Below are positions 1 through 64,000 of a DNA stretch of 64,000 bases, piece by piece. The stretch lies in assembly GCA_030748435.1 (NCBI GenBank), contig JASMLZ010000009.1, positions 1 to 64,000 on the forward strand. The letters run 5' to 3'. Positions within the stretch are counted from its first letter, which is position 1; each line of letters begins with the position of its first letter. This DNA comes from Gammaproteobacteria bacterium. Its GTDB lineage: Bacteria; Pseudomonadota; Gammaproteobacteria; Pseudomonadales; Balneatricaceae. The notes beneath the pieces are model-generated. The model was not told the origin of the DNA. It worked only from the letters and a program-made list of their open reading frames with translations, and searched no databases. The translations under genes and the position numbers were made by a program.

Positions 1-402
1 AGCCTGATAACCCATACCCAAAGCAATATGCAGCAATGTGCAACCGGTAGAGCAGCCCATAAGAATGACTTTATCGCCCAGAGTGTGCCCAATATTGATA
101 GCGGCAATCGTATCAGCCAGCCACTCCTTATAGCTGGCATCTGCCAGGGCTTGACCATCCTGGCCATGGCCTCGCAGGCGAGTAAAAAACAAATTAGCCC
201 CCAGTGCTTTGGCCAGCAAGTCTGGCACCGGTCGTATTTCATTGCGGCTGGCAGAAAATCCATGCACATAGACAATACTGGTGGTGGTTTTGGTGCCGGG
301 TTTGTCAGCCCAGATAATGGTTTTTGCTGTTGCCGGGCGTAAGGCTCGGATGTTTGCTTCTGCAGTGGCCAGAATCTGGTCCAGATCTTCAATATCAACC
401 AC
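1..402 (-). CDS. Alpha/beta hydrolase, partial (C-terminus outside window)
   Basis: The reading frame is open on the minus strand from a GTG at 402 to the window edge (134 codons seen). It contains the segment YVHGFSASRNE, which resembles the oxyanion-hole HG motif of alpha/beta hydrolases, then RLRGHGQDG, and later MGCSTGC, a G-x-S-x-G nucleophile elbow with Ser as the likely catalytic residue. The Asp and His of the triad would lie beyond the window. The GTG overlaps the last 8 bases of the symporter gene upstream, which suggests translational coupling. No clear Shine-Dalgarno was seen, so the start is uncertain. The substrate cannot be deduced; esterase or lipase-like activity is the family expectation. 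Confidence 0.8.
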   Translation of the reverse strand, partial: MVDIEDLDQILATAEANIRALRPATAKTIIWADKPGTKTTTSIVYVHGFSASRNEIRPVPDLLAKALGANLFFTRLRGHGQDGQALADASYKEWLADTIAAINIGHTLGDKVILMGCSTGCTLLHIALGMGYQA

Positions 403-1777
403 GGTTGTTATCCACAGATGTACGCCCAAGAGATGGGCGGTAAACTAATAGTAATGTCAAAATGGCCAGTAACAGTACGGCCGCGGGCACCAGTGTAATG
501 CTGGCCTGCAGTGCTGTCACAGAAGCTTCTGATTGTGCTACTTTACCTTGTGTGGTTTCCTGCCAGCCGTAAGCGCCCAGTATCAGTGCCAGACACATGG
601 GGGCAAAGGCATTAGCTACTTTTTGGCCAAATAGCCAGATAGCAGAGAAGGCCCCTTCTATAGCTTGGCCTGTTTGTTGTCGGGTAATATCCATCAGGTC
701 CGGATACATGGCCCACGGAATTTGCTGATAAGCACCGTTGGCCATACCTGCTAGCACAAACATACCTGCCATAGTGGTGACATTGACCGAGGGCATCACT
801 TGATAGAGGGCAAGTAGTAGCACAATATAAAGGCTTAGCCCCAGTACCAGTGCCCCCAGCTTGCCCAGTTTGGCTGAGATCATGACCCACACCGCCTGTG
901 ACAGGATAGAACCGACGACAAACGCAGCAAACATAAGGGATAAAACCGTTAGGGCCCCGGCCGCACCGGATAGCATGCTGGTGCCATTATCCATAATCAG
1001 ATAGAGGGCGGCAAAGGGCAACCCGGCGGTAATAAGGGCCACGGCAAAGGTCATAATGCCATAGCTTACGGTGAGGATGGAAAAGGACCGGTTGGAAACT
1101 ACCAGTTTAACGATGGCAACAAAGCCAATACTGCTGGGTTGTTGAATACGGGGAGCTTTGCGGGTAATAAAGAGAGATAACCAAATGGCCCCCACGATTA
1201 GGGGAAAGACATAAACCGTTGCCATGGTATGGCCCATATCACTTGCTAACTTGGGGATTAGTGCACCGCCTACCAGAATGCCGATGCTGGCAAAGCCCAT
1301 GCGCCAGCCAGTCATGGCTGATCTTTCCTGCGGGTCTTGGGTCATTTCCCCTGCTGTCGCACCATAGGGGATAGCCACCATGGTAAAGCCGATGGTGGCC
1401 AGGCCAAAGAAGCCGGTTACCCATACAATGGCTGTGGTAGTGTTGGCTCCACTCGGTACTGAGAAGAGCCCAATGGTGGCGCTGGCCATCACCAGTGCAC
1501 CGCTAAACATCCAGGGTACACGGCGGCCCCAGCGGCTTTGGGTTTTATCAGAAAAATAACCTATCAGAGGGTCGGTAATAATGTCGAATACCAGTACTCC
1601 GGTGGTGACCATGCCGGCTATATCAATGGGGACACCCAGGTAGGCGGTGAGATATGCCAGTACCAGCAGTTGTTTCACGATAACAAATACCACAATACCC
1701 ATATCGGCTAAACCCCAGCCGGCTTTTTGTCCTAGAGATAGGCTCATATTATTGCTTCCTGATGGCGCCGCCGACAA
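395..1777 (-). CDS. GPH-family (MelB-like) sugar/cation symporter, MFS
   Basis: This is a 460-residue polytopic inner-membrane protein with about 12 hydrophobic segments. The segment GYFSDKTQSRWGRRVPWM is the conserved loop between helices 2 and 3 of the glycoside-pentoside-hexuronide:cation symporter family (MFS_2), and the length is typical. Members take up sugars or glycosides with Na+ or H+, but some carry other solutes, so the substrate is open. The ATG at 1777 follows AGGAAGCAATAAT, an acceptable ribosome site. The gene is divergent from the DMT permease at 2022 and overlaps the hydrolase that follows it. Confidence 0.85.
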   Translation of the reverse strand: MSAAPSGSNNMSLSLGQKAGWGLADMGIVVFVIVKQLLVLAYLTAYLGVPIDIAGMVTTGVLVFDIITDPLIGYFSDKTQSRWGRRVPWMFSGALVMASATIGLFSVPSGANTTTAIVWVTGFFGLATIGFTMVAIPYGATAGEMTQDPQERSAMTGWRMGFASIGILVGGALIPKLASDMGHTMATVYVFPLIVGAIWLSLFITRKAPRIQQPSSIGFVAIVKLVVSNRSFSILTVSYGIMTFAVALITAGLPFAALYLIMDNGTSMLSGAAGALTVLSLMFAAFVVGSILSQAVWVMISAKLGKLGALVLGLSLYIVLLLALYQVMPSVNVTTMAGMFVLAGMANGAYQQIPWAMYPDLMDITRQQTGQAIEGAFSAIWLFGQKVANAFAPMCLALILGAYGWQETTQGKVAQSEASVTALQASITLVPAAVLLLAILTLLLVYRPSLGRTSVDNNRG

Positions 1778-2021
1778 CTTTGGATAACTGTCGACAGCTA
1801 TTATTATTCTATAGTCAATAGATTACATCATATTGGTAGAGTTGGGGCAAACTGACTGTCTGGTCTAGTCCGGATCTTCCCTATGAGCAAAGCTTATAGG
1901 GTTGGTCGCTATTGGGGTCGATATAGTTATGCATCAGTGCGGTTTTTTTTGCTTGTTGAGTTATCAATCAAGCACGTAGCATGGCCTGTTCTATGGTTAA
2001 TTTGGATATGGATTACGCCTT

Positions 2022-3017
2022 ATGTCGCCAGTTCCTCGCCCCACTGCACAAACCCCGACACTGGCTATTTTTCTGATTGTCTCGGGTATGGTGTTTGTGA
2101 CCATAAATGATTCTGTATTTAAGTTTCTTGCCGGTGCTTACCCTCTATATCAGTTGGTATTTATACGTTCGTTAATAGGGATGCTATGCAGCTTGCTGAT
2201 TTTGCAGTGGGAAGGTGGTTGGGCTGAATTAGAAACCCCAACCCCTGGTTTGCATCTGGTGCGAGGCTTATTGGTAGTACTGGCCAATATGATGTTTTTT
2301 TCTGCCTTGGCAACCTTGCCTTTGGCTAACGCTGTGGCTTTATTTTTTATCGCTCCTTTATTTATTACTCTGTTTTCAGCGCTGTTTCTGCATGAACAGG
2401 TAGGGTTTTGGCGTTTGCTGGCTATTGTTGTTGGCTTTGCTGGGGTACTGGTTATGCTACTTGGGAAGGGTGGTGTTAGCAGTGCAGCAGAGCCTGTGGC
2501 TTATTGGGTTTATGCCTTGCCAGTGGGGGCGGCAGCGGCTTATGCTGCTATGCAGGTAATGACCCGTAAGTTGGGTGTCTATACCAAGGCTTCGGCTTTG
2601 GCAGTATATATTCAGGGAGTGTTCTTACTGGTAAGTATTGGCTTCTACTGGTTCGCTGGTGACGGTCATTTGGCCGTAGGTGTGGAAAACAAAAGTTTGC
2701 TTTTCTTATTGCGTGAGTGGGTTTGGCCACAAGGTAATGATTGGTGGTTATTGCTGTTACTGGGAATCTGTTCAGGGATTGTGGGCTATACTTTATCCGC
2801 GGCCTACAAACTGGGTAATGCGGCGACTATTTCCTCCTATGAGTATGTGGCCTTGCCGATGGCCTTTTTAGTGGGTTGGCTGGTGTTTGATGAAGTCTTG
2901 ACATGGCCAGTTATCATGGGGTCAGGGTTGATTGCGGGTGCGGGTATTATGGTATTTTACCGTGAACGCCAACGGCAATCGCCTATGGCTCCGCGACGAG
3001 CTTTACGACGTGGTTAA
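2022..3017 (+). CDS. DMT-superfamily permease (EamA type)
   Basis: The 331-residue protein has about ten hydrophobic helices arranged as two EamA-like halves (roughly residues 15-145 and 165-315), with a short basic C-terminal tail. This is the usual architecture and size of drug/metabolite transporters that export or import small metabolites; the substrate is not predictable. The ATG at 2022 begins shortly before the first helix, and no strong ribosome site precedes it. The 244 bases between it and the divergent symporter must hold both promoters. Confidence 0.85.
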   Translation: MSPVPRPTAQTPTLAIFLIVSGMVFVTINDSVFKFLAGAYPLYQLVFIRSLIGMLCSLLILQWEGGWAELETPTPGLHLVRGLLVVLANMMFFSALATLPLANAVALFFIAPLFITLFSALFLHEQVGFWRLLAIVVGFAGVLVMLLGKGGVSSAAEPVAYWVYALPVGAAAAYAAMQVMTRKLGVYTKASALAVYIQGVFLLVSIGFYWFAGDGHLAVGVENKSLLFLLREWVWPQGNDWWLLLLLGICSGIVGYTLSAAYKLGNAATISSYEYVALPMAFLVGWLVFDEVLTWPVIMGSGLIAGAGIMVFYRERQRQSPMAPRRALRRG

Positions 3018-3240
3018 TGCTTATATGCCACCCTTGTCCCACGATACCTTATAATCCATCACTTTTGTGCCCGCCTTGGGGCTTCGTTTTATATCCACAT
3101 TAGGGCAAGAAAAGCTGGCCCTGATCAAGCTGCAAGCTGATTTTCCCATTGGCTTGGCTGACTATTGAGTTAAGTCATCTTTGTACTTGACCTGCTCCTA
3201 TATTCTTGCCCTGTTTTCGATAATCCCCAAGGAGAATTTT

Positions 3241-3789
3241 ATGGGACACGCCAAGGAGGGGGTCGCCTTTCAACCCCTAAATATTGCTGTTTTGACCGTG
3301 TCAGATACGCGCACCCCAGACAATGACACCAGTGGCGATACGCTACAGGATAATCTACTGGCCGCAGGTCACATCTGTGTAGCCAGAGTCATTGTCAAGG
3401 ATGATATCTATCAAATGCGAGCGCAGGTGAGTAACTGGATTATTGACCCGGATGTGCATGTGATTCTGGTAACGGGTGGTACCGGTTTTACTGACCGAGA
3501 TAGCACGCCAGAAGCACTGATGCCTCTGTTTGATAGGCAGGTGCAGGGGTATGGTGAATTATTTCGGGCTATTTCCTATACAGAAATTGGTACCTCAACT
3601 ATACAATCTCGCGCCTTTGCCGGGGTAGTTAATCATAAGTTGGTTTTTGCCATGCCGGGTTCTCCCAAAGCCTGCAAAACAGCCTGGAGCAAAATTATTG
3701 CCGAGCAGTTGGATGCGCGTTATCGCCCCTGTAACTTTGTGGAAATGGTACTGCCTAAGGTAGATACTGCTTGTGGGGATCGCTCATGA
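3241..3789 (+). CDS. moaB: Molybdenum cofactor biosynthesis protein MoaB (molybdopterin adenylyltransferase family)
   Basis: The 182-residue cytoplasmic protein belongs to the MoaB/MogA family, which activates molybdopterin with ATP before molybdate insertion. Visible motifs are LTVSDTRTPDNDTSG near the N-terminus, TGGTGFTDRDSTPEAL in the middle (nucleotide/molybdopterin site) and MPGSPKACKTAW near the end. The start at 3241 is supported by the strong site AAGGAGAATTTT just upstream; an upstream in-frame start at 3181 would add an unsupported extension. Its stop overlaps the moeA start (ATGA), so the two are one operon. Its placement beside a molybdoenzyme gene cluster suggests it supplies cofactor to that enzyme. 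Confidence 0.92.
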   Translation: MGHAKEGVAFQPLNIAVLTVSDTRTPDNDTSGDTLQDNLLAAGHICVARVIVKDDIYQMRAQVSNWIIDPDVHVILVTGGTGFTDRDSTPEALMPLFDRQVQGYGELFRAISYTEIGTSTIQSRAFAGVVNHKLVFAMPGSPKACKTAWSKIIAEQLDARYRPCNFVEMVLPKVDTACGDRS

Positions 3790-5006
3790 GTTGTTGTGAT
3801 GACGAAGCAGGCCTGTTGTCTTTGGAGCAGGCTTTGGCAACTTTGGTTAGTGAGGCCGTAGCCAGTAAGGCTATAGAACAGGTTGCTATTGAGGACGTAT
3901 TGGGGCGGGTATTGGCTCAGGATATTGTTTCCAGTATCAATGTGCCACCAGCCAATAACAGTGCCATGGACGGTTATGCCTTGCGTTGGCAGGATTATGC
4001 CGCTAACAAGGCGCTGCCAGTATCTCAGCGTATTGCCGCTGGCAATATTGGTGAGGCTTTACAGGCAGGTACTGTAGCGCGTATCTTTACTGGTGGTGAA
4101 ATCCCGCCGGGTGCTGATGTGGTGGTGAAGCAGGAAGATACCCGTCAGGCCGGTGATAAGGTAATGATTCTTAACACACCCGCTGTGGGTGATCATATTC
4201 GTCCCGCTGGTCAGGATATTCGCGCTGGTGCCATGTTGGTGGCCAAGGGTACGGTGCTCAGCCCTCGCCATATCGGTATATTAGCTTCTGTGGGCTGTGC
4301 CATGGTGCCGGTTTATCAGAGGCTACATGTGAGTTTGGTCAATACCGGTGATGAGCTGGTGATGCCGGGCGAAGTCTGTGGTGCTGGCAAAATCTATAAC
4401 TCCAACTATTTTACTATGCGTGGTTTTTTGCTGCGCTTGGGTTGTGAAATCAGCAGCGTAACCGCCCTGGCGGATTCCGCCGATGCTGTCTATGACGCGT
4501 TATTGCAGGCCAGTCAGGAAACCGATCTGGTGATTACCACTGGTGGGGTGTCCGTTGGAGAAGAGGATCATGTTAAACATGTGGTTGGGCAACTGGGGCA
4601 GATCAAACTCTGGCGTCTGGCCATTAAACCCGGCAAGCCTTTGGCCTATGGTGACATTCAGGGTACACCTTTTATTGGTTTGCCTGGCAATCCAGTAGCT
4701 GCTGCCGTTACCTTCCTGCTGTTGGCCAAGCCTTATATTCGTGGTTTGCAAGGTGCCAGTTATCAGCCGCCTCAGGCCACACCTGTGATCGCTGATTTTA
4801 CCACCAAAGCAGCCAAGCGGCAGGTGTTTTTGCGCGCCAATGTCAGCCTTGAAGCCGGTAAGATGTATGCCACCCCGTTGGTTAATCAAAGCTCTGGGGC
4901 TTTAAGTTCAACCGTATTTTCTGATGGTTTGTTGGTAGTGCCTGCTGGAGCATCTGTAGCCAAGGGTGATGTGCTGGATTTTCTGCCTTATTCAGTGCTG
5001 GAATAA
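3786..5006 (+). CDS. moeA: Molybdopterin molybdenumtransferase MoeA
   Basis: The 406-residue protein inserts molybdate into adenylylated molybdopterin. Conserved MoeA motifs are visible: PPANNSAMDGYAL in the N-terminal part, TGGVSVGEEDHVK around residue 245, IKPGKPLAYG and LPGNPVAAAVTF in the molybdopterin-binding core, and a C-terminal beta domain. Length is typical for bacterial MoeA. The ATG at 3786 overlaps the moaB stop codon, which favours it over the in-frame TTG 15 bases upstream. Other Moco genes (moaA, moaC, moaDE, mobA) are not in the window. Confidence 0.95.
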   Translation: MSCCDDEAGLLSLEQALATLVSEAVASKAIEQVAIEDVLGRVLAQDIVSSINVPPANNSAMDGYALRWQDYAANKALPVSQRIAAGNIGEALQAGTVARIFTGGEIPPGADVVVKQEDTRQAGDKVMILNTPAVGDHIRPAGQDIRAGAMLVAKGTVLSPRHIGILASVGCAMVPVYQRLHVSLVNTGDELVMPGEVCGAGKIYNSNYFTMRGFLLRLGCEISSVTALADSADAVYDALLQASQETDLVITTGGVSVGEEDHVKHVVGQLGQIKLWRLAIKPGKPLAYGDIQGTPFIGLPGNPVAAAVTFLLLAKPYIRGLQGASYQPPQATPVIADFTTKAAKRQVFLRANVSLEAGKMYATPLVNQSSGALSSTVFSDGLLVVPAGASVAKGDVLDFLPYSVLE

Positions 5007-5033
5007 GCACTTACTAATGTCCATTTTAGTAGA

Positions 5034-6080
5034 TTGAGCTGCCCTGTGGATAAGTGGGGTGAGGGGGAAAAAACCGGGGTGCTACTGGTTAATCTGGGTT
5101 CACCAGCAGCGCCCAGCACCAAGGCCATCCGTAATTTTTTGCGCCCTTTTTTGTCTGATCCAAAAGTAGTGCCTATGTCACGTTGGCTGTGGTTGCCCCT
5201 ATTGCATGGGGTCATATTGCGTAAGCGGCCTGCACAATTAGTAACTGAATACCAGCGGATCTGGACTGCCCAAGGTTCTCCCTTGCAGGTTTATAGTGAC
5301 AGCTTGCGCGAGGGAGTTAGTCGCTGGGCTCAGCAACAAGGCTTACACTGGCGGGTCGAGCTGGCTATGACTTATGGTCAGGCAAGTATTGCCGAGGTGG
5401 CTAACAGGCTGGTGCAACAGGGCGTGGAACAATTATTGGTGTTGCCTTTGTTTCCCCAGTATTCCTTGTCCACCACAGCAGCTGTTGGTGATCAGTTAGA
5501 GCGTTTGTCATTGCCATGCCGGGTACACTTGGTTAAGCATTATTATGATCATCCAGCCTATATTAATGCTTTGGCTGCCAGCATTAGTCAGCATTGGCAA
5601 CAATACGGGCAAGCGCAGCGGCTACTGGTATCCTTCCATGGCTTGCCTATGACTATGCACAGGCAGTGTCCGCAATACTATCAGCAGTGTCAGGCTAGCA
5701 CGCGCCTGCTAGCACAAACACTAGGTCTGGATAAACATGACTATAGTCTGTGCTTTCAGTCGCGAGTGGGTCATAAACCCTGGTTAGGGCCTTATACGGA
5801 TACCGTGCTTGCTGACTGTGCCAAAGCAGGGTTACAGACCTTGCAGATCGTCTGCCCGGGTTTTGCTGCTGATTGTCTGGAGACTCTGGCAGAAGTGAGT
5901 CATGGTTATGGCAAGCTGTTTGCGGACTTGTCGGGAGGGGGAAGCTTGACTTATATTCCGGCTTTAAATGACCAGCCTGACCACAGTGCTGCGTTAGGTA
6001 CACTAGTGCAAGCCAATTTGGCTATGCTTAGGGACGGTCGGTCTGTAATCTGGCCGCCTGTGGGCAGCGGCCATCCCTAA
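5034..6080 (+). CDS. hemH: Ferrochelatase
   Basis: The 348-residue enzyme inserts Fe2+ into protoporphyrin IX, the last step of heme b synthesis. The family motifs GVLLVNLGSP near the N-terminus, LLVSFHGLP (with the metal-binding His), FQSRVGHKPWLGPYTD and CPGFAADCLETLAEV (with the conserved Glu) are all present. The start is uncertain: a TTG at 5034 and a GTG at 5046 are in frame and no ATG is available. The gene follows moeA by 27 bases, so it may be cotranscribed with moaB-moeA. Beside the protoporphyrinogen oxidase at 10556 and several heme proteins, it could provide dedicated heme for the island, although it may also be the housekeeping copy. Confidence 0.94.
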   Translation: MSCPVDKWGEGEKTGVLLVNLGSPAAPSTKAIRNFLRPFLSDPKVVPMSRWLWLPLLHGVILRKRPAQLVTEYQRIWTAQGSPLQVYSDSLREGVSRWAQQQGLHWRVELAMTYGQASIAEVANRLVQQGVEQLLVLPLFPQYSLSTTAAVGDQLERLSLPCRVHLVKHYYDHPAYINALAASISQHWQQYGQAQRLLVSFHGLPMTMHRQCPQYYQQCQASTRLLAQTLGLDKHDYSLCFQSRVGHKPWLGPYTDTVLADCAKAGLQTLQIVCPGFAADCLETLAEVSHGYGKLFADLSGGGSLTYIPALNDQPDHSAALGTLVQANLAMLRDGRSVIWPPVGSGHP

Positions 6081-6113
6081 GCCAGGTCTGAACAATGCAA
6101 AAATCTGTTATTG

Positions 6114-7499
6114 TCAGCTAATGCTGATTTGGGGTTGCAGATCGTATTTTTCAATCAAGCGACGCAAGCGTGGACGGGAAATTCCCAAACGCTCACAGGC
6201 TAACCCCTTACGCCAGTTAGTCTCACTTAATACCTGAGCGATATTGGCTTTTTCGGCTTCTTCCAGACTTTTACCCAGCATGCCTACCACGGGACTTATA
6301 GCTTGCACCACAGACTGCTCTGGTTGTGGTGTTACCAAGGTCTGCATATGTTGGGGAATCAAGTCGGCGGTAATGGTGGTGGTGCGACACTGGGCACTGA
6401 TTTTGACCAGTGTGTTTTTTAGTTCCCTGACATTGCCGGGCCAGTGATAGGCCTGCAGGTGTTGCATGGCAGAGCGGGTGATGGAGTCAATAACAAAGTT
6501 ATGTTCCTGATTGATTTTGGCAACCAGGTTGTTGACCAAATCAGGAATATCCTCAAGGCGTTCCCTAAGTGGTGGAATATGAATTTGGAATACCTGCAGG
6601 CGGTAGTACAAGTCTTGGCGGAAATCAGCATTCTGGGCACTTTCGGCCAGATTGGCATTGGTGGCTGCTACCACTCTGGCATTGGTGGTTAGGGAGTGCT
6701 TTGCGCCGACGGGGGTATACTGCTTGTCTTGCAGAACCCGCAGCAATTTGGCCTGAATAGCCGGGCTTAGTTCACCAATTTCATCCAGAAAAATAGTACC
6801 ATCGTTGGCTTGGCTAAATTTGCCCTGTTGTTTGGCAATAGCGCCGGTAAAGGCCCCTTTTTCATGACCAAACATATCCGATTCCAGCAGTGTTTCTACC
6901 AGTGCCGCACAGTTTACCGGCACAAAAGGCCCTTCCTGATGCGGGCTGGTAGTATGAATGGAGCGTGCCACCAGATCTTTACCCGTACCACTTTCTCCGG
7001 TAATTAATACGGTGGCGGTGCTGTTGCTAATTCGCCCTATGGCTTTAAAAATTTCTTTTACGGCCTGACTTCTACCAGCCATCAGATTACCATCCTTAGC
7101 CAGATTTGTGTCCAGATAGATCAGGTCCTGATCCACTTGTTGATGACTTAGGGCCTGGTCCAGGGCCTGGTCCAGTTCGTCCAGATCAATGGGCTTGTGA
7201 ATATAGTCATCGGCTCCTTTTTGCATGGCTTCGATAGTGCTATTCATATCATGAAAAGCGGTGATCATGATTACTCGCACTTGAGGTAGCTTTTGTTTTA
7301 ACTCCGGTAGAATATCCAGCCCGCTTAAGCCGCCCATGCGAATATCCAGAATGATCACATCGGGCTGGAATATCTCGGCCTCCGACAGACTGGCTTCGGC
7401 ACTATGGGCGGTACTGACATGGTGTCCCAAGGTGTCAAAGTGTATTTCCAGGGTGCGACAAATAGCAACATCGTCGTCGATTACCAGTATTTTACACAT
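6114..7499 (-). CDS. Sigma54-dependent response regulator (NtrC family)
   Basis: The 461-residue cytoplasmic activator has three domains. Residues 1-120 are a receiver with acidic pocket D8-D10 and phosphoacceptor D52 in ILDIRM. Residues about 140-375 are an AAA+ sigma54-interaction domain with Walker A GESGTGKD, the GAFTGA loop that contacts sigma54, and a Walker B region TIFLDEIGEL. Residues about 410-461 are a Fis-type helix-turn-helix. Its ATG overlaps the end of the kinase gene by 8 bases, a translationally coupled pair. Because GAFTGA is intact it should activate sigma54 promoters; candidates lie at 19298 and 25180. It is convergent with hemH. Confidence 0.93.
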   Translation of the reverse strand: MCKILVIDDDVAICRTLEIHFDTLGHHVSTAHSAEASLSEAEIFQPDVIILDIRMGGLSGLDILPELKQKLPQVRVIMITAFHDMNSTIEAMQKGADDYIHKPIDLDELDQALDQALSHQQVDQDLIYLDTNLAKDGNLMAGRSQAVKEIFKAIGRISNSTATVLITGESGTGKDLVARSIHTTSPHQEGPFVPVNCAALVETLLESDMFGHEKGAFTGAIAKQQGKFSQANDGTIFLDEIGELSPAIQAKLLRVLQDKQYTPVGAKHSLTTNARVVAATNANLAESAQNADFRQDLYYRLQVFQIHIPPLRERLEDIPDLVNNLVAKINQEHNFVIDSITRSAMQHLQAYHWPGNVRELKNTLVKISAQCRTTTITADLIPQHMQTLVTPQPEQSVVQAISPVVGMLGKSLEEAEKANIAQVLSETNWRKGLACERLGISRPRLRRLIEKYDLQPQISIS

Positions 7500-10167
7500 G
7501 ACGTTTTACTCCTTCCTTATGGGCTAACATGGTGGCTGTCTTTAAGGTCCTGCCAGTGGATACTAATGGCTGGTTATCAGCTTCTATCTGATCTGGTTGT
7601 ACCCTTGGGAAGCACAAGCGGATGCAGGTGCCATGCATCTGGTTTAGGGAAACATCTATAGCACCATGATGCTGCTCAACAATACGTTTCACAATCGACA
7701 GTCCAAGGCCCGTACCCTTGGCTCTTTCCGTATAAAAGGGTTCAAATAACTGATCCAGCTTGCTTAAGTCGATACCTGGTCCATTATCGTTAATGTCAAA
7801 GGTAATATGTTCACCTGTCGCATCTGTTTGCAGAAACCCGTCAACCCAGATTTGCGGACGATTAGTGCTTTTCCAGTGCTTTTTCTGGTCGTCATGGGCC
7901 TGGATGGCGTTACTGAAAAGGTTGACAAAAACGCGGCAGAGCTTGTCCTGGTCACCCTCGAAAGCGATTTGCTCTGGTGACAAATTGATATGGATTTTCA
8001 CCCCTTTTTTGCTAATTAATGATTGCAAACTGTGACAGGCAGACTGCAATAGTTGCTCGCTCTGCATAGTCTTGAGGTTAAGCTGGTCCGGGCGTGAGTA
8101 AATCAACAAATCCGTTAGCAGGGCTTCCATATAGCCGATTTGTTCCAAAGATATACGGGTTAGCTCGGTGATCGAAGAGGTAATGGTTTTGCCTTCCTGT
8201 TTGGTCAGCATTTGCAAGGTCATCTTGATCGAAGACATGGGATTACGCAGGTCATGGGCCACCATGCCAGCCATACGTCCCATGGCTGCCAATTCCCGAT
8301 TACGAGCCATTTCCTTATTGCGCAACGCCACCTCCTGTTCCAGAGCTTTACGTTCTGTAATATCCTCTTTTACGGACAGGTAATGAGTCAGGTGACCTTT
8401 GTTATTGTAGATAGGTACAATCTGGGCATCTTCCCAGTGCAGGGTGCCATCTTTTTTCCTGTTGTGTAGTTCACCTCGCCAGGCGCCGTCATTGAGGATG
8501 CTATCCCACATGGCCTGATAGGCTTTCTTATCCATTTCACCTGATTTAAGAAAGCGTGGATTCTTGCCCTTAATTTCTTCCAGAGCATAGCCTGTACGCT
8601 GCTCGAATTTAGGGTTTACATAGGTGATTTCTGCCTTGGAGTTGGTGATCATTACGGTACTAGGGCTTTGCTCCACGGCCTGTCCTAATAGACGGATTTG
8701 TTCCTCAGCCTGACGCTGTTCGGTAATATTGGTGCCAATCATGGTGGCACCAATAATATTTTTCTCGCCACTGATAAGAGGGGTTAAGGTCCAGCTAAAT
8801 AGGGTTAGTTTGCCTTCTTTAGTGAGAATATGGCCACCAAACTGTACGTATTTTTTGCTGCCATTAAGAATGCTGTTAAGTCGCTTTTCATCCTGTTGGC
8901 GTTTCTCATCCGGTGAGAAGGTGGTTAACCAGGGTCTGTGCAATAGTTGTTCCTTGCGCCAGCCGGAAACGAGCAGCAGATAATCATTACAGAAAATAAT
9001 ATTGCCTTTCTGGTCGATACTGGCCGCCCCTAGTTGGATCGTTTCCAGACTGTGGCGGAAACGGCGCTCGTAGTCGCGCTGGGCTTGCATACTGCGGCGT
9101 TTGAGAGTGATATTGGCAATAATGACGCTACCGATCAGGGATAGCATTAACAGGGCCAAATAAAAGGCGCCATAGTGCTTGGAAAATTGCTCTCGACTGG
9201 CCAGCAGTTCTGTGGGGGTGATAAGAGTGACCACTTTCCAGACATAACTTTTTGCTTGCAGCGTCTTGTCCTTACTCGGATAGTTAGGCCGGATAGTGTC
9301 AAAGGTGAACAAGCCGTGTGAGTTCTGGAACTGACCCTGTTGTTGACTTTTTATGGTGTGCCACGTGTTCTGGTAAGCATCCACAAATTTATATTGGCGG
9401 CTGAACATAAAGTTCCACTCGTTTTCCGGATTGGAGCTGGCTAACCAATAACCTGCCTCATTTAATAACATGGATTGGCTGTTAAATACCTTGTTAGCCT
9501 GGTGAATTCTTTGGGTAATAGGCAGGGCATCATAATTTAGTATAAATACCCCTATTAATTCACCTTTACTATCGTGGATAGGGGTGCCAATACGAATGGT
9601 GGGTTTGAGTGGATATTCTACCTTGTTGTCTTCTACATTAAGATCCAAAGGTGATGTGTATACGGCTCCGGGTGCAAGCTGTTTGGTAGCGGTAAAGTAA
9701 TAACGTTGGGCCTTGTTACGCAAGTCGCGCTCTACGGCTCTTGTTGGTTGGCCATTATTGTGGTTGATACGAATAATCTCATTGCCTTCAATATCAATTA
9801 AACGTGCTTGATCATATCCCCCGCGTACGCGCATAAACACAATCAACTCACGCGCCAGTTGGGTTTTTAAGTGTGGAGCAAAGTGCCCTTTTTGCAATGT
9901 GGTTTCGATATGGCTAGTAAGGAATTTTAGGTCTTTAATGGCACTGATCATAATATTGTCCAGTGCCTGTTTATGGTCCACAACCAGCCTTGTCTGTTCT
10001 TGTTGCTTGATTTTTATATCCTTGCTGGAACGGTACTCATAATGCATAGACAGGACGAGTAGCCACAGTATTAATATGGGTATAAAAATATAGACTGTTA
10101 GCTTGAATTGTGACCAAAACTGCGAAGTAATATTGTCCTGACGTTCCGGTTGGCTATTGGCTTGCAT
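7492..10167 (-). CDS. Sensor histidine kinase with periplasmic Cache-like domain and two PAS domains
   Basis: The 891-residue membrane kinase has a first transmembrane helix near residues 25-45, a long periplasmic segment that resembles a double Cache sensor (about 50-330), and a second helix near 335-355. Two PAS/PAC units follow (about 365-490 and 490-615), then a HisKA domain with phosphorylatable H638 in MVAHDLRNPMSS, and an HATPase domain with N box FVNLFSNAIQAH, G1 DNGPGID and G2 GTGLGLSIVKRI. The signal is unknown; Cache domains usually bind small extracellular ligands. The gene sits directly upstream of the response regulator and one base overlaps the upstream small gene, so the three are coupled. 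Confidence 0.92.
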   Translation of the reverse strand: MQANSQPERQDNITSQFWSQFKLTVYIFIPILILWLLVLSMHYEYRSSKDIKIKQQEQTRLVVDHKQALDNIMISAIKDLKFLTSHIETTLQKGHFAPHLKTQLARELIVFMRVRGGYDQARLIDIEGNEIIRINHNNGQPTRAVERDLRNKAQRYYFTATKQLAPGAVYTSPLDLNVEDNKVEYPLKPTIRIGTPIHDSKGELIGVFILNYDALPITQRIHQANKVFNSQSMLLNEAGYWLASSNPENEWNFMFSRQYKFVDAYQNTWHTIKSQQQGQFQNSHGLFTFDTIRPNYPSKDKTLQAKSYVWKVVTLITPTELLASREQFSKHYGAFYLALLMLSLIGSVIIANITLKRRSMQAQRDYERRFRHSLETIQLGAASIDQKGNIIFCNDYLLLVSGWRKEQLLHRPWLTTFSPDEKRQQDEKRLNSILNGSKKYVQFGGHILTKEGKLTLFSWTLTPLISGEKNIIGATMIGTNITEQRQAEEQIRLLGQAVEQSPSTVMITNSKAEITYVNPKFEQRTGYALEEIKGKNPRFLKSGEMDKKAYQAMWDSILNDGAWRGELHNRKKDGTLHWEDAQIVPIYNNKGHLTHYLSVKEDITERKALEQEVALRNKEMARNRELAAMGRMAGMVAHDLRNPMSSIKMTLQMLTKQEGKTITSSITELTRISLEQIGYMEALLTDLLIYSRPDQLNLKTMQSEQLLQSACHSLQSLISKKGVKIHINLSPEQIAFEGDQDKLCRVFVNLFSNAIQAHDDQKKHWKSTNRPQIWVDGFLQTDATGEHITFDINDNGPGIDLSKLDQLFEPFYTERAKGTGLGLSIVKRIVEQHHGAIDVSLNQMHGTCIRLCFPRVQPDQIEADNQPLVSTGRTLKTATMLAHKEGVKRHV

Positions 10168-10559
10168 TAGAAACCACCTCTATTTAGGCATTGCATCTCA
10201 ATATGGCCACGTACACGATAAAGATAATCCTGCAAAGGTTCGGCACTTTTTCTGGGCACCAGATAGAGTAGTTTGGCAGCGATTAGATAGGGCCGGCGGG
10301 CCTTATCACCAGCGGGCGTTGGTTGGCTGATTATTTGCTGTAGGTAGTCCAGAGCAGCAGCTGGGTCATCACAGTAGCGGGGCATTGATACACTGCGACT
10401 GTACCAGGCGGTCCAGGCAGAAATTAATATAAACCCAATGGCTACAAACAGCACCATGCGCAAGGGCTTAAAATCGCCAATTTTCACCTGTTGCCCGTTG
10501 GGTAGTTGCACAGCTGTTGGGGCTTGCTCAGGCTTGGGCGTTAGCTTATTTGATTTCAT
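10167..10559 (-). CDS. Uncharacterised single-pass membrane protein
   Basis: This 130-residue protein was not recognised. It has a hydrophilic proline-rich N-terminus, one clear transmembrane helix (about residues 32-52, RMVLFVAIGFILISAW) and a soluble C-terminal domain of about 75 residues with two cysteines. It overlaps the oxidase gene upstream by four bases (ATGA) and the kinase gene downstream by one codon edge, so it is translated as part of the same operon. The topology would place the C-terminal part in the periplasm. A role as an accessory to the sensor kinase or to the oxidase is only a guess from position. Confidence 0.75.
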   Translation of the reverse strand: MKSNKLTPKPEQAPTAVQLPNGQQVKIGDFKPLRMVLFVAIGFILISAWTAWYSRSVSMPRYCDDPAAALDYLQQIISQPTPAGDKARRPYLIAAKLLYLVPRKSAEPLQDYLYRVRGHIEMQCLNRGGF

Positions 10560-11995
10560 AGTGGTTCAAGTTCACTGTGTATGGTAAACGCTGGGTATAC
10601 CGGGGCGGCTTTACCCAGTTGCAACTGTTGATGAATACGACTGGCGGTGTCCAGACTATGAGTAAGGCGATCGCGCACGGCAACGCCCCCCATGTAGTTG
10701 GCTTCCAGACTGAGACCAGGCAAGGCGGTTAACTGTTGGTTAATAGCTCGACAGCGGTTTGGGTAATCATGCAAGTACAGAGGCAATGCCTGTTGGTGGC
10801 GGTCTACATAAGCAAAATCAGCAGTCCCAGTCACGCCCATCAGGGTCGCCAAATCTTCCTGCACCTTGTCAATACACTGCTGGTCGTCCCAATCGCGGGC
10901 TGTCGGATTACGCAGCCCGCCGAGATATGAGCTGAGTAATACCTTGCCGGCAGGAGCTCTGCCACTAAAGGTACTGCTTAGCCACAGGTTGCCATTAATG
11001 GCCGCCTTGGCCCGTTTGGGTACCAAAAAGCCGGTGCCATTGAGAGAGTGGGGTATAGACTGGGCCTGAAAGCCGGTGTGAACAATATTTAGTGGCGCAT
11101 ACTCAATGCTTGCCAGCAGGTCAGCCAGTTGACCATTGTGGGTGCGCAACAGTCTGGCGGCAACTGGAGCAGGTACTGACAGTACTAATTGTTTGGCACT
11201 AATGCTTCTGTTCCCGTCACCACTACTGGTATGGGCCAGCCAACCCTGGCGGCTACCATGGAAACTGGCAGGTTCAATATGGCTTACTGAGGTAGAGCAA
11301 TAGGTATCTATATTGGGATGTTGTGCCAGCTGTTCTGGCAGGCTTTGCATACCGTCTTTAAAAGACAGAGTTTGGGATTGCATGGCACTACGTTGGCGCA
11401 GCAGTTTTTTCACTAGTATACCAGCTGTTATGCTGCCGTACTGCTGTTCCAGATGGCTCAAGCGGGGCAGTGTTGCGGCGGCATTGGCACGTTCTGGATC
11501 GGAAGCCAGAGTACCACTGATAAAAGGTTCCATAGCAGTATCAAGCACCTCTTGACCAAAACGACGGCGCACAAAATCAGCTACGCTTTCCTGTTCGGGG
11601 CGGCCCCTTGGACGTAAAGGTTCGGTTAACAGGCGCAATTTTTGTGGCCAACTGAATAAGCTTGCGCGCAATAGCCCCGGCAGGTGCATGGGTACGGCCT
11701 GTAACTGGTTATCACGCACCACATAGCGGGCGCTGGTGGCTTGGGCACAGCGCTCAAGCAACTGGTCCTGCAGGCCACATGCCTGAAGAATCTGGTTAAC
11801 CTCCGGACGATAGTTGACCAGCATGCTGGCGGCCTGTTCAGTCAGATAACCCTGTTGTTTGCGCGACTGAATTTTGCCACCCAAATGAGCCTGTGCCTCA
11901 CACACAGCGACCCGACGGCCGCGCATAGCCAGCCAGCGGGCGGTGGCCAGGCCAGAAACGCCGGCACCGATTACTAGAACATCATAAGAGGGCAT
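10556..11995 (-). CDS. Protoporphyrinogen oxidase, HemY type (FAD-dependent)
   Basis: The 479-residue flavoprotein carries an N-terminal FAD dinucleotide fold, VIGAGVSGLATARWLA followed by VCEAQAHLGGKIQS, and a C-terminal NYMGGVAVRDRL element that matches the conserved FAD-contact segment of oxygen-dependent protoporphyrinogen oxidases. The enzyme would make protoporphyrin IX, the substrate of ferrochelatase at 5034. Two ATGs lie close together; the one at 11995 is preceded by AAGG at eight bases and is preferred over the one at 12001. It heads the operon with the 130-residue protein, the kinase and the regulator. Related amine-oxidase-like or coproporphyrinogen oxidases (HemY of Gram-positives) cannot be excluded. 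Confidence 0.85.
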   Translation of the reverse strand: MPSYDVLVIGAGVSGLATARWLAMRGRRVAVCEAQAHLGGKIQSRKQQGYLTEQAASMLVNYRPEVNQILQACGLQDQLLERCAQATSARYVVRDNQLQAVPMHLPGLLRASLFSWPQKLRLLTEPLRPRGRPEQESVADFVRRRFGQEVLDTAMEPFISGTLASDPERANAAATLPRLSHLEQQYGSITAGILVKKLLRQRSAMQSQTLSFKDGMQSLPEQLAQHPNIDTYCSTSVSHIEPASFHGSRQGWLAHTSSGDGNRSISAKQLVLSVPAPVAARLLRTHNGQLADLLASIEYAPLNIVHTGFQAQSIPHSLNGTGFLVPKRAKAAINGNLWLSSTFSGRAPAGKVLLSSYLGGLRNPTARDWDDQQCIDKVQEDLATLMGVTGTADFAYVDRHQQALPLYLHDYPNRCRAINQQLTALPGLSLEANYMGGVAVRDRLTHSLDTASRIHQQLQLGKAAPVYPAFTIHSELEPL

Positions 11996-12021
11996 ATACA
12001 TCGCCTTATTTTATGGAATTT

Positions 12022-12034
12022 GAACATTTCGTTC
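12022..12034. promoter_or_regulatory. GAAC-N5-GTTC palindrome upstream of the oxidase/kinase operon
   Basis: The sequence GAACATTTCGTTC is a perfect 4+4 palindrome with a 5-base spacer. Read on the minus strand it is GAACGAAATGTTC, nearly identical to the site at 25080. It sits in the 44-base gap between the radical SAM gene and the oxidase start, an unusual place for an activator site of sigma54 type, so it may serve autoregulation of the regulator operon. The function is inferred from recurrence. Confidence 0.5.
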
Positions 12035-12039
12035 ACTTT

Positions 12040-13341
12040 CTAATTGGAGTTGTATTGATCTGATACAGGTTTTGGCCTTGCTGGTGTCATACTGCCAAAG
12101 CGCTGTGCGATCATTGTGGACAAGTGTTCAGGCAAAACCAGGACCTCACCTTTTTTCGCCATTTCCAGTTCCACACGCTGTTTAATCATATTACGCACAA
12201 AGCCTGGGGCACGGCTTAGGCGCTCAGTAGCCTCTACACTCCACTCAATGGTTGCGGTGTTGTTGATAATAGGGAGTATGACTGGCGTGTCGGCAGGCTG
12301 ATATTGACAGAGGCTGTCACTGGCCATTAGTGACTGGCCCTGAGCCACCGGACGGGCACGACAACCACCACACAGTTGGCTGTATTCACAGACACCGCAC
12401 TTGCCCGTAAGCACTGGGTTACGCAGTTGTTGGAAGGCTTCGGCCTGCTGCCATATTTGGGTTAATTTCTGGTCTCTTATATTACCCACAGAAGTATCAA
12501 TATAAGGGCAGGCTGTGACCTCACCCTTGGGAGTCACCCGGCAGTAGTGGCGACCGGCAATACAGCCATCACCTGTCATACCACTAATCTGGTTATTGGT
12601 CGCATGAGCATCAAGTTGATGGGCCACCCGTTTGGAGTGTGGGGCACAGCGCGGACGAATAATCATATTAGGATAATGCTGCTGTGACTGCAGAATAACC
12701 GCCAGAGCAGCTTCATATTGGTCTGGACTCAGATCTGTCATGGTTTCACCACGCCCCGTACAGACCAGAAAAAAGATATTCATAACTCTGGCTTCCAAGC
12801 TCGAAGCAAAGGCAATAACATCCTCTAATTCGTGCTGGTTGTCTTGATGAATAGTGAAATGCAACTGGAAGGACAAACCCTGTTGGCGACACTGTTCAAT
12901 ACCGTTCATGGTCTTTTGCCAACTGCCAGACAAACCACGAAAGCGGTCATGAGTGTTTGGATCCAAAGAATCCAGACTGATACCTGCACCCTGCAAGCCG
13001 GCGGCCTTTAAGGCAGCCACTCGCTTGCGGGTCAGGAGCATGCCATTGGTGCCGATCAGCATAAATAAACCCAACTGCTGACCATGGGCAATAATGGCTT
13101 CCAGATCTTTGCGTAGCAGTGGCTCACCACCGGTCAGTACAACCATGGTTTCAGGATGGTGAGTCGCGACATCATCAAGCAACTGACATACTTCCGCCGT
13201 TTGCAATTCTTGCTTATCTGCCTGGCGTAAAATTTTTGCATCCAGATAGCAGTGCGCACAGGCCAGATTACAGCGCTGGGTCATATTGATAGCCAGCAGG
13301 TTAAGGCTGGGTGCTGGTGTATTGGGGTTCTTGGCTAGCAT
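12040..13341 (-). CDS. Radical SAM/SPASM protein, NirJ/AhbD-like, with C-terminal PCP_red-like domain
   Basis: The 433-residue protein has a radical SAM core with the CxxxCxxC cluster motif (MTQRCNLACAHCYLDA, about residues 20-35) and GGEPL. A SPASM-type Cys-rich region follows (about residues 230-330) with CRVTPKGEVTACPYI and CGVCEYSQLCGGCRARP, which would bind auxiliary FeS clusters. This pattern is typical of the heme-modifying enzymes NirJ and AhbD. Residues about 365-415 form a PCP_red-like unit (ATERLSRAPGFVRNMIKQRV). A tetrapyrrole or peptide substrate is plausible but not proven. It ends the minus-strand set that begins with the HEAT protein; 15 bases separate it from the stress-protein gene. 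Confidence 0.87.
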   Translation of the reverse strand: MLAKNPNTPAPSLNLLAINMTQRCNLACAHCYLDAKILRQADKQELQTAEVCQLLDDVATHHPETMVVLTGGEPLLRKDLEAIIAHGQQLGLFMLIGTNGMLLTRKRVAALKAAGLQGAGISLDSLDPNTHDRFRGLSGSWQKTMNGIEQCRQQGLSFQLHFTIHQDNQHELEDVIAFASSLEARVMNIFFLVCTGRGETMTDLSPDQYEAALAVILQSQQHYPNMIIRPRCAPHSKRVAHQLDAHATNNQISGMTGDGCIAGRHYCRVTPKGEVTACPYIDTSVGNIRDQKLTQIWQQAEAFQQLRNPVLTGKCGVCEYSQLCGGCRARPVAQGQSLMASDSLCQYQPADTPVILPIINNTATIEWSVEATERLSRAPGFVRNMIKQRVELEMAKKGEVLVLPEHLSTMIAQRFGSMTPARPKPVSDQYNSN

Positions 13342-13356
13342 CTGTACAAGTGCTCA

Positions 13357-15477
13357 TTACTGGTACTGGTCAGGTTTACTTTCGGAATGGAATACACCCT
13401 CTTGTGACCAGGCAGAAGAGGCCTTGCGCAAGATATCGGCGGTAACAGTAGTCTGCCCCAGTGTCTGGGCGCAGCGTTCTGCTTCCTTGATGACCATGCC
13501 CCGCACAAAATCAGGAATACGGGCTATTTTAGCCTCGCTGGCGGCATCCCATGGCATGCTTGCAGCTTGCTTGGCGGAACCTTCACCCCATTCCTCATAT
13601 TTGGCATCCATAACTGCTATGGTTACCTCTTCTGCCTTCATTTTACGGGCCATAACTTCGATCCGCTGGCGTGTTAAATTACGCATAAAGCCTGAAGGTA
13701 CCTTATCCAGCCGTGCTTGTGCCGCGGCATCCCAGGGCAAGGCAGAGTCCTTGTCAGCCGGTTTGGCCGTATGGCCAAATGGGCACTTGCCCTGTGTCTG
13801 CTTGTTGGTTTGGTCAGAGCTGGTAGATGACATCATGGCTGTGGCACTTTGCAACTGCTGTTCGACCATTGCTAAAGTAATTTCACTGACACTGCCAGCC
13901 GCCGCTTCAATCTGTTGCTGACAGGTGTCGCGCATAAAGCCTTTGGGTACGCGAGCCAGACGGGCCGCTGCATCAGCTCTCCAGTAGTAGGTTGTGCTGG
14001 TTGCTTCTAGGCCTTTGTCTTGCTGCTGTTTAGCTGTTTTTGGGATGGTCATAAAGGCTTGCACATGCGTTATTTCTACCTGTGTGCTGTGTTCCTGACG
14101 GGCTTTTTTCTCGGCCCGACGCTGATAGTGGGCTCGGCTTTCGGCATCTGTTACGCTGTCCAGTAGTGCCAGCGCTGCAGGAGACCAGTCTGGGGCCAGA
14201 TCCGTTGCCCGGGCGGCACTGTCATTGACATTATCCTTGTCGACATGCACTGGACACATGCCAGCGGTAGCAGCATCAACTATGCTGGCGGTAATAACCG
14301 TATGGCCCTGTTGCTGGGCATAACGCAAGATAGCAGTGCGTGCCATGCTTTGCACAAAGCTGGGGATTTTGAGCATGCGTTCATTGGCTTGGTTAGTCCA
14401 ACTGGTAGTGGTTTCGGCCACCACTTCTGTGGCAGGGGTAAAACTGCGCTGGCTTAAGAGTAGGGCACAGTCAACGTCTTGTAACAGGTGTTCGGCATTA
14501 CCACCTATATCCAAATCATCATCGGCGTGAATACCCAGTTTGCCCATAATTAGCAGGCTTGGTTGCTGTTCTTCTACCACCTTGGTAATTACTTCATGGG
14601 GTTTGCCATCGAGTAGTTGTGTGGTAATAGGCACTTTATACTCGTCGGCAATGCTCTGGCACACATCCAGATGACCCTGGTAAATTTTCGCTAAACCAGC
14701 ATCAATAATATCTTCATGCAGTTGTTCTTGCTCTTTAAAACGAAATACCTTGCCGGCTTCGTCAGACAATACCTTGGCTATGCGATTAAAGGCGACATAG
14801 TGGTAATAGGGGTCATAGGCAGAAACAACATGCACCGGAACCTGCCAGGCTTGGGCTAGAGACAAGGCGGTAAGCAGGCCACCATAGGCTCTGGAGGAAC
14901 CATCTACGGCCACAATAATAGGGCCCTGTGATAAAGGCCGCTGCAGGTTTTTGATGACCAAGGTGTCAATATTACTGCGCCGACAGACACGGGAACAAAC
15001 CGTTCCCAGACGGCCACCAGGCACAGCGCCCAGTCCCTGAGCACCTAGGACGAGCAGATCATAATTACCAGAATTGGCGGCCTTGGTCATCTCTGTGTAA
15101 TTTTTACCTTCCAGCGAACTTCTTACATAAGTAACCTGATGTGCCTGACAACTGGCTTCTGCTTGATCCAAATAGGAATCAGTGATGACGCTAAGGCCTT
15201 TGGTAATTAAATCATCGTGAATATCCCGCTGTTTTTCCAGCTCGGTTTCTTCCTGATACTGGGGTGGCAGGCCACCTTCCATTTGGCGAAAGCGGGCATC
15301 ATGCAGCTTTGCCGCATAGACATGGGCGCCGGTTAGGGTAGCTTGCCAGATAGTCGCCACCGCAATGGCTTGTTCGACACCATAGTTGGAATGATCAGAG
15401 GCATCGGCACCAAGAAGTATTTGCTGGTAAGTTGGTAAGCTGCCAACTTGTGAAGAAATTTGGGAAGCTGCGAGCAT
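13357..15477 (-). CDS. Tandem universal-stress-protein with five PCP_red-like repeats
   Basis: The 706-residue protein starts with two UspA-like domains (about residues 15-155 and 165-315); the first has the nucleotide-binding pattern GAQGLGAVPGGRLGT. From about residue 345 it continues with five segments like the PCP_red domain of light-independent protochlorophyllide reductase: ERMLKIPSFVQSMARTAILR, a degenerate one at ALALLDSVTDAESRAH, ARLARVPKGFMRDTCQQQIE, ARLDKVPSGFMRNLTRQRIE and AKIARIPDFVRGMVIKEAE. Between them are two Cys-Pro motifs, MCPVH and KCPFGH, which resemble heme-regulatory motifs. There is no signal peptide, so it is cytoplasmic. The same domain ends the neighbouring radical SAM protein, which suggests they act together, perhaps on a tetrapyrrole. 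Confidence 0.85.
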   Translation of the reverse strand: MLAASQISSQVGSLPTYQQILLGADASDHSNYGVEQAIAVATIWQATLTGAHVYAAKLHDARFRQMEGGLPPQYQEETELEKQRDIHDDLITKGLSVITDSYLDQAEASCQAHQVTYVRSSLEGKNYTEMTKAANSGNYDLLVLGAQGLGAVPGGRLGTVCSRVCRRSNIDTLVIKNLQRPLSQGPIIVAVDGSSRAYGGLLTALSLAQAWQVPVHVVSAYDPYYHYVAFNRIAKVLSDEAGKVFRFKEQEQLHEDIIDAGLAKIYQGHLDVCQSIADEYKVPITTQLLDGKPHEVITKVVEEQQPSLLIMGKLGIHADDDLDIGGNAEHLLQDVDCALLLSQRSFTPATEVVAETTTSWTNQANERMLKIPSFVQSMARTAILRYAQQQGHTVITASIVDAATAGMCPVHVDKDNVNDSAARATDLAPDWSPAALALLDSVTDAESRAHYQRRAEKKARQEHSTQVEITHVQAFMTIPKTAKQQQDKGLEATSTTYYWRADAAARLARVPKGFMRDTCQQQIEAAAGSVSEITLAMVEQQLQSATAMMSSTSSDQTNKQTQGKCPFGHTAKPADKDSALPWDAAAQARLDKVPSGFMRNLTRQRIEVMARKMKAEEVTIAVMDAKYEEWGEGSAKQAASMPWDAASEAKIARIPDFVRGMVIKEAERCAQTLGQTTVTADILRKASSAWSQEGVFHSESKPDQYQ

Positions 15478-15513
15478 ATTATTAACCTTGAGTTTGATAA
15501 CAGTCGAAAATTG

Positions 15514-15627
15514 TTAATGCATCAGCCAGTAGCCTAGCAACATGACCACCACGATCAGGTTAACCAGACCACCAGCCATAACAAACAGGTCGAAAATATC
15601 CAAGCGTATATGTTTAAGCCAACGCAT
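15514..15627 (-). CDS. 37-residue single-pass membrane peptide
   Basis: This short frame encodes MRWLKHIRLDIFDLF followed by one hydrophobic helix of about 20 residues and ends in GYWLMH. It fits between the cupredoxin-like gene (14 bases away) and the stress-protein gene (36 bases away) without overlap, and all lie on the same strand. A positively charged N-terminus before one helix is what is seen in small subunits of respiratory membrane complexes. No family was recognised. A weak AGGC site lies about 10 bases before the ATG. Confidence 0.6.
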   Translation of the reverse strand: MRWLKHIRLDIFDLFVMAGGLVNLIVVVMLLGYWLMH

Positions 15628-15641
15628 GGGTTTTGCCTGTG

Positions 15642-16376
15642 TTATTTGAAGTTAAAATCAATGGTGGTTTCACCATTGGCGGTAACGGTGACTTTACCTT
15701 TTTGTTGTTTTAGGCTGCCATGCCAGGCAATAATTTTGTATTTGCCAGCGGGTACATTGTCGATCTTGAAGGTGCCATCTTCTGCTACGACGGCATAGTA
15801 GGGGTTTTTAGCAACGAAGACATAGGCATGCATAAAATCATGAGCATCACACTCAACCTTCATGCCAGCGCCGCGCTTGAGCTTGATGGTTTTGTTAATG
15901 GTGCCTACATCTGGTTGGCTAATATTAAAGATGGTTTTTTTGGCCCGGCCGATTATTTCATAGGTATGAATATTATGTAGTACCGGGTCACTGTTAATGG
16001 CAGCGTAGTCACCTTTATTATGCATTACGCTCAAAAAAGGCAAGAACTCACAACCCTTTTGTTCAACCTGCGAACCTAAGGCTGGAAAAGCCTTACCCTG
16101 TTTTACCTTATCAAGATATACCACTACGTCAGCCAGAGCGCCATCGTTAACACGGACAAAATCCACCACACGCTCGCCTGTGCCACATACATCAGTGTCT
16201 TTGCTGATGGTATAGGTCTTGGGTGCAGGATCTTTGCCAGTAAAGGTGACGTTGCCGGTAATGGTGCCACCGTCAGCGACCTGCATTTCTTTATAGGCCG
16301 CAAAAGCCGGCGCTGTCAGGGCAGTTAAACCCAGAGAAAGGCCAAATAACAGGCCATATTTTACAGTGTGTTTCAT
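15642..16376 (-). CDS. Periplasmic cupredoxin-like protein
   Basis: The 244-residue protein begins with a Sec signal peptide ending in APAFAA. The mature part contains HNIHTYEII and later VECDAHDFMHAYVF; the spaced His, Cys-x2-His and Met resemble a type-1 copper ligand set. A C-terminal carboxypeptidase-regulatory-like beta fold (EDGTFKIDNVPAGKYKIIAW) follows. Proteins of this kind are found beside cytochromes in methylamine-utilisation and respiratory clusters and are likely electron carriers or copper-binding factors. It is the second gene of the minus-strand set, 26 bases after the HEAT gene. Copper binding is inferred from residues only. Confidence 0.75.
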   Translation of the reverse strand: MKHTVKYGLLFGLSLGLTALTAPAFAAYKEMQVADGGTITGNVTFTGKDPAPKTYTISKDTDVCGTGERVVDFVRVNDGALADVVVYLDKVKQGKAFPALGSQVEQKGCEFLPFLSVMHNKGDYAAINSDPVLHNIHTYEIIGRAKKTIFNISQPDVGTINKTIKLKRGAGMKVECDAHDFMHAYVFVAKNPYYAVVAEDGTFKIDNVPAGKYKIIAWHGSLKQQKGKVTVTANGETTIDFNFK

Positions 16377-16402
16377 AATGGTTTCCTTGATTTCACAAAA
16401 AA

Positions 16403-18961
16403 TTAAATGTTTGCCTGAGCAAATTTGTTATCGGGGCGGTAAATGGCTTCCAGCATGCTGGCAATATGACTGCGATAGGTACGATTGTCCTCAGTCTTGT
16501 CTGTATCCTGTAAGGCTACGACTAGGCTCTTGCCAGCTGCGTCGGTATCCAGACGTCGCAACATCTGGCCCATAAAGGTGCTGAGTTGTCCGCCGTCCGC
16601 CACCCCCGCGGCAATAAGAGAGTCTTGTGCTCTAGTACAGCGCAGGTCGGCCAGTGTCTCAGCAGCGACTTTGCGGACGCTGTACTCTTTATCCTGTAGC
16701 GCTTGCATAAAGGCTTGCAGAATCTGTTGATCAGGGTCCTCTGGGTTGCCATTTTTCTGCACAGCCTTATGCAGCTTGTTGCCGCGTATACTCAGCAGAG
16801 CCAGCATGGCTTCTTTGCGCACATCAGTGCTGTCGTCCTGCAAACAGGCCATAACGGCCTCCGTAGCGGGCTTGTAGTGCATTAAACCCAGCGTGCGGAT
16901 GATGGCTAAACGCATATCTGCACCAGCGAACTCCAGTTTGGTTAACAGGCTGCCAGCGGCGTTGATTAACAGGCGGCGATGTTTACTACGGGCAGCAATC
17001 TTGCCCAGACTGGTGACGGCTTCCAGGCGGACGTCGGCATTGGCATCGTTGAGGTGTTGAATAAGCAGGTTTATCAGTACCTCGTCATCGGCTTCTGCCA
17101 AGATGCGGATACACAACTGTCGCACATCGTCTTGTACATTAATTTTCTTTTTCGAAACAAAAAGCTTATCGGCCGTGGCTATATTGTTTTCAATCAGTTG
17201 TCGATAGGCAGCATCTTCATCTGGTAATTGTTCCAGTAGTTGGGACAGGCTGGCATCTTCGTTATCGCTGCCAGCTTGGCTTAGGGCCAGGGCCGTTTCG
17301 ACATTTTCGGCCGCAATAGCCTGTAAAGTGGAGGTGAACGCTTTTTCTTGCCGTGGTATATCATCGGCATAGTCACTGGGATAGTCTGCTGGTAGCAAAG
17401 GGGGTGCAGTTTCTGCCTCTGCATCCAGGCTTACCAGACTAATACGTTGCTCATCGTCAGGGGCGGCTACGGCAATATGGGTATCGTTTTCCTCTTGTGC
17501 TCTGATGGCAGCCTGTGCTGGTGCTTCTGGCATGGGTGTCTCGATCACCTCCGCACCAGCCTGATCCATATCGTTGAGCAATACAGAGGTAAGGATTTCC
17601 AGAGGTGCTAAGATGGGGCCAGCGTCTTTAGGATCCACAACATCATCATGCTGTTCGTCAGGTTCTGCGGCGGGTTCGGGCTGCTTAAGTTGAGCCTGGT
17701 TTTGATGCAGGCCCATTATGGTTTGCAGGGCGATTAAACGTACGGTCTGATCGTCATGGTGAATGCATTGGCTTAGATCATGTAGAATTTCTTGGCTGTA
17801 ATATAATTGCTCCGCAACGGCCAGACCGGCTTGGCGGCGCAAGGCGATTGGGGCCTCATCATTACAGACAATTTTGCTCAGGCTGGGCATGGCGAGGGGG
17901 TCTTTTAGTACCTGTGCCAATTCGCAGGCGGCAATGGCCTCTACTGTATAGCGGGTATATAGCAAATTTTGGCAAGTGACCAGTTGTTGCTCCGAGAGTG
18001 TGGCTTGCGGGTCTTGCATGTGTTTGACCTGATCGGTAATAAGATTAACGATCAAGGCCCGGACGGCAGCACTGCCATCAACCAGCAAGTCAATCAGATC
18101 AGTCAAGGCAAACAGGCGGCCCTGCCCTTGTTTAGCCATACTGGCCAACTGGCCGAGTGCGGCTTCACGTACTTCTGGTTGTTGGTCATGGCACATGGCC
18201 ATAAGTGTTTTCAGATATGTCTCTGGCGCCAGTTTAAGCAGCGAGTTTATGGCAGCAATACGGACATCGGCATCTTCACTGGAGAGGGCTTCTTGTAGTG
18301 CAATGGTGGCCTCTGGCTGCTGACTTAAGGCCAGTGCTTTGGCTGCGCGACGTTGTTGGCGGCCATGTTTGCCTTGCAGACGTTGAATGACAATCTCAAC
18401 GCCTTCTTCACCACATTGTGCCAGGCTGTTTAGCACTTCAGTTTCAATATCCTGCCCATCATCATCCTCAAGGATTTTTTTCAGGATAGGTACGGCTTGT
18501 GGGGTCCGGTTATGACCTACGGCCTTGGTAGCTGCTAATTGAATATCCCAGAAGTGATCCCAGTCGCCCATATCGTCGGTGTAAACCCGTTCGTTGCTTT
18601 GTAAAGCATAGTTAATAAGGGTCTCCATGGCTTCTGGACTGGCAATATTTGCCAGTGCCTGCACTGCTGCTAACTTTACTTCTTTATCAGGATCGTTTAG
18701 CAGGCATTCGGTCAGCGTTTGTACAGCCTCATCACTGCCAATTTTGCCAAGCGCTGCAAGACTATCTATGCAGACATCAATATCTTCATCCTGCAGACGT
18801 TCCAGTAAGGCAGTGATGGCTTGTGGTGATTGTAGGTTGCCCAGCACTCTGGCTGCAGTTGCGCGTTCGTTATCCAGGCTGCTGGTGAGCATGCTGGTCA
18901 GAGCGGTAATGACTTCAGCAGGTGCTGCAGACTGAGTTAAGGCTGGCATGTTGGCTTCCAT
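16403..18961 (-). CDS. HEAT-repeat (PBS lyase-like) protein
   Basis: The 852-residue cytoplasmic protein consists of many HEAT/PBS-lyase-like repeats of about 30 residues, for example ATAARVLGNLQSPQAITALL, KLAAVQALANIASPEAMETL and VRLEAVTSLGKIAARSKHRR. They fall in two blocks (about 20-420 and 600-830) separated by an acidic, Pro/Ala-rich region. Such repeats form superhelical binding scaffolds and are also known in bilin lyases. The ATG at 18961 follows AGGAAGCGAACC, so it is preferred over the start 21 bases upstream. It heads the minus-strand set and is divergent from the oxidase operon, so the two probably share control sequences. A cofactor-loading or assembly role is inferred. Confidence 0.82.
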   Translation of the reverse strand: MEANMPALTQSAAPAEVITALTSMLTSSLDNERATAARVLGNLQSPQAITALLERLQDEDIDVCIDSLAALGKIGSDEAVQTLTECLLNDPDKEVKLAAVQALANIASPEAMETLINYALQSNERVYTDDMGDWDHFWDIQLAATKAVGHNRTPQAVPILKKILEDDDGQDIETEVLNSLAQCGEEGVEIVIQRLQGKHGRQQRRAAKALALSQQPEATIALQEALSSEDADVRIAAINSLLKLAPETYLKTLMAMCHDQQPEVREAALGQLASMAKQGQGRLFALTDLIDLLVDGSAAVRALIVNLITDQVKHMQDPQATLSEQQLVTCQNLLYTRYTVEAIAACELAQVLKDPLAMPSLSKIVCNDEAPIALRRQAGLAVAEQLYYSQEILHDLSQCIHHDDQTVRLIALQTIMGLHQNQAQLKQPEPAAEPDEQHDDVVDPKDAGPILAPLEILTSVLLNDMDQAGAEVIETPMPEAPAQAAIRAQEENDTHIAVAAPDDEQRISLVSLDAEAETAPPLLPADYPSDYADDIPRQEKAFTSTLQAIAAENVETALALSQAGSDNEDASLSQLLEQLPDEDAAYRQLIENNIATADKLFVSKKKINVQDDVRQLCIRILAEADDEVLINLLIQHLNDANADVRLEAVTSLGKIAARSKHRRLLINAAGSLLTKLEFAGADMRLAIIRTLGLMHYKPATEAVMACLQDDSTDVRKEAMLALLSIRGNKLHKAVQKNGNPEDPDQQILQAFMQALQDKEYSVRKVAAETLADLRCTRAQDSLIAAGVADGGQLSTFMGQMLRRLDTDAAGKSLVVALQDTDKTEDNRTYRSHIASMLEAIYRPDNKFAQANI

Positions 18962-19040
18962 GGTTCGCTTCCTATAAGGCAAAAGTGCACGATCAAGTGT
19001 TCATCTAGTATCTTTTTGGTAGCAGGAACCATGCCATGAT

Positions 19041-19055
19041 GCTAAATAGTGCCAA
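19041..19055 (-). promoter_or_regulatory. Weak sigma54-like promoter for the HEAT operon
   Basis: On the minus strand TTGGCACTATTTAGC gives a perfect -24 element (TTGGCAC) and a GC -12 element, but only 9 bases separate GG from GC instead of 10. It lies about 80 bases upstream of the HEAT gene start. The short spacing weakens the call. Confidence 0.3.
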
Positions 19056-19155
19056 TTTGCCGTTGACTGGCGCCTTGGTACGCTTTTTCTGGCTGAGCAA
19101 ATAGTTGCTGATTGAACAGAGTGTTCAAGACCGGGGGGTCGATTTGTTTAAATGG

Positions 19156-19223
19156 TAACAAAACGTTCCATTTATGCGGTGGCACAAAACGTTCAATAAG
19201 CGAATAAATGACACCTTTTGTTC
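19156..19223. promoter_or_regulatory. Cluster of three GAAC-AAAAN-GTTC-like sites
   Basis: Three related elements occur: TAACAAAACGTTC (19156-19168), GCACAAAACGTTC (19182-19194) and, in the opposite orientation, GAACAAAAGGTGT (19211-19223). Each has one perfect GTTC/GAAC half and a second half that differs at one or two bases, with the same A-rich spacer as the site at 25080. They lie about 100-165 bases upstream of the expected start from the sigma54 promoter at 19298, which is a usual distance for enhancer-binding activators. They may also serve the divergent HEAT operon. Confidence 0.55.
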
Positions 19224-19297
19224 CCTCATATAGTTCGCAAAGGCACTTTGTGTACAAAAACAGGGAACATAGTTATCAATCGCCTCTATTTTTTTGA

Positions 19298-19315
19298 TTG
19301 GCCCAATTTTTGCTT
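19298..19315 (+). promoter_or_regulatory. Sigma54 (-24/-12) promoter of the bd-like oxidase operon
   Basis: TTGGCCCAATTTTTGCTT matches the sigma54 consensus at the -24 GG and -12 GC with exactly 10 bases between them, and TTGCTT is the standard -12 element. It is 71 bases upstream of the first small gene of the operon. Activator-type sites lie upstream at 19156-19223 and a GAFTGA-containing activator is encoded at 6114. Confidence 0.7.
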
Positions 19316-19386
19316 AGATACCAAATAGAGTCCGTAATCTTCGACGGATAGGACTGTTGTAACTGCTTGATTCGGGAGATGCATAG

Positions 19387-19548
19387 GTGAATGAACAAAC
19401 AAATGACGGAAAGGCTGAAGCAGTCATTGATGACTCCGTTTATCAGGGGACTTGGGGCCCATGGTTGTTTCGTGGGGCATTGTTAGCTGGTCTGGTGTTT
19501 ATGTGGTGGTTGGTAATCTATGACCACGGCGTAAAAGCTGTGCATTAG
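19387..19548 (+). CDS. 53-residue single-pass membrane protein
   Basis: A GTG start at 19387 is preceded by GGGAG at eight bases. The protein has an acidic N-terminal part of about 20 residues, then GTWGPWLFRGALLAGLVFMW and one transmembrane helix, and ends in KAVH. It is the first gene after the sigma54 promoter, and its stop TAG overlaps the AGGAGG ribosome site of the next small gene. Position and topology suggest a small subunit of the bd-like membrane complex encoded downstream. No family was recognised. Confidence 0.68.
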   Translation: MNEQTNDGKAEAVIDDSVYQGTWGPWLFRGALLAGLVFMWWLVIYDHGVKAVH

Positions 19549-19559
19549 GAGGAAATAAA

Positions 19560-19715
19560 ATGGCAAATAACAATTCTGGACCGGACAAGCCTGCCAGTCT
19601 GCTTATGTGGGTGGTAGCCATTGGCGCGTCTTTGCTGCTGTTTTATGGGCTCGATCAGCTCATTATGGCTTCTCAGGGTTTACCCTTAAATTTGGATTTA
19701 ACTCCGGCCCAATAG
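19560..19715 (+). CDS. 51-residue single-pass membrane protein
   Basis: The ATG at 19560 has a strong site, AGGAGGAAATAAA. The protein has a short hydrophilic N-terminus, one transmembrane helix (LLMWVVAIGASLLLFYGL) and a short polar tail. It is squeezed between the 53-residue gene and the bd-like gene, 31 bases before the latter, so it is almost surely expressed with them. It may be a CydX-like or similar stabilising subunit; no sequence family was recognised. Confidence 0.7.
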   Translation: MANNNSGPDKPASLLMWVVAIGASLLLFYGLDQLIMASQGLPLNLDLTPAQ

Positions 19716-19746
19716 GGTTGGACAGATAAAAGGTTTGGATTTGAAT

Positions 19747-21591
19747 ATGGCTATTTTTCAAACTACTCAAGCACATATTCCAGGGGTTCAGCGCTGGTTT
19801 AACAAAATGACACAAACCATGTTCTGGACCTTATTGGTTATGTTGGTATTGGGTATGTTCGGCATTGCGTCTGAATTTACTGGTTTTGGGGCAGCATTGG
19901 CCGCTGATGCTGCAGTGAGCACTGGTGTTACAGCACCAGAGATTGCAGCCAGTGATTACCCCAATATTGGCTTTAGCAGTCGTTCGGTAGTATGGATTGC
20001 TGCACAGATGCACCTGTTCTTTGCCGCTTTTGTCTTGGCAGTACCCCTATTTGTGGTGGTTATTGAGTGGTTGGGTGTTAAAACCAACGACCAACGCTAC
20101 GATGATATGGCCCATGAGTTTATGAAGGTCAGTATGACGGCCTATTCCATCACTGCTTTGTTTGGTGGCCTGCTGGCTTTTGCCCTGTTTGTCCTGTATC
20201 CCCATCTAATGGGTTATATGACGCGGGTATTTGATACCCAGATGCTGTGGTATGCCCTTTTATTCTTTGCCGAAAGCGCGATTTTGTATGTCTATTATTA
20301 TAGTTGGGGTGCCTTGCGTTATGGCAATCGTAAGTGGGTACACCTGAGTTTGGGTGTGGCACTGAATGTGGTGGGCACTTCTATTTTGTTTATTGCCAAT
20401 GCCTGGGCAACCTTTATGATGGCTCCTTCTGGTGTAGATATTGCCACAGGTGCTATTACCGGCAATATTTGGGAAGTCATGCGCGGGCCTTTGTGGAACC
20501 CAGTAAACCTCCACCGATTTATTGCCAATATTGCTTTTGGTGGTGCGGTAGTCGGTGCTTATGCGGGCTATAAATTGCTCAGTGCCAAGACCATGGGTGA
20601 ACGTGCTCATTATGACTGGATGGGTTATACCTCAAACTTTATTGCCGTATTGGCATTTTTACCCTTGCCTTTTGCCGGCTATTGGTTGATGGCCGAAGTG
20701 TACGCCTATTCCCAGCAAATGGGGATTACTGCTATGGGCGGCATTTTGGCTTGGCTATTTATTGTACAGGCAGTGTTGATTGGTACTATATTATTGGCCA
20801 GTAATTATTACCTGTGGTCCGGTATGTCGCGCACCGAAGGTTCCCAGCGCTATCAATGGATGATCAAGTATATTGCCGTAGTGCTGGTGTTGGGCTTTTT
20901 GGTTTGGGTGACACCACATACCATTATTTTGCGAGCGTCAGAGGTCGCCTTGCTAGGCGGCAGTCATCACCACTTGCTTGGCCCTCTGGGCATTATGCCG
21001 GCCAAGAATATCGCGGTTAATCTGATGCTGATCGCCACCTTCCTGTCGTTTCAACTGTACCGTCGTTCGGACAAGCAGGTGACCGTCAGTTGGGCGCCCT
21101 GGGGTAATGCTGTGCTGACGGCCATTTATCTAATTGCCGTAATTAATATTATCTTTGCTGGTATTTACTATGGCTACTTTACCAATACCGTATACAAGGT
21201 TGGCTCCAGTGTGACTCAGGTAGTATCTACTCTGGTAGTGATTGTCGCTGGGGTAGTGATTGATAGCCTGATGTTTAAAAAGGCCAAAATTCTACCGTCC
21301 CAGTGGGGCCGTGTCAGCAACCGTTCGCAATATGCTTTGTTTGCCTTGCCCATTGCCTTTACCTGGCTTATGGCCTTGATGGGCTATGTACGCTCTTCCG
21401 TGCGCACTCACTGGCATGTTTATACCGTAGTAAAAGACAATTCAGCAGATAACTTTATCCCTGCCATAGGATATGCCGGCAATATGATGACCATTGTGAC
21501 GGTGCTATTCCTGCTATGTATTTTGTTTATTTTTTGGATTGCTTCGTTAAGTAACAGTAAACAGATACCCCCGGTAAATAAGGCAGGCTAG
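19747..21591 (+). CDS. Cytochrome bd subunit I-like membrane protein (bd-like oxidase)
   Basis: The 614-residue polytopic protein has some 14 or more hydrophobic helices and aligns by eye with CydA. H89 in AAQMHLFFAAFVLAVP fits the heme b595 ligand His19 of E. coli CydA, FFAESA keeps the Glu107 position, and LFIANAW matches the ANGW segment. At the place of the b558 ligand His186 (KFVHTVAAG) it has RFIANIAFG, so that His is Ala260; a His256 stands four residues earlier. No CydB gene is present. Such bd-like oxidases occur with c-type cytochromes instead of a normal quinol partner. The ATG at 19747 is chosen over a TTG four codons upstream. The electron acceptor is unproven. Confidence 0.78.
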   Translation: MAIFQTTQAHIPGVQRWFNKMTQTMFWTLLVMLVLGMFGIASEFTGFGAALAADAAVSTGVTAPEIAASDYPNIGFSSRSVVWIAAQMHLFFAAFVLAVPLFVVVIEWLGVKTNDQRYDDMAHEFMKVSMTAYSITALFGGLLAFALFVLYPHLMGYMTRVFDTQMLWYALLFFAESAILYVYYYSWGALRYGNRKWVHLSLGVALNVVGTSILFIANAWATFMMAPSGVDIATGAITGNIWEVMRGPLWNPVNLHRFIANIAFGGAVVGAYAGYKLLSAKTMGERAHYDWMGYTSNFIAVLAFLPLPFAGYWLMAEVYAYSQQMGITAMGGILAWLFIVQAVLIGTILLASNYYLWSGMSRTEGSQRYQWMIKYIAVVLVLGFLVWVTPHTIILRASEVALLGGSHHHLLGPLGIMPAKNIAVNLMLIATFLSFQLYRRSDKQVTVSWAPWGNAVLTAIYLIAVINIIFAGIYYGYFTNTVYKVGSSVTQVVSTLVVIVAGVVIDSLMFKKAKILPSQWGRVSNRSQYALFALPIAFTWLMALMGYVRSSVRTHWHVYTVVKDNSADNFIPAIGYAGNMMTIVTVLFLLCILFIFWIASLSNSKQIPPVNKAG

Positions 21592-21620
21592 GCTTAATTG
21601 GGCCTGTGTGGAGTATAGGG

Positions 21621-22457
21621 ATGGAGAATAATATGGGGACATTAATCAGAGTGTTGAGCTTTAGTTTGGGCTTGGCACTGGTATTTACTTTGATCGCCAA
21701 CCTGCTGCCTCAGGTAGAAGGTGAAGCACCAGTGGAAGAAGAGGTTGATTTGAGTAGCCTGGATATGGATACCTTTGTTGCCTTGGGTGAGTCCACCTTT
21801 ACTGGCAAGGGTACCTGTACCCTGTGTCACAATGATATGGGGCGTGCCCCCGATCTGTTAAATATGGATGTGGTTGCCGTTTCTGCCGAGCGTATGCAGG
21901 ATGAGCGTTATGTGGGCACAGCCAGCAATGTTACGGATTATATACGAGAGTCCATGGTTGCACCGGGCGTCTATGTGGTGGCTGGATTTGGCAAGAAGGG
22001 TAGTAATGACAGTGAGTCGCCGATGCCGGATGTTAGTGCGGCACCAATTCAGCTATCTGCCGTAGAGGTGGATGCCATTATTGCTTACTTGCAGGCTAAA
22101 GATGGACATGAAGTGAGCGTCGCCCTGCCCACCCTTGATAAAGCAGATATGTCAGCCGCCAGTGTGGGCTCTGAACCAGTTCCAGCAGCGCCCGTAGCAG
22201 CAGCCACACCGGAAGCGGCCCTGGCCAAGTTTGGTTGTAGTGCCTGCCACTCGGTATTGGCTACAGAATCCCCGGTTGGGCCGGATTTGCGTAATGTTGG
22301 CAGTCGTTTGAGTAGGCAGCAAATACGCATGAGTATTCTTGACCCTATGGCTGAAGTAGCAGAAGGCTTTCCCCCTATCATGCCTAATCTGGCGGACCAG
22401 ATGATGGTGACAGAGTTGGAAATGCTAGTGCAATTTTTGGCTGAGCAAAAACAGTAA
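21621..22457 (+). CDS. Membrane-anchored diheme cytochrome c
   Basis: The 278-residue protein has an N-terminal hydrophobic anchor (about residues 5-27) followed by two cytochrome c domains with heme sites C66-x2-C69-H70 (CTLCHND) and C206-x2-C209-H210 (CSACHSV). Met residues downstream could be sixth ligands. An Ala/Pro-rich linker joins the domains. The protein should face the periplasm and pass electrons to or from the bd-like protein encoded just upstream. Several starts are close together (GTG 21606, ATG 21621, ATG 21633); 21621 follows GGAG at a good distance. Confidence 0.87.
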   Translation: MENNMGTLIRVLSFSLGLALVFTLIANLLPQVEGEAPVEEEVDLSSLDMDTFVALGESTFTGKGTCTLCHNDMGRAPDLLNMDVVAVSAERMQDERYVGTASNVTDYIRESMVAPGVYVVAGFGKKGSNDSESPMPDVSAAPIQLSAVEVDAIIAYLQAKDGHEVSVALPTLDKADMSAASVGSEPVPAAPVAAATPEAALAKFGCSACHSVLATESPVGPDLRNVGSRLSRQQIRMSILDPMAEVAEGFPPIMPNLADQMMVTELEMLVQFLAEQKQ

Positions 22458-22485
22458 AGTAGCCTGATAGAGGAAAGAAAAAGTG

Positions 22486-24933
22486 ATGAAATATCTGCAA
22501 TTAGGCCCTTTCTGGCAGGCGGTGTTGGTAGTGGTGTTGACCTATCTGGTACTGGACAACGCCTTTCCTCCGGTGATGCCCTTATCATTAATGATCCAGT
22601 ATATGGCGATCGTTATCGTAGCGGTATTACTCTATTACTCATTTGATGATGGCCGCTGGCAAGCGTTTAAGCGGCCATTAACCAGTGTACTAAGAGATGA
22701 CAACCAGGCCATTATGCGCTGGACTTTATTGTTGCTGGTCCCCTTGCTGGCGGGCTATACCGTTTATACCATGGTCAAGCCCTCCTATGATGCTCCCGTG
22801 GAGTTGCGTCAGGTACATCCAGCGCCACCTTCGAGCATTAAGGTGTTTGATCAGCAGTACAATTTATCCACTCTGGAAAACCCGATACGGGCAGAAATTC
22901 TGGCTACTATGAGTGAGGATAAAGAGGCTGGCTGGGAGGCTTATGAGGAAGCCGTAGCAGCAGGACGGGACATTTACTTCCAGAACTGTTTTTTCTGTCA
23001 TGGCGACCTGTTAGATGGTCAGGGGCACTATGCACAGGGTTTTAATCCACTGCCGGCTAATTTCCAGGATGTGGGTACCATTGCCCAGTTGCAGGAGTCG
23101 TATCTGTTTTGGCGGATAGCCACCGGTGGTCCTGGCTTGCCAAAGGAAGGCGCGCCGTGGAACTCAGCCATGCCGGTATGGCATGAAATGCTGGATGAAG
23201 AGGACGTCTGGAATACCATTATGTTTCTTTATGACTATGTTGGTCAGGTGCCACGTATTTGGGATCCCGCTGTTTCCAAGCAGGTGACTGCCATAAAGGA
23301 TGAGCGTCTGCGCCAACGTGATGCCATGGGTGGTGAAGAAATCTATCAATTCCGCTGTGCTGTATGCCATGGTGAACAAGGCTATGGTGACGGACCAGCA
23401 GCCGACTATCTATATCCCAGACCAAGAGACTTTAGTCTTGGTATGTACAAGTACAAGACCTCTCCAGGCAGTCTGCCCGCCCGCGATGAGGACTTGTTTG
23501 AGACCATTAAACACGGTTTACCGGGTACGGGCATGCCGGGTTGGAGCAGTCTGTTAACGGATCCGCAGATTCATGATTTGGTTAAGGTAGTAAAAGGGCT
23601 GGATACCACCGCTAGTTTCGCACCCGAAGAAGCTGAAGATGAAGATTTTGATGACGAGGGTCGTTATATCAAACCGGAGCAAATGCTCAGTTATACGGAA
23701 CAGGAGCCTCTAGACGGCCAGATTGCCTATGATCAAAGTTCCATTAAACTGGGCCAACAAGTATTCGAAACTGCCTGTAGTGAGTGCCATGGCGCTGAAG
23801 GGCGGGGTAATATAACCTCGGGTAAGCGGTTGGCCGACGATTGGGGCTATCGTATTTGGCCCCGTGACTTGACCAAGCCCTGGACCTGGCGCGCATCCAA
23901 TGTGTCAGAGCAGGCTAGTGATAGTGCGGAAGCAGCACGCGCAGCGACGATTGCCAAAATCTATCAGCGCTTGTCAATTGGCATTATGGGTACGCCAATG
24001 CCTGCTCACCGGGCTGTGGATGAAGGCAATGAGGACCCTATCAGTCTGCAAGACCGTTGGCATGTAGCCAATTATGTCTATTCACTGCGTGAGCAACATA
24101 CCAGTATGCCAGGTGACCGCAATGTTATTTCAGCTGCCCGTGTTAGCGGCGATTTGCCACTCACTGCTGATGATCCGCGCTGGCAGCAAAGCCAGCCCAC
24201 GGCTCTGGCGATGGTACCCAACATGATTAAGGACGAACGTTTATTTACGCCCCTTAATGACTCTATTACCGTGCGCACGCTGTTTAATGACACAGATATC
24301 GCCTTCCTGTTGCAAGTGAATGATCGTACCCGCAGTTTGCCGGGAGATAAAAGTGCTGAGGCTATTCAGGATGAAGAGCTGGATCTGTTGTCTGATGCAG
24401 TGGCCATACAGGTACCGAAACAGGGTGCTTATCAGTCGGCGCCCGTGGTGGAAAAACCGCTATTCCGTAATGGTGACAAGCAGCATCCTGTGACTATTTG
24501 GTACTGGGATGCCGGGTCGGTGGAGCCGGAGCAGGCAGCAAACAGCATGTTGCTTGAAGGCCATGGGCCTAACCAACCATTGCTACCTCGTTCCGATGAT
24601 CAGAGTCTAAAGGCCAGTGGCCAATGGCAGGATGGTCAGTGGCAGGTGGTTATGCAGCGACCTAGAAAGGGTGGTGAATCCGGTGATCTGGACTTTGTCG
24701 CCGGTGAGTTTATTCCTGTGTCCTTTGCCCATTGGGATGGTAGTAATATGGAAGGTCAGGCAACTCAGGGTTTGGGTCGCCAGAGCTTAACCAGTTGGTA
24801 CTGGTTATTATTGCCTCAGCAAGAGAATCGTCTTGCTGTTTATGGTATTCCCAGTGGAGTAACACTTATGGTATTTGGCTTGGGTTTATTACTGGTGCGT
24901 AGTCAGCGGGCGAGAGCCAAGGCCAAAAATTAA
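22486..24933 (+). CDS. Triheme cytochrome c with ethylbenzene-dehydrogenase-gamma-like C-terminus
   Basis: The 815-residue protein has two to three N-terminal transmembrane helices (within residues 5-90), then three cytochrome c domains with CxxCH sites at 168 (CFFCH), 291 (CAVCH) and 431 (CSECH). Residues about 545-785 resemble the heme-b-binding EB_dh domain of ethylbenzene, DMS or chlorate enzyme gamma subunits, and a final transmembrane helix precedes a basic tail. The ATG at 22486 is chosen because AGAGGAAAG lies upstream. It closes the oxidase operon and is followed by a terminator. It could act as a periplasmic electron conduit between the molybdoenzyme module and the membrane oxidase; this link is inferred. 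Confidence 0.82.
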   Translation: MKYLQLGPFWQAVLVVVLTYLVLDNAFPPVMPLSLMIQYMAIVIVAVLLYYSFDDGRWQAFKRPLTSVLRDDNQAIMRWTLLLLVPLLAGYTVYTMVKPSYDAPVELRQVHPAPPSSIKVFDQQYNLSTLENPIRAEILATMSEDKEAGWEAYEEAVAAGRDIYFQNCFFCHGDLLDGQGHYAQGFNPLPANFQDVGTIAQLQESYLFWRIATGGPGLPKEGAPWNSAMPVWHEMLDEEDVWNTIMFLYDYVGQVPRIWDPAVSKQVTAIKDERLRQRDAMGGEEIYQFRCAVCHGEQGYGDGPAADYLYPRPRDFSLGMYKYKTSPGSLPARDEDLFETIKHGLPGTGMPGWSSLLTDPQIHDLVKVVKGLDTTASFAPEEAEDEDFDDEGRYIKPEQMLSYTEQEPLDGQIAYDQSSIKLGQQVFETACSECHGAEGRGNITSGKRLADDWGYRIWPRDLTKPWTWRASNVSEQASDSAEAARAATIAKIYQRLSIGIMGTPMPAHRAVDEGNEDPISLQDRWHVANYVYSLREQHTSMPGDRNVISAARVSGDLPLTADDPRWQQSQPTALAMVPNMIKDERLFTPLNDSITVRTLFNDTDIAFLLQVNDRTRSLPGDKSAEAIQDEELDLLSDAVAIQVPKQGAYQSAPVVEKPLFRNGDKQHPVTIWYWDAGSVEPEQAANSMLLEGHGPNQPLLPRSDDQSLKASGQWQDGQWQVVMQRPRKGGESGDLDFVAGEFIPVSFAHWDGSNMEGQATQGLGRQSLTSWYWLLLPQQENRLAVYGIPSGVTLMVFGLGLLLVRSQRARAKAKN

Positions 24934-24960
24934 TTACACAAGTGCCAACCCATAGAACCA

Positions 24961-24990
24961 AAACCCGCATCGTTAGATGCGGGTTTTTTT
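24961..24990 (+). terminator. Rho-independent terminator of the bd-like oxidase operon
   Basis: A 9-base stem AACCCGCAT / ATGCGGGTT with a 6-base loop is followed by a run of T. It lies 27 bases after the triheme cytochrome gene and separates this operon from the peroxidase/molybdoenzyme operon. Confidence 0.9.
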
Positions 24991-25079
24991 ATGCCGTCAG
25001 TTGAAGGGTGCAGTAAAAGGTGGCTATTAAATGGCCTCTTATTGCAGTTGAATAAAGTAGTTAATCGTCTGAGCAAAAG

Positions 25080-25092
25080 GAACAAAATGTTC
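25080..25092. promoter_or_regulatory. GAACAAAATGTTC palindrome (putative activator site)
   Basis: A perfect GAAC-N5-GTTC palindrome with flanks GGAACAAAATGTTCAATAA; the GTTCAATAA part is identical to the site at 19191. Its centre is about 120 bases upstream of the start expected from the sigma54 promoter at 25180, a typical upstream activating position. Confidence 0.6.
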
Positions 25093-25179
25093 AATAAACC
25101 CATCGTTAAGAATCGTAAAAAAATACTATAAACATGTTTAACCTATTGTAATAAAAAGGAATTTAAATTTTTTTAGAAG

Positions 25180-25197
25180 TTGGTCTGATTGTTGCTT
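25180..25197 (+). promoter_or_regulatory. Sigma54 (-24/-12) promoter of the Idr-like operon
   Basis: TTGGTCTGATTGTTGCTT has the invariant GG and GC dinucleotides 10 bases apart and a perfect TTGCTT -12 element; the -24 element deviates from TTGGCAC after TTGG. It is 100 bases upstream of the first gene of the operon. Confidence 0.62.
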
Positions 25198-25296
25198 CTA
25201 TAGTAATAGTGGTATAGCCATTACTGCTTATTTGCATGGTGTTTGATGCACCAACCATTTCGGATAGGCAGTTTTTATTAACGTAGGAGGTAACTA

Positions 25297-26403
25297 ATGG
25301 GCATTCGAAAATTTGGAGGCCTATGTCTGGTGTTAGCTGCTGGTGCTCTGAATACAGCAGCAATTAGTGCTGACAATGGTCAAATTGGCGCGTTGCCTGA
25401 TGTAAAGGTTGACGCGGCCAAGGCAGAATTGGGTAAACGGTTATTTTTTGATACGCGCTTGTCTGGTGATGCAGCTATTTCATGTGCTACATGCCATCAA
25501 CCAGAACATGGTTTCGCGCATCCCGACAAGCTGTCACCCGGCTATCCGGGTAATAAGCATTTCCGTAATTCACCAACGGTCATTAACGCTGTTCACAAAA
25601 AGCGTTGGCTGCATGATTCGCGTTTGGGCACCAGTCTTAATGATGTCACGCGCGGTATGTTGACAGAAGATTATTTGATGAATATGGACATGCGGATTAT
25701 GCAGGAACGCCTTAAGCAGGATCCTGTATATGTAGAAATGTTTAAAACAGCCGGTTATGGCGAGCCGTCAAACGGTGCTGTGCGCAAGGCTATTCCTGAG
25801 TACCTGAAAACACTCACTTCCAAGAATGCACCTTTTGACACTGGCAAGATGTCAGCAAGTGCCCAGCGTGGGCAGCAGTTGTTTACTGGTAAGGCGGGTT
25901 GTGTGACTTGTCATAGTGGGGCCAACTTTACCGACCAGGAAGTACATAACACTGGTGTGCCCGAGAACTTCGATATTTTCCGTGATGTAGAACGTCATCA
26001 AGCGTTTATTGCTTATGCCAGCTTTATGGGTGTGGAAAATTATATGAACCTCAAGCGTGACGCTGGTGCACATATATTGACTCACGAAGCTGACCGTTCT
26101 GATATGGGTACTTTCCTGACGCCGAGTTTGCGTGAACTGGTGTATACCGCACCATATATGCATAACGGCATGATCGATACTTTGGACGACGTGGTTGCCT
26201 TCTATAATCAGGGTGGTGGTGTAGACCAGAATAAATCTGAGCTGTTACAGCCGCTTAACTTGAGCAACAAGGAACAGGCTGATCTGGTTGAGTTCTTGAA
26301 GTCCCTATCAGGTGACCCACTGACGTCTGCTGACTATGTATGGCAGGGCCAATACCCCAACGAATACGAAGTCATTGCAGACTGGCGTGCAGTGAAGAAT
26401 TAG
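25297..26403 (+). CDS. Diheme cytochrome c peroxidase family protein (IdrP1-like)
   Basis: The 368-residue periplasmic protein has a Sec signal peptide (about residues 1-25) and two c-type heme sites, CATCH at C63/C66/H67 and CVTCH at C202/C205/H206, in the arrangement of the MauG/bacterial cytochrome c peroxidase family. GYPGNKHFRNSPTV and TPSLRELVYTAPYMHNG are typical surrounding motifs. A strong site, GTAGGAGG, precedes the ATG. It is the first of four tightly packed genes; iodate reductase clusters contain two such peroxidases, thought to remove peroxide formed in iodate reduction. The family alone would allow other peroxidase or oxidase roles. Confidence 0.85.
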   Translation: MGIRKFGGLCLVLAAGALNTAAISADNGQIGALPDVKVDAAKAELGKRLFFDTRLSGDAAISCATCHQPEHGFAHPDKLSPGYPGNKHFRNSPTVINAVHKKRWLHDSRLGTSLNDVTRGMLTEDYLMNMDMRIMQERLKQDPVYVEMFKTAGYGEPSNGAVRKAIPEYLKTLTSKNAPFDTGKMSASAQRGQQLFTGKAGCVTCHSGANFTDQEVHNTGVPENFDIFRDVERHQAFIAYASFMGVENYMNLKRDAGAHILTHEADRSDMGTFLTPSLRELVYTAPYMHNGMIDTLDDVVAFYNQGGGVDQNKSELLQPLNLSNKEQADLVEFLKSLSGDPLTSADYVWQGQYPNEYEVIADWRAVKN

Positions 26404-26419
26404 GGCGCAGGAGGAAAAG

Positions 26420-27595
26420 ATGAAAACATCAATACAAAAAACCTTGCTGGCAAGTGCCGTCATTGGCGTCATGACTATGGGTCTGGCGGCCCCGGCAAGC
26501 GCGGCTCCAGCACCATTGGCGCCGTTAGGATCCATTGACATTCCAGTGCCAGCGGATAACCCTCAAACTGATGCCAAGGTAGCCTTGGGTGAGAAACTGT
26601 TCTTTGACCCCCGTTTGGGTGGTGACGCTTCCGTGTCCTGCGGTACTTGTCACGAGCCTGAGTCCGGCTGGGCCTGGTCAGACTCATTCTCGCGTGGTTA
26701 CCCTGGTACCACTCACTGGCGTAACAGCCAAACTGTTATCAACAGTGCCTATTATGGCAAGCTATTTTGGGCTGGTGCCGCTGCATCGCTGGAAAAGCAA
26801 GCCAAGTCAGCTGCCAAAGGTGGCGTAGCAGGCAATGGTGAAAATGACATTATGGAAGCACGTTTGGCACTGATTCCTGAATATGTGGATGCTTTCCGCG
26901 AAGTATTCGGTGATGAATGGCCACTGATTGGTAATGCCTGGAAGGCTATTGCTGCTTATGAGCGTACTCTGGTACAGACCGATACACCTCTGGACAAATA
27001 TCTGGAAGGCGATGCCTCAGCCTTAACTGAAGAGCAAGTAAGAGGTAAGGCTCTGTTTGAAGGTAAGGCCGGATGTATTAGCTGTCATAGTGGGGCTTTA
27101 GCTTCTGACGACGCCTTCCATAATATCGGCGTGCCTTATGCTACGCGTTGGGACGAAGATGGTTTGGCGCAAATTACCTTCCGTTTTGAGCAGTATGCCA
27201 AGGGTGTGACTGAGGATTTGTATCGTAACGTGAAGGACGATATGGGTTTGTATTATCGCAGTAAGTTCAAGAGCGATAAGGGCAAATTCCGTACGCCATC
27301 ACTGCGCTACACCATGTATACCGCTCCTTACATGCATAACGGTGCCTTCTTTACCCTGGAAGAAGTGGTTGACTTCTACAACGAGGGTGGATTTGACGAA
27401 GATGGGCGTACTACGGACTGGCCAGAAAACAAGTCGCCTCTGATTAAGCCTCTGGGCTTAACTGATGAGGAAAAAGAAGACTTGGTTGCTTTCCTGGAAG
27501 CCTTCTCTGGCGATGAAATCTTGATTGAAAAACCAGACCTTCCTGACTATGCACCCTTGTTCAGCGAGGCTGAGCTAATGGAGGTGAAAAAATGA
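26420..27595 (+). CDS. Diheme cytochrome c peroxidase family protein (IdrP2-like)
   Basis: The 391-residue periplasmic protein has a signal peptide ending near APASA and two heme sites, CGTCH at C74/C77/H78 and CISCH at C219/C222/H223. It shares the GYPGTTHWRNSQTV and TPSLRYTMYTAPYMHNG motifs with the preceding gene, so the two are divergent paralogues. It begins 16 bases after the first peroxidase and its stop overlaps the start of the Rieske gene (ATGA), showing translational coupling. Paired peroxidases beside a Rieske and an arsenite-oxidase-like subunit are the hallmark of iodate reductase loci. Confidence 0.85.
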   Translation: MKTSIQKTLLASAVIGVMTMGLAAPASAAPAPLAPLGSIDIPVPADNPQTDAKVALGEKLFFDPRLGGDASVSCGTCHEPESGWAWSDSFSRGYPGTTHWRNSQTVINSAYYGKLFWAGAAASLEKQAKSAAKGGVAGNGENDIMEARLALIPEYVDAFREVFGDEWPLIGNAWKAIAAYERTLVQTDTPLDKYLEGDASALTEEQVRGKALFEGKAGCISCHSGALASDDAFHNIGVPYATRWDEDGLAQITFRFEQYAKGVTEDLYRNVKDDMGLYYRSKFKSDKGKFRTPSLRYTMYTAPYMHNGAFFTLEEVVDFYNEGGFDEDGRTTDWPENKSPLIKPLGLTDEEKEDLVAFLEAFSGDEILIEKPDLPDYAPLFSEAELMEVKK

Positions 27596-28191
27596 GTATT
27601 TTTTCCAAACTAAAAGACCAAACCAAGGATAAGGACAGTGCTGAAGAGCATGGCAAATGCATGCTCTCACGACGTAATTTCCTGATGTACGGTAGTGCTT
27701 CTTTGGCTGCTGCCAGCACCGTAACGGTAACCTTGTTCCCAGGTACCGCCCAGGCTGAACAGATGAAGGCCCGAGTGGTTGGCTACCCACGTAAACTGGT
27801 AGCCAAGCTGAGTGAAATGAAAGATCACCAGCCCATTGCTTTCAACTACCCGGATGACGGCCCGAATTCTCAAGCCATGATTGTCAAGATGGCCGGTGTT
27901 CAGGCTGGTGGTGGTGTTGGTGCCGCCCGGGATATTGTGGCCTTTAACTACCTTTGTACCCATCAGGGTGGTCCTTTGGTGGGGTCCTATAAGGCCACCG
28001 GAGAGCACCGTACACTGGGCCAATGTCCATTGCATTTATCCACTTTCGATTTGCGCCGCCATGGCATTATTGTTTCCGGTCAAGCCTATCAAAGTCTACC
28101 TCAGGTTCTGCTTGAAGTGGATGGTGATGAGGTTTACGCCGTAGGCATGATGGGGCTGATTTTCGGCCGCAACAGTAACATGAGCAGCTAA
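27592..28191 (+). CDS. Rieske iron-sulfur subunit with Tat signal (IdrB/AioB-like)
   Basis: The 199-residue protein has a twin-arginine signal near residue 24 (LSRRNFLMYGS) and a hydrophobic stretch, followed by a Rieske domain with C122-x-H124 (CTHQGG) and C145-x2-H148 (CPLHLSTFD), the ligands of a [2Fe-2S] cluster. AioB and IdrB are small Rieske subunits exported by the Tat pathway together with their molybdenum partner. The partner gene follows after 12 bases. It would carry electrons between the molybdenum subunit and periplasmic cytochromes. Confidence 0.9.
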   Translation: MSIFSKLKDQTKDKDSAEEHGKCMLSRRNFLMYGSASLAAASTVTVTLFPGTAQAEQMKARVVGYPRKLVAKLSEMKDHQPIAFNYPDDGPNSQAMIVKMAGVQAGGGVGAARDIVAFNYLCTHQGGPLVGSYKATGEHRTLGQCPLHLSTFDLRRHGIIVSGQAYQSLPQVLLEVDGDEVYAVGMMGLIFGRNSNMSS

Positions 28192-28203
28192 TAGGAGGAA
28201 ATT

Positions 28204-30909
28204 ATGAGTACTGACTACTATTTGCCTGAAGACAGCGCCCCGTTGCCTCCAGTTCATGCGGAGGTCATGACCACCGCCTGTGATTACTGCGTTGTAGCCT
28301 GTGGTTACAAGGTATACCGTTGGCCGGTTGGTTCCGGTGATGGTGGCCTGCAGGCCAGCCAAAATGCTTTTGGCGTTGACTTCCCAAGTTCTGCTTTGCA
28401 GTCCTGGGTAGCACCAGCACAGCACAATATTGTGATGCACAAGCAGATGCCACACAATGTGGTTATCGTGCCTGACAAAGACACCAAGTATGTTAACACT
28501 AACGGTGACTCTTCTATGCGTGGCGGTTTGATCGCCCAGAAGTGTTATAACCCGAAAACCCCAACTCGCGATCGCTTGACCACACCACTGATGCGTATTT
28601 TTGGTACCTTGCAGCCGGTAAGTTGGGAAATGGCTTTGGATGTTGCCGCTCAGGTGGGTCGCCATGTGATTGAAAATCATGGTGCCAACGCCTATGGTGT
28701 AAAGACCTTTTCATATCAGTATATTGAAAATACTTATGCGGTCACCAAGTACGCTTTACGGCATGTGAATACCGCTAACTTTACCTTCCATGACACACCG
28801 TCGGATGTGACATCTACACCGGGCTTCCGGGATGCTGGTTTTGATAACTTTGGGCCCAGCTACGAAGATTGGGGTAGTGCCGATACCCTGATGATTTGTG
28901 GTACTGACCCATATGAAACCAAGACCATTATCTTTACCCAGCATATTATGCCTGCCATTTATCGTGGAATGAAGGTGATTATGTTGAATCCTCGCGAGAC
29001 CGCAGGTGTGGCCTTTGTGAAGAAGATGGGTGGTCTGCATATCGACCTCTTGCCGGGTACTGATAATCTGGTAGTAGGTGCTATCACACGTCATATTCTG
29101 GAGCAGGGATGGGAAGATACAGAATGGCTGAAAAAATGGGTTAACAATAAGTGGGAATCCAATTCCGGCTTTGGTCAGGGTACCCGTAACACGCCATGGC
29201 AGTGGCGCAGTACCTGGGGCAAATTCCAAACCAAGGGTTGGGAAGACTACAAGAAGTGGGTCAGCTCCCAACCGGAATTTGAAGCTGAGTACGCTGCTGG
29301 AGTGGCTGGCATTGATGTTGCCAAGATTTATCAGGCAGCTGAATGGATGGCCAAGCCCAAGGCTGATGGAGGGCGTGTCAAGACTTCTATTGGTATTGAG
29401 AAAGGCTTCTACTGGAGTAACAATACCGCCAATACCAATGCCATTTCTTCTCTGGCTACCATCTGTGGTACTGGTGGTCGTCCTGGACAGGTGGTGGGTC
29501 GCTTTGGTGGTCACCAGCGTGGCGGACAAAGCGGTGGTAGCTACCCCCGTAACAAGTCTCCTGAGAAGGTGGAAGGACGCCGCAGAAGGTCTCTGGATAC
29601 AGACCGTTGGACCTATTCCGGCCATACGCGCTTTGCTCACGTTATTGGTACCACCTGGATTCAATCCATGTGTGGTTCACAGGGCCTGCAGCGCAAGTTT
29701 ACTGAACTGGTCAGCAACAACCCGAATCAGATAATGAGCTATGATCGTCAGGAAATCATTGATTCCTTGAAGGCACGGGCTGATTCTGGTGGTATGGTTG
29801 TGATTAATCAGGATATTTATCTGCGTGATCCAATTGGTGCCCGTTTTGCCGATATTGTTTTCCCTGCCGCAACCTGGGGCGAAGAAGACTTTATGCGTGC
29901 CAATGGCGAACGTCGCTTGCGCCTGTATCAGAAGTTTTATGACGCACCGGGTAATGCCAAGCCAGACTGGTGGATCATTTCCCAACTGGCCAAGCAAATG
30001 GGCTACGACGGCTTTGACTGGAAGAACTCCAATGACGTGGCTGAAGAAGCTTCTCGCTTTAGTCGTGGCAGCCGCAAGGCCTTCCATATGATCAAGATTG
30101 CCGCTCATGCCGAGGGCAAGACCCTGCATGAAAAGTTGCGTGAATTTGGTACTGATGGCATTCAAGGACCGGTATTCTACAACTATGAAACCAAGGAATT
30201 GGTGGGTACCAAGCGTTTGCATGACACCGAGCTCGAGCATGACAAGGCCGCTATTAAGCGTCTGGGTCTGGATAATGGGCCGCAGGGTGCCAATATAGTG
30301 AGTAAGAAGTTTAGTCACTTTAACTCCCAGACAGGCAAAATCAATATCCAGAAGCACCCTTGGGGTTTGTTCTCTGACTTCTGGGAGTGGTTATCGCCCA
30401 AGGATGATGAACTCTGGTTCAACAATGGTCGCATCAATGAAATTTGGCAATCCGGTTTTGATGATGTGGAACGCCGCCCATATACCCGCCAGCGCTGGCC
30501 TGAAAACTGGGTGGAAATCCACCCGGACGATGCCGCCAAACGTGGCATCGAATCTGGTGATCAGGTGATGATGTACTCTGACCGGGTAGTGCAGGTGAAG
30601 GATACCGTGTTGGGTGTGGACAGTGGTCACTTCCAGTTCTCGGAACTGATGAAGCGAGGCCATATTGACCTGCAAAAGGCCGCGGTAACTGCTATAGCTA
30701 TTGTTACTCCAGCCGTGAAGAAAGGCGTATTGTATGCCAATATGATTGACATGCGTCAGCCTTCCAACGCACTGGGTGCTCGCATAGTGGATAATATTTC
30801 TGGTAACTACAACTTTAAGATGGGTGTGTCCAAGATCAAAAAACTTGGGGCATCCAAATATAAGTCCGAGTTCCGGAGCATGTCCTTTGCACCACGTAAT
30901 ATAGTCTAG
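28204..30909 (+). CDS. Molybdopterin oxidoreductase, arsenite oxidase/iodate reductase large subunit family (IdrA-like)
   Basis: The 901-residue protein has no signal peptide of its own and would be exported with the Tat-borne Rieske protein. Near the N-terminus it has C26-x2-C29-x3-C33 and then S104 before MRGG, the C-x2-C-x3-C-x70-S pattern that binds a [3Fe-4S] cluster in AioA. The segment GRFGGHQRGGQSGG keeps an Arg and His at the AioA substrate site, but the stretch PSDVTSTPGFRDAGFDNF seems to lack the His and Glu of AioA (alignment from memory). This, together with two adjacent peroxidases, favours iodate reductase over arsenite oxidase. The ATG has a strong AGGAGG site. A terminator follows. 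Confidence 0.85.
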   Translation: MSTDYYLPEDSAPLPPVHAEVMTTACDYCVVACGYKVYRWPVGSGDGGLQASQNAFGVDFPSSALQSWVAPAQHNIVMHKQMPHNVVIVPDKDTKYVNTNGDSSMRGGLIAQKCYNPKTPTRDRLTTPLMRIFGTLQPVSWEMALDVAAQVGRHVIENHGANAYGVKTFSYQYIENTYAVTKYALRHVNTANFTFHDTPSDVTSTPGFRDAGFDNFGPSYEDWGSADTLMICGTDPYETKTIIFTQHIMPAIYRGMKVIMLNPRETAGVAFVKKMGGLHIDLLPGTDNLVVGAITRHILEQGWEDTEWLKKWVNNKWESNSGFGQGTRNTPWQWRSTWGKFQTKGWEDYKKWVSSQPEFEAEYAAGVAGIDVAKIYQAAEWMAKPKADGGRVKTSIGIEKGFYWSNNTANTNAISSLATICGTGGRPGQVVGRFGGHQRGGQSGGSYPRNKSPEKVEGRRRRSLDTDRWTYSGHTRFAHVIGTTWIQSMCGSQGLQRKFTELVSNNPNQIMSYDRQEIIDSLKARADSGGMVVINQDIYLRDPIGARFADIVFPAATWGEEDFMRANGERRLRLYQKFYDAPGNAKPDWWIISQLAKQMGYDGFDWKNSNDVAEEASRFSRGSRKAFHMIKIAAHAEGKTLHEKLREFGTDGIQGPVFYNYETKELVGTKRLHDTELEHDKAAIKRLGLDNGPQGANIVSKKFSHFNSQTGKINIQKHPWGLFSDFWEWLSPKDDELWFNNGRINEIWQSGFDDVERRPYTRQRWPENWVEIHPDDAAKRGIESGDQVMMYSDRVVQVKDTVLGVDSGHFQFSELMKRGHIDLQKAAVTAIAIVTPAVKKGVLYANMIDMRQPSNALGARIVDNISGNYNFKMGVSKIKKLGASKYKSEFRSMSFAPRNIV

Positions 30910-30922
30910 CTATAGACGCTAT

Positions 30923-30950
30923 AAAAAAACGCCTGCGGGCGTTTTTTTTT
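30923..30950 (+). terminator. Rho-independent terminator after the IdrA-like gene
   Basis: AACGCC-TGCG-GGCGTT is followed by eight or more T and preceded by a run of A, so it may work in both directions. It closes the respiratory island. Confidence 0.9.
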
Positions 30951-31247
30951 GCCTGTTGGAAAGTGATTTAAACACCATCATGGAGCCTACGTAAAACTTG
31001 TTATGGCCAGAAGTCCAGTCCTGCGGTGATCGTTAACTTATTGATTCTATTTATTATAAATGGCTTTGCCTCGCTCGCTATGATGGCTTTATAAATATTT
31101 GAGGCCTGCTTGCGCTTGCTTATTCAGGAATTTGATGATCGGAATATAAATTATCGCGCGTATAAAGGCGGTAATTGACCATCCATGCCCTTTGCCGAGC
31201 AGGTGAATATGTTATGATTCCAGCTGTTATAAATTTGGAAAACCATC

Positions 31248-32570
31248 ATGGAAAATAGCCGCCTTCGCTTCACTCTTGATCAGGAACTCCATGCTCGACC
31301 TTATATACCGCTGACCAATAATTTGCGGGTTTTTCAGTTCGCTTTTTATACTGGAGAGGAAGAACCACAAGCAGAGTGGAGCCACTTATGCCAGTACTTG
31401 GCTAACCTGAATGCCCCTGAGTTACCCATGCCAACAGACAAATTTTTTGTAGTGGATGTTGGTGATATTACCTTGCGTTATGAGCGCCATACGGAATTTA
31501 CATCCCTGACCCTAATCTATAAAGATGCTATAGCCAGCAACCCGTCAGATGGCCGGCCCCTATTATTTACCGATACGGCAACGAGCAGCATTCCCGAGCA
31601 CCTGATACAGACTTTTCCGGGTCAACTTCTGGTGGCTAATTGGATTGAAATGGTCCCTGACTTGCATAATGTTCAGGCAGCCGATATCCAGACTTTATTT
31701 GGCCACAGTAACTTTGCCGCCTGTGGCTTGCCCAATGGGCAAGGCAAAGTGTTTATGTCTTTTAAACTAGACCATAGTCATTTTGCTGATGATGGCTTTA
31801 GCAGGGTGTTAATTGAAAACCCTGACTTAAAACCACTGCGAGCGGGTCGTTTGGTGCAACGTATTATCGAGGTTGAGGTGTATCGGGTGTTTGCCCTGTT
31901 GTCTCTGCCACTGGTACGTGAGCAAATGGTGGAACTGGGACGTTTGGAACAGGAAATTACCTGCATTAGTGAGGCCATGACTCACAGTGGCCTGGAAGAA
32001 GATGGTGCATCCGTTTTGTCTGGTGAACTCGAGCGTTTGTCTATGGTATCAGCTGGTATCGAGAAGATTGCGGCACGCACGGATTATCGATTAGCGGCCA
32101 CTCGAGCCTACGATATGCTGGTGCAGCGCCGGGTAGAAGAATTACGTGAGATTCGGCTTGAGTCCTATCAAACTATAAATGAGTTTCTGCAGCGTCGATT
32201 AGCACCAGCTATACGCACCTGTGAGGCTGTATCAAGACGTATCGATTCCCTTGCCACGCGCGCTAACCGAGTTAACAATCTACTACGTACACGTATTGAG
32301 ATGCGGATCCAAACCCAGAATCATGACTTGCTGCGTTCCATGGAAAGCCGGGCAAGGGCACAATTACGTCTGCAAGAAATGGTTGAGGGCCTGTCTATTG
32401 CAGCGATCACCTACTATGTTATCAGCCTGTTAGGTTATCTGCTAAAAGGTATTAAGCCAGATCTATTACCATGGGCGCCTAGCAGCATACAAGCGGCCGC
32501 TGTGCCCTTGGTTGCATTGCTAATCTGGCTCAGTATTGGGGTGGTCCGCAAACAGTTGAAAGATCATTGA
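31248..32570 (+). CDS. DUF3422 family membrane-anchored protein
   Basis: The 440-residue protein begins with ENSRLRFTLDQELHARPY; the HARPY-type N-terminus is characteristic of DUF3422. Residues about 220-380 are charged and helical, probably a coiled coil, and two hydrophobic helices lie near the C-terminus (about 385-405 and 410-432), followed by a basic tail. Function is unknown; the topology suggests a cytoplasmic domain anchored to the inner membrane. It is a monocistronic gene on the far side of the terminator and nothing links it to the respiratory cluster. Confidence 0.85.
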   Translation: MENSRLRFTLDQELHARPYIPLTNNLRVFQFAFYTGEEEPQAEWSHLCQYLANLNAPELPMPTDKFFVVDVGDITLRYERHTEFTSLTLIYKDAIASNPSDGRPLLFTDTATSSIPEHLIQTFPGQLLVANWIEMVPDLHNVQAADIQTLFGHSNFAACGLPNGQGKVFMSFKLDHSHFADDGFSRVLIENPDLKPLRAGRLVQRIIEVEVYRVFALLSLPLVREQMVELGRLEQEITCISEAMTHSGLEEDGASVLSGELERLSMVSAGIEKIAARTDYRLAATRAYDMLVQRRVEELREIRLESYQTINEFLQRRLAPAIRTCEAVSRRIDSLATRANRVNNLLRTRIEMRIQTQNHDLLRSMESRARAQLRLQEMVEGLSIAAITYYVISLLGYLLKGIKPDLLPWAPSSIQAAAVPLVALLIWLSIGVVRKQLKDH

Positions 32571-32962
32571 TGGGCACAGCTAATACTCTGTTTTCCGCTT
32601 TTAAAGGCGGTTTCTGAAACGACTCCAGTTTAGTTATTTTAGTGTGGCTGCTGATAGATAGAATTTTGCCTTTCTGGTGTCATGGTTGATTACCAGCGGG
32701 GGGTGAAAGCAGCATTGTAGTTGTTGATTAGCATAGGAAATGGCCGGTTAAAAAGCTCTACCACTTTAGGGCCAAGTCTATGCTTCTAAAGTGTTATGGG
32801 TGAATAGTCATGTGGCAATCTATGACAGTAAGTGCGCTGGAAGAGTTGACTTTACTGCTTTTGCCAAGACAGAAGTGCGCATACCATATACGCTCTTTGG
32901 GTATAGTTGTTTATTTAATATTATGTTCGGCTTATAAAGCTTCGTATCTAAACTAAATAAAG
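32571..32962. other. Intergenic, no gene seen
   Basis: About 390 bases between the DUF3422 gene and the first TetR gene. Reading frames on both strands are short and I see no RNA gene or strong terminator. It must contain the TetR promoter, which ends at the operator at 32973. Confidence 0.6.
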
Positions 32963-32972
32963 TTGAAATATC

Positions 32973-32984
32973 AGACGATCGTCT
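32973..32984. promoter_or_regulatory. TetR operator, site 1
   Basis: AGACGATCGTCT is a perfect 12-base palindrome located 14 bases upstream of the first AcuR-like regulator start, as expected for autorepression. Related sites are at 33668, 35181 and 35862. Confidence 0.65.
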
Positions 32985-32998
32985 ATACAATCTCGCGA

Positions 32999-33640
32999 AT
33001 GTCTAAAGTAACCGCCTTAAAACAGGGTCGTGGTCGACCCAGCAAAAGCGCCCAAGAGGTTGAAGAAAACCGCCAGCGCCTTATCTCTATTGGTGTCGCA
33101 CTATTGACCAGAAAAGGTTTTGGTGCCACTGGTTTGGATGAGGTCACTAAAAAAGCCGGGTTACCCAAGGGGTCCTTTTATGCTTACTTTGACAGTAAAG
33201 AAGCCTTTGGCTTAGCGCTAATTGACTCCTATGCTCGGTTTTTTAATGATATGTTGGATAGCTCCTATCTGAATAAAACCTATACTCCTTTGCAGCGAGT
33301 TGAGAATTTTATTATGGAGGCGCGCTTCAATATGGCCAAATACGATTTTAATCGTGGCTGTTTGGTGGGCAATTTGGGCATGGAAATTTACGCTTTGCCT
33401 GGGGTTTACCGGCAACGGTTGGTGGATGTGTTTTGTGAGTGGCAACACAAGACCGAGACCTGTTTGCTGGCGGCTCAAGCGTTAGGAGAAATAGCACCGA
33501 ATATAGACTGTGCCGCGCGGGCAGAATTATTTTGGATTGGTTGGGAAGGGGCTATTTTACGGGCTAAGCTGGAACGCCGAGCGGCCCCTATTGATGTCTT
33601 TAAAGCTGATTTTTTGACGAATTTACAGTTACAGAGCTGA
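32999..33640 (+). CDS. TetR family regulator, AcuR-like (copy 1)
   Basis: The 213-residue repressor starts at [17 protein letters not shown]. It has a TetR helix-turn-helix in residues about 20-75 ([37 protein letters not shown]). The C-terminal part contains [16 protein letters not shown] and [17 protein letters not shown], strongly reminiscent of AcuR, the regulator of acrylate/DMSP genes in Rhodobacter. The ATG at 32999 is preferred, since an in-frame TTG at 32963 would put the operator inside the coding region. It is nearly identical to the gene at 35206. Confidence 0.87.
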   Translation: MSKVTALKQGRGRPSKSAQEVEENRQRLISIGVALLTRKGFGATGLDEVTKKAGLPKGSFYAYFDSKEAFGLALIDSYARFFNDMLDSSYLNKTYTPLQRVENFIMEARFNMAKYDFNRGCLVGNLGMEIYALPGVYRQRLVDVFCEWQHKTETCLLAAQALGEIAPNIDCAARAELFWIGWEGAILRAKLERRAAPIDVFKADFLTNLQLQS

Positions 33641-33667
33641 TTGGGGAAAATTTTTTCATTAATTAAT

Positions 33668-33679
33668 AGACGAATGTCT
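33668..33679. promoter_or_regulatory. TetR operator, site 2
   Basis: AGACGAATGTCT, flanked as TAGACGAATGTCTA, is a close match to site 1. It lies 131 bases upstream of the PepSY membrane protein start and just after the first TetR gene, so it probably controls the PepSY gene. Confidence 0.6.
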
Positions 33680-33809
33680 AAAAAATATAAAATTAATCTA
33701 TTCACTGCCGTAAGTGTCTGAAATTTGTCGTTGGTAAAGCTTAGGTAAAGCAAACGTCACCATTGTTCGGAGACTGCTTGTCGGGGATGTGGAATAGTGG
33801 GAGTAAATA

Positions 33810-35096
33810 ATGATAAAAAATATGCAATTACAGGCTTGGTTATGGAAATGGCATTTTATCGCCGGGCTTATGGTATTACCTTTTATACTTTTGTTGTCAG
33901 TGACCGGGGTGATTTATCTATTCAAAGATAATTACGAACAGATGGCGCTGCGAGATATGAGCACAGTTACGGTGCCGGTTAAGGCTGAACGCACTGCTTA
34001 CGAACAGCAATGGCAAAGTGCTAAAACAGTTGGCGGTAACAAGATCAATGCTATGCTATTGCCATCGAGTGAAGAGCAGGCAACAGTATTCAGTGCGGGG
34101 CGGTTTTCTGGTAAATCTTGGGTATATGTTGACCCTTATAATGGTCAGGTCACTGGCAATATTGCCGTTGCCGACACTTTTATGCAGCAAGTCCGTAACT
34201 TACATGGTGAACTATTGTTGGGCGATTATGGTACCAAGGTGGTAGAGCTGGTAGCGAGTTGGATGGTGGTTTTAATCTTGACTGGCCTCTATATCTGGTG
34301 GCCAAAAAAGGTTGCTGGCAGGTCATGGTTAAAGGGAAGCCTCATAATTCGGCGTGGTCAGGGCAAGCGCATTTTTTGGCGGGATATGCATGCCGTACTT
34401 GGTTTTTGGAGTTCTTTGGTGTTGTTGGTTATATTGGCTGGTGGCATGCCATGGACCGATGTATTTGGTAGTAATTATAAGTCGTTACGTGATGCTACAG
34501 GTACTGGTTACCCAGTGCACTGGCGCAATAGTAAAGGGCTAGAGTCCAAGGTAACTAATCAGCGCTTAAGTCTGGATGCTATGGTACAGATAGCTCAGGC
34601 ACAACAATTGCCCGGTACTGTAACACTCAAGTTGCCACTAAGTGATAAGGCTGTATTTAGTGTCAGTAATAGAGCTGATGATTTGCAACAGCAGCAAGTG
34701 TTGCATTTTGATCAGTACAGCGGCCATCTGGTGAAGGCGCTAAGCTGGCAAGAAGTTGGCATTATGTCCAGTGGGCGCCAGATCGTTATGCGTTTGCATC
34801 AGGGTCAATATTTTGGCATTGCCAATTGGTTAATTGTGCTGCTGGCGGCCAGTGCATTGGCTGTTATGAGTGCTAGTGCATTGATATCTTATATCATGCG
34901 CAAACCCGCAGGCAAGATAGGTATTCCCAAAGTGCCATCTGGTTTTCAGGTAGGTAAAGCACTGCTGGTAGGAATATTGGTGTTGGCTTTGGTGTTACCT
35001 TTATTTGGTGCTTCGCTCGTCCTGATTGTAGTACTTGATGCCTTAGCCAAACGCATAGTGTCCAGAGCTGGCCCTCAGGCCTGGTCCGGCAATTAA
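33810..35096 (+). CDS. PepSY-domain membrane protein (PepSY-associated TM)
   Basis: The 428-residue inner-membrane protein has an N-terminal WLWKWHFIAGLMVLPFILLL helix, a periplasmic PepSY-type region, central helices with VVELVASWMVVLILTGLYIW and DMHAVLGFWSSLVLLVILAG, and two more helices near the C-terminus. Conserved His in the HFIAG and DMHAVLG segments are typical of this family, which includes putative heme/flavin-dependent reductases linked with iron uptake. Here it stands between two copies of an AcuR-like repressor and under their operator, so its role may concern the catabolic operon instead. The exact function is unknown. Confidence 0.8.
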   Translation: MIKNMQLQAWLWKWHFIAGLMVLPFILLLSVTGVIYLFKDNYEQMALRDMSTVTVPVKAERTAYEQQWQSAKTVGGNKINAMLLPSSEEQATVFSAGRFSGKSWVYVDPYNGQVTGNIAVADTFMQQVRNLHGELLLGDYGTKVVELVASWMVVLILTGLYIWWPKKVAGRSWLKGSLIIRRGQGKRIFWRDMHAVLGFWSSLVLLVILAGGMPWTDVFGSNYKSLRDATGTGYPVHWRNSKGLESKVTNQRLSLDAMVQIAQAQQLPGTVTLKLPLSDKAVFSVSNRADDLQQQQVLHFDQYSGHLVKALSWQEVGIMSSGRQIVMRLHQGQYFGIANWLIVLLAASALAVMSASALISYIMRKPAGKIGIPKVPSGFQVGKALLVGILVLALVLPLFGASLVLIVVLDALAKRIVSRAGPQAWSGN

Positions 35097-35180
35097 TAAT
35101 ATAATGCCATGTGTGTGTCAGTCGTTCAGGTCCACATATGGGTGTCTATAACCAATGCAAGAAAAAAGTCTTGAATTATT

Positions 35181-35192
35181 AGACGACCGTAT
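35181..35192. promoter_or_regulatory. TetR operator, site 3
   Basis: AGACGACCGTAT, a version of site 1 with one mismatch in the right arm, lies 13 bases upstream of the second TetR start, in the same relative place as site 1 to copy 1. Confidence 0.55.
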
Positions 35193-35205
35193 ATATTATA
35201 TTCAC

Positions 35206-35841
35206 ATGCCTAGAATAACAGCTATAAAACAGGGTCGTGGTCGACCCAGCAAAAGCGCCCAGCAGGTTGAGGAAAACCGCCAGCGTCTGCTTTCTATTGG
35301 TGCTGCTCTACTGACCAGAAAAGGTTTTGGGGCCACTGGTTTGGATGAGGTCGCCAAACAAGCAGGTCTGCCCAAGGGTTCCTTTTATGCCTACTTTGAT
35401 AGCAAAGAAGCCTTTGGCTTGGCGCTGATTGATTCTTATGCCCGGTTTTTTAATGATATGTTAGACCGTTCGTACCTTAATAAAACTCGCACACCGCTTG
35501 CAAGGATCAGCGATTTTATTATGGAAGCGCGTTTTAATATGGCTAAATATGATTTTAACCGTGGTTGTTTAGTGGGTAATCTAGGTATGGAAGTCTACGC
35601 ATTGCCAGGTGTTTTTCGACAGCGTCTGGTGGATGTGTTTTGTGAATGGCAACATAAGACCGAGACCTGTTTGCTGGCTGCGCAAGCGCAGGGTGAGATA
35701 GCGCAGGACATTGATTGTGCCGCGCGGGCGGAATTATTTTGGATTGGTTGGGAGGGGGCGATTTTGCGGGCTAAGTTGGAGCGTCGAGCAGCCCCTATTG
35801 ATGCTTTTAAAGCGGATTTTTTGGCTAATCTAAAGGTCTGA
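35206..35841 (+). CDS. TetR family regulator, AcuR-like (copy 2)
   Basis: The 211-residue protein differs from copy 1 at only a small part of its residues, mainly around the second half of the ligand domain ([17 protein letters not shown] against [17 protein letters not shown]) and the C-terminal end. The helix-turn-helix recognition segment is almost unchanged ([20 protein letters not shown]), so both copies should read the same operator. The ATG at 35206 lies just after operator 3. It immediately precedes the semialdehyde dehydrogenase operon and probably represses it through site 4. Confidence 0.87.
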
Positions 35842-35861
35842 TAAGTTTTTTTAATTATTTA

Positions 35862-35877
35862 TTAGTCGTATGGCTAA
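35862..35877. promoter_or_regulatory. Degenerate TetR operator, site 4
   Basis: TTAGTCGTATGGCTAA has TTAG/CTAA outer arms and resembles the outer frame of sites 2 and 3 with changes inside. It lies about 35 bases upstream of the dehydrogenase operon start. Confidence 0.4.
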
Positions 35878-35912
35878 TAATATTTACTTATAAATTTTTA
35901 AGGAACAACAAT

Positions 35913-37442
35913 ATGACAGGCGTAACTAAGGCCACGCATCAAGATAGTGTTACTGTGGTTGGTAATTATATGGCAGGAAAGCATTGCAAGGCTTCTGGTT
36001 CTGCGGGACACAAGGTGTTTAATCCAGCTACCGGAGAAGTCACTGCTTACGTACAGTATGCAACTGTCGAGGATGTTGATCAGGCTGTGGCTCATGCCCG
36101 CAAGGCTTTTGCCAGCTGGTCGGAAGTACCACCTATTATTCGGGCCCGTAAAATGAATCGTTTGCTAGCCCTAATGCAAGAGCACAAACAGGCTTTAGCA
36201 GAGGCCATCACCACCGAACATGGTAAGGTGCTGTCTGACGCCATGGGTGAAGTTGAGCGGGGTATCGATATTGTTGAATTTGCCTGTGGTATTCCACAAC
36301 TATTAAAAGGTGACTTTTCCGATCAGGTGTCTACCAATATGGACAACTGGACTCTGCGTCAGCCCCTTGGCGTGGTGGCAGGTGTGACACCGTTCAATTT
36401 TCCGGTCATGGTGCCGGCGTGGATGTTTCCCGTGGCCATAGCCTGTGGTAATACGTTTATTCTTAAACCATCCCCTACGGATCCTACACCTTCTTTGATG
36501 TTAGCTGATCTGATGCAGGCTGCTGGCTTTCCTGATGGTGTCTTTAATGTGGTGCAGGGCGATAAGGTAGCGGTAGATGCTTTGCTTGATCATCCTGATG
36601 TGCAGGCTTTGTCATTTGTTGGTTCGACACCTATCGCCAATGCTGTATACCAGCGTGGTGCTGCCAATGGCAAGCGTGTACAGGCTTTGGGTGGGGCTAA
36701 AAACCATATGGTGGTGATGCCCGACGCAGACATTTCCAAAGCAGTTGACGGTCTTATGGGAGCAGCATTTGGCTCTGCCGGTGAGCGTTGTATGGCTATT
36801 TCTGTTGCTGTACTGGTGGCTGACGCAGCAGAGCAGGTAATGCCTCTATTGACTCAGCGTGCTAAACAATTGCGCATTGGTTCGGGCATGGTTGCCGACA
36901 GTGAAATGGGACCGATTGTCACCGCTGCGGCGCGGCAGCGTATCAGTGGCTACATTGATGCTGGTGTTGCCGAAGGTGCTAATTTGCTGGTGGATGGCCG
37001 CGATCACTCGGTGCCTGGCTACGAAGATGGATTCTTTTTGGGCGCGACCCTGTTCGATCATGTAACAGCGGATATGAAAATTTACCAGGAAGAAATTTTT
37101 GGTCCTGTGCTGTGCTGTGTGCGCGTCGATACTGTGGAGCAGGCTATTGAGCTTATAAATGCCCATCGCTTTGGCAATGGTGTTTCTTGCTATACCCGCA
37201 GTGGTGGTGTGGCACGATTATTTAACCGCACCATACAGGTGGGCATGGTAGGTATTAATGTGCCGATTCCGGTACCTATGGCCTGGCAGGGTTTTGGGGG
37301 TTGGAAGAAGAGCCTGTTCGGAGATATGCATGCCTATGGTGAGGAAGGTGTGCGTTTTTATACCAGACAAAAATCCATAATGCAGCGTTGGCCTCAGGAC
37401 ATGGCGGATGGTGCTGAATTTGCAATGCCGGTGGCCAAATGA
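35913..37442 (+). CDS. CoA-acylating methylmalonate/malonate-semialdehyde dehydrogenase
   Basis: The 509-residue aldehyde dehydrogenase has the MmsA/IolA/DddC features: [31 protein letters not shown], the catalytic Cys293 in AGERCMAIS, and [16 protein letters not shown], where Asn replaces the general-base Glu of ordinary ALDHs, as in CoA-dependent members. The enzyme would convert malonate or methylmalonate semialdehyde to acetyl- or propionyl-CoA with NAD+ and CoA. It is first in the operon, follows TetR operator 4, and overlaps the GMC gene by four bases (ATGA). DddC in DMSP/3-hydroxypropionate catabolism is of this family. Confidence 0.88.
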
Positions 37443-39100
37443 TGAAGCAGAAGTTTGACTATATTGTAGTTGGTGCCGGCACGGCCGGTGCTCTGCTTGC
37501 CAACCGCTTAAGTGCTGATAGTACTAAGCGTGTACTCTTGCTGGAAGCAGGAGGTAAGGACAATTACCATTGGATTCATATTCCTGTGGGGTATCTTTAC
37601 TGCATCAATAATCCACGCACTGACTGGCAATTTCATACTGAGTCGGAAGCTGGGCTTAACGGTCGCTCTTTGTTGTATCCTCGTGGTAAGACTTTGGGTG
37701 GTTGTTCCTCTATCAATGGCATGATCTATATGCGCGGGCAGGCCAGGGATTACGATCAGTGGGCCCAGCTAAGCGGCGATTCTGAATGGTCCTGGACAGC
37801 CAGTCTGGAGGATTTTAAGGCCCACGAGGACTATTATCGTCTTGATAATAGTGCGCATAGCCTTGACCCGGATATACAAAGTCGGGCCCGTTTACATGGC
37901 TCAGGTGGCGAATGGCGTGTTGAAAAGCAGCGTTTACGGTGGGAAATTCTGGAAGCTTATGCAAAAGCGGCTACCCAGACAGGCATCCCCGCTACCGACG
38001 ACTTTAATGGTGGTGATAACACCGGGGTGGGCTACTTTGATGTGAACCAACGTTCTGGTTGGCGTTGGAATACCTCCAAAGCCTTTCTGCGGCCGGTTAA
38101 AAACCGACCCAATTTGGAAATATGGACCCACGCTCAAGTTACCAAGCTCAATCTTGGTAAGGATGCTGATGGCCATAAAAGATGCACTTCCGTGGATGTC
38201 AGGGTAGGAGGGCAGGCTCTTACTATCGAGGCCAGTCGTGAGGTAGTGCTTAGTGCTGGTGCTATTGGCAGTCCACATATTATGCAGCTGTCAGGGATTG
38301 GCTCGCCACAACATCTGGCTAGTGTAGGCATTGAGGTTGCCCATGCTCTTGAAGGCGTGGGCCGCAATCTGCAGGATCACTTGCAAATCCGCACTGTATA
38401 TGGGGTTGAAGGAGTAAAAACCCTGAATAAGATGGCTTCTACGCTGATAGGCAAGGCGTCCTTCGCCCTTGAATATGCTTTAAAGCGCACGGGTCCCATG
38501 AGTATGGCACCTTCCCAACTGGGTATTTTTACCAAGAGTGACCCGGCCCTTGAACACGCCAATATAGAATTTCATGTGCAGCCCCTGAGTTTGGAAGCTT
38601 TTGGTCAACCATTGCATGACTTCCCGGCCATCACCGCTAGCGTATGTAACCTTAACCCTAGCAGTCGCGGCACGGTATTGCTGAAGTCATCTGACCCCTA
38701 TCAAGCGCCAGCCATTGCACCTAACTATTTGGCTACAGATGAGGACCGCAAAGTAGCGGCTGACAGCCTGCGAGTGGTGCGTAACATAGCTCAGCAACAG
38801 GCTTTAGCGCCGTATCGGCCAACGGAAATCAAGCCGGGTATAGAGTTTCAGACAGATGCTGAACTGGCGCGCGTAGCCGGTGATATTGCCTCCACCATAT
38901 TCCACCCTGTGGGCACCACCAAGATGGGGCAGGCAAATGACCCTCTAGCGGTAGTAGACAGCAAATTAAGGGTCTATGGCATCCGCGGTTTGCGGGTGGT
39001 GGACGCGGGTATTATGCCCACCATTACTAGTGGTAATACGAATAGCCCAACGTTGATGATTGCGGAAAAGGCCGCGCGTTGGATTTTACAAGACAACTAA
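37439..39100 (+). CDS. GMC-family FAD alcohol dehydrogenase (choline dehydrogenase/DddA-like)
   Basis: The 553-residue flavoprotein has the FAD fold [16 protein letters not shown], the GMC signature [20 protein letters not shown] and the second signature [15 protein letters not shown]. Near the C-terminus are [10 protein letters not shown] with the active-site His, and [15 protein letters not shown]. It would oxidise an alcohol to the aldehyde used by the preceding dehydrogenase, for example 3-hydroxypropionate to malonate semialdehyde. Substrate assignment rests on the neighbour only, and choline-like or polyethylene-glycol-type substrates are possible. Confidence 0.86.
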
Positions 39101-39118
39101 CCGGACAGTAGCATAACT

Positions 39119-40378
39119 ATGGATGAAATACCTTTGAAAAAAGGCCCCCTTCATGGGGTCACCGTACTCGACTTTTCGCGGGTGTTAGCAGGCCCCTACT
39201 GCACTATGGTGCTAGCTGATCTTGGGGCCAGAGTAATTAAGGTTGAAAAGATTGGTACTGGGGATGATACGCGAGCCTTTGGACCCTTTATCGACAAGGA
39301 ATCGGCTTACTTCAATTGCTTTAACCGGCATAAAGAAAGCATCATACTGGATATTAAATCGCCCCGTGACCGGGAGTTGCTGGAACGCCTGTTTGATACG
39401 GCAGATGTGCTGGTAGAAAACTTCCGCCCCGGCGTCATGGATCGTTTGGGTTATGGTGCTGAACGCCTTGCCAAGACCCACCCGCATTTAATCTACTCGT
39501 CTATTTCCGGGTTTGGTCACTCAGGTCCCTATAAGGAGTTTCCGGGCTATGACATGGTGGTGCAAGCCATGGGTGGCATTATGAGTCTGACTGGTTGGCC
39601 AGATGGTGAACCGGCTCGAGTAGGCACTAGCTTTGGCGATTTGGGTGCCGCTTTGTTTGCTGCGGTGGGCATTGTCTCAGCCTTGTATAGCCGTACTAAA
39701 GATGCCCAGGGCACACGGGTGGATATCGGTATGCTCGATTGTCAGGCGGCATTAATGGAAACCGCGCTGGCACGTTATGATGTTGAGGGCATTGTGCCCA
39801 ACCGTACTGGTGATTCACATCCCTCACTGGCGCCCTTTGAAAGCTTTCGGGCCAAAGATAGCAAGATTGTTATTGCGGCAGGCAATGACACCTTGTTTAT
39901 GTTGATGGCTGATGCTTTGGAAACCCCGGGTTTGGCCCTTGATCCACGTTTTCTTACCAATGATCTGCGTTGTCGGAATCGGCCGGAAATGGTCGCAGAA
40001 ATTGAGCAGGTGCTGCAGAAAAAACCCGTGTCTCACTGGATTGATGCACTCAATGAAGTGGGCGTACCTTGTGCGCCAATCAACACCATAGACAAGCTGT
40101 TTGACCACCCACAACTATTGTCTAGGGACATGATTGTGCAGGTTGAAGGGCCATCTAAAGTGCCATTAAAAACCGCCGGTAATCCTATCAAGATGCATGG
40201 TCACGAAGAAATTGACGTCCATACGCCACTTTATGCGCCGGGCCTTGGTGAGCATCGTGAACGTATTCTGGCTGAATTGATGGGTGATCATGGGGCCTAT
40301 GACTTGCCGGCTAAAAAACAGACAGAGAAACAGCAACCAACACCTACAACCAAACCCAAAAAGTCTTTCAGTAAATAA
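39119..40378 (+). CDS. Family III CoA-transferase (CaiB/BaiF)
   Basis: The 419-residue protein has the family III motifs VLDFSRVLAGPYCTMVLADL, GARVIKVEK and FPGYDMVVQAMGG, in which the Asp is the expected catalytic residue that forms an aspartyl-CoA anhydride. The length fits a single-domain member, unlike the two-domain DMSP enzyme DddD. It would move CoA onto a carboxylic acid substrate. The last 20 residues or so are rich in Lys, Thr and Pro and look like an extra tail, similar in composition to the start of the next protein. It is 18 bases after the GMC gene. Confidence 0.87.
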   Translation: MDEIPLKKGPLHGVTVLDFSRVLAGPYCTMVLADLGARVIKVEKIGTGDDTRAFGPFIDKESAYFNCFNRHKESIILDIKSPRDRELLERLFDTADVLVENFRPGVMDRLGYGAERLAKTHPHLIYSSISGFGHSGPYKEFPGYDMVVQAMGGIMSLTGWPDGEPARVGTSFGDLGAALFAAVGIVSALYSRTKDAQGTRVDIGMLDCQAALMETALARYDVEGIVPNRTGDSHPSLAPFESFRAKDSKIVIAAGNDTLFMLMADALETPGLALDPRFLTNDLRCRNRPEMVAEIEQVLQKKPVSHWIDALNEVGVPCAPINTIDKLFDHPQLLSRDMIVQVEGPSKVPLKTAGNPIKMHGHEEIDVHTPLYAPGLGEHRERILAELMGDHGAYDLPAKKQTEKQQPTPTTKPKKSFSK

Positions 40379-40393
40379 TTTGGAGTGACACAG

Positions 40394-41218
40394 ATGACTA
40401 CAAGCAAAGCCAAGACCAAAACGACTACCCAGCCCAAGACTCAGGCCGAACCGGAGATGATTTTGGTGGAACGCCGAGAGCAGGTGGGGCTGATTACTCT
40501 GAATCGTCCCAAACAATTAAATGCACTGAATCAGCAATTGGCGCAAGAAACTCTTGCTGCCCTGCGGGAATTTGATGCTGATGCAAAAATTGGTGCCATT
40601 GTTATTACGGGCAGCTCCCGAGCCTTTGCTGCCGGGGCCGATATTGAGGAAATGGCGGCCAAAAATTTTACCGAGTTTTATATGGATGACTTCCTGTCGC
40701 CCTGGGATGAAGTTAGCAGCATTAACAAACCTATTATTGCCGCCGTAGGTGGTTTTGCCCTTGGTGGTGGCTGTGAGCTGGCTCTGCTATGTGACTTTAT
40801 TATTGCCTCGGAAGAAGCCCAGTTTGGGCAACCGGAAATCAAGTTGGGCATTTTGCCGGGCATAGGTGGTTCCCAACGTCTGACCCGGTCAGTGGGCAAG
40901 GCATTAGCCATGGATCTGGTATTAACGGGGCGCAATATTGATGCCCAGGAAGCCAAGCAGGTCGGTTTGGTGGCGCGTGTAGTGGCAGCAGAAGACTTGC
41001 TACAGACAGCACTGGAAGCCGCCCATACCATTGCTGGCTATAACACGCCTGCCGTCAAGATGGCCAAGCGAGCTGTCAATATGGCTCTTGAAACACCTTT
41101 GTCTGAAGGCTTGAGAACCGAGCGGCTGTACTTTCAGGCGGCGTTTGCAACTGATGGTCAAAAAGAGGGCATGAGTGCCTTCTTGCATAAGCGGGCCCCG
41201 GTATTCCGTAACCGCTAG
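40394..41218 (+). CDS. Enoyl-CoA hydratase/isomerase (crotonase family)
   Basis: The 274-residue protein has the oxyanion segment AFAAGADIEEM and GFALGGGCELALLCD, and the two catalytic glutamates of true hydratases are present (GCELAL and QPEIKLGILPG). It would hydrate an enoyl-CoA formed after CoA transfer, such as acryloyl- or crotonyl-CoA. The ATG at 40394 follows GGAG at eight bases and is preferred over a GTG upstream. The first 20 residues are a Lys/Thr/Gln-rich extension not usual for the family. It ends the catabolic operon; the binding-protein gene follows after 117 bases. Confidence 0.88.
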   Translation: MTTSKAKTKTTTQPKTQAEPEMILVERREQVGLITLNRPKQLNALNQQLAQETLAALREFDADAKIGAIVITGSSRAFAAGADIEEMAAKNFTEFYMDDFLSPWDEVSSINKPIIAAVGGFALGGGCELALLCDFIIASEEAQFGQPEIKLGILPGIGGSQRLTRSVGKALAMDLVLTGRNIDAQEAKQVGLVARVVAAEDLLQTALEAAHTIAGYNTPAVKMAKRAVNMALETPLSEGLRTERLYFQAAFATDGQKEGMSAFLHKRAPVFRNR

Positions 41219-41335
41219 GTCATCAGTTTATTCGGTGGTAATCAATCCGGATGCAGAAATATCAACTAATGGAGGATAACTTTACCTACATAATTTTTAA
41301 TTAACGCATGTAATAACAATAAATTGGAGAATAAA

Positions 41336-42595
41336 ATGAAATATATAGCAAGAAATATACTTATCAGTAGTATGTCAGCTTTGCTGCTTACGTCTGGTGC
41401 AGCCGTGGCTGAAACGGAAATCAACATAGCTGGTTGGGGTGCCAAATCCGGGCCCTTAAGGTCATTTGGCATCAACTCAGAAGCCGTGATGTCTGCGGCG
41501 GTTGAACGGGTCAATCAAATGGGTGGCGTAAAGCTGGCCGATGGCTCCATGGCCAAACTTACCTATAACTACAGTGATAGTGCCTGTAATGCCGAACAGG
41601 CTATTGCTGTGGCGCGTAAAGAGGCAGCCGATGGCAAGTCACTGATTGGCATTGGTCCTACCTGTTCTGGCGCGGCTGCGGCCATGTATGGTGTGTTCCA
41701 GAAACAGGTTGATGATACCAGTGATACTGGTCTGCAATACCCTATTCTAACGGATACAGCGGTACGTAATGGCTTAGCAAAAATTTCCCAATGGACTTTC
41801 CGTAATACACCCAATGAGCCAGAGATGTATGATCGCCTTTGGGCTTGGGTGGCGGCCAATCACCCTGATCTGAAGACCATCTATGGTGGTACGGAAACGG
41901 ATCAGGGGCACTCCAATGGCACCTATTCCAAAGTGATTGTGCAGGCGGCTACTCGCCATGGCTTTAACTGGGCTACGGGAGCTATCGAAGGTCTCACCGG
42001 TGATATTGCCTCGGGCTACAAGGAAGTGCTGAATAACTCTTCCAACTGGCTACAGGCAGATACCAGCTTCTCGGTACAGGCACGGGCTTTCCGTCGTTCC
42101 AAAGCGGATATCTTTATTATTTCGTCTCACCCCTTTACCACCTGTGGCATGCTGAAAGAGCTGGCTCGTCAGCGGGTGGAGCCCAAGTTGATTATCGGTC
42201 TGACTTCATCATCATCGGCAGAAGTAATGAAAGGTTGTGCGGCTGAAGCTGAAGGTATGATTATTCCTACCAGTTTTGCTCCCATTACTGAAGCCGCTGC
42301 TGAAGTTGCAGCACTGGCCAATGCCAATGGTGGTGATGCGGACTTGCACTCTGCTGCCGCTTGGGAAAACGTCATGATCATCAAGCAGGTGATTGAAAAT
42401 GTCGGCATTACCGGTGATCCGGCCATGATCCAGCAAGAACGCCGCAAGGTTCGTGATGGGCTTGAAGCTCTGACCGAAACTAACGGTTTGTTGGGCAAGA
42501 TTACCCGAGTACAGGATGAAGGTGAGGCCCTTAAGCCTTACGTATTTGTTCAGGCTCAGGGTGGCTCATGGAATGTAATCCACGACCCCCGATAA
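41336..42595 (+). CDS. Periplasmic substrate-binding protein of a branched-chain-amino-acid-type ABC transporter
   Basis: The 419-residue protein has a Sec signal peptide ending near GAAVAETE and a type I periplasmic-binding (Peripla_BP_6) fold typical of LivK/urea/amide binding proteins, with GIGPTCSGAAAAMY early in the mature part. The ATG at 41336 follows GGAGAATAAA. It is the only binding protein in a run of eight other transporter genes. The ligand is unknown; its position suggests the substrate of the CoA-dependent catabolic operon upstream, or a related carboxylate. Confidence 0.85.
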   Translation: MKYIARNILISSMSALLLTSGAAVAETEINIAGWGAKSGPLRSFGINSEAVMSAAVERVNQMGGVKLADGSMAKLTYNYSDSACNAEQAIAVARKEAADGKSLIGIGPTCSGAAAAMYGVFQKQVDDTSDTGLQYPILTDTAVRNGLAKISQWTFRNTPNEPEMYDRLWAWVAANHPDLKTIYGGTETDQGHSNGTYSKVIVQAATRHGFNWATGAIEGLTGDIASGYKEVLNNSSNWLQADTSFSVQARAFRRSKADIFIISSHPFTTCGMLKELARQRVEPKLIIGLTSSSSAEVMKGCAAEAEGMIIPTSFAPITEAAAEVAALANANGGDADLHSAAAWENVMIIKQVIENVGITGDPAMIQQERRKVRDGLEALTETNGLLGKITRVQDEGEALKPYVFVQAQGGSWNVIHDPR

Positions 42596-42612
42596 GCCAG
42601 GCATACGCCTTT

Positions 42613-42642
42613 GAGCTCACTGGTCTGCTAGCCGGTGGGCTC
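42613..42642 (+). other. Inverted repeat between binding protein and permease genes
   Basis: GAGCTCAC and GTGGGCTC form an imperfect 8-base stem. There is no good T run, so it is more likely an RNA stabiliser or weak attenuator that keeps binding protein levels above permease levels. Confidence 0.35.
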
Positions 42643-42728
42643 TTGCTAACATTAATCAGCGATAGCCCCGTTGCATGGGTTTATCGCCCGCAACAGGGCT
42701 GTCGCGAAAATGTACGAAGTGAAAATTC

Positions 42729-43616
42729 ATGAATTTTGACCATATAGATATAATCCAGTCAACCATAGATGGCGTCCTGTTTGGTTCCATTTATGCCTTG
42801 ATCGGATTGGGCTTTACCCTGATTTTTGGTGCTATGCACAAACTCAATATGGCTTATGCAGCGTCGGGAATTGCCGGGGCTTATACCGGTTTGATGTCGC
42901 TGACCATACTTGGTATGCCTGTGCTGATGGCCTTTATTATTGGCCCAGTTACGGCAGGTTTAATTGGTTTGCTACTGTATTTCGCCTGTTTTCGGTTTAT
43001 GCCAAGAGGTAACCAACTGGCCCCCTTGATGGCGTCTATTGGCGCGCTGTTTTTTATTGACGAGCTAATTATTCACGAAACCTCCGGTTCACCCATGTCA
43101 TTTCCTGCGGTCTTGCCAGATGCCTATTTTTTTCTGGGCGAATTTGGTATTCGTGGTGACTTGCTGATGGTGATGGGATTTAGTTTTATTCTGATGGCTA
43201 TCGTTATGCTGCTTTTGTATCGAACCAAGCTGGGTTTAGGCACCCGTGCTACCTCGCAGCAGCCCGTAGCGGCACTGCTATGTGGTATTCCAACCCATAG
43301 AACCAATGGCACAACCTTTGTTTTAGCTGGTGTACTGGGTGGTTTTGCTGGCTGCTTGCTAGCTGCATCGGTTGGCGTTTTGTCTCCCTTACTGGTTTTG
43401 CCTCTGACTATAAAAGGCCTGATAGTCACGGTTATTGGGGGGCTTGGCAGCATTCGCGGTGCCATTATTGCCGGTTTTGCAGTGGGCGCAGCAGAAGGTG
43501 TTTTCCTACTTGTGCGTGGTGTCAACGAACGTGATATCTACGTGTTCCTGCTACTTTTCTTATTCCTGGTGTTCCGCCCCAATGGGCTATTTGGCACCAC
43601 CATCAACCGGGATTGA
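42729..43616 (+). CDS. LivH-type ABC permease (set 1)
   Basis: The 295-residue membrane protein has about eight helices and the family pattern GLGFTLIFGAMHKLNMAYA near the N-terminus and GGLGSIRGAIIAGFAVG near residue 240, the loop that meets the ATPases. It forms one half of the inner-membrane channel with the next gene. It starts 133 bases after the binding protein gene and is followed by the LivM-type gene after four bases. Confidence 0.87.
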   Translation: MNFDHIDIIQSTIDGVLFGSIYALIGLGFTLIFGAMHKLNMAYAASGIAGAYTGLMSLTILGMPVLMAFIIGPVTAGLIGLLLYFACFRFMPRGNQLAPLMASIGALFFIDELIIHETSGSPMSFPAVLPDAYFFLGEFGIRGDLLMVMGFSFILMAIVMLLLYRTKLGLGTRATSQQPVAALLCGIPTHRTNGTTFVLAGVLGGFAGCLLAASVGVLSPLLVLPLTIKGLIVTVIGGLGSIRGAIIAGFAVGAAEGVFLLVRGVNERDIYVFLLLFLFLVFRPNGLFGTTINRD

Positions 43617-43620
43617 TACC

Positions 43621-44538
43621 ATGACATATTTATTGGGTATTTTTCAGACCATTGGTGTACATACTCTGCTTGGTCTGTCGGCTTATTTATTATTGCTTAC
43701 GGGTCAGTTGAGTCTGGCTCAGGTCGGTTTTTTCGCTATTGGTGCCTATGTTTCTGGCATTTTGACGGTGATTTTCACCTGGCATATTTTCCCAGCACTG
43801 GCCATTGGGGCCTTTACTGCTGGTTTCTTTGCCTTTTTGGTGGGCTTTCCAGCTTTGCGAGTAAAAGGTTTGATGCTAGTAGTAGCGACTATTTCCTTTT
43901 CTGAAATTGTGCGTTTATTTTTCTTTAACCTTAGTTGGCGGGTTAACGTTAATGGTCTTGAGGTTGGTCCGGATAGCACCCAAGGCTTTCGGGAAATTCG
44001 TTATTTTGCCGCTAACGGTTGGGAGCAGATACATATTGTTGGCCTGATTTGGTTTGTGGTGATGGTCGTAATGGTAGGCCTTTGGTGGCTTGATCGGGTG
44101 CGGGCTGGTGCCGTATTGCGAGCTGTTGGCACCGATGAACTAGCGGCTCAAAGCTCTGGCATTAACCTGACTATGGTCAAGGTTGCAGCCATGACTGGTG
44201 GTGGTGTTATAGCGGGTATTGGCGGTGGGTTGTTTGCTCATTCGACCACCTATGTTGACCACCACACTTTTGTTATTTTGTTGGCCACTTTTGCCGTTTC
44301 TTATCCCATTATTGGCGGCTTGCGCAGTGTTATGGGGACTTTATTGGCGGTGATATTTATCCAGGGCGTTATTGTGGAAGGCCTTAGGTTTATGGGTGAT
44401 TATCGCAATCTTATTTTTGGTTTGCTGATTATTCTGGTTATGAATCTGCGCCCACAGGGTCTCCTTGACGGACATTTACTGGAGGATATGAAAAAGCTGC
44501 TGGGAAGACTGACAAAGGGGGAGAAAGCAGATGCTTGA
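43621..44538 (+). CDS. LivM-type ABC permease (set 1)
   Basis: The 305-residue membrane protein has LLTGQLSLAQVGFFAIGAYV near the N-terminus and GGLRSVMGTLLAVIF near residue 240, both typical of LivM partners. The ATG at 43621, four bases after the LivH gene, fits the usual N-terminus; an earlier in-frame start at 43435 would overlap the LivH gene by 180 bases. Its end overlaps the LivG start by eight bases, so these genes are translated together. Confidence 0.87.
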   Translation: MTYLLGIFQTIGVHTLLGLSAYLLLLTGQLSLAQVGFFAIGAYVSGILTVIFTWHIFPALAIGAFTAGFFAFLVGFPALRVKGLMLVVATISFSEIVRLFFFNLSWRVNVNGLEVGPDSTQGFREIRYFAANGWEQIHIVGLIWFVVMVVMVGLWWLDRVRAGAVLRAVGTDELAAQSSGINLTMVKVAAMTGGGVIAGIGGGLFAHSTTYVDHHTFVILLATFAVSYPIIGGLRSVMGTLLAVIFIQGVIVEGLRFMGDYRNLIFGLLIILVMNLRPQGLLDGHLLEDMKKLLGRLTKGEKADA

Positions 44539-45295
44539 AGTACGTAATCTGGTTAAGCATTTCGGCGGCGTGCGTGCTGTAGACGGACTTGACTTCAAAA
44601 TACAACAGGGCGAGGTGTTTGGCCTTATTGGACCCAATGGTTCAGGCAAGAGTACCACGGTTAATCTGGTATGTGGTGTGTTTGCACCTACTGATGGTGA
44701 AATTTTGCTCGATGGAGTTGATCTTGGTGCCGTTGCTCCACACCGCAGAGTTGATACTGGAGTAGCCCGTACCTTCCAGAATATTAGATTGTTTGGTGAA
44801 CTGACCGTGTGGCAAAACTTATGGGTTGCCTGGCGGGATAATCCGGGTCATGAACAAGGTTGGGTGTCCAACTGGTTTGGTCGCTCTCCGGCCCGTCGGC
44901 AGGAAATTCAGCAATTACTGGAATTTTCCGGTTTGGGTGATAAAGCTGATCATTTGGCTGGTAATCTGGCTTTTGGTGAGCAGCGGCGCCTGGAATTGGC
45001 ACGCGCTATGGCAGCCAAACCCAAGTTGATCCTGCTGGATGAGCCGGCAGCCGGCATGAACTCTGCTGAGGTTAAGGATCTTTGTAAGCGGGTGCTGGCC
45101 ATGAAAGAAATGGGCATCACTGTATTACTGGTGGAACATGTAATGGAATTGGTGATGAATGTTACTGACCGGATTACCGTATTGAATTTTGGTAAGCCCA
45201 TAGCTCAGGGCACTCCTGTTGAAATTCAAAATAATCAGATAGTGCAAGAGGCCTATTTTGGGTCCTCGGATAATGCCCAGGGAGGAGCCAGCTAA
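44531..45295 (+). CDS. LivG-type ABC ATPase (set 1)
   Basis: The 254-residue ATPase has a complete set of motifs: Walker A GPNGSGKSTT, signature LAFGEQRRLELARAMA and Walker B LILLDEPAAGM, followed by VEHVME (H-loop). The length is that of normal LivG. It overlaps the permease upstream and its stop overlaps the start of the LivF gene (TAATG). Confidence 0.9.
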   Translation: MLEVRNLVKHFGGVRAVDGLDFKIQQGEVFGLIGPNGSGKSTTVNLVCGVFAPTDGEILLDGVDLGAVAPHRRVDTGVARTFQNIRLFGELTVWQNLWVAWRDNPGHEQGWVSNWFGRSPARRQEIQQLLEFSGLGDKADHLAGNLAFGEQRRLELARAMAAKPKLILLDEPAAGMNSAEVKDLCKRVLAMKEMGITVLLVEHVMELVMNVTDRITVLNFGKPIAQGTPVEIQNNQIVQEAYFGSSDNAQGGAS

Positions 45296-46008
45296 TGTTG
45301 AGTGTAAATAATTTGGTTACTTCCTATGGTCTGATTAAAGCCCTAAAAGGTGTTTCTCTGGAAGCTAAGGAAGGGGCCGTGACCTGTATTCTGGGCCCCA
45401 ATGGGGCAGGTAAAACCACCTTGATGTTTACTCTGGCTGGTATTTTGGCACCGGATTCTGGTACCGTTAGTCTGCTTGAGCATAATTTGACTGGTCTGGG
45501 CGCTCCCAAAGTGCTGCGTCAGGGTTTGGCGCTGGTGCCAGAAAATCGGCTGGTATTTGCTGATATGTCAGTCCATGAAAATCTGTTGGCTGGTGCCTTT
45601 ACCCAAAGTCGGGCTATGGCTGCGCAGGTTAATGATGATATTGACAAGATGTACGCCCGCTTCCCCATTCTTAAGGCTCGCCATGATCAACCGGCCGGCA
45701 CTCTGTCTGGTGGTGAGCAGCAAATGTTGGCTTTGGCCCGAGCGTTGATGTCGCGGCCAAGTATATTGCTGATGGATGAGCCTTCTGTAGGCTTATCACC
45801 ACTGATCGTGGATGAAATTTTTGCCATTATCAAACAGCTTAATAAAGATGGTATGTCCATCTTGCTGGTCGAGCAGAATGCGACCAAGGCCTTGCAGGTG
45901 GCAGACTATTTCTACTTGCTGGATCAGGGTAAGGTGGCTTTTAGTGGCACACCAGATCAGCTCAAGAATGATGATGTTATCAAGCGAGCCTATCTTGGTG
46001 GTGGTTAG
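45295..46008 (+). CDS. LivF-type ABC ATPase (set 1)
   Basis: The 237-residue ATPase shows Walker A GPNGAGKTTL, signature LSGGEQQMLALARAL, Walker B ILLMDEPSVGL and VEQNATKAL after it. It is the partner of the preceding LivG, and together with the two permeases it makes a complete transporter for the binding protein at 41336. Confidence 0.9.
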   Translation: MLSVNNLVTSYGLIKALKGVSLEAKEGAVTCILGPNGAGKTTLMFTLAGILAPDSGTVSLLEHNLTGLGAPKVLRQGLALVPENRLVFADMSVHENLLAGAFTQSRAMAAQVNDDIDKMYARFPILKARHDQPAGTLSGGEQQMLALARALMSRPSILLMDEPSVGLSPLIVDEIFAIIKQLNKDGMSILLVEQNATKALQVADYFYLLDQGKVAFSGTPDQLKNDDVIKRAYLGGG

Positions 46009-46026
46009 CATATAGGGTGAGCGCTG

Positions 46027-46923
46027 ATGGATGTGTTGCAGACAAGTCTTGATGGTTTAATGATTGGCTCAACCTATGCCCTACTGGGGCTCAGTTTTGC
46101 TCTTATATTTGGCATCATGCGGCGCATTAATCTGGCCTTTGGTGCCTGCCTGCTATTTGGTGCTGCCTTGGCTATCTACCTTGAGCCCCTGCTGGGTTGG
46201 GGGGCATGGGGCTTATTCTTTATCACCATGGCGGGCGCCGCTTTGGCCTCAGCCTATGTGGAACGTCTGTGCTTTGCCCCCCATAGCAAGCGCAGTGGGG
46301 CCGTGACAGCAATGATCGCCAGTTTTGCCATCTGGATGCAACTGGACGAAATTTCTTCCCAACTGCTGCCGCAGCGTACCCATGCTTATCAAGGCCTTGA
46401 ATTGCCTACATTGTGGTTGGGGGAGATCTCTGTAAGGGGTGATCAACTGCTGCATTTTGGTATGGCCTTGGTGAGCATCATATTGTTGTATATCCTGCTT
46501 TACAAAACCCGCCTTGGGCTTTTGATTCGGGCTACCGCAGACAGCCCTGAAAGTGCCTACTTGTTAGGTGCCAGGGTGCCATGGCTGGGTTTTGTGGTGT
46601 TTTTTCTGGCTGGTATTTTGGGTGGCGTAGCCGCCTTTATGATTTTATCCGCTGATGGCCATATAACGCCTTTATTTGGCTTATGGAGTACCTTCAAGGG
46701 CTTGATAGCCATGATTATTGGTGGTGTGGGTTCTTTGCTGGGTGCAGTTGTTGGAGGGCTTATATTGGGTCTGGTAGAAACCCATGCCGGAGCCGCCTTG
46801 GGTGCCGAGTTTCGTGATATGGTGACCTTTGGACTGGTTTTTCTGGTGCTGGTTATCAGGCCTGGTGGGCTTATGGGCGTCAAGGTTTATCGTACTGATA
46901 ATGCAGCTCAGGAGCGGGTGTAA
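46027..46923 (+). CDS. LivH-type ABC permease (set 2)
   Basis: This 298-residue membrane protein has ALLGLSFALIFGIMRRINLA and GGVGSLLGAVVGGLILGLV, as in LivH. It starts a second full permease/ATPase set only 18 bases after the first. It is clearly divergent from the set 1 permease, which argues against a recent tandem duplication. No second binding protein is present in the window. Confidence 0.86.
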   Translation: MDVLQTSLDGLMIGSTYALLGLSFALIFGIMRRINLAFGACLLFGAALAIYLEPLLGWGAWGLFFITMAGAALASAYVERLCFAPHSKRSGAVTAMIASFAIWMQLDEISSQLLPQRTHAYQGLELPTLWLGEISVRGDQLLHFGMALVSIILLYILLYKTRLGLLIRATADSPESAYLLGARVPWLGFVVFFLAGILGGVAAFMILSADGHITPLFGLWSTFKGLIAMIIGGVGSLLGAVVGGLILGLVETHAGAALGAEFRDMVTFGLVFLVLVIRPGGLMGVKVYRTDNAAQERV

Positions 46924-46926
46924 AGT

Positions 46927-47826
46927 ATGGACTTGTACCTTGCTTCGGTCTTGACCAATATGACGCTAATTGCTTTTTTGGCTCTTTCGGCCTATCTGGT
47001 ATTGGTGGTAGGTGAGGTATCCTTTGGTCAGCAGGCATTTTTTTGTATTGGGGCTTATCTTACTGCCTCAGTAACGGCTCTGGCTGGTGCTCATATTGTC
47101 TGGGGTTTATTGGCTGCCATTCTGGGTGGAGCCGTGTGTGCGCTGTTATTGGGTTTGCTTACCCTGCGGTTGTCAGGCCTCTACTTTGCCATCAGTACCC
47201 TTTGTTTTGCCGAGCTATTGCGCTTTTCTCTGTTGCATATCCGTTTTACGCGGCTTATCGACGGCCGTGAAATAGGCCCTGATGGCCCTGAGGGATTTTC
47301 CAATATCCGCTGGATTTTTGAGCATAATTATGCGGTAACAGATTTTCTGCTGCTGGCGGCAAGCTGTCTGATTATACTGCTGGGGTTGTTATTTGGCTTG
47401 CAACGCAGCCATCTAATGCTGACTGCGCATATGGTGGGTCATGACCCTGTTCTGGCCCAGTCTCAGGGATTCAGTCCCCATCGATACCGGTTAGGTTTTA
47501 TTGCTCTGTCGGGTGCCGTAGCTGGTTTTGGTGGTGGTTTGTTTGCCCTTTTTAATACCCATATTGAACCGGCTATGTTTGGTGTCATGTTAGGTGTGCA
47601 TGGACTGGCGTACGCAATTATAGGCGGCCTTGGTACGCCGCTTGGGCCTTTACTTGGGGTTGTACTTGATATCGGCTTACTGGAAAGTATTCGTCAACTG
47701 GCGGCTTACCGCATGATTGTATTTGGTGGTCTGGTGGCCCTGTTACTGGTATTTCGACCAGAGGGGATTGCCAGCCCTCGGCTGGTTGCCCGACTACGAA
47801 GACGTTGGGGGCGCCGCCGTGTTTAG
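46927..47826 (+). CDS. LivM-type ABC permease (set 2)
   Basis: This 299-residue membrane protein has LVVGEVSFGQQAFFCIGAYL near the N-terminus and IGGLGTPLGPLLGVVL near residue 240. A highly basic C-terminal end (VARLRRRWGRRRV) is unusual. The last eight bases overlap the GTG of the next ATPase gene. Confidence 0.86.
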   Translation: MDLYLASVLTNMTLIAFLALSAYLVLVVGEVSFGQQAFFCIGAYLTASVTALAGAHIVWGLLAAILGGAVCALLLGLLTLRLSGLYFAISTLCFAELLRFSLLHIRFTRLIDGREIGPDGPEGFSNIRWIFEHNYAVTDFLLLAASCLIILLGLLFGLQRSHLMLTAHMVGHDPVLAQSQGFSPHRYRLGFIALSGAVAGFGGGLFALFNTHIEPAMFGVMLGVHGLAYAIIGGLGTPLGPLLGVVLDIGLLESIRQLAAYRMIVFGGLVALLLVFRPEGIASPRLVARLRRRWGRRRV

Positions 47827-48466
47827 TTTGCAAGGTGTCAGTAAATCCTTTGGCGGGATTAAGGTGTTAACGGATATATCCTTAACACTGCAGCCCGGGC
47901 AACGGCTTGGTATTACTGGCGCAAATGGGGTGGGTAAGTCTACCCTGATCAATATTGCCACGGGCTTTCTGAAGCCGGATAATGGCCATATTCAACTGCG
48001 CGAGCGTATATTAACTAACCGCCCTGCTTGGGCTTTTGCGCAAGCTGGAATCCGGCGAACTTTTCAAACCACGCGCTTTTTAGCTGCATCGACCTTGGGT
48101 GAACAGTTATTATTGGCTGCTCGTACACCCGCATGCCGAGCCAGCTTAGCCAGTTTGCTTAAGTCCAGCGGTCTGCAATCAAGCTTACCTTTGTTTGCCG
48201 ATGAAATTCCCCTGCCTATGCTGCGCAAAGCGGAAGTAATTAGGGGTTTGGCAGTACAACCCGAAGTGCTGTTTCTGGACGAACCTTCGGCTGGTTTAAC
48301 AGCCAACGAACTACATGAGTTTGGCCACTTTTTGCAGCAGCACTTGCCCCAGCAAACCGCTTTGGTGGTGGTGGAACACCGGCTTGATTTTATGACCATG
48401 GTGACCGACCTGGTGGTGGAAATGCACCTTAATCAGGGCTTGCATATAGGGAGTGACGGATGTTGA
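47819..48466 (+). CDS. LivG-type ABC ATPase (set 2), short with altered signature
   Basis: The 215-residue protein keeps Walker A (GANGVGKSTL) and Walker B (VLFLDEPSAGL) but at the signature position has LPMLRKAEVIRGLA instead of the normal L-x-x-G-x-Q-R pattern, so the Gly and Gln contacts to ATP are missing. It is about 40 residues shorter than LivG. The GTG at 47819 overlaps the permease stop; an earlier in-frame ATG at 47717 would overlap too far into the permease gene. ATP hydrolysis may rely on one intact site of the heterodimer with the next protein. Confidence 0.8.
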   Translation: MFSLQGVSKSFGGIKVLTDISLTLQPGQRLGITGANGVGKSTLINIATGFLKPDNGHIQLRERILTNRPAWAFAQAGIRRTFQTTRFLAASTLGEQLLLAARTPACRASLASLLKSSGLQSSLPLFADEIPLPMLRKAEVIRGLAVQPEVLFLDEPSAGLTANELHEFGHFLQQHLPQQTALVVVEHRLDFMTMVTDLVVEMHLNQGLHIGSDGC

Positions 48467-49098
48467 GACTGGAGCAGCTCAGTGTACAGTATGGGGTACT
48501 GAAGGCCGTAAATAAAGTGAGCCTGTCCATCGCTCCGGCCACGATTAACGTGATAGAGGGGCATCATGGTGCAGGTAAGTCCAGTCTACTGCAAGCAATT
48601 ATTGGTGCCGTGCCGGCACAGGGTAAGGTGTGGCTTGATCAGCGCCTACTAAATAATCGTCGTTCACCGGCCCAATTATTGCGTATGGGCGTCGTCCTTG
48701 TGCCAGAGGGCAGGCAAGTGTTTGCACGCCTGTCGACCCGGGAAAATCTGCAATTTGGACTTCATGTATCTGGCCAGAAGGGCAGTATTTCGGAGGTACT
48801 GGAGTATTTTCCAGAGCTGGCACCACTGTTGGATCAGCCCGCCTATGTGTTAAGTGGTGGTCAGGCACAGATGTTAGCTATGGCCAGAGCTCTGCTTTCT
48901 AAGCCAAGTTATCTGTTAGCTGATGAACCCTGGTTGGGGCTATCGTATGGCCCCAGAGATAGGGTGTGGCAGGTGCTGACAGATCTGTGTAGTAAGGGCG
49001 TTGGTATACTGGTTAGCGGTGAGCACAAGGTGCCTACCGGGGCTGCTATCAAACAAAGAAAAATAATGCACAACGGTAATTTTGAATTAGGAGAGTAG
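48460..49098 (+). CDS. LivF-type ABC ATPase (set 2)
   Basis: The 212-residue ATPase has Walker A GHHGAGKSSL (His in place of the usual Pro-Asn), a good signature LSGGQAQMLAMARALL and Walker B YLLADEPWLGL. The final domain is short and ends in a basic stretch. It overlaps the preceding gene by seven bases. With the altered LivG partner, the dimer would have one canonical and one degenerate composite site, as in asymmetric ABC exporters. Confidence 0.84.
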   Translation: MLRLEQLSVQYGVLKAVNKVSLSIAPATINVIEGHHGAGKSSLLQAIIGAVPAQGKVWLDQRLLNNRRSPAQLLRMGVVLVPEGRQVFARLSTRENLQFGLHVSGQKGSISEVLEYFPELAPLLDQPAYVLSGGQAQMLAMARALLSKPSYLLADEPWLGLSYGPRDRVWQVLTDLCSKGVGILVSGEHKVPTGAAIKQRKIMHNGNFELGE

Positions 49099-49100
49099 CA

Positions 49101-49544
49101 ATGAAAAATACAAAAAACTATGCCATGGGGTTAGCTCTAACCTTGATTACTGGTGTCATACAGGCTGATATGATGACCACCAAAACGACTTGCATGGCTC
49201 ATGCACAGGATTTGACTTATATGTGTAAAGTTAATCTGTCCCGGCATGGCCATCCGGTCACTGATGCGAGTATCAGCGTTAGTGCTGATATGCCTTCCAT
49301 GCCAATGGCTCATAATATTAAGCCGGTTATGGCGCTGCCTGTTGCTGATATGGCTGGCCAATATATGTATGAGATGGAGCTGGAAATGGCAGGTACCTGG
49401 AGGCTTATCTATCATATTAGCAGTCCGTTTGTTGATCGGCTGCATGAACCGCTAATAGTTGGCGCCGATGGTGCGATGGCGGCCCATAGCCATTCACATG
49501 GCACCATGGATCATTCGGCCATGTCCAGTGAGGACCATAATTAA
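49101..49544 (+). CDS. YtkA/FixH-like periplasmic protein, Met/His-rich
   Basis: The 147-residue protein has a signal peptide (about residues 1-22) and a YtkA-like beta domain with many Met and His residues (SADMPSMPMAHNIKPVMALP), ending in a tail with HSHSHGTMDHSAM. Such residues suggest metal, perhaps copper, binding. It begins only two bases after the last ABC ATPase gene, so it is cotranscribed and stands where a second binding protein might be expected. Its role with the transporter is unclear. Confidence 0.7.
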   Translation: MKNTKNYAMGLALTLITGVIQADMMTTKTTCMAHAQDLTYMCKVNLSRHGHPVTDASISVSADMPSMPMAHNIKPVMALPVADMAGQYMYEMELEMAGTWRLIYHISSPFVDRLHEPLIVGADGAMAAHSHSHGTMDHSAMSSEDHN

Positions 49545-49681
49545 ACTCTGACTGGTTAGCCTTTGCTGCTGCAGGATCTTGTATAAAAGTGGGAAACCCC
49601 GTAAAAGGCCTTCTTTCACCTGCGGGCAAGTTCTTTGGCGGTTACGGTGGAGTAGGATTGGGACAATATTGCCACAGTTGT

Positions 49682-50266
49682 TTATATATTGTCGAACTTG
49701 TATAAGATGACGACTTTGTTATACAGGCAAAGGCATAACAAACAGGCAATAATGCCCGTTATGCTGCCGATAACTTCTTGTGATACCAGTACAATGGCGC
49801 TTTCAATAGCTCCACCCATAAATGACGCCAGCCCTTGGAAAATAGCATTAAAAATTGAGCATACAAAGGTGACTAATATGATTGAGCGCCACTGTTTTTT
49901 GATTTCAATACCGGGCATAAGATATATATCCATCCCACAGGCTTTAAAAAGTTGTAATACCAGATAAGGTGTTATGCTGATAACGATAATATTGATAACG
50001 ACCAGGGTATCAATAAGGGTGTCGGGGCTAGCCAGGGTAGTGAAAAAACCAGCTATCAAAAGATATACTATAGCCTTGGCTCTATATAGCCAGGTGATAA
50101 TGATTAGAACGCCTTGGGGGAGAAAAAACAACTGACTAAGGGCTATATTATCTGATAACAGACTGCTTTTTACAGGCGTTATAACAGAGCAAAATATGGA
50201 TTCTGCTACAAAGTAGAGCAGACATACCCAACTGACTGTAATAATTTCTTTCTGAATTTCACGCAT
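49682..50266 (-). CDS. Uncharacterised polytopic membrane protein (paralogue of 50591)
   Basis: This 194-residue protein has five or six hydrophobic helices and few charged residues. No family was recognised. It resembles the protein at 50591 in size, spacing of helices and some short segments (ITWLYRAKAIVYLLI against TTWHFGWRSIIYLCF; LQLFKACGMDIY against FEIFKLAGWNLY), so they probably share an origin. No strong ribosome site is seen. The region is AT-rich. Confidence 0.6.
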   Translation of the reverse strand: MREIQKEIITVSWVCLLYFVAESIFCSVITPVKSSLLSDNIALSQLFFLPQGVLIIITWLYRAKAIVYLLIAGFFTTLASPDTLIDTLVVINIIVISITPYLVLQLFKACGMDIYLMPGIEIKKQWRSIILVTFVCSIFNAIFQGLASFMGGAIESAIVLVSQEVIGSITGIIACLLCLCLYNKVVILYKFDNI

Positions 50267-50590
50267 AAGTATATATCAGCTTCGGAGTACAGAAAAATAT
50301 ATAAATGCCTCCTGCTGATAATGCAAATGGTTATATCCTTATAGCCACAATTAAGGCTAAAGAGGATCAATACTACTCCTTTATTTAAAAACATACCAGA
50401 TATTATTTGCATCTAATATAAAAAAATATACTATTAGTAGTCGGTGTGGTTATATGGCTGCTGATGGATATGCGGTGTCTGTAGTAAAAGCGTTATTTCA
50501 CAGGTGGTGCTTTATCAGCGGTACGACCAGATGTGAAAGGTAAGAGTTTTTTGCCTTGGCCCTTGCTGTAACCAATTTGGCAGAGTTTTG
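50267..50590. other. Intergenic, no gene seen
   Basis: About 320 AT-rich bases between the two related membrane protein genes; no coding frame, RNA or clear terminator was recognised. Confidence 0.6.
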
Positions 50591-51184
50591 CTAATGGCTT
50601 TTGCGGACCCCTTTGTTCCATAACAAAGCGAATGACAAGATTGTGACAGTGGCGCTGATTGTATTACAAATAATAATAAATGGAATAGTGTTGATAGAAT
50701 CTTCTGGCAAGATGTGATCACTAAAATATATGTTGATGGCCAGAGCATATAGCATTGACGAAACCATGCCCAGCAATATCAGGGAATACCACATTTTTTC
50801 TGGCTTGATATTTTCCTGATTGTACAGATTCCAGCCCGCAAGCTTGAATATTTCAAAAGTGATATAGGCAATGGACGCAGCAAGCATACAGAAAGTCAGT
50901 ATATTCCAGGTTATAGGTTGCTCAGGGTAAAGCAGGGTGATGGTCAGGTTGGTGGCGAAGCAAAGGTAGATGATGGAGCGCCAACCAAAGTGCCATGTGG
51001 TTAGTATATGTACTCCGTAGTGCAGACATAACCAAGGTAGTAGTATGGACATTTCAGGCAAATATCGCACCTGCAATCTTGTCACCAAGGGTTGTGTGAC
51101 AATAGCAATAAGCAAATAGGCAGTCATAACAATAACAACTGCTAATAGCTCGCGCTGGAATATAAAAGTCCCTTTTTTCTCCAT
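50591..51184 (-). CDS. Uncharacterised polytopic membrane protein (paralogue of 49682)
   Basis: This 197-residue protein has about six hydrophobic helices. The ATG at 51184 follows AAGGGAGAGCCAGCG, a strong ribosome site. The arrangement resembles membrane sensory units such as MASE domains, but no output domain is attached. It is 70 bases downstream of a small winged-helix gene, so the two may be one unit. Function unknown. Confidence 0.65.
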   Translation of the reverse strand: MEKKGTFIFQRELLAVVIVMTAYLLIAIVTQPLVTRLQVRYLPEMSILLPWLCLHYGVHILTTWHFGWRSIIYLCFATNLTITLLYPEQPITWNILTFCMLAASIAYITFEIFKLAGWNLYNQENIKPEKMWYSLILLGMVSSMLYALAINIYFSDHILPEDSINTIPFIIICNTISATVTILSFALLWNKGVRKSH

Positions 51185-51254
51185 CGCTGGCTCTCCCTTG
51201 CAGGCGGGTTGGGTCTGCCTGCACTAAATTTGGATCGGTTTTAACGATCCCCAA

Positions 51255-51545
51255 TCAGGCCAGTTTGTACTTGCCTGAGCGAGGTGTACCTATTTTTTCT
51301 AGCATGCCTTTGGTTTGCAGATCACGTAAACATTTATACATAGTTGGTGCCGGCATAGCCTTTAGGTCAGGATGCGCTACAATTTGTTCAATGTTTACTT
51401 CTGGATTGGCTGGCGTGCTTAAATCTGCAAGGCTGGTAAACAATAGTTTTTCGGCTTTGGATAAGGTTGCCATACCCATATCTGATTCTAAACTGCGAAC
51501 CAGTTGTAGTAAGCGTGCTAACCTTTGTGGCGATGATTCTTTCAT
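51255..51545 (-). CDS. Small winged-helix DNA-binding protein
   Basis: The 96-residue protein has a helix-turn-helix with a wing: TLSKAEKLLFTSLADL, then MPAPTMYKCLRDLQTKGMLE and GTPRSGKYKLA, which resemble a MarR- or PadR-type fold. It could control its neighbouring membrane protein gene. No close family was recognised. Confidence 0.65.
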   Translation of the reverse strand: MKESSPQRLARLLQLVRSLESDMGMATLSKAEKLLFTSLADLSTPANPEVNIEQIVAHPDLKAMPAPTMYKCLRDLQTKGMLEKIGTPRSGKYKLA

Positions 51546-52021
51546 AACGTTTGAACCCTGTATGAATAATTGAGCCTGATCAATATAAATATATACCTAA
51601 ATAATAATTTATTTAGATACTTTTTTATTGATCTATGTCATGTTTTTACACAATTAGTATAATTAAATAATTTTAAAAATTATAAATATTTCATTTGTAT
51701 TGGAAATAATACCTCATTTTTTTGATTAAAATTCAAATATCAGCCTGATTATATTAGAGTTTTATTTCTGAATGCATAATTTACTTGGTTTTTCTGGTAA
51801 GTCAAGTGCTGGTTGATAGAATATAGAAGTATATAATAAGATATTATAATTTATAGTTTTATGGTGTCTTTAGAAAAGAGGATAAATATCCGGATAAAGA
51901 TAAAATACTATCGCTGATGGCTTGGGATAAAAGCTGACTCTGTTTTTACTATAGTTAGGCGAAGATAAATTTGATCAGGCCTTTGATCAGGCTAAGGACG
52001 GTCTGCAATATTCACAAATCT

Positions 52022-52053
52022 GTCATTATGAGCGCAGTGAAGTAATCTTGGTA
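52022..52053. repeat. Dispersed-repeat-like fragment
   Basis: The sequence GTCATTATGAGCGCAGTGAA followed by GTAATC resembles a common bacterial intergenic repeat with the core GTCATTGCGAGCGAAGCGAA. Here it appears degraded and single. Confidence 0.35.
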
Positions 52054-52607
52054 CGCAAAAAGTAACCTGGAGATGGCCGGCAATAACGAATGTTTGATGA
52101 GGCTGCCTAAAGTGCTTTGACAAGGTGCTTGTATACAATAATATTTAACAGCCAAGGCTATCAGTAGCCTGAATCTACACTGGTGGGCTCTGGATATAAA
52201 ATACCTACGGATAAATAAGCAGATACATTACAATAAAACAAGTGGTTATTAGTTATACTATTGAGAAAATGTTTGCCAGTGGGCTATAAATAAGGTAAAA
52301 ATGTCTTGCTCTCCTTCTCCTTACTTGATGTACCGGTTTGGCTAATTAGCCAACGGCATGCAACCGGTTAGGGTTGGGTAAAGGATAAGTAAGGGTATGA
52401 AGGTGTCGTGTGCCTCGGTCTTACCAAGCCAACCAAGCACAATTTTAGTGCCCCATCATCTATTTGGTGGCGAGGGCAAAAGGCGGTTGACCTAGTAAGG
52501 TTAGTTGTCTGTTACCTTATCTCGGGCTGACGTCTGGATTACTCCAGATTGGCAGCAGCGTCAATGTCAGAGTCAATCTTGAACGGCTTATGACATGACC
52601 GGGATGG

Positions 52608-52632
52608 ACCGGCGGTGTGATATTGCGCCGGT
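52608..52632 (+). other. Hairpin in the leader of the betaine-binding protein gene
   Basis: ACCGGCG and CGCCGGT form a perfect 7-base stem around an 11-base loop, 50 bases before the ATG. It has no T run. It could be part of a regulatory leader. Confidence 0.4.
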
Positions 52633-52681
52633 TAAATGACTCAGGGATGATCCTGATATAACAATAAAGCTGGGAGAAATT

Positions 52682-53704
52682 ATGAAGATCAAAAAGCTTA
52701 TGTCTGCTGCTGTAATCACTGCGGCTGCCTCATTGGCAAGCACGGCTCACGCCGATTGTGGCACTGTTCAAATGGGTGACTTTGACTGGAACAGTGCCAA
52801 GTTACATTCAGCCATTGCCGGCTACATTCTGGAAAATGGTTATAACTGTAATGTTGAAGTGACCACTGGTTCAACTCTACCTATTATGACAGGTCTGTAT
52901 AACGGTGATCTGGATGTAGTAATGGAAGTCTGGTACGACAATATTGTGGACCAGTTTAAGCCGTATGAAGACAAGGGTGTGGTTAAGCGTATCGGCGTTA
53001 ACACCCCTGACTCTGGTCAGGGTTTCTATGTAGATGGGCCCACAGCTCGAAAGCATGGCATTACCTCTGTTGATGATATGCTTAAGCCTGAAATTGCCAT
53101 GTTGTTCCAAGATCCAGAAAATGACAGTAAAGGTCGTATGACCAGCTGTATTTCCGGTTGGAGCTGCTACACCATTAACCTAGTGAAGCATCATTCCTAT
53201 GGTCTGGATCAGTTCTATACCAACTATGATCCAGGTAGTTCAGGTGCTTTGGATGCCGCTATCAAGGGTGCATTCCAGAAGCAGCAGCCTATTTTTACCT
53301 ACTACTGGGAACCAACTGCTCTGATGGGTATGGTTGATCTGGTCAAGCTGGAAGAGCCAGCATATGAACAGGGTACCTGGGATGCCATGATGGTAGTAGT
53401 AAATGATATCAAGGCCAATGGCGTTGAAAAACTGGTTAAGGTTGATGCTACTGCGTATCGCGATATGGAGCTGCCAGTGGGTATCAATACCCGTCTTGAG
53501 CGTGAAGAACCTGCTGTCGCTGACTTCCTGGGTAACTACACCATTTCCTCTGCTGATCTGAGCAAGTTGTTGGTACATTATCTGGATAAAGATCAGGCTG
53601 ATGGTGAAGCGGAGCTGACTGCCCGTCATTTCCTTACCAGCTCTTCTGACTGGGAAAGCTGGGTGCCAGCTGACGTAGCACAAAAAGTTAAAGATTCTCT
53701 GTAA
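52682..53704 (+). CDS. Glycine betaine/proline-type ABC binding protein (ProX/OpuAC family)
   Basis: The 340-residue periplasmic protein has a signal peptide ending in STAHAD and the OpuAC fold. Trp/Tyr-rich segments such as VVMEVWYDNIVDQF and FTYYWEPTALM are consistent with the aromatic cage that holds quaternary ammonium ligands. It would bind glycine betaine or relatives such as DMSP. The ATG follows GGGAGAAAT. A strong hairpin terminator sits between it and the permease gene, which would favour more binding protein than permease. Confidence 0.85.
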   Translation: MKIKKLMSAAVITAAASLASTAHADCGTVQMGDFDWNSAKLHSAIAGYILENGYNCNVEVTTGSTLPIMTGLYNGDLDVVMEVWYDNIVDQFKPYEDKGVVKRIGVNTPDSGQGFYVDGPTARKHGITSVDDMLKPEIAMLFQDPENDSKGRMTSCISGWSCYTINLVKHHSYGLDQFYTNYDPGSSGALDAAIKGAFQKQQPIFTYYWEPTALMGMVDLVKLEEPAYEQGTWDAMMVVVNDIKANGVEKLVKVDATAYRDMELPVGINTRLEREEPAVADFLGNYTISSADLSKLLVHYLDKDQADGEAELTARHFLTSSSDWESWVPADVAQKVKDSL

Positions 53705-53720
53705 AGAGTAGTCTGTCACG

Positions 53721-53757
53721 AGACCACGGCTGCAGTCTTGAGCCGTGGTCTTTCTTT
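53721..53757 (+). terminator. Terminator or attenuator between binding protein and permease
   Basis: AGACCACGGCT and AGCCGTGGTCT form an 11-base stem with a 9-base loop followed by TTCTTTATT. Being inside the operon, it probably lets only part of the transcripts go on. Confidence 0.8.
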
Positions 53758-53818
53758 ATTTACCAATGCACTGGTTGCCAATTAGAGTGGGTCAGTGTGT
53801 AGATTACGGGTTTATCGT

Positions 53819-54874
53819 ATGCGTAATAACGAACCTGAGAAGAACGCAACCCTGCGTAGATCATTATATAGCGTTCTGGGTCTGGTCCTGATGGTACTAT
53901 TGTTCTGGGCCAGCTATGCCAATTCCAAATTTGCTCCCAAAAGCAAAGATTTCTGGGAGTATATTGCTACTACTTCTATCGACAAGTGGCTTAACAACTG
54001 GCCCAAGTGGCTGGATATGCCTCTGCAACCATGGGCTAATTCCGGTCTTGACTGGCTGGTGATTAATTACGGTATTTATTTTGACATGGTCAATGACTTT
54101 ATCCTGTCTCTGGTGGTAAGCATCAAGGATATATTGACCTATGTGCCCTGGCCGCTGGTTATTCTTGGTGTTTGCCTGCTGACCTGGTTTGCCAGTGGTA
54201 AAAAACGCGGTACTACTCTGCTGGTCACCCTATGCATGTTTTTTATCGGTTTTCTCAGTCCTAAATTCTGGGATAAGGCACTGGAAACCACTTCCATTAT
54301 GTTGATTGCTATTTTTATCTGCCTGCTGGTAGGTATTCCAACAGCCATTTGGATGTCACGCAGTGTTCGGGTCCGCAATGCCATCTTGCCGGTGCTGGAT
54401 TTGATGCAGACCATCCCCAGTTTTTGTTATCTTATTCCCGGGATTATGCTGTTTGGTCTGGGTGCGGTACCAGCCATTATCGCTACGGTAATTTATGCTA
54501 TGCCGCCACTGATTCGTCTGACAGATTTAGGCATTCGGCTGGTCGACGAAGAAATCATTGAAGCCGCCGATTCCTTTGGTGCCAGTTCCAAACAAAAACT
54601 CTGGGCTATCCAGATTCCACTGGCCATGCCTAATATTATGCAAGGCATCAACCAGTGTACCATGATGGCCTTGGCTATGGTGGTTATTGCGTCCATGATT
54701 GGTACACGTGGGCTGGGTGATGAGGTTCTATTGGGTCTGCAGCAACTTAACGTAGGCCGCGCTCTTGAAGCGGGTATTGCCATCGTGCTGTTAGCCATTG
54801 TGCTGGACCGTATTACTCAAGCCTATGGCGATCGCATTCAGGAGCGTACCCATCAGGTCACAAAGACAGATTAG
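53819..54874 (+). CDS. Glycine betaine/proline-type ABC permease (ProW family)
   Basis: The 351-residue permease has a hydrophilic N-terminal part and about seven helices. The BPD_transp segment with TIPSFCYLIPGIMLFGLGAV and LVDEEIIEAADSFGAS (EAA loop) is visible. The start is uncertain, with an in-frame GTG at 53795 and no strong ribosome site for either. It is 20 bases before the ATPase gene. Confidence 0.87.
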   Translation: MRNNEPEKNATLRRSLYSVLGLVLMVLLFWASYANSKFAPKSKDFWEYIATTSIDKWLNNWPKWLDMPLQPWANSGLDWLVINYGIYFDMVNDFILSLVVSIKDILTYVPWPLVILGVCLLTWFASGKKRGTTLLVTLCMFFIGFLSPKFWDKALETTSIMLIAIFICLLVGIPTAIWMSRSVRVRNAILPVLDLMQTIPSFCYLIPGIMLFGLGAVPAIIATVIYAMPPLIRLTDLGIRLVDEEIIEAADSFGASSKQKLWAIQIPLAMPNIMQGINQCTMMALAMVVIASMIGTRGLGDEVLLGLQQLNVGRALEAGIAIVLLAIVLDRITQAYGDRIQERTHQVTKTD

Positions 54875-54894
54875 GGCAAATAGAGAATAACATC

Positions 54895-55920
54895 ATGGCT
54901 ATTATTGAACTTAATAACGTTTACAAAATATTTGGCCCACAACCGGATCAGGTTCTGGAACTTGTGCGTGACGGTATGGGCAAGGAAGAAGTACTGGACC
55001 GCACTGGTCATACCGTAGGTCTTAACAATGTATCTATTGCCATGGAGGAGGGTAAAACCTCTGTGGTTATGGGGCTGTCTGGTTCGGGTAAATCTACTCT
55101 GATTCGCCATGTTAACCGTCTTATTGACCCCACAGCGGGTGATATTCTGGTTGACGGCACCAATGTGATGGGCTTGGATGAAGCTCAGTTGATGGCGTTC
55201 CGGCGTCATAAAATGAGTATGGTTTTCCAGCGCTTTGGCCTGTTTCCTCACAAGACTGTGGTGCAGAATGTGGCTTTTGGTCTGGAAGTACAGGGGGTAA
55301 GTTTGCCTGAGCGCACGGCCAAAGCTATTGAAAATATCGAAATAGTTGGCCTGAAGGGTTTTGAAGAACAATATCCCACGCAGCTATCTGGTGGTATGCA
55401 GCAACGGGTCGGTCTGGCCCGTGCTCTCACTACCAACCCGGATATCCTGTTGATGGATGAAGCCTTTAGTGCCCTTGATCCTTTGATTCGTAGCGGCATG
55501 CAAGGGCAATTGATCGATCTACAGAAGACTCTGCATAAGACGATCCTGTTTATTACCCATGACCTCGACGAAGCGTTGCGTTTGGGTGACCAGATCGCCA
55601 TCCTTAATCATGGTGAGCTGGTACAAAATGGTACCGCCGAGGAAATTATCCTCAATCCAGCGGATGACTATGTGGCGGATTTTGTGAAGGATATCAACAA
55701 GGGCAAGGTTATTCGAGCTCAGACCATTATGGAGCAAGCCTCTGGCTATGTAGGTGATGTAGCAGTGGAAAGTCTGCCCAAGGTTGATGTTGATCAGGTG
55801 GTGAATGACTTGCTGCCCATCATGCTTGAGTCGCACTCACCGTTGGCTGTTACGGACACCAGTGGTGACATTGTTGGTGTAGTGACTAACAAGGGCGTGA
55901 CGGCAACCCTGCGGCAATAG
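54895..55920 (+). CDS. Glycine betaine/proline-type ABC ATPase (ProV family)
   Basis: The 341-residue ATPase has Walker A GLSGSGKSTL, signature LSGGMQQRVGLARAL and Walker B ILLMDEAFSAL (the DEA variant is typical of ProV/OpuAA). A C-terminal CBS-like region follows (about residues 275-341), which in OpuA senses ionic strength. Together with the two genes upstream it forms a complete compatible-solute importer. Confidence 0.9.
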   Translation: MAIIELNNVYKIFGPQPDQVLELVRDGMGKEEVLDRTGHTVGLNNVSIAMEEGKTSVVMGLSGSGKSTLIRHVNRLIDPTAGDILVDGTNVMGLDEAQLMAFRRHKMSMVFQRFGLFPHKTVVQNVAFGLEVQGVSLPERTAKAIENIEIVGLKGFEEQYPTQLSGGMQQRVGLARALTTNPDILLMDEAFSALDPLIRSGMQGQLIDLQKTLHKTILFITHDLDEALRLGDQIAILNHGELVQNGTAEEIILNPADDYVADFVKDINKGKVIRAQTIMEQASGYVGDVAVESLPKVDVDQVVNDLLPIMLESHSPLAVTDTSGDIVGVVTNKGVTATLRQ

Positions 55921-55945
55921 AGCCCCCGCCTCTATGGCTAAATAT

Positions 55946-55982
55946 AATGGGGCCTGAGCAATATGCTTAGGCCCCATTTTTT
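55946..55982 (+). terminator. Rho-independent terminator of the betaine transporter operon
   Basis: AATGGGGCCT and AGGCCCCATT form a 10-base stem with an inner AGCA/TGCT extension, followed by TTTTTT. Confidence 0.9.
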
Positions 55983-56090
55983 AGTGCTAGACAATACTTT
56001 TCTTTATAGAGCGCAAGATATCTCTGAGCATATGTGACTATTTTCAGTTGCTGCTGACAGAGTTTATTCCTGTACTTTTTTAAATGCAGA

Positions 56091-56125
56091 AAAAAAGGCT
56101 TACGGAATAAACACCGTAAGCCTTT
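56091..56125 (-). terminator. Rho-independent terminator of the tRNA gene
   Basis: On the minus strand AAAGGCTTACGG, an 8-base loop and CCGTAAGCCTTT are followed by T, just after the 3' end of the tRNA gene. Confidence 0.88.
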
Positions 56126-56132
56126 ATGTATA

Positions 56133-56208
56133 TGGTGGGCCTGCTCAGATTTGAACTGAGGACCAACGGATTATGAGTCCGCTGCGCTAACCGCTGCGCC
56201 ACAGGCCC
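56133..56208 (-). tRNA. tRNA with CAU anticodon, probably tRNA-Ile2
   Basis: The 76-base minus-strand gene encodes its CCA end. The acceptor stem GGGCCTG/CAGGCCC, anticodon stem with ACTCATAATC loop, and GTTCAAATC T-loop are complete. CAU could be elongator Met or lysidine-modified Ile2; the GGTC variable region and overall look are closer to Ile2 (ileX) of E. coli. The initiator is excluded by the normal first base pair. Confidence 0.93.
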
Positions 56209-56224
56209 TTATTTGGGAGGGAGA

Positions 56225-56253
56225 ATCATACCCTTGCTGTGCTTATTGAGCAA
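56225..56253 (-). promoter_or_regulatory. Sigma70 promoter of the tRNA gene
   Basis: On the minus strand TTGCTC and TATGAT are separated by 17 bases, and the tRNA begins about 16 bases after the -10 element. The promoter lies downstream of the rpoD stop, so the tRNA is transcribed independently. Confidence 0.65.
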
Positions 56254-56308
56254 GGGTTTGAGCGCCTAAAATGCTGTTTTAATTGCACTTTAGGCGATGA
56301 CTTTCGGT

Positions 56309-58117
56309 TTACTCTTCGATAAAGCTGCGTAGATGATCTGAACGTACTGGGTGGCGCAGTTTACGCAGGGCCTTGGCTTCAATCTGACGAATCCGTTCAC
56401 GGGTTACGTCAAACTGCTTACCTACTTCTTCCAGTGTATGATCCGTATTCATTTCGATACCAAAACGCATACGTAGCACCTTGGCTTCGCGCGCCGTCAG
56501 GCCAGCAAGTACATCCCGGGTAGCTTCACGCAAGCCTTCACCAGTCGCAGAGTCTACAGGTGAATCCATAGTGCTGTCTTCAATAAAGTCACCCAGATTG
56601 GAATCTTCATCATCACCAATAGGGGTTTCCATAGAGATAGGCTCTTTGGCGATCTTCAATACCTTGCGGATTTTGTCTTCCGGCATTTCCATGCGCTCGC
56701 CCAGTTCTTCGGGTGTGGGTTCACGGCCCATTTCCTGCAGCATCTGACGGGAGATACGATTGAGCTTATTGATGGTTTCAATCATATGCACGGGGATACG
56801 AATGGTTCGCGCCTGATCCGCGATAGAGCGGGTGATCGCCTGCCGAATCCACCAGGTAGCATAGGTAGAAAACTTATAGCCACGGCGGTATTCAAATTTG
56901 TCAACGGCCTTCATCAAGCCGATATTACCTTCTTGGATAAGGTCCAGAAATTGCAAACCACGATTGGTGTATTTCTTGGCAATGGAAATAACCAGGCGCA
57001 AGTTGGCTTCTACCATTTCTTTCTTGGCACGACGTGCGCGTGCTTCACCAATCGACACCCTGCGGTTAATTTCTTTAATTTCCGTCAGGGTGATCGTTGC
57101 CTCCTGGGCTATATTGCCCAGTTTGCGTTGTGCGCGACGGAGATCCATGGCATGGCGTTTAATCGCTTTGGAATAGGGGGCGTCACGCGCAATGAGTTCA
57201 TCGGCCCAGTCGACATTGGCTTCATTGCCGGGAAATTCGGACAGAAATACATCGCGAGGCATTTGCGCACGACGGCTGCATATCTGGCTAACGATGCGCT
57301 CTTGTTCACGAATGCGAGCCAGCGCACCACGTGGTGCCTGGGCGATAACGTCAAAGAATTTAGGTACCAGTTTGATCGGGGCAAACAATTCACCCAGCAG
57401 GGCATACTCACTTTGTGCTTGCTTGCTGCCACGGCCATGCTTAGCCTCGACTTGCATGGTTTTTTGCAGTTGCTTTTCCAGTTCGGCAAAACGCTCGGCG
57501 GCCTCAATGGGGTCTGGGCCATTGTCAGTTTCTTCTTCCTCTTCCTCACTGTCGTTTTGGCTGACAGTGGTTGGGTTCACTGGGTCAGGGTTGGGCTCTC
57601 CATCAGGATCGATATAGCCGCTGAACAGGTCGCTTAGGCGCATACCTTCTTCGTCCAGTGTTTCTTTATAGAGATTGATGATGGTTTGCACGCTATTGGG
57701 GTAGAGTGCCAAGGCTGCCATAACGTCTCGCAGACCCTCTTCGATACGCTTGGCAATAACGATTTCGCCCTCACGAGTCAGCAGTTCCACAGTGCCCATT
57801 TCACGCATATACATACGTACTGGGTCAGTGGTGCGGCCGGCTTCGGTTTCCACGGCGGCCAGTGCAGCGGCGGCTTCTTCGGCGGCGGCCTCGTCAGTGG
57901 AATCACCATCGGTCATTAACAGGGTTTCAACGTCGGGTGCCTGTTCGGAAACAGTGATACCCATATCATTGATCATGCCTATGATTTCTTCGACTTGGTC
58001 TGGATCGACGATCTCTTCTGGGAGGTGGTCATTGACTTCGGCGTAGGTCAAGAAGCCCTGTTCGCGACCTTTGGTAATGAGTTCTTTTAAACGAGACTGT
58101 TGTTCGTTGGCAGCCAT
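56309..58117 (-). CDS. rpoD: RNA polymerase sigma factor RpoD (sigma70)
   Basis: The 602-residue primary sigma factor shows region 1.1 at the N-terminus, an acidic spacer (about residues 185-210), region 2 with [18 protein letters not shown] and the RpoD box, and region 4 with the helix-turn-helix [17 protein letters not shown]. It directs housekeeping transcription. Position after dnaG and rpsU on the same strand gives the macromolecular-synthesis operon. Confidence 0.98.
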
Positions 58118-58348
58118 AGAAACCCTTTTAAATTAGGCGAATTACATGGAATTAAGCAAGCCGTACATTATAGTTGAACAACCCTGCTTGTTCCAGAAAA
58201 AATCGCGGAATGATTGATGAGAACGCACTTTCCAGAGCGTCTTAATATATATGGCGTTACGTGGGCTCATTTTCAACATTGCAAGTCATTTTACTGCAGT
58301 GAGTGGCCCTGCCTAAAGGTTCCTGTCTGAACCTGTGAAGAACGCACA

Positions 58349-60385
58349 TTATCTACTTTTTTGCATCTTTTGCAAGGTTTCTTTTTCACTTAGCAGCGAT
58401 TTTAGCTGTTTTTTTGCTGTATTTATCTGCTCTTCGCCACTAGAGTTGCGTAAAATTTGACTTAAATCATCAAAGCGTTGGTCAAAATAATGATGGTGCA
58501 ACTTGTCAATTGCTTCTTGTAGTTGACTGGTGTGATCACTGGCCACTGTCAGAGATTCCATGGCAGCCAGTTCGCGCATCATAGGCCAGGCTTCCAGTGT
58601 GGTGCACTCGCTTTGCAATTCCGCTGCTTTGGGTGCTCTTTGCAGTTGGGTCTGTATTTGTTGGCATATTTCCAGCAGTCGCACTAGGACACCAGCGTCG
58701 GCCATACGCAACTGACGCAAGTGGTCGGGTATTTGGGCGTAATTCTGCGCTAAAGTAGGATGTCTTAGTATCAGCCTGATAGCTCCTTGCGCAGGGTTTT
58801 GTACACTAGCTTTTTGGCGCTGTTGGATGTGGTGGTTTTTTTGGTAGCCCTGCTGATGGTGTGTAGTGGGCTGTGTTGGCCAGGATTCTTTGGCCTGCCA
58901 ATAATTGTCAGCTTGCACATAGTCTGGGGGTATGGGAGGGGCGTAGGGAGCATCGCCAGTAGGTGTGTCTACAAAGTCTGTATTAATTGTTGCTTGCTCA
59001 TGGTGATCAGATAACGCCGTATCAGCTTTTGCTGTTATGGCAGGAGGGTCATTTACTGCCGTCAATTGGGCCAGGGTATCCTGATTGAGGCCGGTATAGT
59101 CTTCCAGTTTGCTGATCATCATGCTGCGCATCAGACCTTTAGGCATGGATTGAATGACTGGCATCATGTCAGTGGCCAGCTTGGCTCGGTGTTCCAGATT
59201 GTGAATATCCAAATCCTGAGAAAATTGCTGGAATAAAAACTCACTAAATGGGGTTGCGTTGGCAATCAGATTAGTTAGCGCTTCGGCACCTTCTTTACGT
59301 ACCATGGTGTCTGGGTCTTCACCTTGGGGTAACAGTAAAAAGCGCGCTTGACGGCCATCGCTCATAAAGGGAACACTGGTGTGCATGGCGCGCACCGCCG
59401 CCTTGATGCCTGCGGCGTCACCATCAAAGCAAAAGATGACTTCGCTTACCATCTTGTAGATGCGTTCTAAATGATGGTGGCTAGTAGCTGTGCCAAGGGT
59501 AGCGACGGCGTAGTGAATATTATGCTGGGCTAGAGCCACTACATCCATATAGCCTTCCACAACGAGTAGGCGTTTTAGGTCACGTTGTTGTTGGCGGGCT
59601 TCATACAGGCCATAGAGCTCTTTTTCTTTGTGGAAGATGGCGCTTTCTGGTGAGTTCAGATATTTGGGTTTGGCGTCCCCCAAAACCCGGCCACCAAATG
59701 CAATTACTTTGCCTTTGCTATTGCGGATGGGGAATATGATGCGTTCCCGAAAGAAATCGTAGACCCGCTGACTATCCGGTTTTTTGATAGCCATGCCAGA
59801 GTTAATAAGGGCACTCTGGGTGGTGTCGGAAGTGCCAAGTTCATCCAGTAGATTTTGCCAGCCTGAGGGTGCAAAACCAATGCCAAAGCGCTGGGCAATT
59901 TGGCCGCTGAGGCCTCGTTCTTGCAAATAGCTAACAGCCTGTTTGCGTTGAGGGTGCTGACGTAGTTGTTTTTGATAATAAAGATTAGCTTGCTCCAGCA
60001 GGTCGTAGGCCTGATTACGGGCCTGGGCTTTAGCCTGTTGGGCTGCTATGGCAGCAGGAGACAGATTTTGCTCTTGTTTGGGGACATCCATGCCAGCTTT
60101 GCGAGCCAGTTCCTCCACTGCTTCTGGAAAACTCAAATGCTCCAATTCCATCAAAAAACCAATAGCGTTACCACCTGCACCACAACCGAAGCAGTAGTAG
60201 AATTGTTTGTCCGGAGCAACACTGAAAGAGGGTGTTTTTTCTTTGTGAAATGGGCAGCAGGCAGTGTAATTGCGGCCACTGCGTTTGAGCTTTACCCGGC
60301 TATCCACTACATCCACAATATCGGTGCGGTCGAGCAGGGTGTCGATAAAATCCTGTGGGATACGTTGTGGCTGTTGTGCAGACAC
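58349..60385 (-). CDS. dnaG: DNA primase DnaG
   Basis: The 678-residue primase has the N-terminal CHC2 zinc finger (CCPFHKEKTPSF, then YYCFGCGAGG), the TOPRIM core with VVEGYMDVVAL and CFDGDAAG, and a C-terminal helicase-binding region after a Gln/Pro-rich linker (about residues 440-540) that is longer than usual. The start is a GTG. It is 20 bases before the end of the YqeY gene and 231 bases from rpoD. Confidence 0.97.
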   Translation of the reverse strand: MSAQQPQRIPQDFIDTLLDRTDIVDVVDSRVKLKRSGRNYTACCPFHKEKTPSFSVAPDKQFYYCFGCGAGGNAIGFLMELEHLSFPEAVEELARKAGMDVPKQEQNLSPAAIAAQQAKAQARNQAYDLLEQANLYYQKQLRQHPQRKQAVSYLQERGLSGQIAQRFGIGFAPSGWQNLLDELGTSDTTQSALINSGMAIKKPDSQRVYDFFRERIIFPIRNSKGKVIAFGGRVLGDAKPKYLNSPESAIFHKEKELYGLYEARQQQRDLKRLLVVEGYMDVVALAQHNIHYAVATLGTATSHHHLERIYKMVSEVIFCFDGDAAGIKAAVRAMHTSVPFMSDGRQARFLLLPQGEDPDTMVRKEGAEALTNLIANATPFSEFLFQQFSQDLDIHNLEHRAKLATDMMPVIQSMPKGLMRSMMISKLEDYTGLNQDTLAQLTAVNDPPAITAKADTALSDHHEQATINTDFVDTPTGDAPYAPPIPPDYVQADNYWQAKESWPTQPTTHHQQGYQKNHHIQQRQKASVQNPAQGAIRLILRHPTLAQNYAQIPDHLRQLRMADAGVLVRLLEICQQIQTQLQRAPKAAELQSECTTLEAWPMMRELAAMESLTVASDHTSQLQEAIDKLHHHYFDQRFDDLSQILRNSSGEEQINTAKKQLKSLLSEKETLQKMQKSR

Positions 60386-60404
60386 GTTGGCGCCCGGGTG
60401 CCGT

Positions 60405-60851
60405 TTAACTTAAACGAGCTTTAATTTGCGCGCTAACCTTGCCCAGATCGGCGCGGCCTTGGAGCTGTGGCTTTAACTGCCCCATAATCTTACCCATGTC
60501 CTGCATGCTAACAGCACCTGTTGCTGTTACTGCGGCCTCAATGAGGTCGTCTATTTCCATGGTCGTTAACTGGGCTGGTAGAAATTCCTGAATCACACCC
60601 ATCTCATACTTTTCCTGTGCGGCCAGATCATCGCGCCCTGCCGCTTCAAACTGGCTGATAGAGTCGCGCCGTTGTTTGAGCATTTTGTCCAGAATAGTCA
60701 GGATACGGGCATCATCCAAATCTATGCGCTCGTCCACTTCTACGCGTTTGATAGCGGCTAGCATGGAGCGTATAACAGTTAATTGTGCTTTATTTTTAGC
60801 ACGCATAGCGGCTTTCTGGGCATCTTTAAGTTGGGATTTTAAGTCAGACAT
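60405..60851 (-). CDS. GatB/YqeY domain protein
   Basis: The 148-residue protein matches the YqeY family: MSDLKSQLKDAQKAAMRAKN at the start, a middle with YEMGVIQEFLPAQLT, and a helical C-terminal domain like the tRNA-binding tail of GatB. The ATG at 60851 is preferred over an upstream in-frame start. It is a usual member between rpsU and dnaG. Function in amidotransferase-related processes is unproven. Confidence 0.93.
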   Translation of the reverse strand: MSDLKSQLKDAQKAAMRAKNKAQLTVIRSMLAAIKRVEVDERIDLDDARILTILDKMLKQRRDSISQFEAAGRDDLAAQEKYEMGVIQEFLPAQLTTMEIDDLIEAAVTATGAVSMQDMGKIMGQLKPQLQGRADLGKVSAQIKARLS

Positions 60852-60913
60852 GGAGAGCCTCGCGCTAGTCAATAGAAGTGTTGCTGTACAGTTATATAAA
60901 TGCCAGAAACAAC

Positions 60914-60942
60914 AAAGGGGCGGGTAACTGAAAACCGCCCCT
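60914..60942 (-). terminator. Weak terminator or attenuator between rpsU and yqeY
   Basis: On the minus strand GGGGCGG and CCGCCCC form a 7-base GC-rich stem with an 11-base loop, followed by TTTGTTG. As in other macromolecular-synthesis operons it may reduce dnaG transcription relative to rpsU. Confidence 0.6.
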
Positions 60943-61032
60943 AGGCTGTTGTCATAACGGCATAGCCGTTAGACAGAATCTGGTGCTTGCTACAGCTTGC
61001 ATATGCAGCAAGCTTACAGCAAAAACTGTGTC

Positions 61033-61248
61033 TTAGTACAGACGTACGTGACGACGGTTTTCGCGGGACACCTTTTTCGCGTGACGCTTAACAGCAGCAG
61101 CGGCTTTGCGCTTGCGTACACTGGTAGGCTTTTCGTAGAACTCACGCTTGCGTACATCGGCCAGTACGCCTGCTTTTTCACACGCGCGCTTAAAGCGACG
61201 TAGAGCAATATCAAATGGTTCGTTTTCTTTCAGTTTTACAGCCGGCAT
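61033..61248 (-). CDS. rpsU: 30S ribosomal protein bS21
   Basis: The 71-residue basic protein starts with [20 protein letters not shown] and has the [20 protein letters not shown] middle, as in all bacterial bS21. It binds the small subunit near the anti-Shine-Dalgarno region. The start at 61248 is the conserved one. Confidence 0.98.
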
Positions 61249-61439
61249 ATTTCTACCTGTCAGTAGGTGGCGCATAAACAGGCCCCACCTTGTTAAATTT
61301 AAATGCGTTATCAAGCCAATGGCAAAAACACAGCATATGTTTAAGGCCGCATATTCTACTCCTTGCGTTGGGGGGTGTAAAGCACGTTTGATAAAAAGTT
61401 TTTAGGTGTAGGTCGGGCGTTTACTCATCGGTTTCGAGG

Positions 61440-61540
61440 GTAGGCCGGGTTTTTAACCCGACTTGTTGGACTGATACCCGAAGCATTCGCTACGCTCACG
61501 GGGCACGCTGAGTCCAACCTACAGTCCAATCTACAGTCCG
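61440..61540. repeat. Complex inverted repeat in the rpsU-tsaD gap
   Basis: The sequence includes nested hairpins: CGGGTT/AACCCG, TTGGACT/AGTCCAA and an inner CCCG/CGGG, with outer GTAGG and CCTAC arms, then two direct copies of CTACAGTCC. Such elements are known as intergenic REP/BIME-like repeats in gammaproteobacteria. The remaining 378 bases of the gap show only AT-rich sequence and the divergent promoter region. Confidence 0.65.
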
Positions 61541-61692
61541 TCTGCTAAGACTTTTATTATTTGTTTGTGACGGGTCCTAACAAAGCCATAGCCAAGGTGC
61601 CTGTGGGCAGGTAAAATCCGCCTAAAGTAAAGGGTTGTAGTTGGTCTGCAGCTCTATGTGTTTATTAGCCTGCCATAGATAATTAAATCCAT

Positions 61693-62736
61693 ATGAAAGT
61701 GATCGGTATAGAAACCTCCTGCGACGAGACAGGTGTCGCTATTTTTGATACCCACAGTGGTATAGTGGCAGAGACCTTGTACAGTCAGGTGGCTGTGCAT
61801 GCCGAATATGGTGGTGTGGTGCCTGAATTAGCCTCACGTGATCATATCCGCAAACTGGTGCCTTTGATGCGTGAAGTGTTTGCCAAGGCAGGTCTGAATT
61901 TTGGTGATATTGACGGGGTGGCTTATACCTCTGGCCCCGGTTTGATTGGTGCCTTGATGGTGGGTGCCTCAACGGGTCGTGCTTTAGGTATGGCATGGGA
62001 TGTGCCGACCATAGGTGTGCATCATATGGAAGGCCATTTATTGGCACCTTTACTGGAGGAGAACGCCCCTCAGCCACCTTTTGTGGCTTTGCTGGTGTCC
62101 GGTGGCCATACCCAATTAGTTGAGGTGCTGGCCTTGGGGGACTATCAACTACTTGGTGAGTCTGTTGATGACGCTGCTGGTGAGGCCTTTGATAAGGTAG
62201 CCAAGATGTTGGATCTGGATTACCCCGGGGGGCCACATGTCGCACGTCTGGCCGAGCAAGGTCAGGCCGGGCGTTTTACTTTTCCAAGGCCTATGGTGGA
62301 TCGTCCGGGTCTGGATATGAGCTTTAGCGGCCTGAAAACCGCCGCCTTGTATGCGGTGCAGGATTTGCAACAGGCGAGTGCCAATGGCCAATTGCATGAG
62401 CAGGATAAGGCCGATATTTGTTTGGCCTTTGAGCAGGCTGTGGTTGATACTTTGGCGATTAAGTGTCGTCGCGCCTTGGAGCAAGCTGGCCATAAGACAT
62501 TGGTGATGGCTGGTGGTGTCAGTGCTAATCAGCGTTTGCGGAGCAAGTTGGCTGATGCTACCGCGAAGTTGGGAGCCAAGGTGTATTACCCGCGTCCGGC
62601 TTACTGTACAGATAATGGTGCCATGATTGCTTTTGCTGGTGCTCTGCGTTTGCAAGCCGGACAGGCTGATGATTTGCGTTTGCAGATACGTCCGCGCTGG
62701 CCTTTGACTGAGTTGTCAGCCATAAGCACTGACTAA
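61693..62736 (+). CDS. tsaD: tRNA N6-adenosine threonylcarbamoyltransferase TsaD
   Basis: The 347-residue enzyme starts with [19 protein letters not shown] and has the metal-binding HHMEGHL motif, [10 protein letters not shown] and [12 protein letters not shown], all typical of the Kae1/TsaD family. It transfers threonylcarbamoyl to A37 of ANN-decoding tRNAs, with TsaB and TsaE. It is divergent from rpsU, the common arrangement. Confidence 0.97.
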
Positions 62737-62789
62737 TACTGACTGATCAGGCACATAATAATGTTGCCAACATGCCTGAAGGAGAGATG

Positions 62790-63149
62790 ATGGATAGGGT
62801 TTATATACATGGCCTCACGGTAGAAACGGTGATTGGGATATTTGATTGGGAACGAACCATTAAACAAAAGGTGGTGGTGGATCTGGAAATGGCTGTTGAT
62901 ATCCGAGCCTCGGCGCAGAGTGAGAATATTGAGCGCACGGTAAGCTATAAAGAGGTGTCTGATCGGTTATTGAGTTTTATTGCCAAGAGTGAGTTTTTGC
63001 TGGTGGAAACCATGGCTGAAGAAATTGCTGCCTTGGTATTAAAGGAATTCCCCGTACCTTTTGTGCGCTTAAAGCTCGGCAAGCCCGGCGCTGTGCCTGA
63101 GGCGCAAGATGTGGGGGTGATGATTGAACGCGGTGACAAGCCGGCATGA
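62790..63149 (+). CDS. folB: Dihydroneopterin aldolase FolB
   Basis: The 119-residue enzyme has MDRVYIHGLTVETVIGIFDW at the start and the SYKEVSDRLLSF and LLVETMAEEIA segments of FolB, which converts dihydroneopterin to hydroxymethyldihydropterin in folate synthesis. The ATG at 62790 follows AAGGAG at five bases; starts at 62772 and 62787 are less likely. Its end overlaps folK (ATGA). Confidence 0.95.
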   Translation: MDRVYIHGLTVETVIGIFDWERTIKQKVVVDLEMAVDIRASAQSENIERTVSYKEVSDRLLSFIAKSEFLLVETMAEEIAALVLKEFPVPFVRLKLGKPGAVPEAQDVGVMIERGDKPA

Positions 63150-63643
63150 CCGTGCAGGTATACCTTGGCTTAGGTGCCAATATTGAACCACAGCAGTGTT
63201 TGCGCGCTGGGGTGGCGGCCGTGCAGCAGACTTTTGCTCAGGTGCACCTGTCTCCGGTATATCAAACTCAGGCCATTGGTCTTGATGGGCCTGATTTTCT
63301 GAATATGGTGGTGGCGCTGCAAACAGATTGGCCATTGTCGGCATTGCGTGACTGGATCAGGCTGATAGAACAGCAGCATGGGCGCCAGCGTAGTCAGCCC
63401 CAGCCAGCCAGCCATAGGTTGGATATGGATGTGCTGTTATATGGTGAGCGGATTAGCGGGACTGACCATTTACCGCGAGCTGATATTTTGCAGCGGGCTT
63501 ATGTGTTAAAGCCGTTGGTGGATATTGCTCCACAATTGCTTTACCCGGGTAGCCAGAAAACCATGCTTGAACTGTGGCAGGAAAGCAGTTTGGGGCAGAC
63601 CATTGTACCCTTTGCTATGGATTTTCATGACTCACAAAAGTAA
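63146..63643 (+). CDS. folK: Hydroxymethyldihydropterin pyrophosphokinase FolK
   Basis: The 165-residue enzyme has VYLGLGANIEPQQCL at the start and SHRLDMDVLLYG near residue 90, which matches the RxLDxDxLxxG family motif with its Mg-binding Asp residues. It passes a pyrophosphate from ATP to the pterin in the step after FolB. The overlapping start couples the two. Confidence 0.96.
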   Translation: MTVQVYLGLGANIEPQQCLRAGVAAVQQTFAQVHLSPVYQTQAIGLDGPDFLNMVVALQTDWPLSALRDWIRLIEQQHGRQRSQPQPASHRLDMDVLLYGERISGTDHLPRADILQRAYVLKPLVDIAPQLLYPGSQKTMLELWQESSLGQTIVPFAMDFHDSQK

Positions 63644-63722
63644 CTATTGGCACCAAAGCTGATAATTTTGCCTCGCTTCTCTGGCACTGGTGGCGTGATG
63701 GGTATTGTCAGACCTTGTCTGG

Positions 63723-64000
63723 TCACAGCGATGTTTGCAAGGCGGCGATTTGCCCCGCCTTTAAGGCTTCACCCAAGGCCTTTCCCTGTAGCCCCTGGGC
63801 CATATAATGCTGGGCTGTTATCTGCTTTATAGCCAATAAATCAGTTTCTATCAGTTGTTGCAGACTAGCGCTAAAACTTAAGTTTGGCAGTTCCATCTGG
63901 GCTTGACTATGCAATAGACCACAAAGCTTGATCAGGCGTAATAATGGTGTTGGGTTTTTTAGGGCGCCACAGTTATACAACAGGATGTAGCGTTGCTCAG
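63723..64000 (-). CDS. cca: tRNA nucleotidyltransferase (CCA-adding), C-terminal part
   Basis: The minus-strand frame stays open to the window edge. Segments such as LYNCGALKNPTPLLRLIKLC, AIKQITAQHYMAQGLQGKAL and GEALKAGQIAAL match the C-terminal helical domain of class II CCA-adding enzymes; the catalytic domain is outside the window. Close position to folK is common in related genomes. It is convergent with folK, with 79 bases between. Confidence 0.8.
   Translation of the reverse strand, partial: EQRYILLYNCGALKNPTPLLRLIKLCGLLHSQAQMELPNLSFSASLQQLIETDLLAIKQITAQHYMAQGLQGKALGEALKAGQIAALQTSL

Follow-up and report, generated by a model that had tools for sequence, protein, structure and literature searches.

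A likely iodate reductase operon and a neighbouring cytochrome bd-family oxidase module in a gammaproteobacterium

Does a locus that combines a molybdoenzyme of the arsenite oxidase family with two peroxidases reduce iodate or oxidise arsenite, and what is the oxidase encoded beside it? The locus lies in a window of 64,000 nucleotides, the whole stretch of DNA analysed here (contig JASMLZ010000009.1). Its host is a marine-type bacterium, and the idr gene set is thought to enable iodate use. An open reading frame check of the window gave four plus-strand frames:

25297..26403, plus strand: idrP2 by published order (P1 in the original prediction), diheme peroxidase-like protein, 368 aa (CCP_MauG, 133.2 bits; CXXCH at residues 63 and 202)
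26420..27595, plus strand: idrP1 by published order, second diheme peroxidase-like protein, 391 aa (CCP_MauG, 146 bits; CXXCH at residues 74 and 219)
27592..28191, plus strand: idrB, small Rieske [2Fe-2S] subunit bearing a Tat motif, 199 aa (arsenite_ox_S TIGR02694, 114.7 bits, cut-off 95.65)
28204..30909, plus strand: idrA, molybdopterin large subunit with a [3Fe-4S] motif, 901 aa (PF00384, PF18465, PF01568; arsenite_ox_L TIGR02693, 400.6 bits, cut-off 359.05)

These families and coordinates agree with the original prediction, which had described two diheme peroxidases, a Rieske protein with a Tat motif and an arsenite-oxidase-family molybdoenzyme. From 5' to 3', a gap of 16 bases separates the first two genes, the next pair overlaps by 4 bases, and 12 bases lie between the last two. 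The two peroxidases are 42% identical to each other over 319 columns, IdrB carries SRRNFLM (Tat) close to its N terminus and a Rieske motif of CXHX20CX2H, and the [3Fe-4S] motif of IdrA is CX2CX3CX70S. Judged by their sequences, we identify the four genes as an operon for iodate reductase (idr), which adds a member to a family already described.

The gene order had been thought to differ from that of other idr loci, which proved mistaken. Among the 80 named idr loci kept for gene-order comparison, all 70 with the four genes complete have the order peroxidase-peroxidase-B-A on a single strand, with the first peroxidase position filled as in the window (70/70). The remaining 10 are cut by contig ends, four of them with one peroxidase only and six without the upstream genes. 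The published order is likewise idrP2,P1,B,A, reported for Pseudomonas sp. SCT and Denitromonas IR-12 among others, and because of this naming order we call the first gene idrP2 and the second idrP1. Gene order was thus rejected as a novelty of this locus. The named loci and the sampled genomes overlap and are not independent (locus L154 of genome G807 encodes an identical protein, has the contig coordinates of locus L085 and was dropped).

The family of both subunits raises the alternative of an arsenite oxidase with accessory peroxidases, which would oxidise arsenite, with cytochrome c and an oxidase as electron acceptors. Both arsenite oxidase models score above their cut-offs, the closest relatives with solved structures are AioA, an Azonexus relative is publicly annotated as 'arsenate reductase (azurin)', and an oxidase module adjoins the operon. 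However, in trees built from 46 and 24 of the 124 rows kept in the large-subunit alignment (out of 153; 9 short rows and 20 duplicates were dropped), the window protein grouped with IdrA-type proteins, outside the AioA clade. A tree with AioA and IdrA-type rows was the check proposed in the original prediction; forcing the window protein into AioA was rejected (lnL 61 lower, p-AU 3.07e-5). The active site points the same way. Two columns, which we take to be the arsenite-site His195 and Glu203 of A. faecalis AioA, hold H in 17/19 and E in 18/19 AioA-type rows, and each is replaced in 105/105 IdrA-type rows, by P and N, respectively, in the window. In the GGHQ region, R and H are retained in 124/124 rows, IdrA-type and AioA-type alike. 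AioA membership was rejected on the tree and these residues together. The residue table offers a simple marker by which IdrA-type genes can be told from AioA-type ones; automatic annotation lumps the two. Finally, peroxidase matches accompanied IdrA-type loci and were absent from the AioA-type loci searched, bearing out the earlier claim that peroxidases mark iodate-type rather than arsenite oxidase loci. We consider an arsenite oxidase highly improbable.

The best explanation, and in our judgement a likely one, is that the window operon idrP2-P1-B-A encodes a periplasmic iodate reductase. The clade of the window protein includes Endozoicomonas OPT23, Vibrio and Moritella, all predicted iodate reducers (PMC8692401). 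The clade, whose cultured carriers include Vibrio, Ruegeria and Moritella, is separate from the Azonexus-type rows, and identity between the window IdrA and the Azonexus protein, the nearest stand-in for the experimentally tested IdrA type, is 47.6%. This split, together with our finding no experimentally tested member of the window's clade, would suit a non-iodate substrate, or a dehydrogenase that passes electrons via cytochrome c to the bd-family oxidase; a linked cytochrome-c-type bd module would fit such an electron-donating enzyme. We think this unlikely, since the gene set, gene order and Fe-S motif are those of tested idr loci, the clade holds the predicted iodate reducers named above, and many idr carriers have no bd module. 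Tested IdrA sequences named in the literature include AYH44092.1 of Azoarcus DN11 and WP_093034476.1 of Roseovarius azorensis. As to which group a tested enzyme belongs to, Roseovarius IdrA was reported at 99.4 kDa, and in the family f223 rows the Azonexus-like group spans 99.2-99.4 kDa and the window's group 99.7-100.1 kDa. These masses hint, too weakly to be used, that the Roseovarius enzyme lies outside the window's group.

We then considered how the operon might be controlled, for which the following elements are relevant:

25181..25196, plus strand: candidate sigma-54 promoter (TGG-N9-TGC-T) that precedes the first peroxidase gene by 116 bases; read in the sequence, with pattern conservation
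24964..24990, plus strand: likely intrinsic terminator that separates oxidase module and idr operon, 8-bp stem CCCGCATC/GATGCGGG followed by a T run (read by eye)
7492..10167, minus strand: sensor histidine kinase, candidate sensor for the sigma-54 promoter
6114..7499, minus strand: NtrC-family sigma-54 response regulator (PF00158, 225.8 bits)

A preset sigma-54 score of at least 6.5 was reached in 45/78 regions versus 15% of mononucleotide shuffles. The pattern TGG-N9-TGC[AT], picked after inspecting the matches of this score, occurred in 30/78 regions in the 250 bases preceding the first peroxidase gene (shuffled mean 2.1, maximum 6 of 100). It was not enriched upstream of bdI, the gene of the bd-family membrane subunit (3/30, shuffled mean 1.8), nor upstream of A (0/105), the regulator (0/14) or the kinase (0/2). 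The first sigma-54 pattern, TGG-N8-TTGC, showed no enrichment (2/78 regions versus a shuffled mean of 3.5) and was discarded. A consensus promoter scan gave no excess (9 promoter-like sites versus 9.1 by chance), and the terminator is absent from the output of a consensus terminator scan. Relatives of the regulator occur in 15/80 idr loci, at 50-55% identity in 12 of these, and relatives of the kinase lie close to idr in genera including Vibrio, Moritella and Photobacterium. Two-component genes adjoin idr on an Azonexus plasmid and in Vibrio and Moritella, and are reported beside idr in Azoarcus DN11. We infer that the kinase and regulator (6114-10167) probably drive idr transcription from the sigma-54 promoter.

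The oxidase module upstream of the operon consists of three genes:

19735..21591, plus strand: bdI, membrane subunit of the cytochrome bd family, 618 aa (PF01654 on residues 82-337, 74.1 bits)
21606..22457, plus strand: membrane-anchored diheme cytochrome c, 283 aa (PF00034; two CXXCH, one predicted TM segment)
22483..24933, plus strand: triheme cytochrome c joined to a haem b domain of the ethylbenzene dehydrogenase type, 816 aa (PF00034, PF13442; EB_dh, 68.3 bits; three CXXCH)

The start codon of bdI is TTG, with an in-frame ATG four codons further, and both cytochrome c genes are conserved beside bdI. In 31/31 bdI homologues the His19 and Glu107 columns are kept, and the columns of E. coli K252 and E257, to which we ascribe a quinol role, are replaced. 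The E. coli Glu99 column is Tyr and the Glu445 column Ser, again in 31/31, the alignment at Glu445 being unsure. For bdI we obtained a structure model of modest confidence (pLDDT 65.5, pTM 0.71); the ten best matches in a fold search with it are all cytochrome bd oxidases, at query TM-scores of 0.33-0.43. With a bd core fold and the conserved active-site His, and without the quinol site, bdI falls within the bd family, and the module probably reduces O2 with electrons from cytochrome c.

Is this module tied to idr? In the class sample, 10/15 bdI carriers also have IdrA-type genes, which occur in 15/369 genomes; in family f223, the same holds for 6/6 bdI carriers, with IdrA-type genes in 16/295 genomes. 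None of the 13 AioA-type genomes has bdI. The statistical link between bdI and idr is significant in both groups (Fisher p 7e-13 and 9e-9, respectively, relatedness uncorrected in both; the class test omits the AioA-like G111 and counts the window's own genome). No account of this link turned up in the literature searched. The oxidase module accompanies iodate genes in many unrelated bacteria. It is not needed for idr, because 5/15 (class sample) and 10/16 (family f223) IdrA-type genomes are without bdI.

The module could nevertheless be a bystander that shares islands with idr and does no joint work with it. The likely terminator separates the two, 5/15 class-sample bdI genomes have no idr match, the module lies upstream, downstream or on a separate contig depending on the genome, and bdI shows no sigma-54 enrichment. 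Set against this are the association in two separate groups (uncorrected for relatedness), the distance of at most 16 kb between bdI and idr in 7/10 class genomes with both, and the co-location of module and idr in a distant alphaproteobacterial locus (L084). A bystander role is quite possible, if somewhat short of probable; joint working of the module and idr is a guess. As a gene arrangement, the idr island extended by the bd-family module looks like a new variant.

Further genes of the island lie on the opposite strand:

16403..18982, minus strand: HEAT-repeat protein, 859 aa (HEAT_2, 183.5 bits)
15642..16376, minus strand: periplasmic-type protein, 244 aa, in which H134, C176, H179 and M182 make up a cupredoxin-like ligand set
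13357..15477, minus strand: protein with universal-stress domains and four PCP_red domains, 706 aa (PF00582, PF08369)
12040..13341, minus strand: radical-SAM/SPASM protein that has a PCP_red domain and resembles NirJ2 and the haem b synthase AhbD (312.4 and 287.7 bits, below the cut-offs of 500)
10556..12001, minus strand: protoporphyrinogen-oxidase-like flavoprotein (TIGR00562, 242.9 bits, cut-off 97.85)

The stress-domain PCP_red protein marks the module, being present in 13/15 bdI genomes, 1/5 idr-only genomes and 0/60 others. Haem-type accessory genes travel with the bd-family module. The four ligand residues of the cupredoxin-like protein are invariant in 20/20 homologues, with relatives in 9/80 loci, and it is a possible electron carrier. 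Weak relatives of the HEAT-repeat protein (25-37% identical) occur in 30/80 loci, near idr with or without the oxidase module.

In the iodate reductase reading, IdrA (Mo-bisPGD, [3Fe-4S]) and IdrB (Rieske) would be exported via the Tat route of IdrB, and a periplasmic carrier would pass electrons to IdrAB, which would reduce iodate, with hypoiodous acid as the presumed product. The peroxidase pair may clear peroxide or other oxidants. The bd-family module, as part of the same island, may draw with the iodate reductase on one periplasmic electron supply at low oxygen. A broader proposal, which we put forward tentatively and consider doubtful, is that many idr loci form the centre of a wider island, with the c-linked bd-family enzyme as the working partner of the iodate reductase. 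The radical SAM-PCP_red, stress-domain PCP_red and PPO-like set would make its special haem, and the cupredoxin-like protein and the EB_dh-cytochrome c would share electrons between both enzymes. O2, either ambient and harming an oxygen-sensitive Idr or freed from hypoiodous acid, would be cleared by the bd-family enzyme, and at the oxic-anoxic edge the cell could draw on a single electron supply for both O2 and iodate.

Marine iodide release is shaped by iodate reduction. The idr cluster described in PMC8692401 is without a quinone oxidoreductase, an earlier model cited there requires a terminal oxygen reductase that consumes O2 from hypoiodous acid, and Idr was found to be oxygen-sensitive in an aerobe incapable of growth by iodate respiration (PMC11445184). 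A c-linked oxidase tied genetically to idr is a gene candidate for these quinone, O2-reductase and oxygen-sensitivity gaps.

Compared with known systems, the window shares with IdrABP1P2 of Pseudomonas sp. SCT, Denitromonas IR-12, Azoarcus DN11 and Aromatoleum TC-10 the four genes in P-P-B-A order, the Tat motif on B, the [3Fe-4S] motif (with the spacing reported for IdrA of DN11) and nearby two-component genes. It differs in its separate IdrA clade, at the above identity to the Azonexus stand-in, and in the Rieske spacing (X20, versus X18 reported for DN11); neither c551 nor moaA, which are reported as neighbours in that group, was seen beside the window operon, where the bd-family module lies instead. 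AioAB of NT-26 and Thermus HB8 similarly pair a Mo large subunit with a Rieske subunit, but the AioA loci searched are without peroxidases, these enzymes belong to a different clade, and the His and Glu columns are replaced in the window. Like the OR-C/OR-N-type members of the bd superfamily, to which it is likened by fold, residues and partners, bdI has a bd fold, c-type partners and none of the E. coli quinol-site residues, but differs from them in its link to idr and haem-type genes.

The operon and the upstream features discussed here are as follows.

6114-10167: kinase and NtrC-type regulator (domain search)
19735-24933: bd-family oxidase module (Pfam and CXXCH motifs), comprising the cytochrome bd-family membrane subunit bdI (19735-21591), a diheme cytochrome c (21606-22457) and a triheme cytochrome c-EB_dh fusion (22483-24933)
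25181-25196: candidate sigma-54-like site
25297-26403, + strand: diheme peroxidase
26420-27595, + strand: diheme peroxidase
27592-28191, + strand: B (idrB)
28204-30909, + strand: A (idrA)

The four operon genes lie at the positions given in the original prediction, all on the + strand and tightly packed: successive ORFs are separated by 16 bases, overlap by 4 bases and are separated by 12 bases. The predicted families were backed by Pfam and NCBIfam, with CCP_MauG in both peroxidases, Rieske in B, and Molybdopterin, Rieske_3 (3Fe-4S) and Molydop_binding in A. B and A exceeded the cut-offs of the NCBIfam arsenite-oxidase small and large subunit models, and the best solved relatives of A were AioA chains. 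Each peroxidase carries two CXXCH motifs, B contains SRRNFLM and CXHX20CX2H, and A contains CX2CX3CX70S. The available description of Azoarcus DN11 gives IdrA the same [3Fe-4S] motif, whereas its IdrB Rieske motif is CXHX18CX2H, with X18 in place of the X20 of the window (PMC10149662). The draft genome to which the window belongs (2.61 Mb, 108 contigs, completeness 98.46%) has no second close copy of A. Consecutive moaB-like, moeA-like and ferrochelatase genes at 3181-6080 place molybdenum-cofactor and haem synthesis less than 25 kb from idr.

The gene order had been thought unusual, but it is the conserved one. A scan of named genomes for relatives of A retained the best 80 of 219 loci (69-81% identical). 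Among these best 80, all four genes were present in 70, in the window order in 70/70, and the remaining 10 were truncated by contig ends. The same peroxidase-peroxidase-B-A order appears in the available text on tested strains (PMC8801600, PMC10989891); the name idrABP1P2 is not the order of transcription. We regard this operon as a typical representative of an established family whose putative function here is iodate reduction.

Downstream, two TetR regulators (32963-33640, 35155-35841; 87% mutual identity) flank a PepSY-domain protein and look like a recent duplication; the first exceeds the AcuR cut-off. The region 35913-49098 holds aldehyde dehydrogenase (MMSDH), choline-dehydrogenase-like, CoA-transferase and enoyl-CoA hydratase genes, followed by ORFs that resemble branched-chain-type ABC transporter genes and form two sets.

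The alternative that A is an arsenite oxidase was weighed with the large-subunit tree that the original prediction had proposed as its check, and the window protein fell outside AioA, with the IdrA-type sequences. A tree built from 46 rows, out of 124 retained, split 12 AioA-type rows (support 100) from 34 IdrA-type rows and placed the window in a 27-member group (support 99) that includes Endozoicomonas OPT23, Vibrio, Moritella, Marinomonas, Thiomargarita, Thiodiazotropha and Ruegeria. A more careful 24-row tree was concordant (window group support 99/98), and forcing the window into AioA cost 61 lnL units (p-AU 3.07e-5). Two aligned columns, which we take to be the arsenite-site His and Glu of AioA, read H in 17 and W in 2, and E in 18 and P in 1, of 19 AioA-type rows. 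In 97 rows at least 55% identical they read P in all 97, and N in 95 and I in 2; eight intermediate rows had T (5), A (2) or P (1), and S (7) or N (1). An Arg and a His of the GGHQ region are conserved in 124/124 large-subunit rows. The His/Glu replacements speak against arsenite as substrate; they are not proof of iodate.

An Azonexus plasmid protein, 47.6% identical to window A, falls in the sister group in the 24-row tree. Its gene neighbours (kinase, sigma-54 regulator, peroxidases, cytochrome c, moaA) match the neighbourhood in the available descriptions of DN11 and Aromatoleum TC-10 idr (PMC10149662, PMC8801600), and we therefore took it as a presumed stand-in for the tested IdrA clade. 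On this Azonexus hydrophilus plasmid (L120) the idr-type genes lie no more than a few kilobases from Tn7-like transposition genes, and the public annotation of its A gene reads arsenate reductase (azurin).

We infer that the kinase/NtrC-type pair drives the sigma-54-like site before idr. A first strict pattern matched 2/78 regions and was not enriched; a weighted score of at least 6.5 was reached by 58% of regions vs 15% of shuffled ones. A revised pattern, chosen after seeing the weighted-score matches, occurred 5' of the first peroxidase gene in 30/78 regions (shuffled mean 2.1, maximum 6). NtrC relatives were found in the examined stretch of 15 of the best 80 of 219 loci, including Vibrio, Photobacterium, Moritella and Marinomonas, and a kinase/NtrC-type pair upstream of idr is described for DN11 in the text available (PMC10149662).

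Most deserving of further work is the association of idr with a putatively c-linked bd-family oxidase and the genes that accompany it. Among 369 genomes sampled from the class, bdI occurred in 15, IdrA-type A in 15 (16 matches less the AioA-like G111) and both in 10 (Fisher p 7e-13, kinship ignored), less than 16 kb apart in 7/10 and on separate contigs in 3/10. In family f223, 29/295 genomes had A matches, split by identity into 16 IdrA-type and 13 AioA-type; all six with bdI were IdrA-type (p 9e-9, kinship ignored). The full-strength bdI match shared the A contig in 4/6, and a fifth genome had a second, weaker match there. The named loci, which overlap the sampled genomes, had a cytochrome-EB_dh gene upstream of idr in 17/54 with at least 9.9 kb upstream (best 80 of 219).

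Counting against a fixed partnership are genomes with one partner alone: idr was absent from 5/15 class bdI genomes, and bdI from 5/15 class and 10/16 f223 IdrA-type genomes. The Vibrio, Endozoicomonas, Moritella and Ruegeria loci among the best 80 of 219, with no bdI match in the examined stretch, count likewise. In two genomes of one genus (L130, L131), two distinct genes resembling bdI, which share about 60% and 44% identity with that of the window, lie on the same side of idr, each with cytochrome genes. Between oxidase module and idr, L007 (5300-7100), L045 and L078 have ORFs that, by sequence alone, look like SCO1-type copper chaperones.

A protein with stress domains and four PCP_red domains (13357-15477) was found in 13/15 bdI genomes, in 1/5 IdrA-type genomes without bdI (a weak match, G214) and in 0/60 other genomes. 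Adjoining its gene is a radical-SAM gene like NirJ2 and AhbD, below cut-offs, and beside it a protoporphyrinogen-oxidase-like gene, with a ferrochelatase further away. Going by family names, we would guess that the PCP_red, radical-SAM and protoporphyrinogen-oxidase-like genes tailor a tetrapyrrole for the bd-family enzyme. His, Cys, His and Met are conserved in 20/20 homologues of a cupredoxin-like protein (15642), whose gene lies directly 5' of the first peroxidase gene in some loci (L130, L132).

The window genome holds a single PF01654 match, bdI, and three COX1-family matches, of which one is partial. The fold search of bdI returned only cytochrome bd oxidases at E 0.001 or better (10/10). 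Across 31 homologues, the columns of E. coli His19 and Glu107 are conserved in 31 and His186 in 28, the Glu99 column is Tyr in 31/31, and Lys252 and Glu257, presumably the quinol site, are replaced in 31/31.

Searches of the text of published iodate reductase/idrA papers found no cytochrome bd link, which a neighbourhood figure could still show; among titles listed for arsenite oxidase in combination with either CydA or ethylbenzene dehydrogenase, none concerned a bdI-idr link. The only "oxygen reductase" context found with iodate reductase was the terminal oxygen reductase of the Pseudomonas sp. SCT model, in the text available (PMC8692401). For bd relatives of the OR-N type, the available text names cytochrome c as the likely electron source (PMC10839748), and we liken bdI to the OR-C and OR-N groups of the cytochrome bd superfamily while assigning it to neither.
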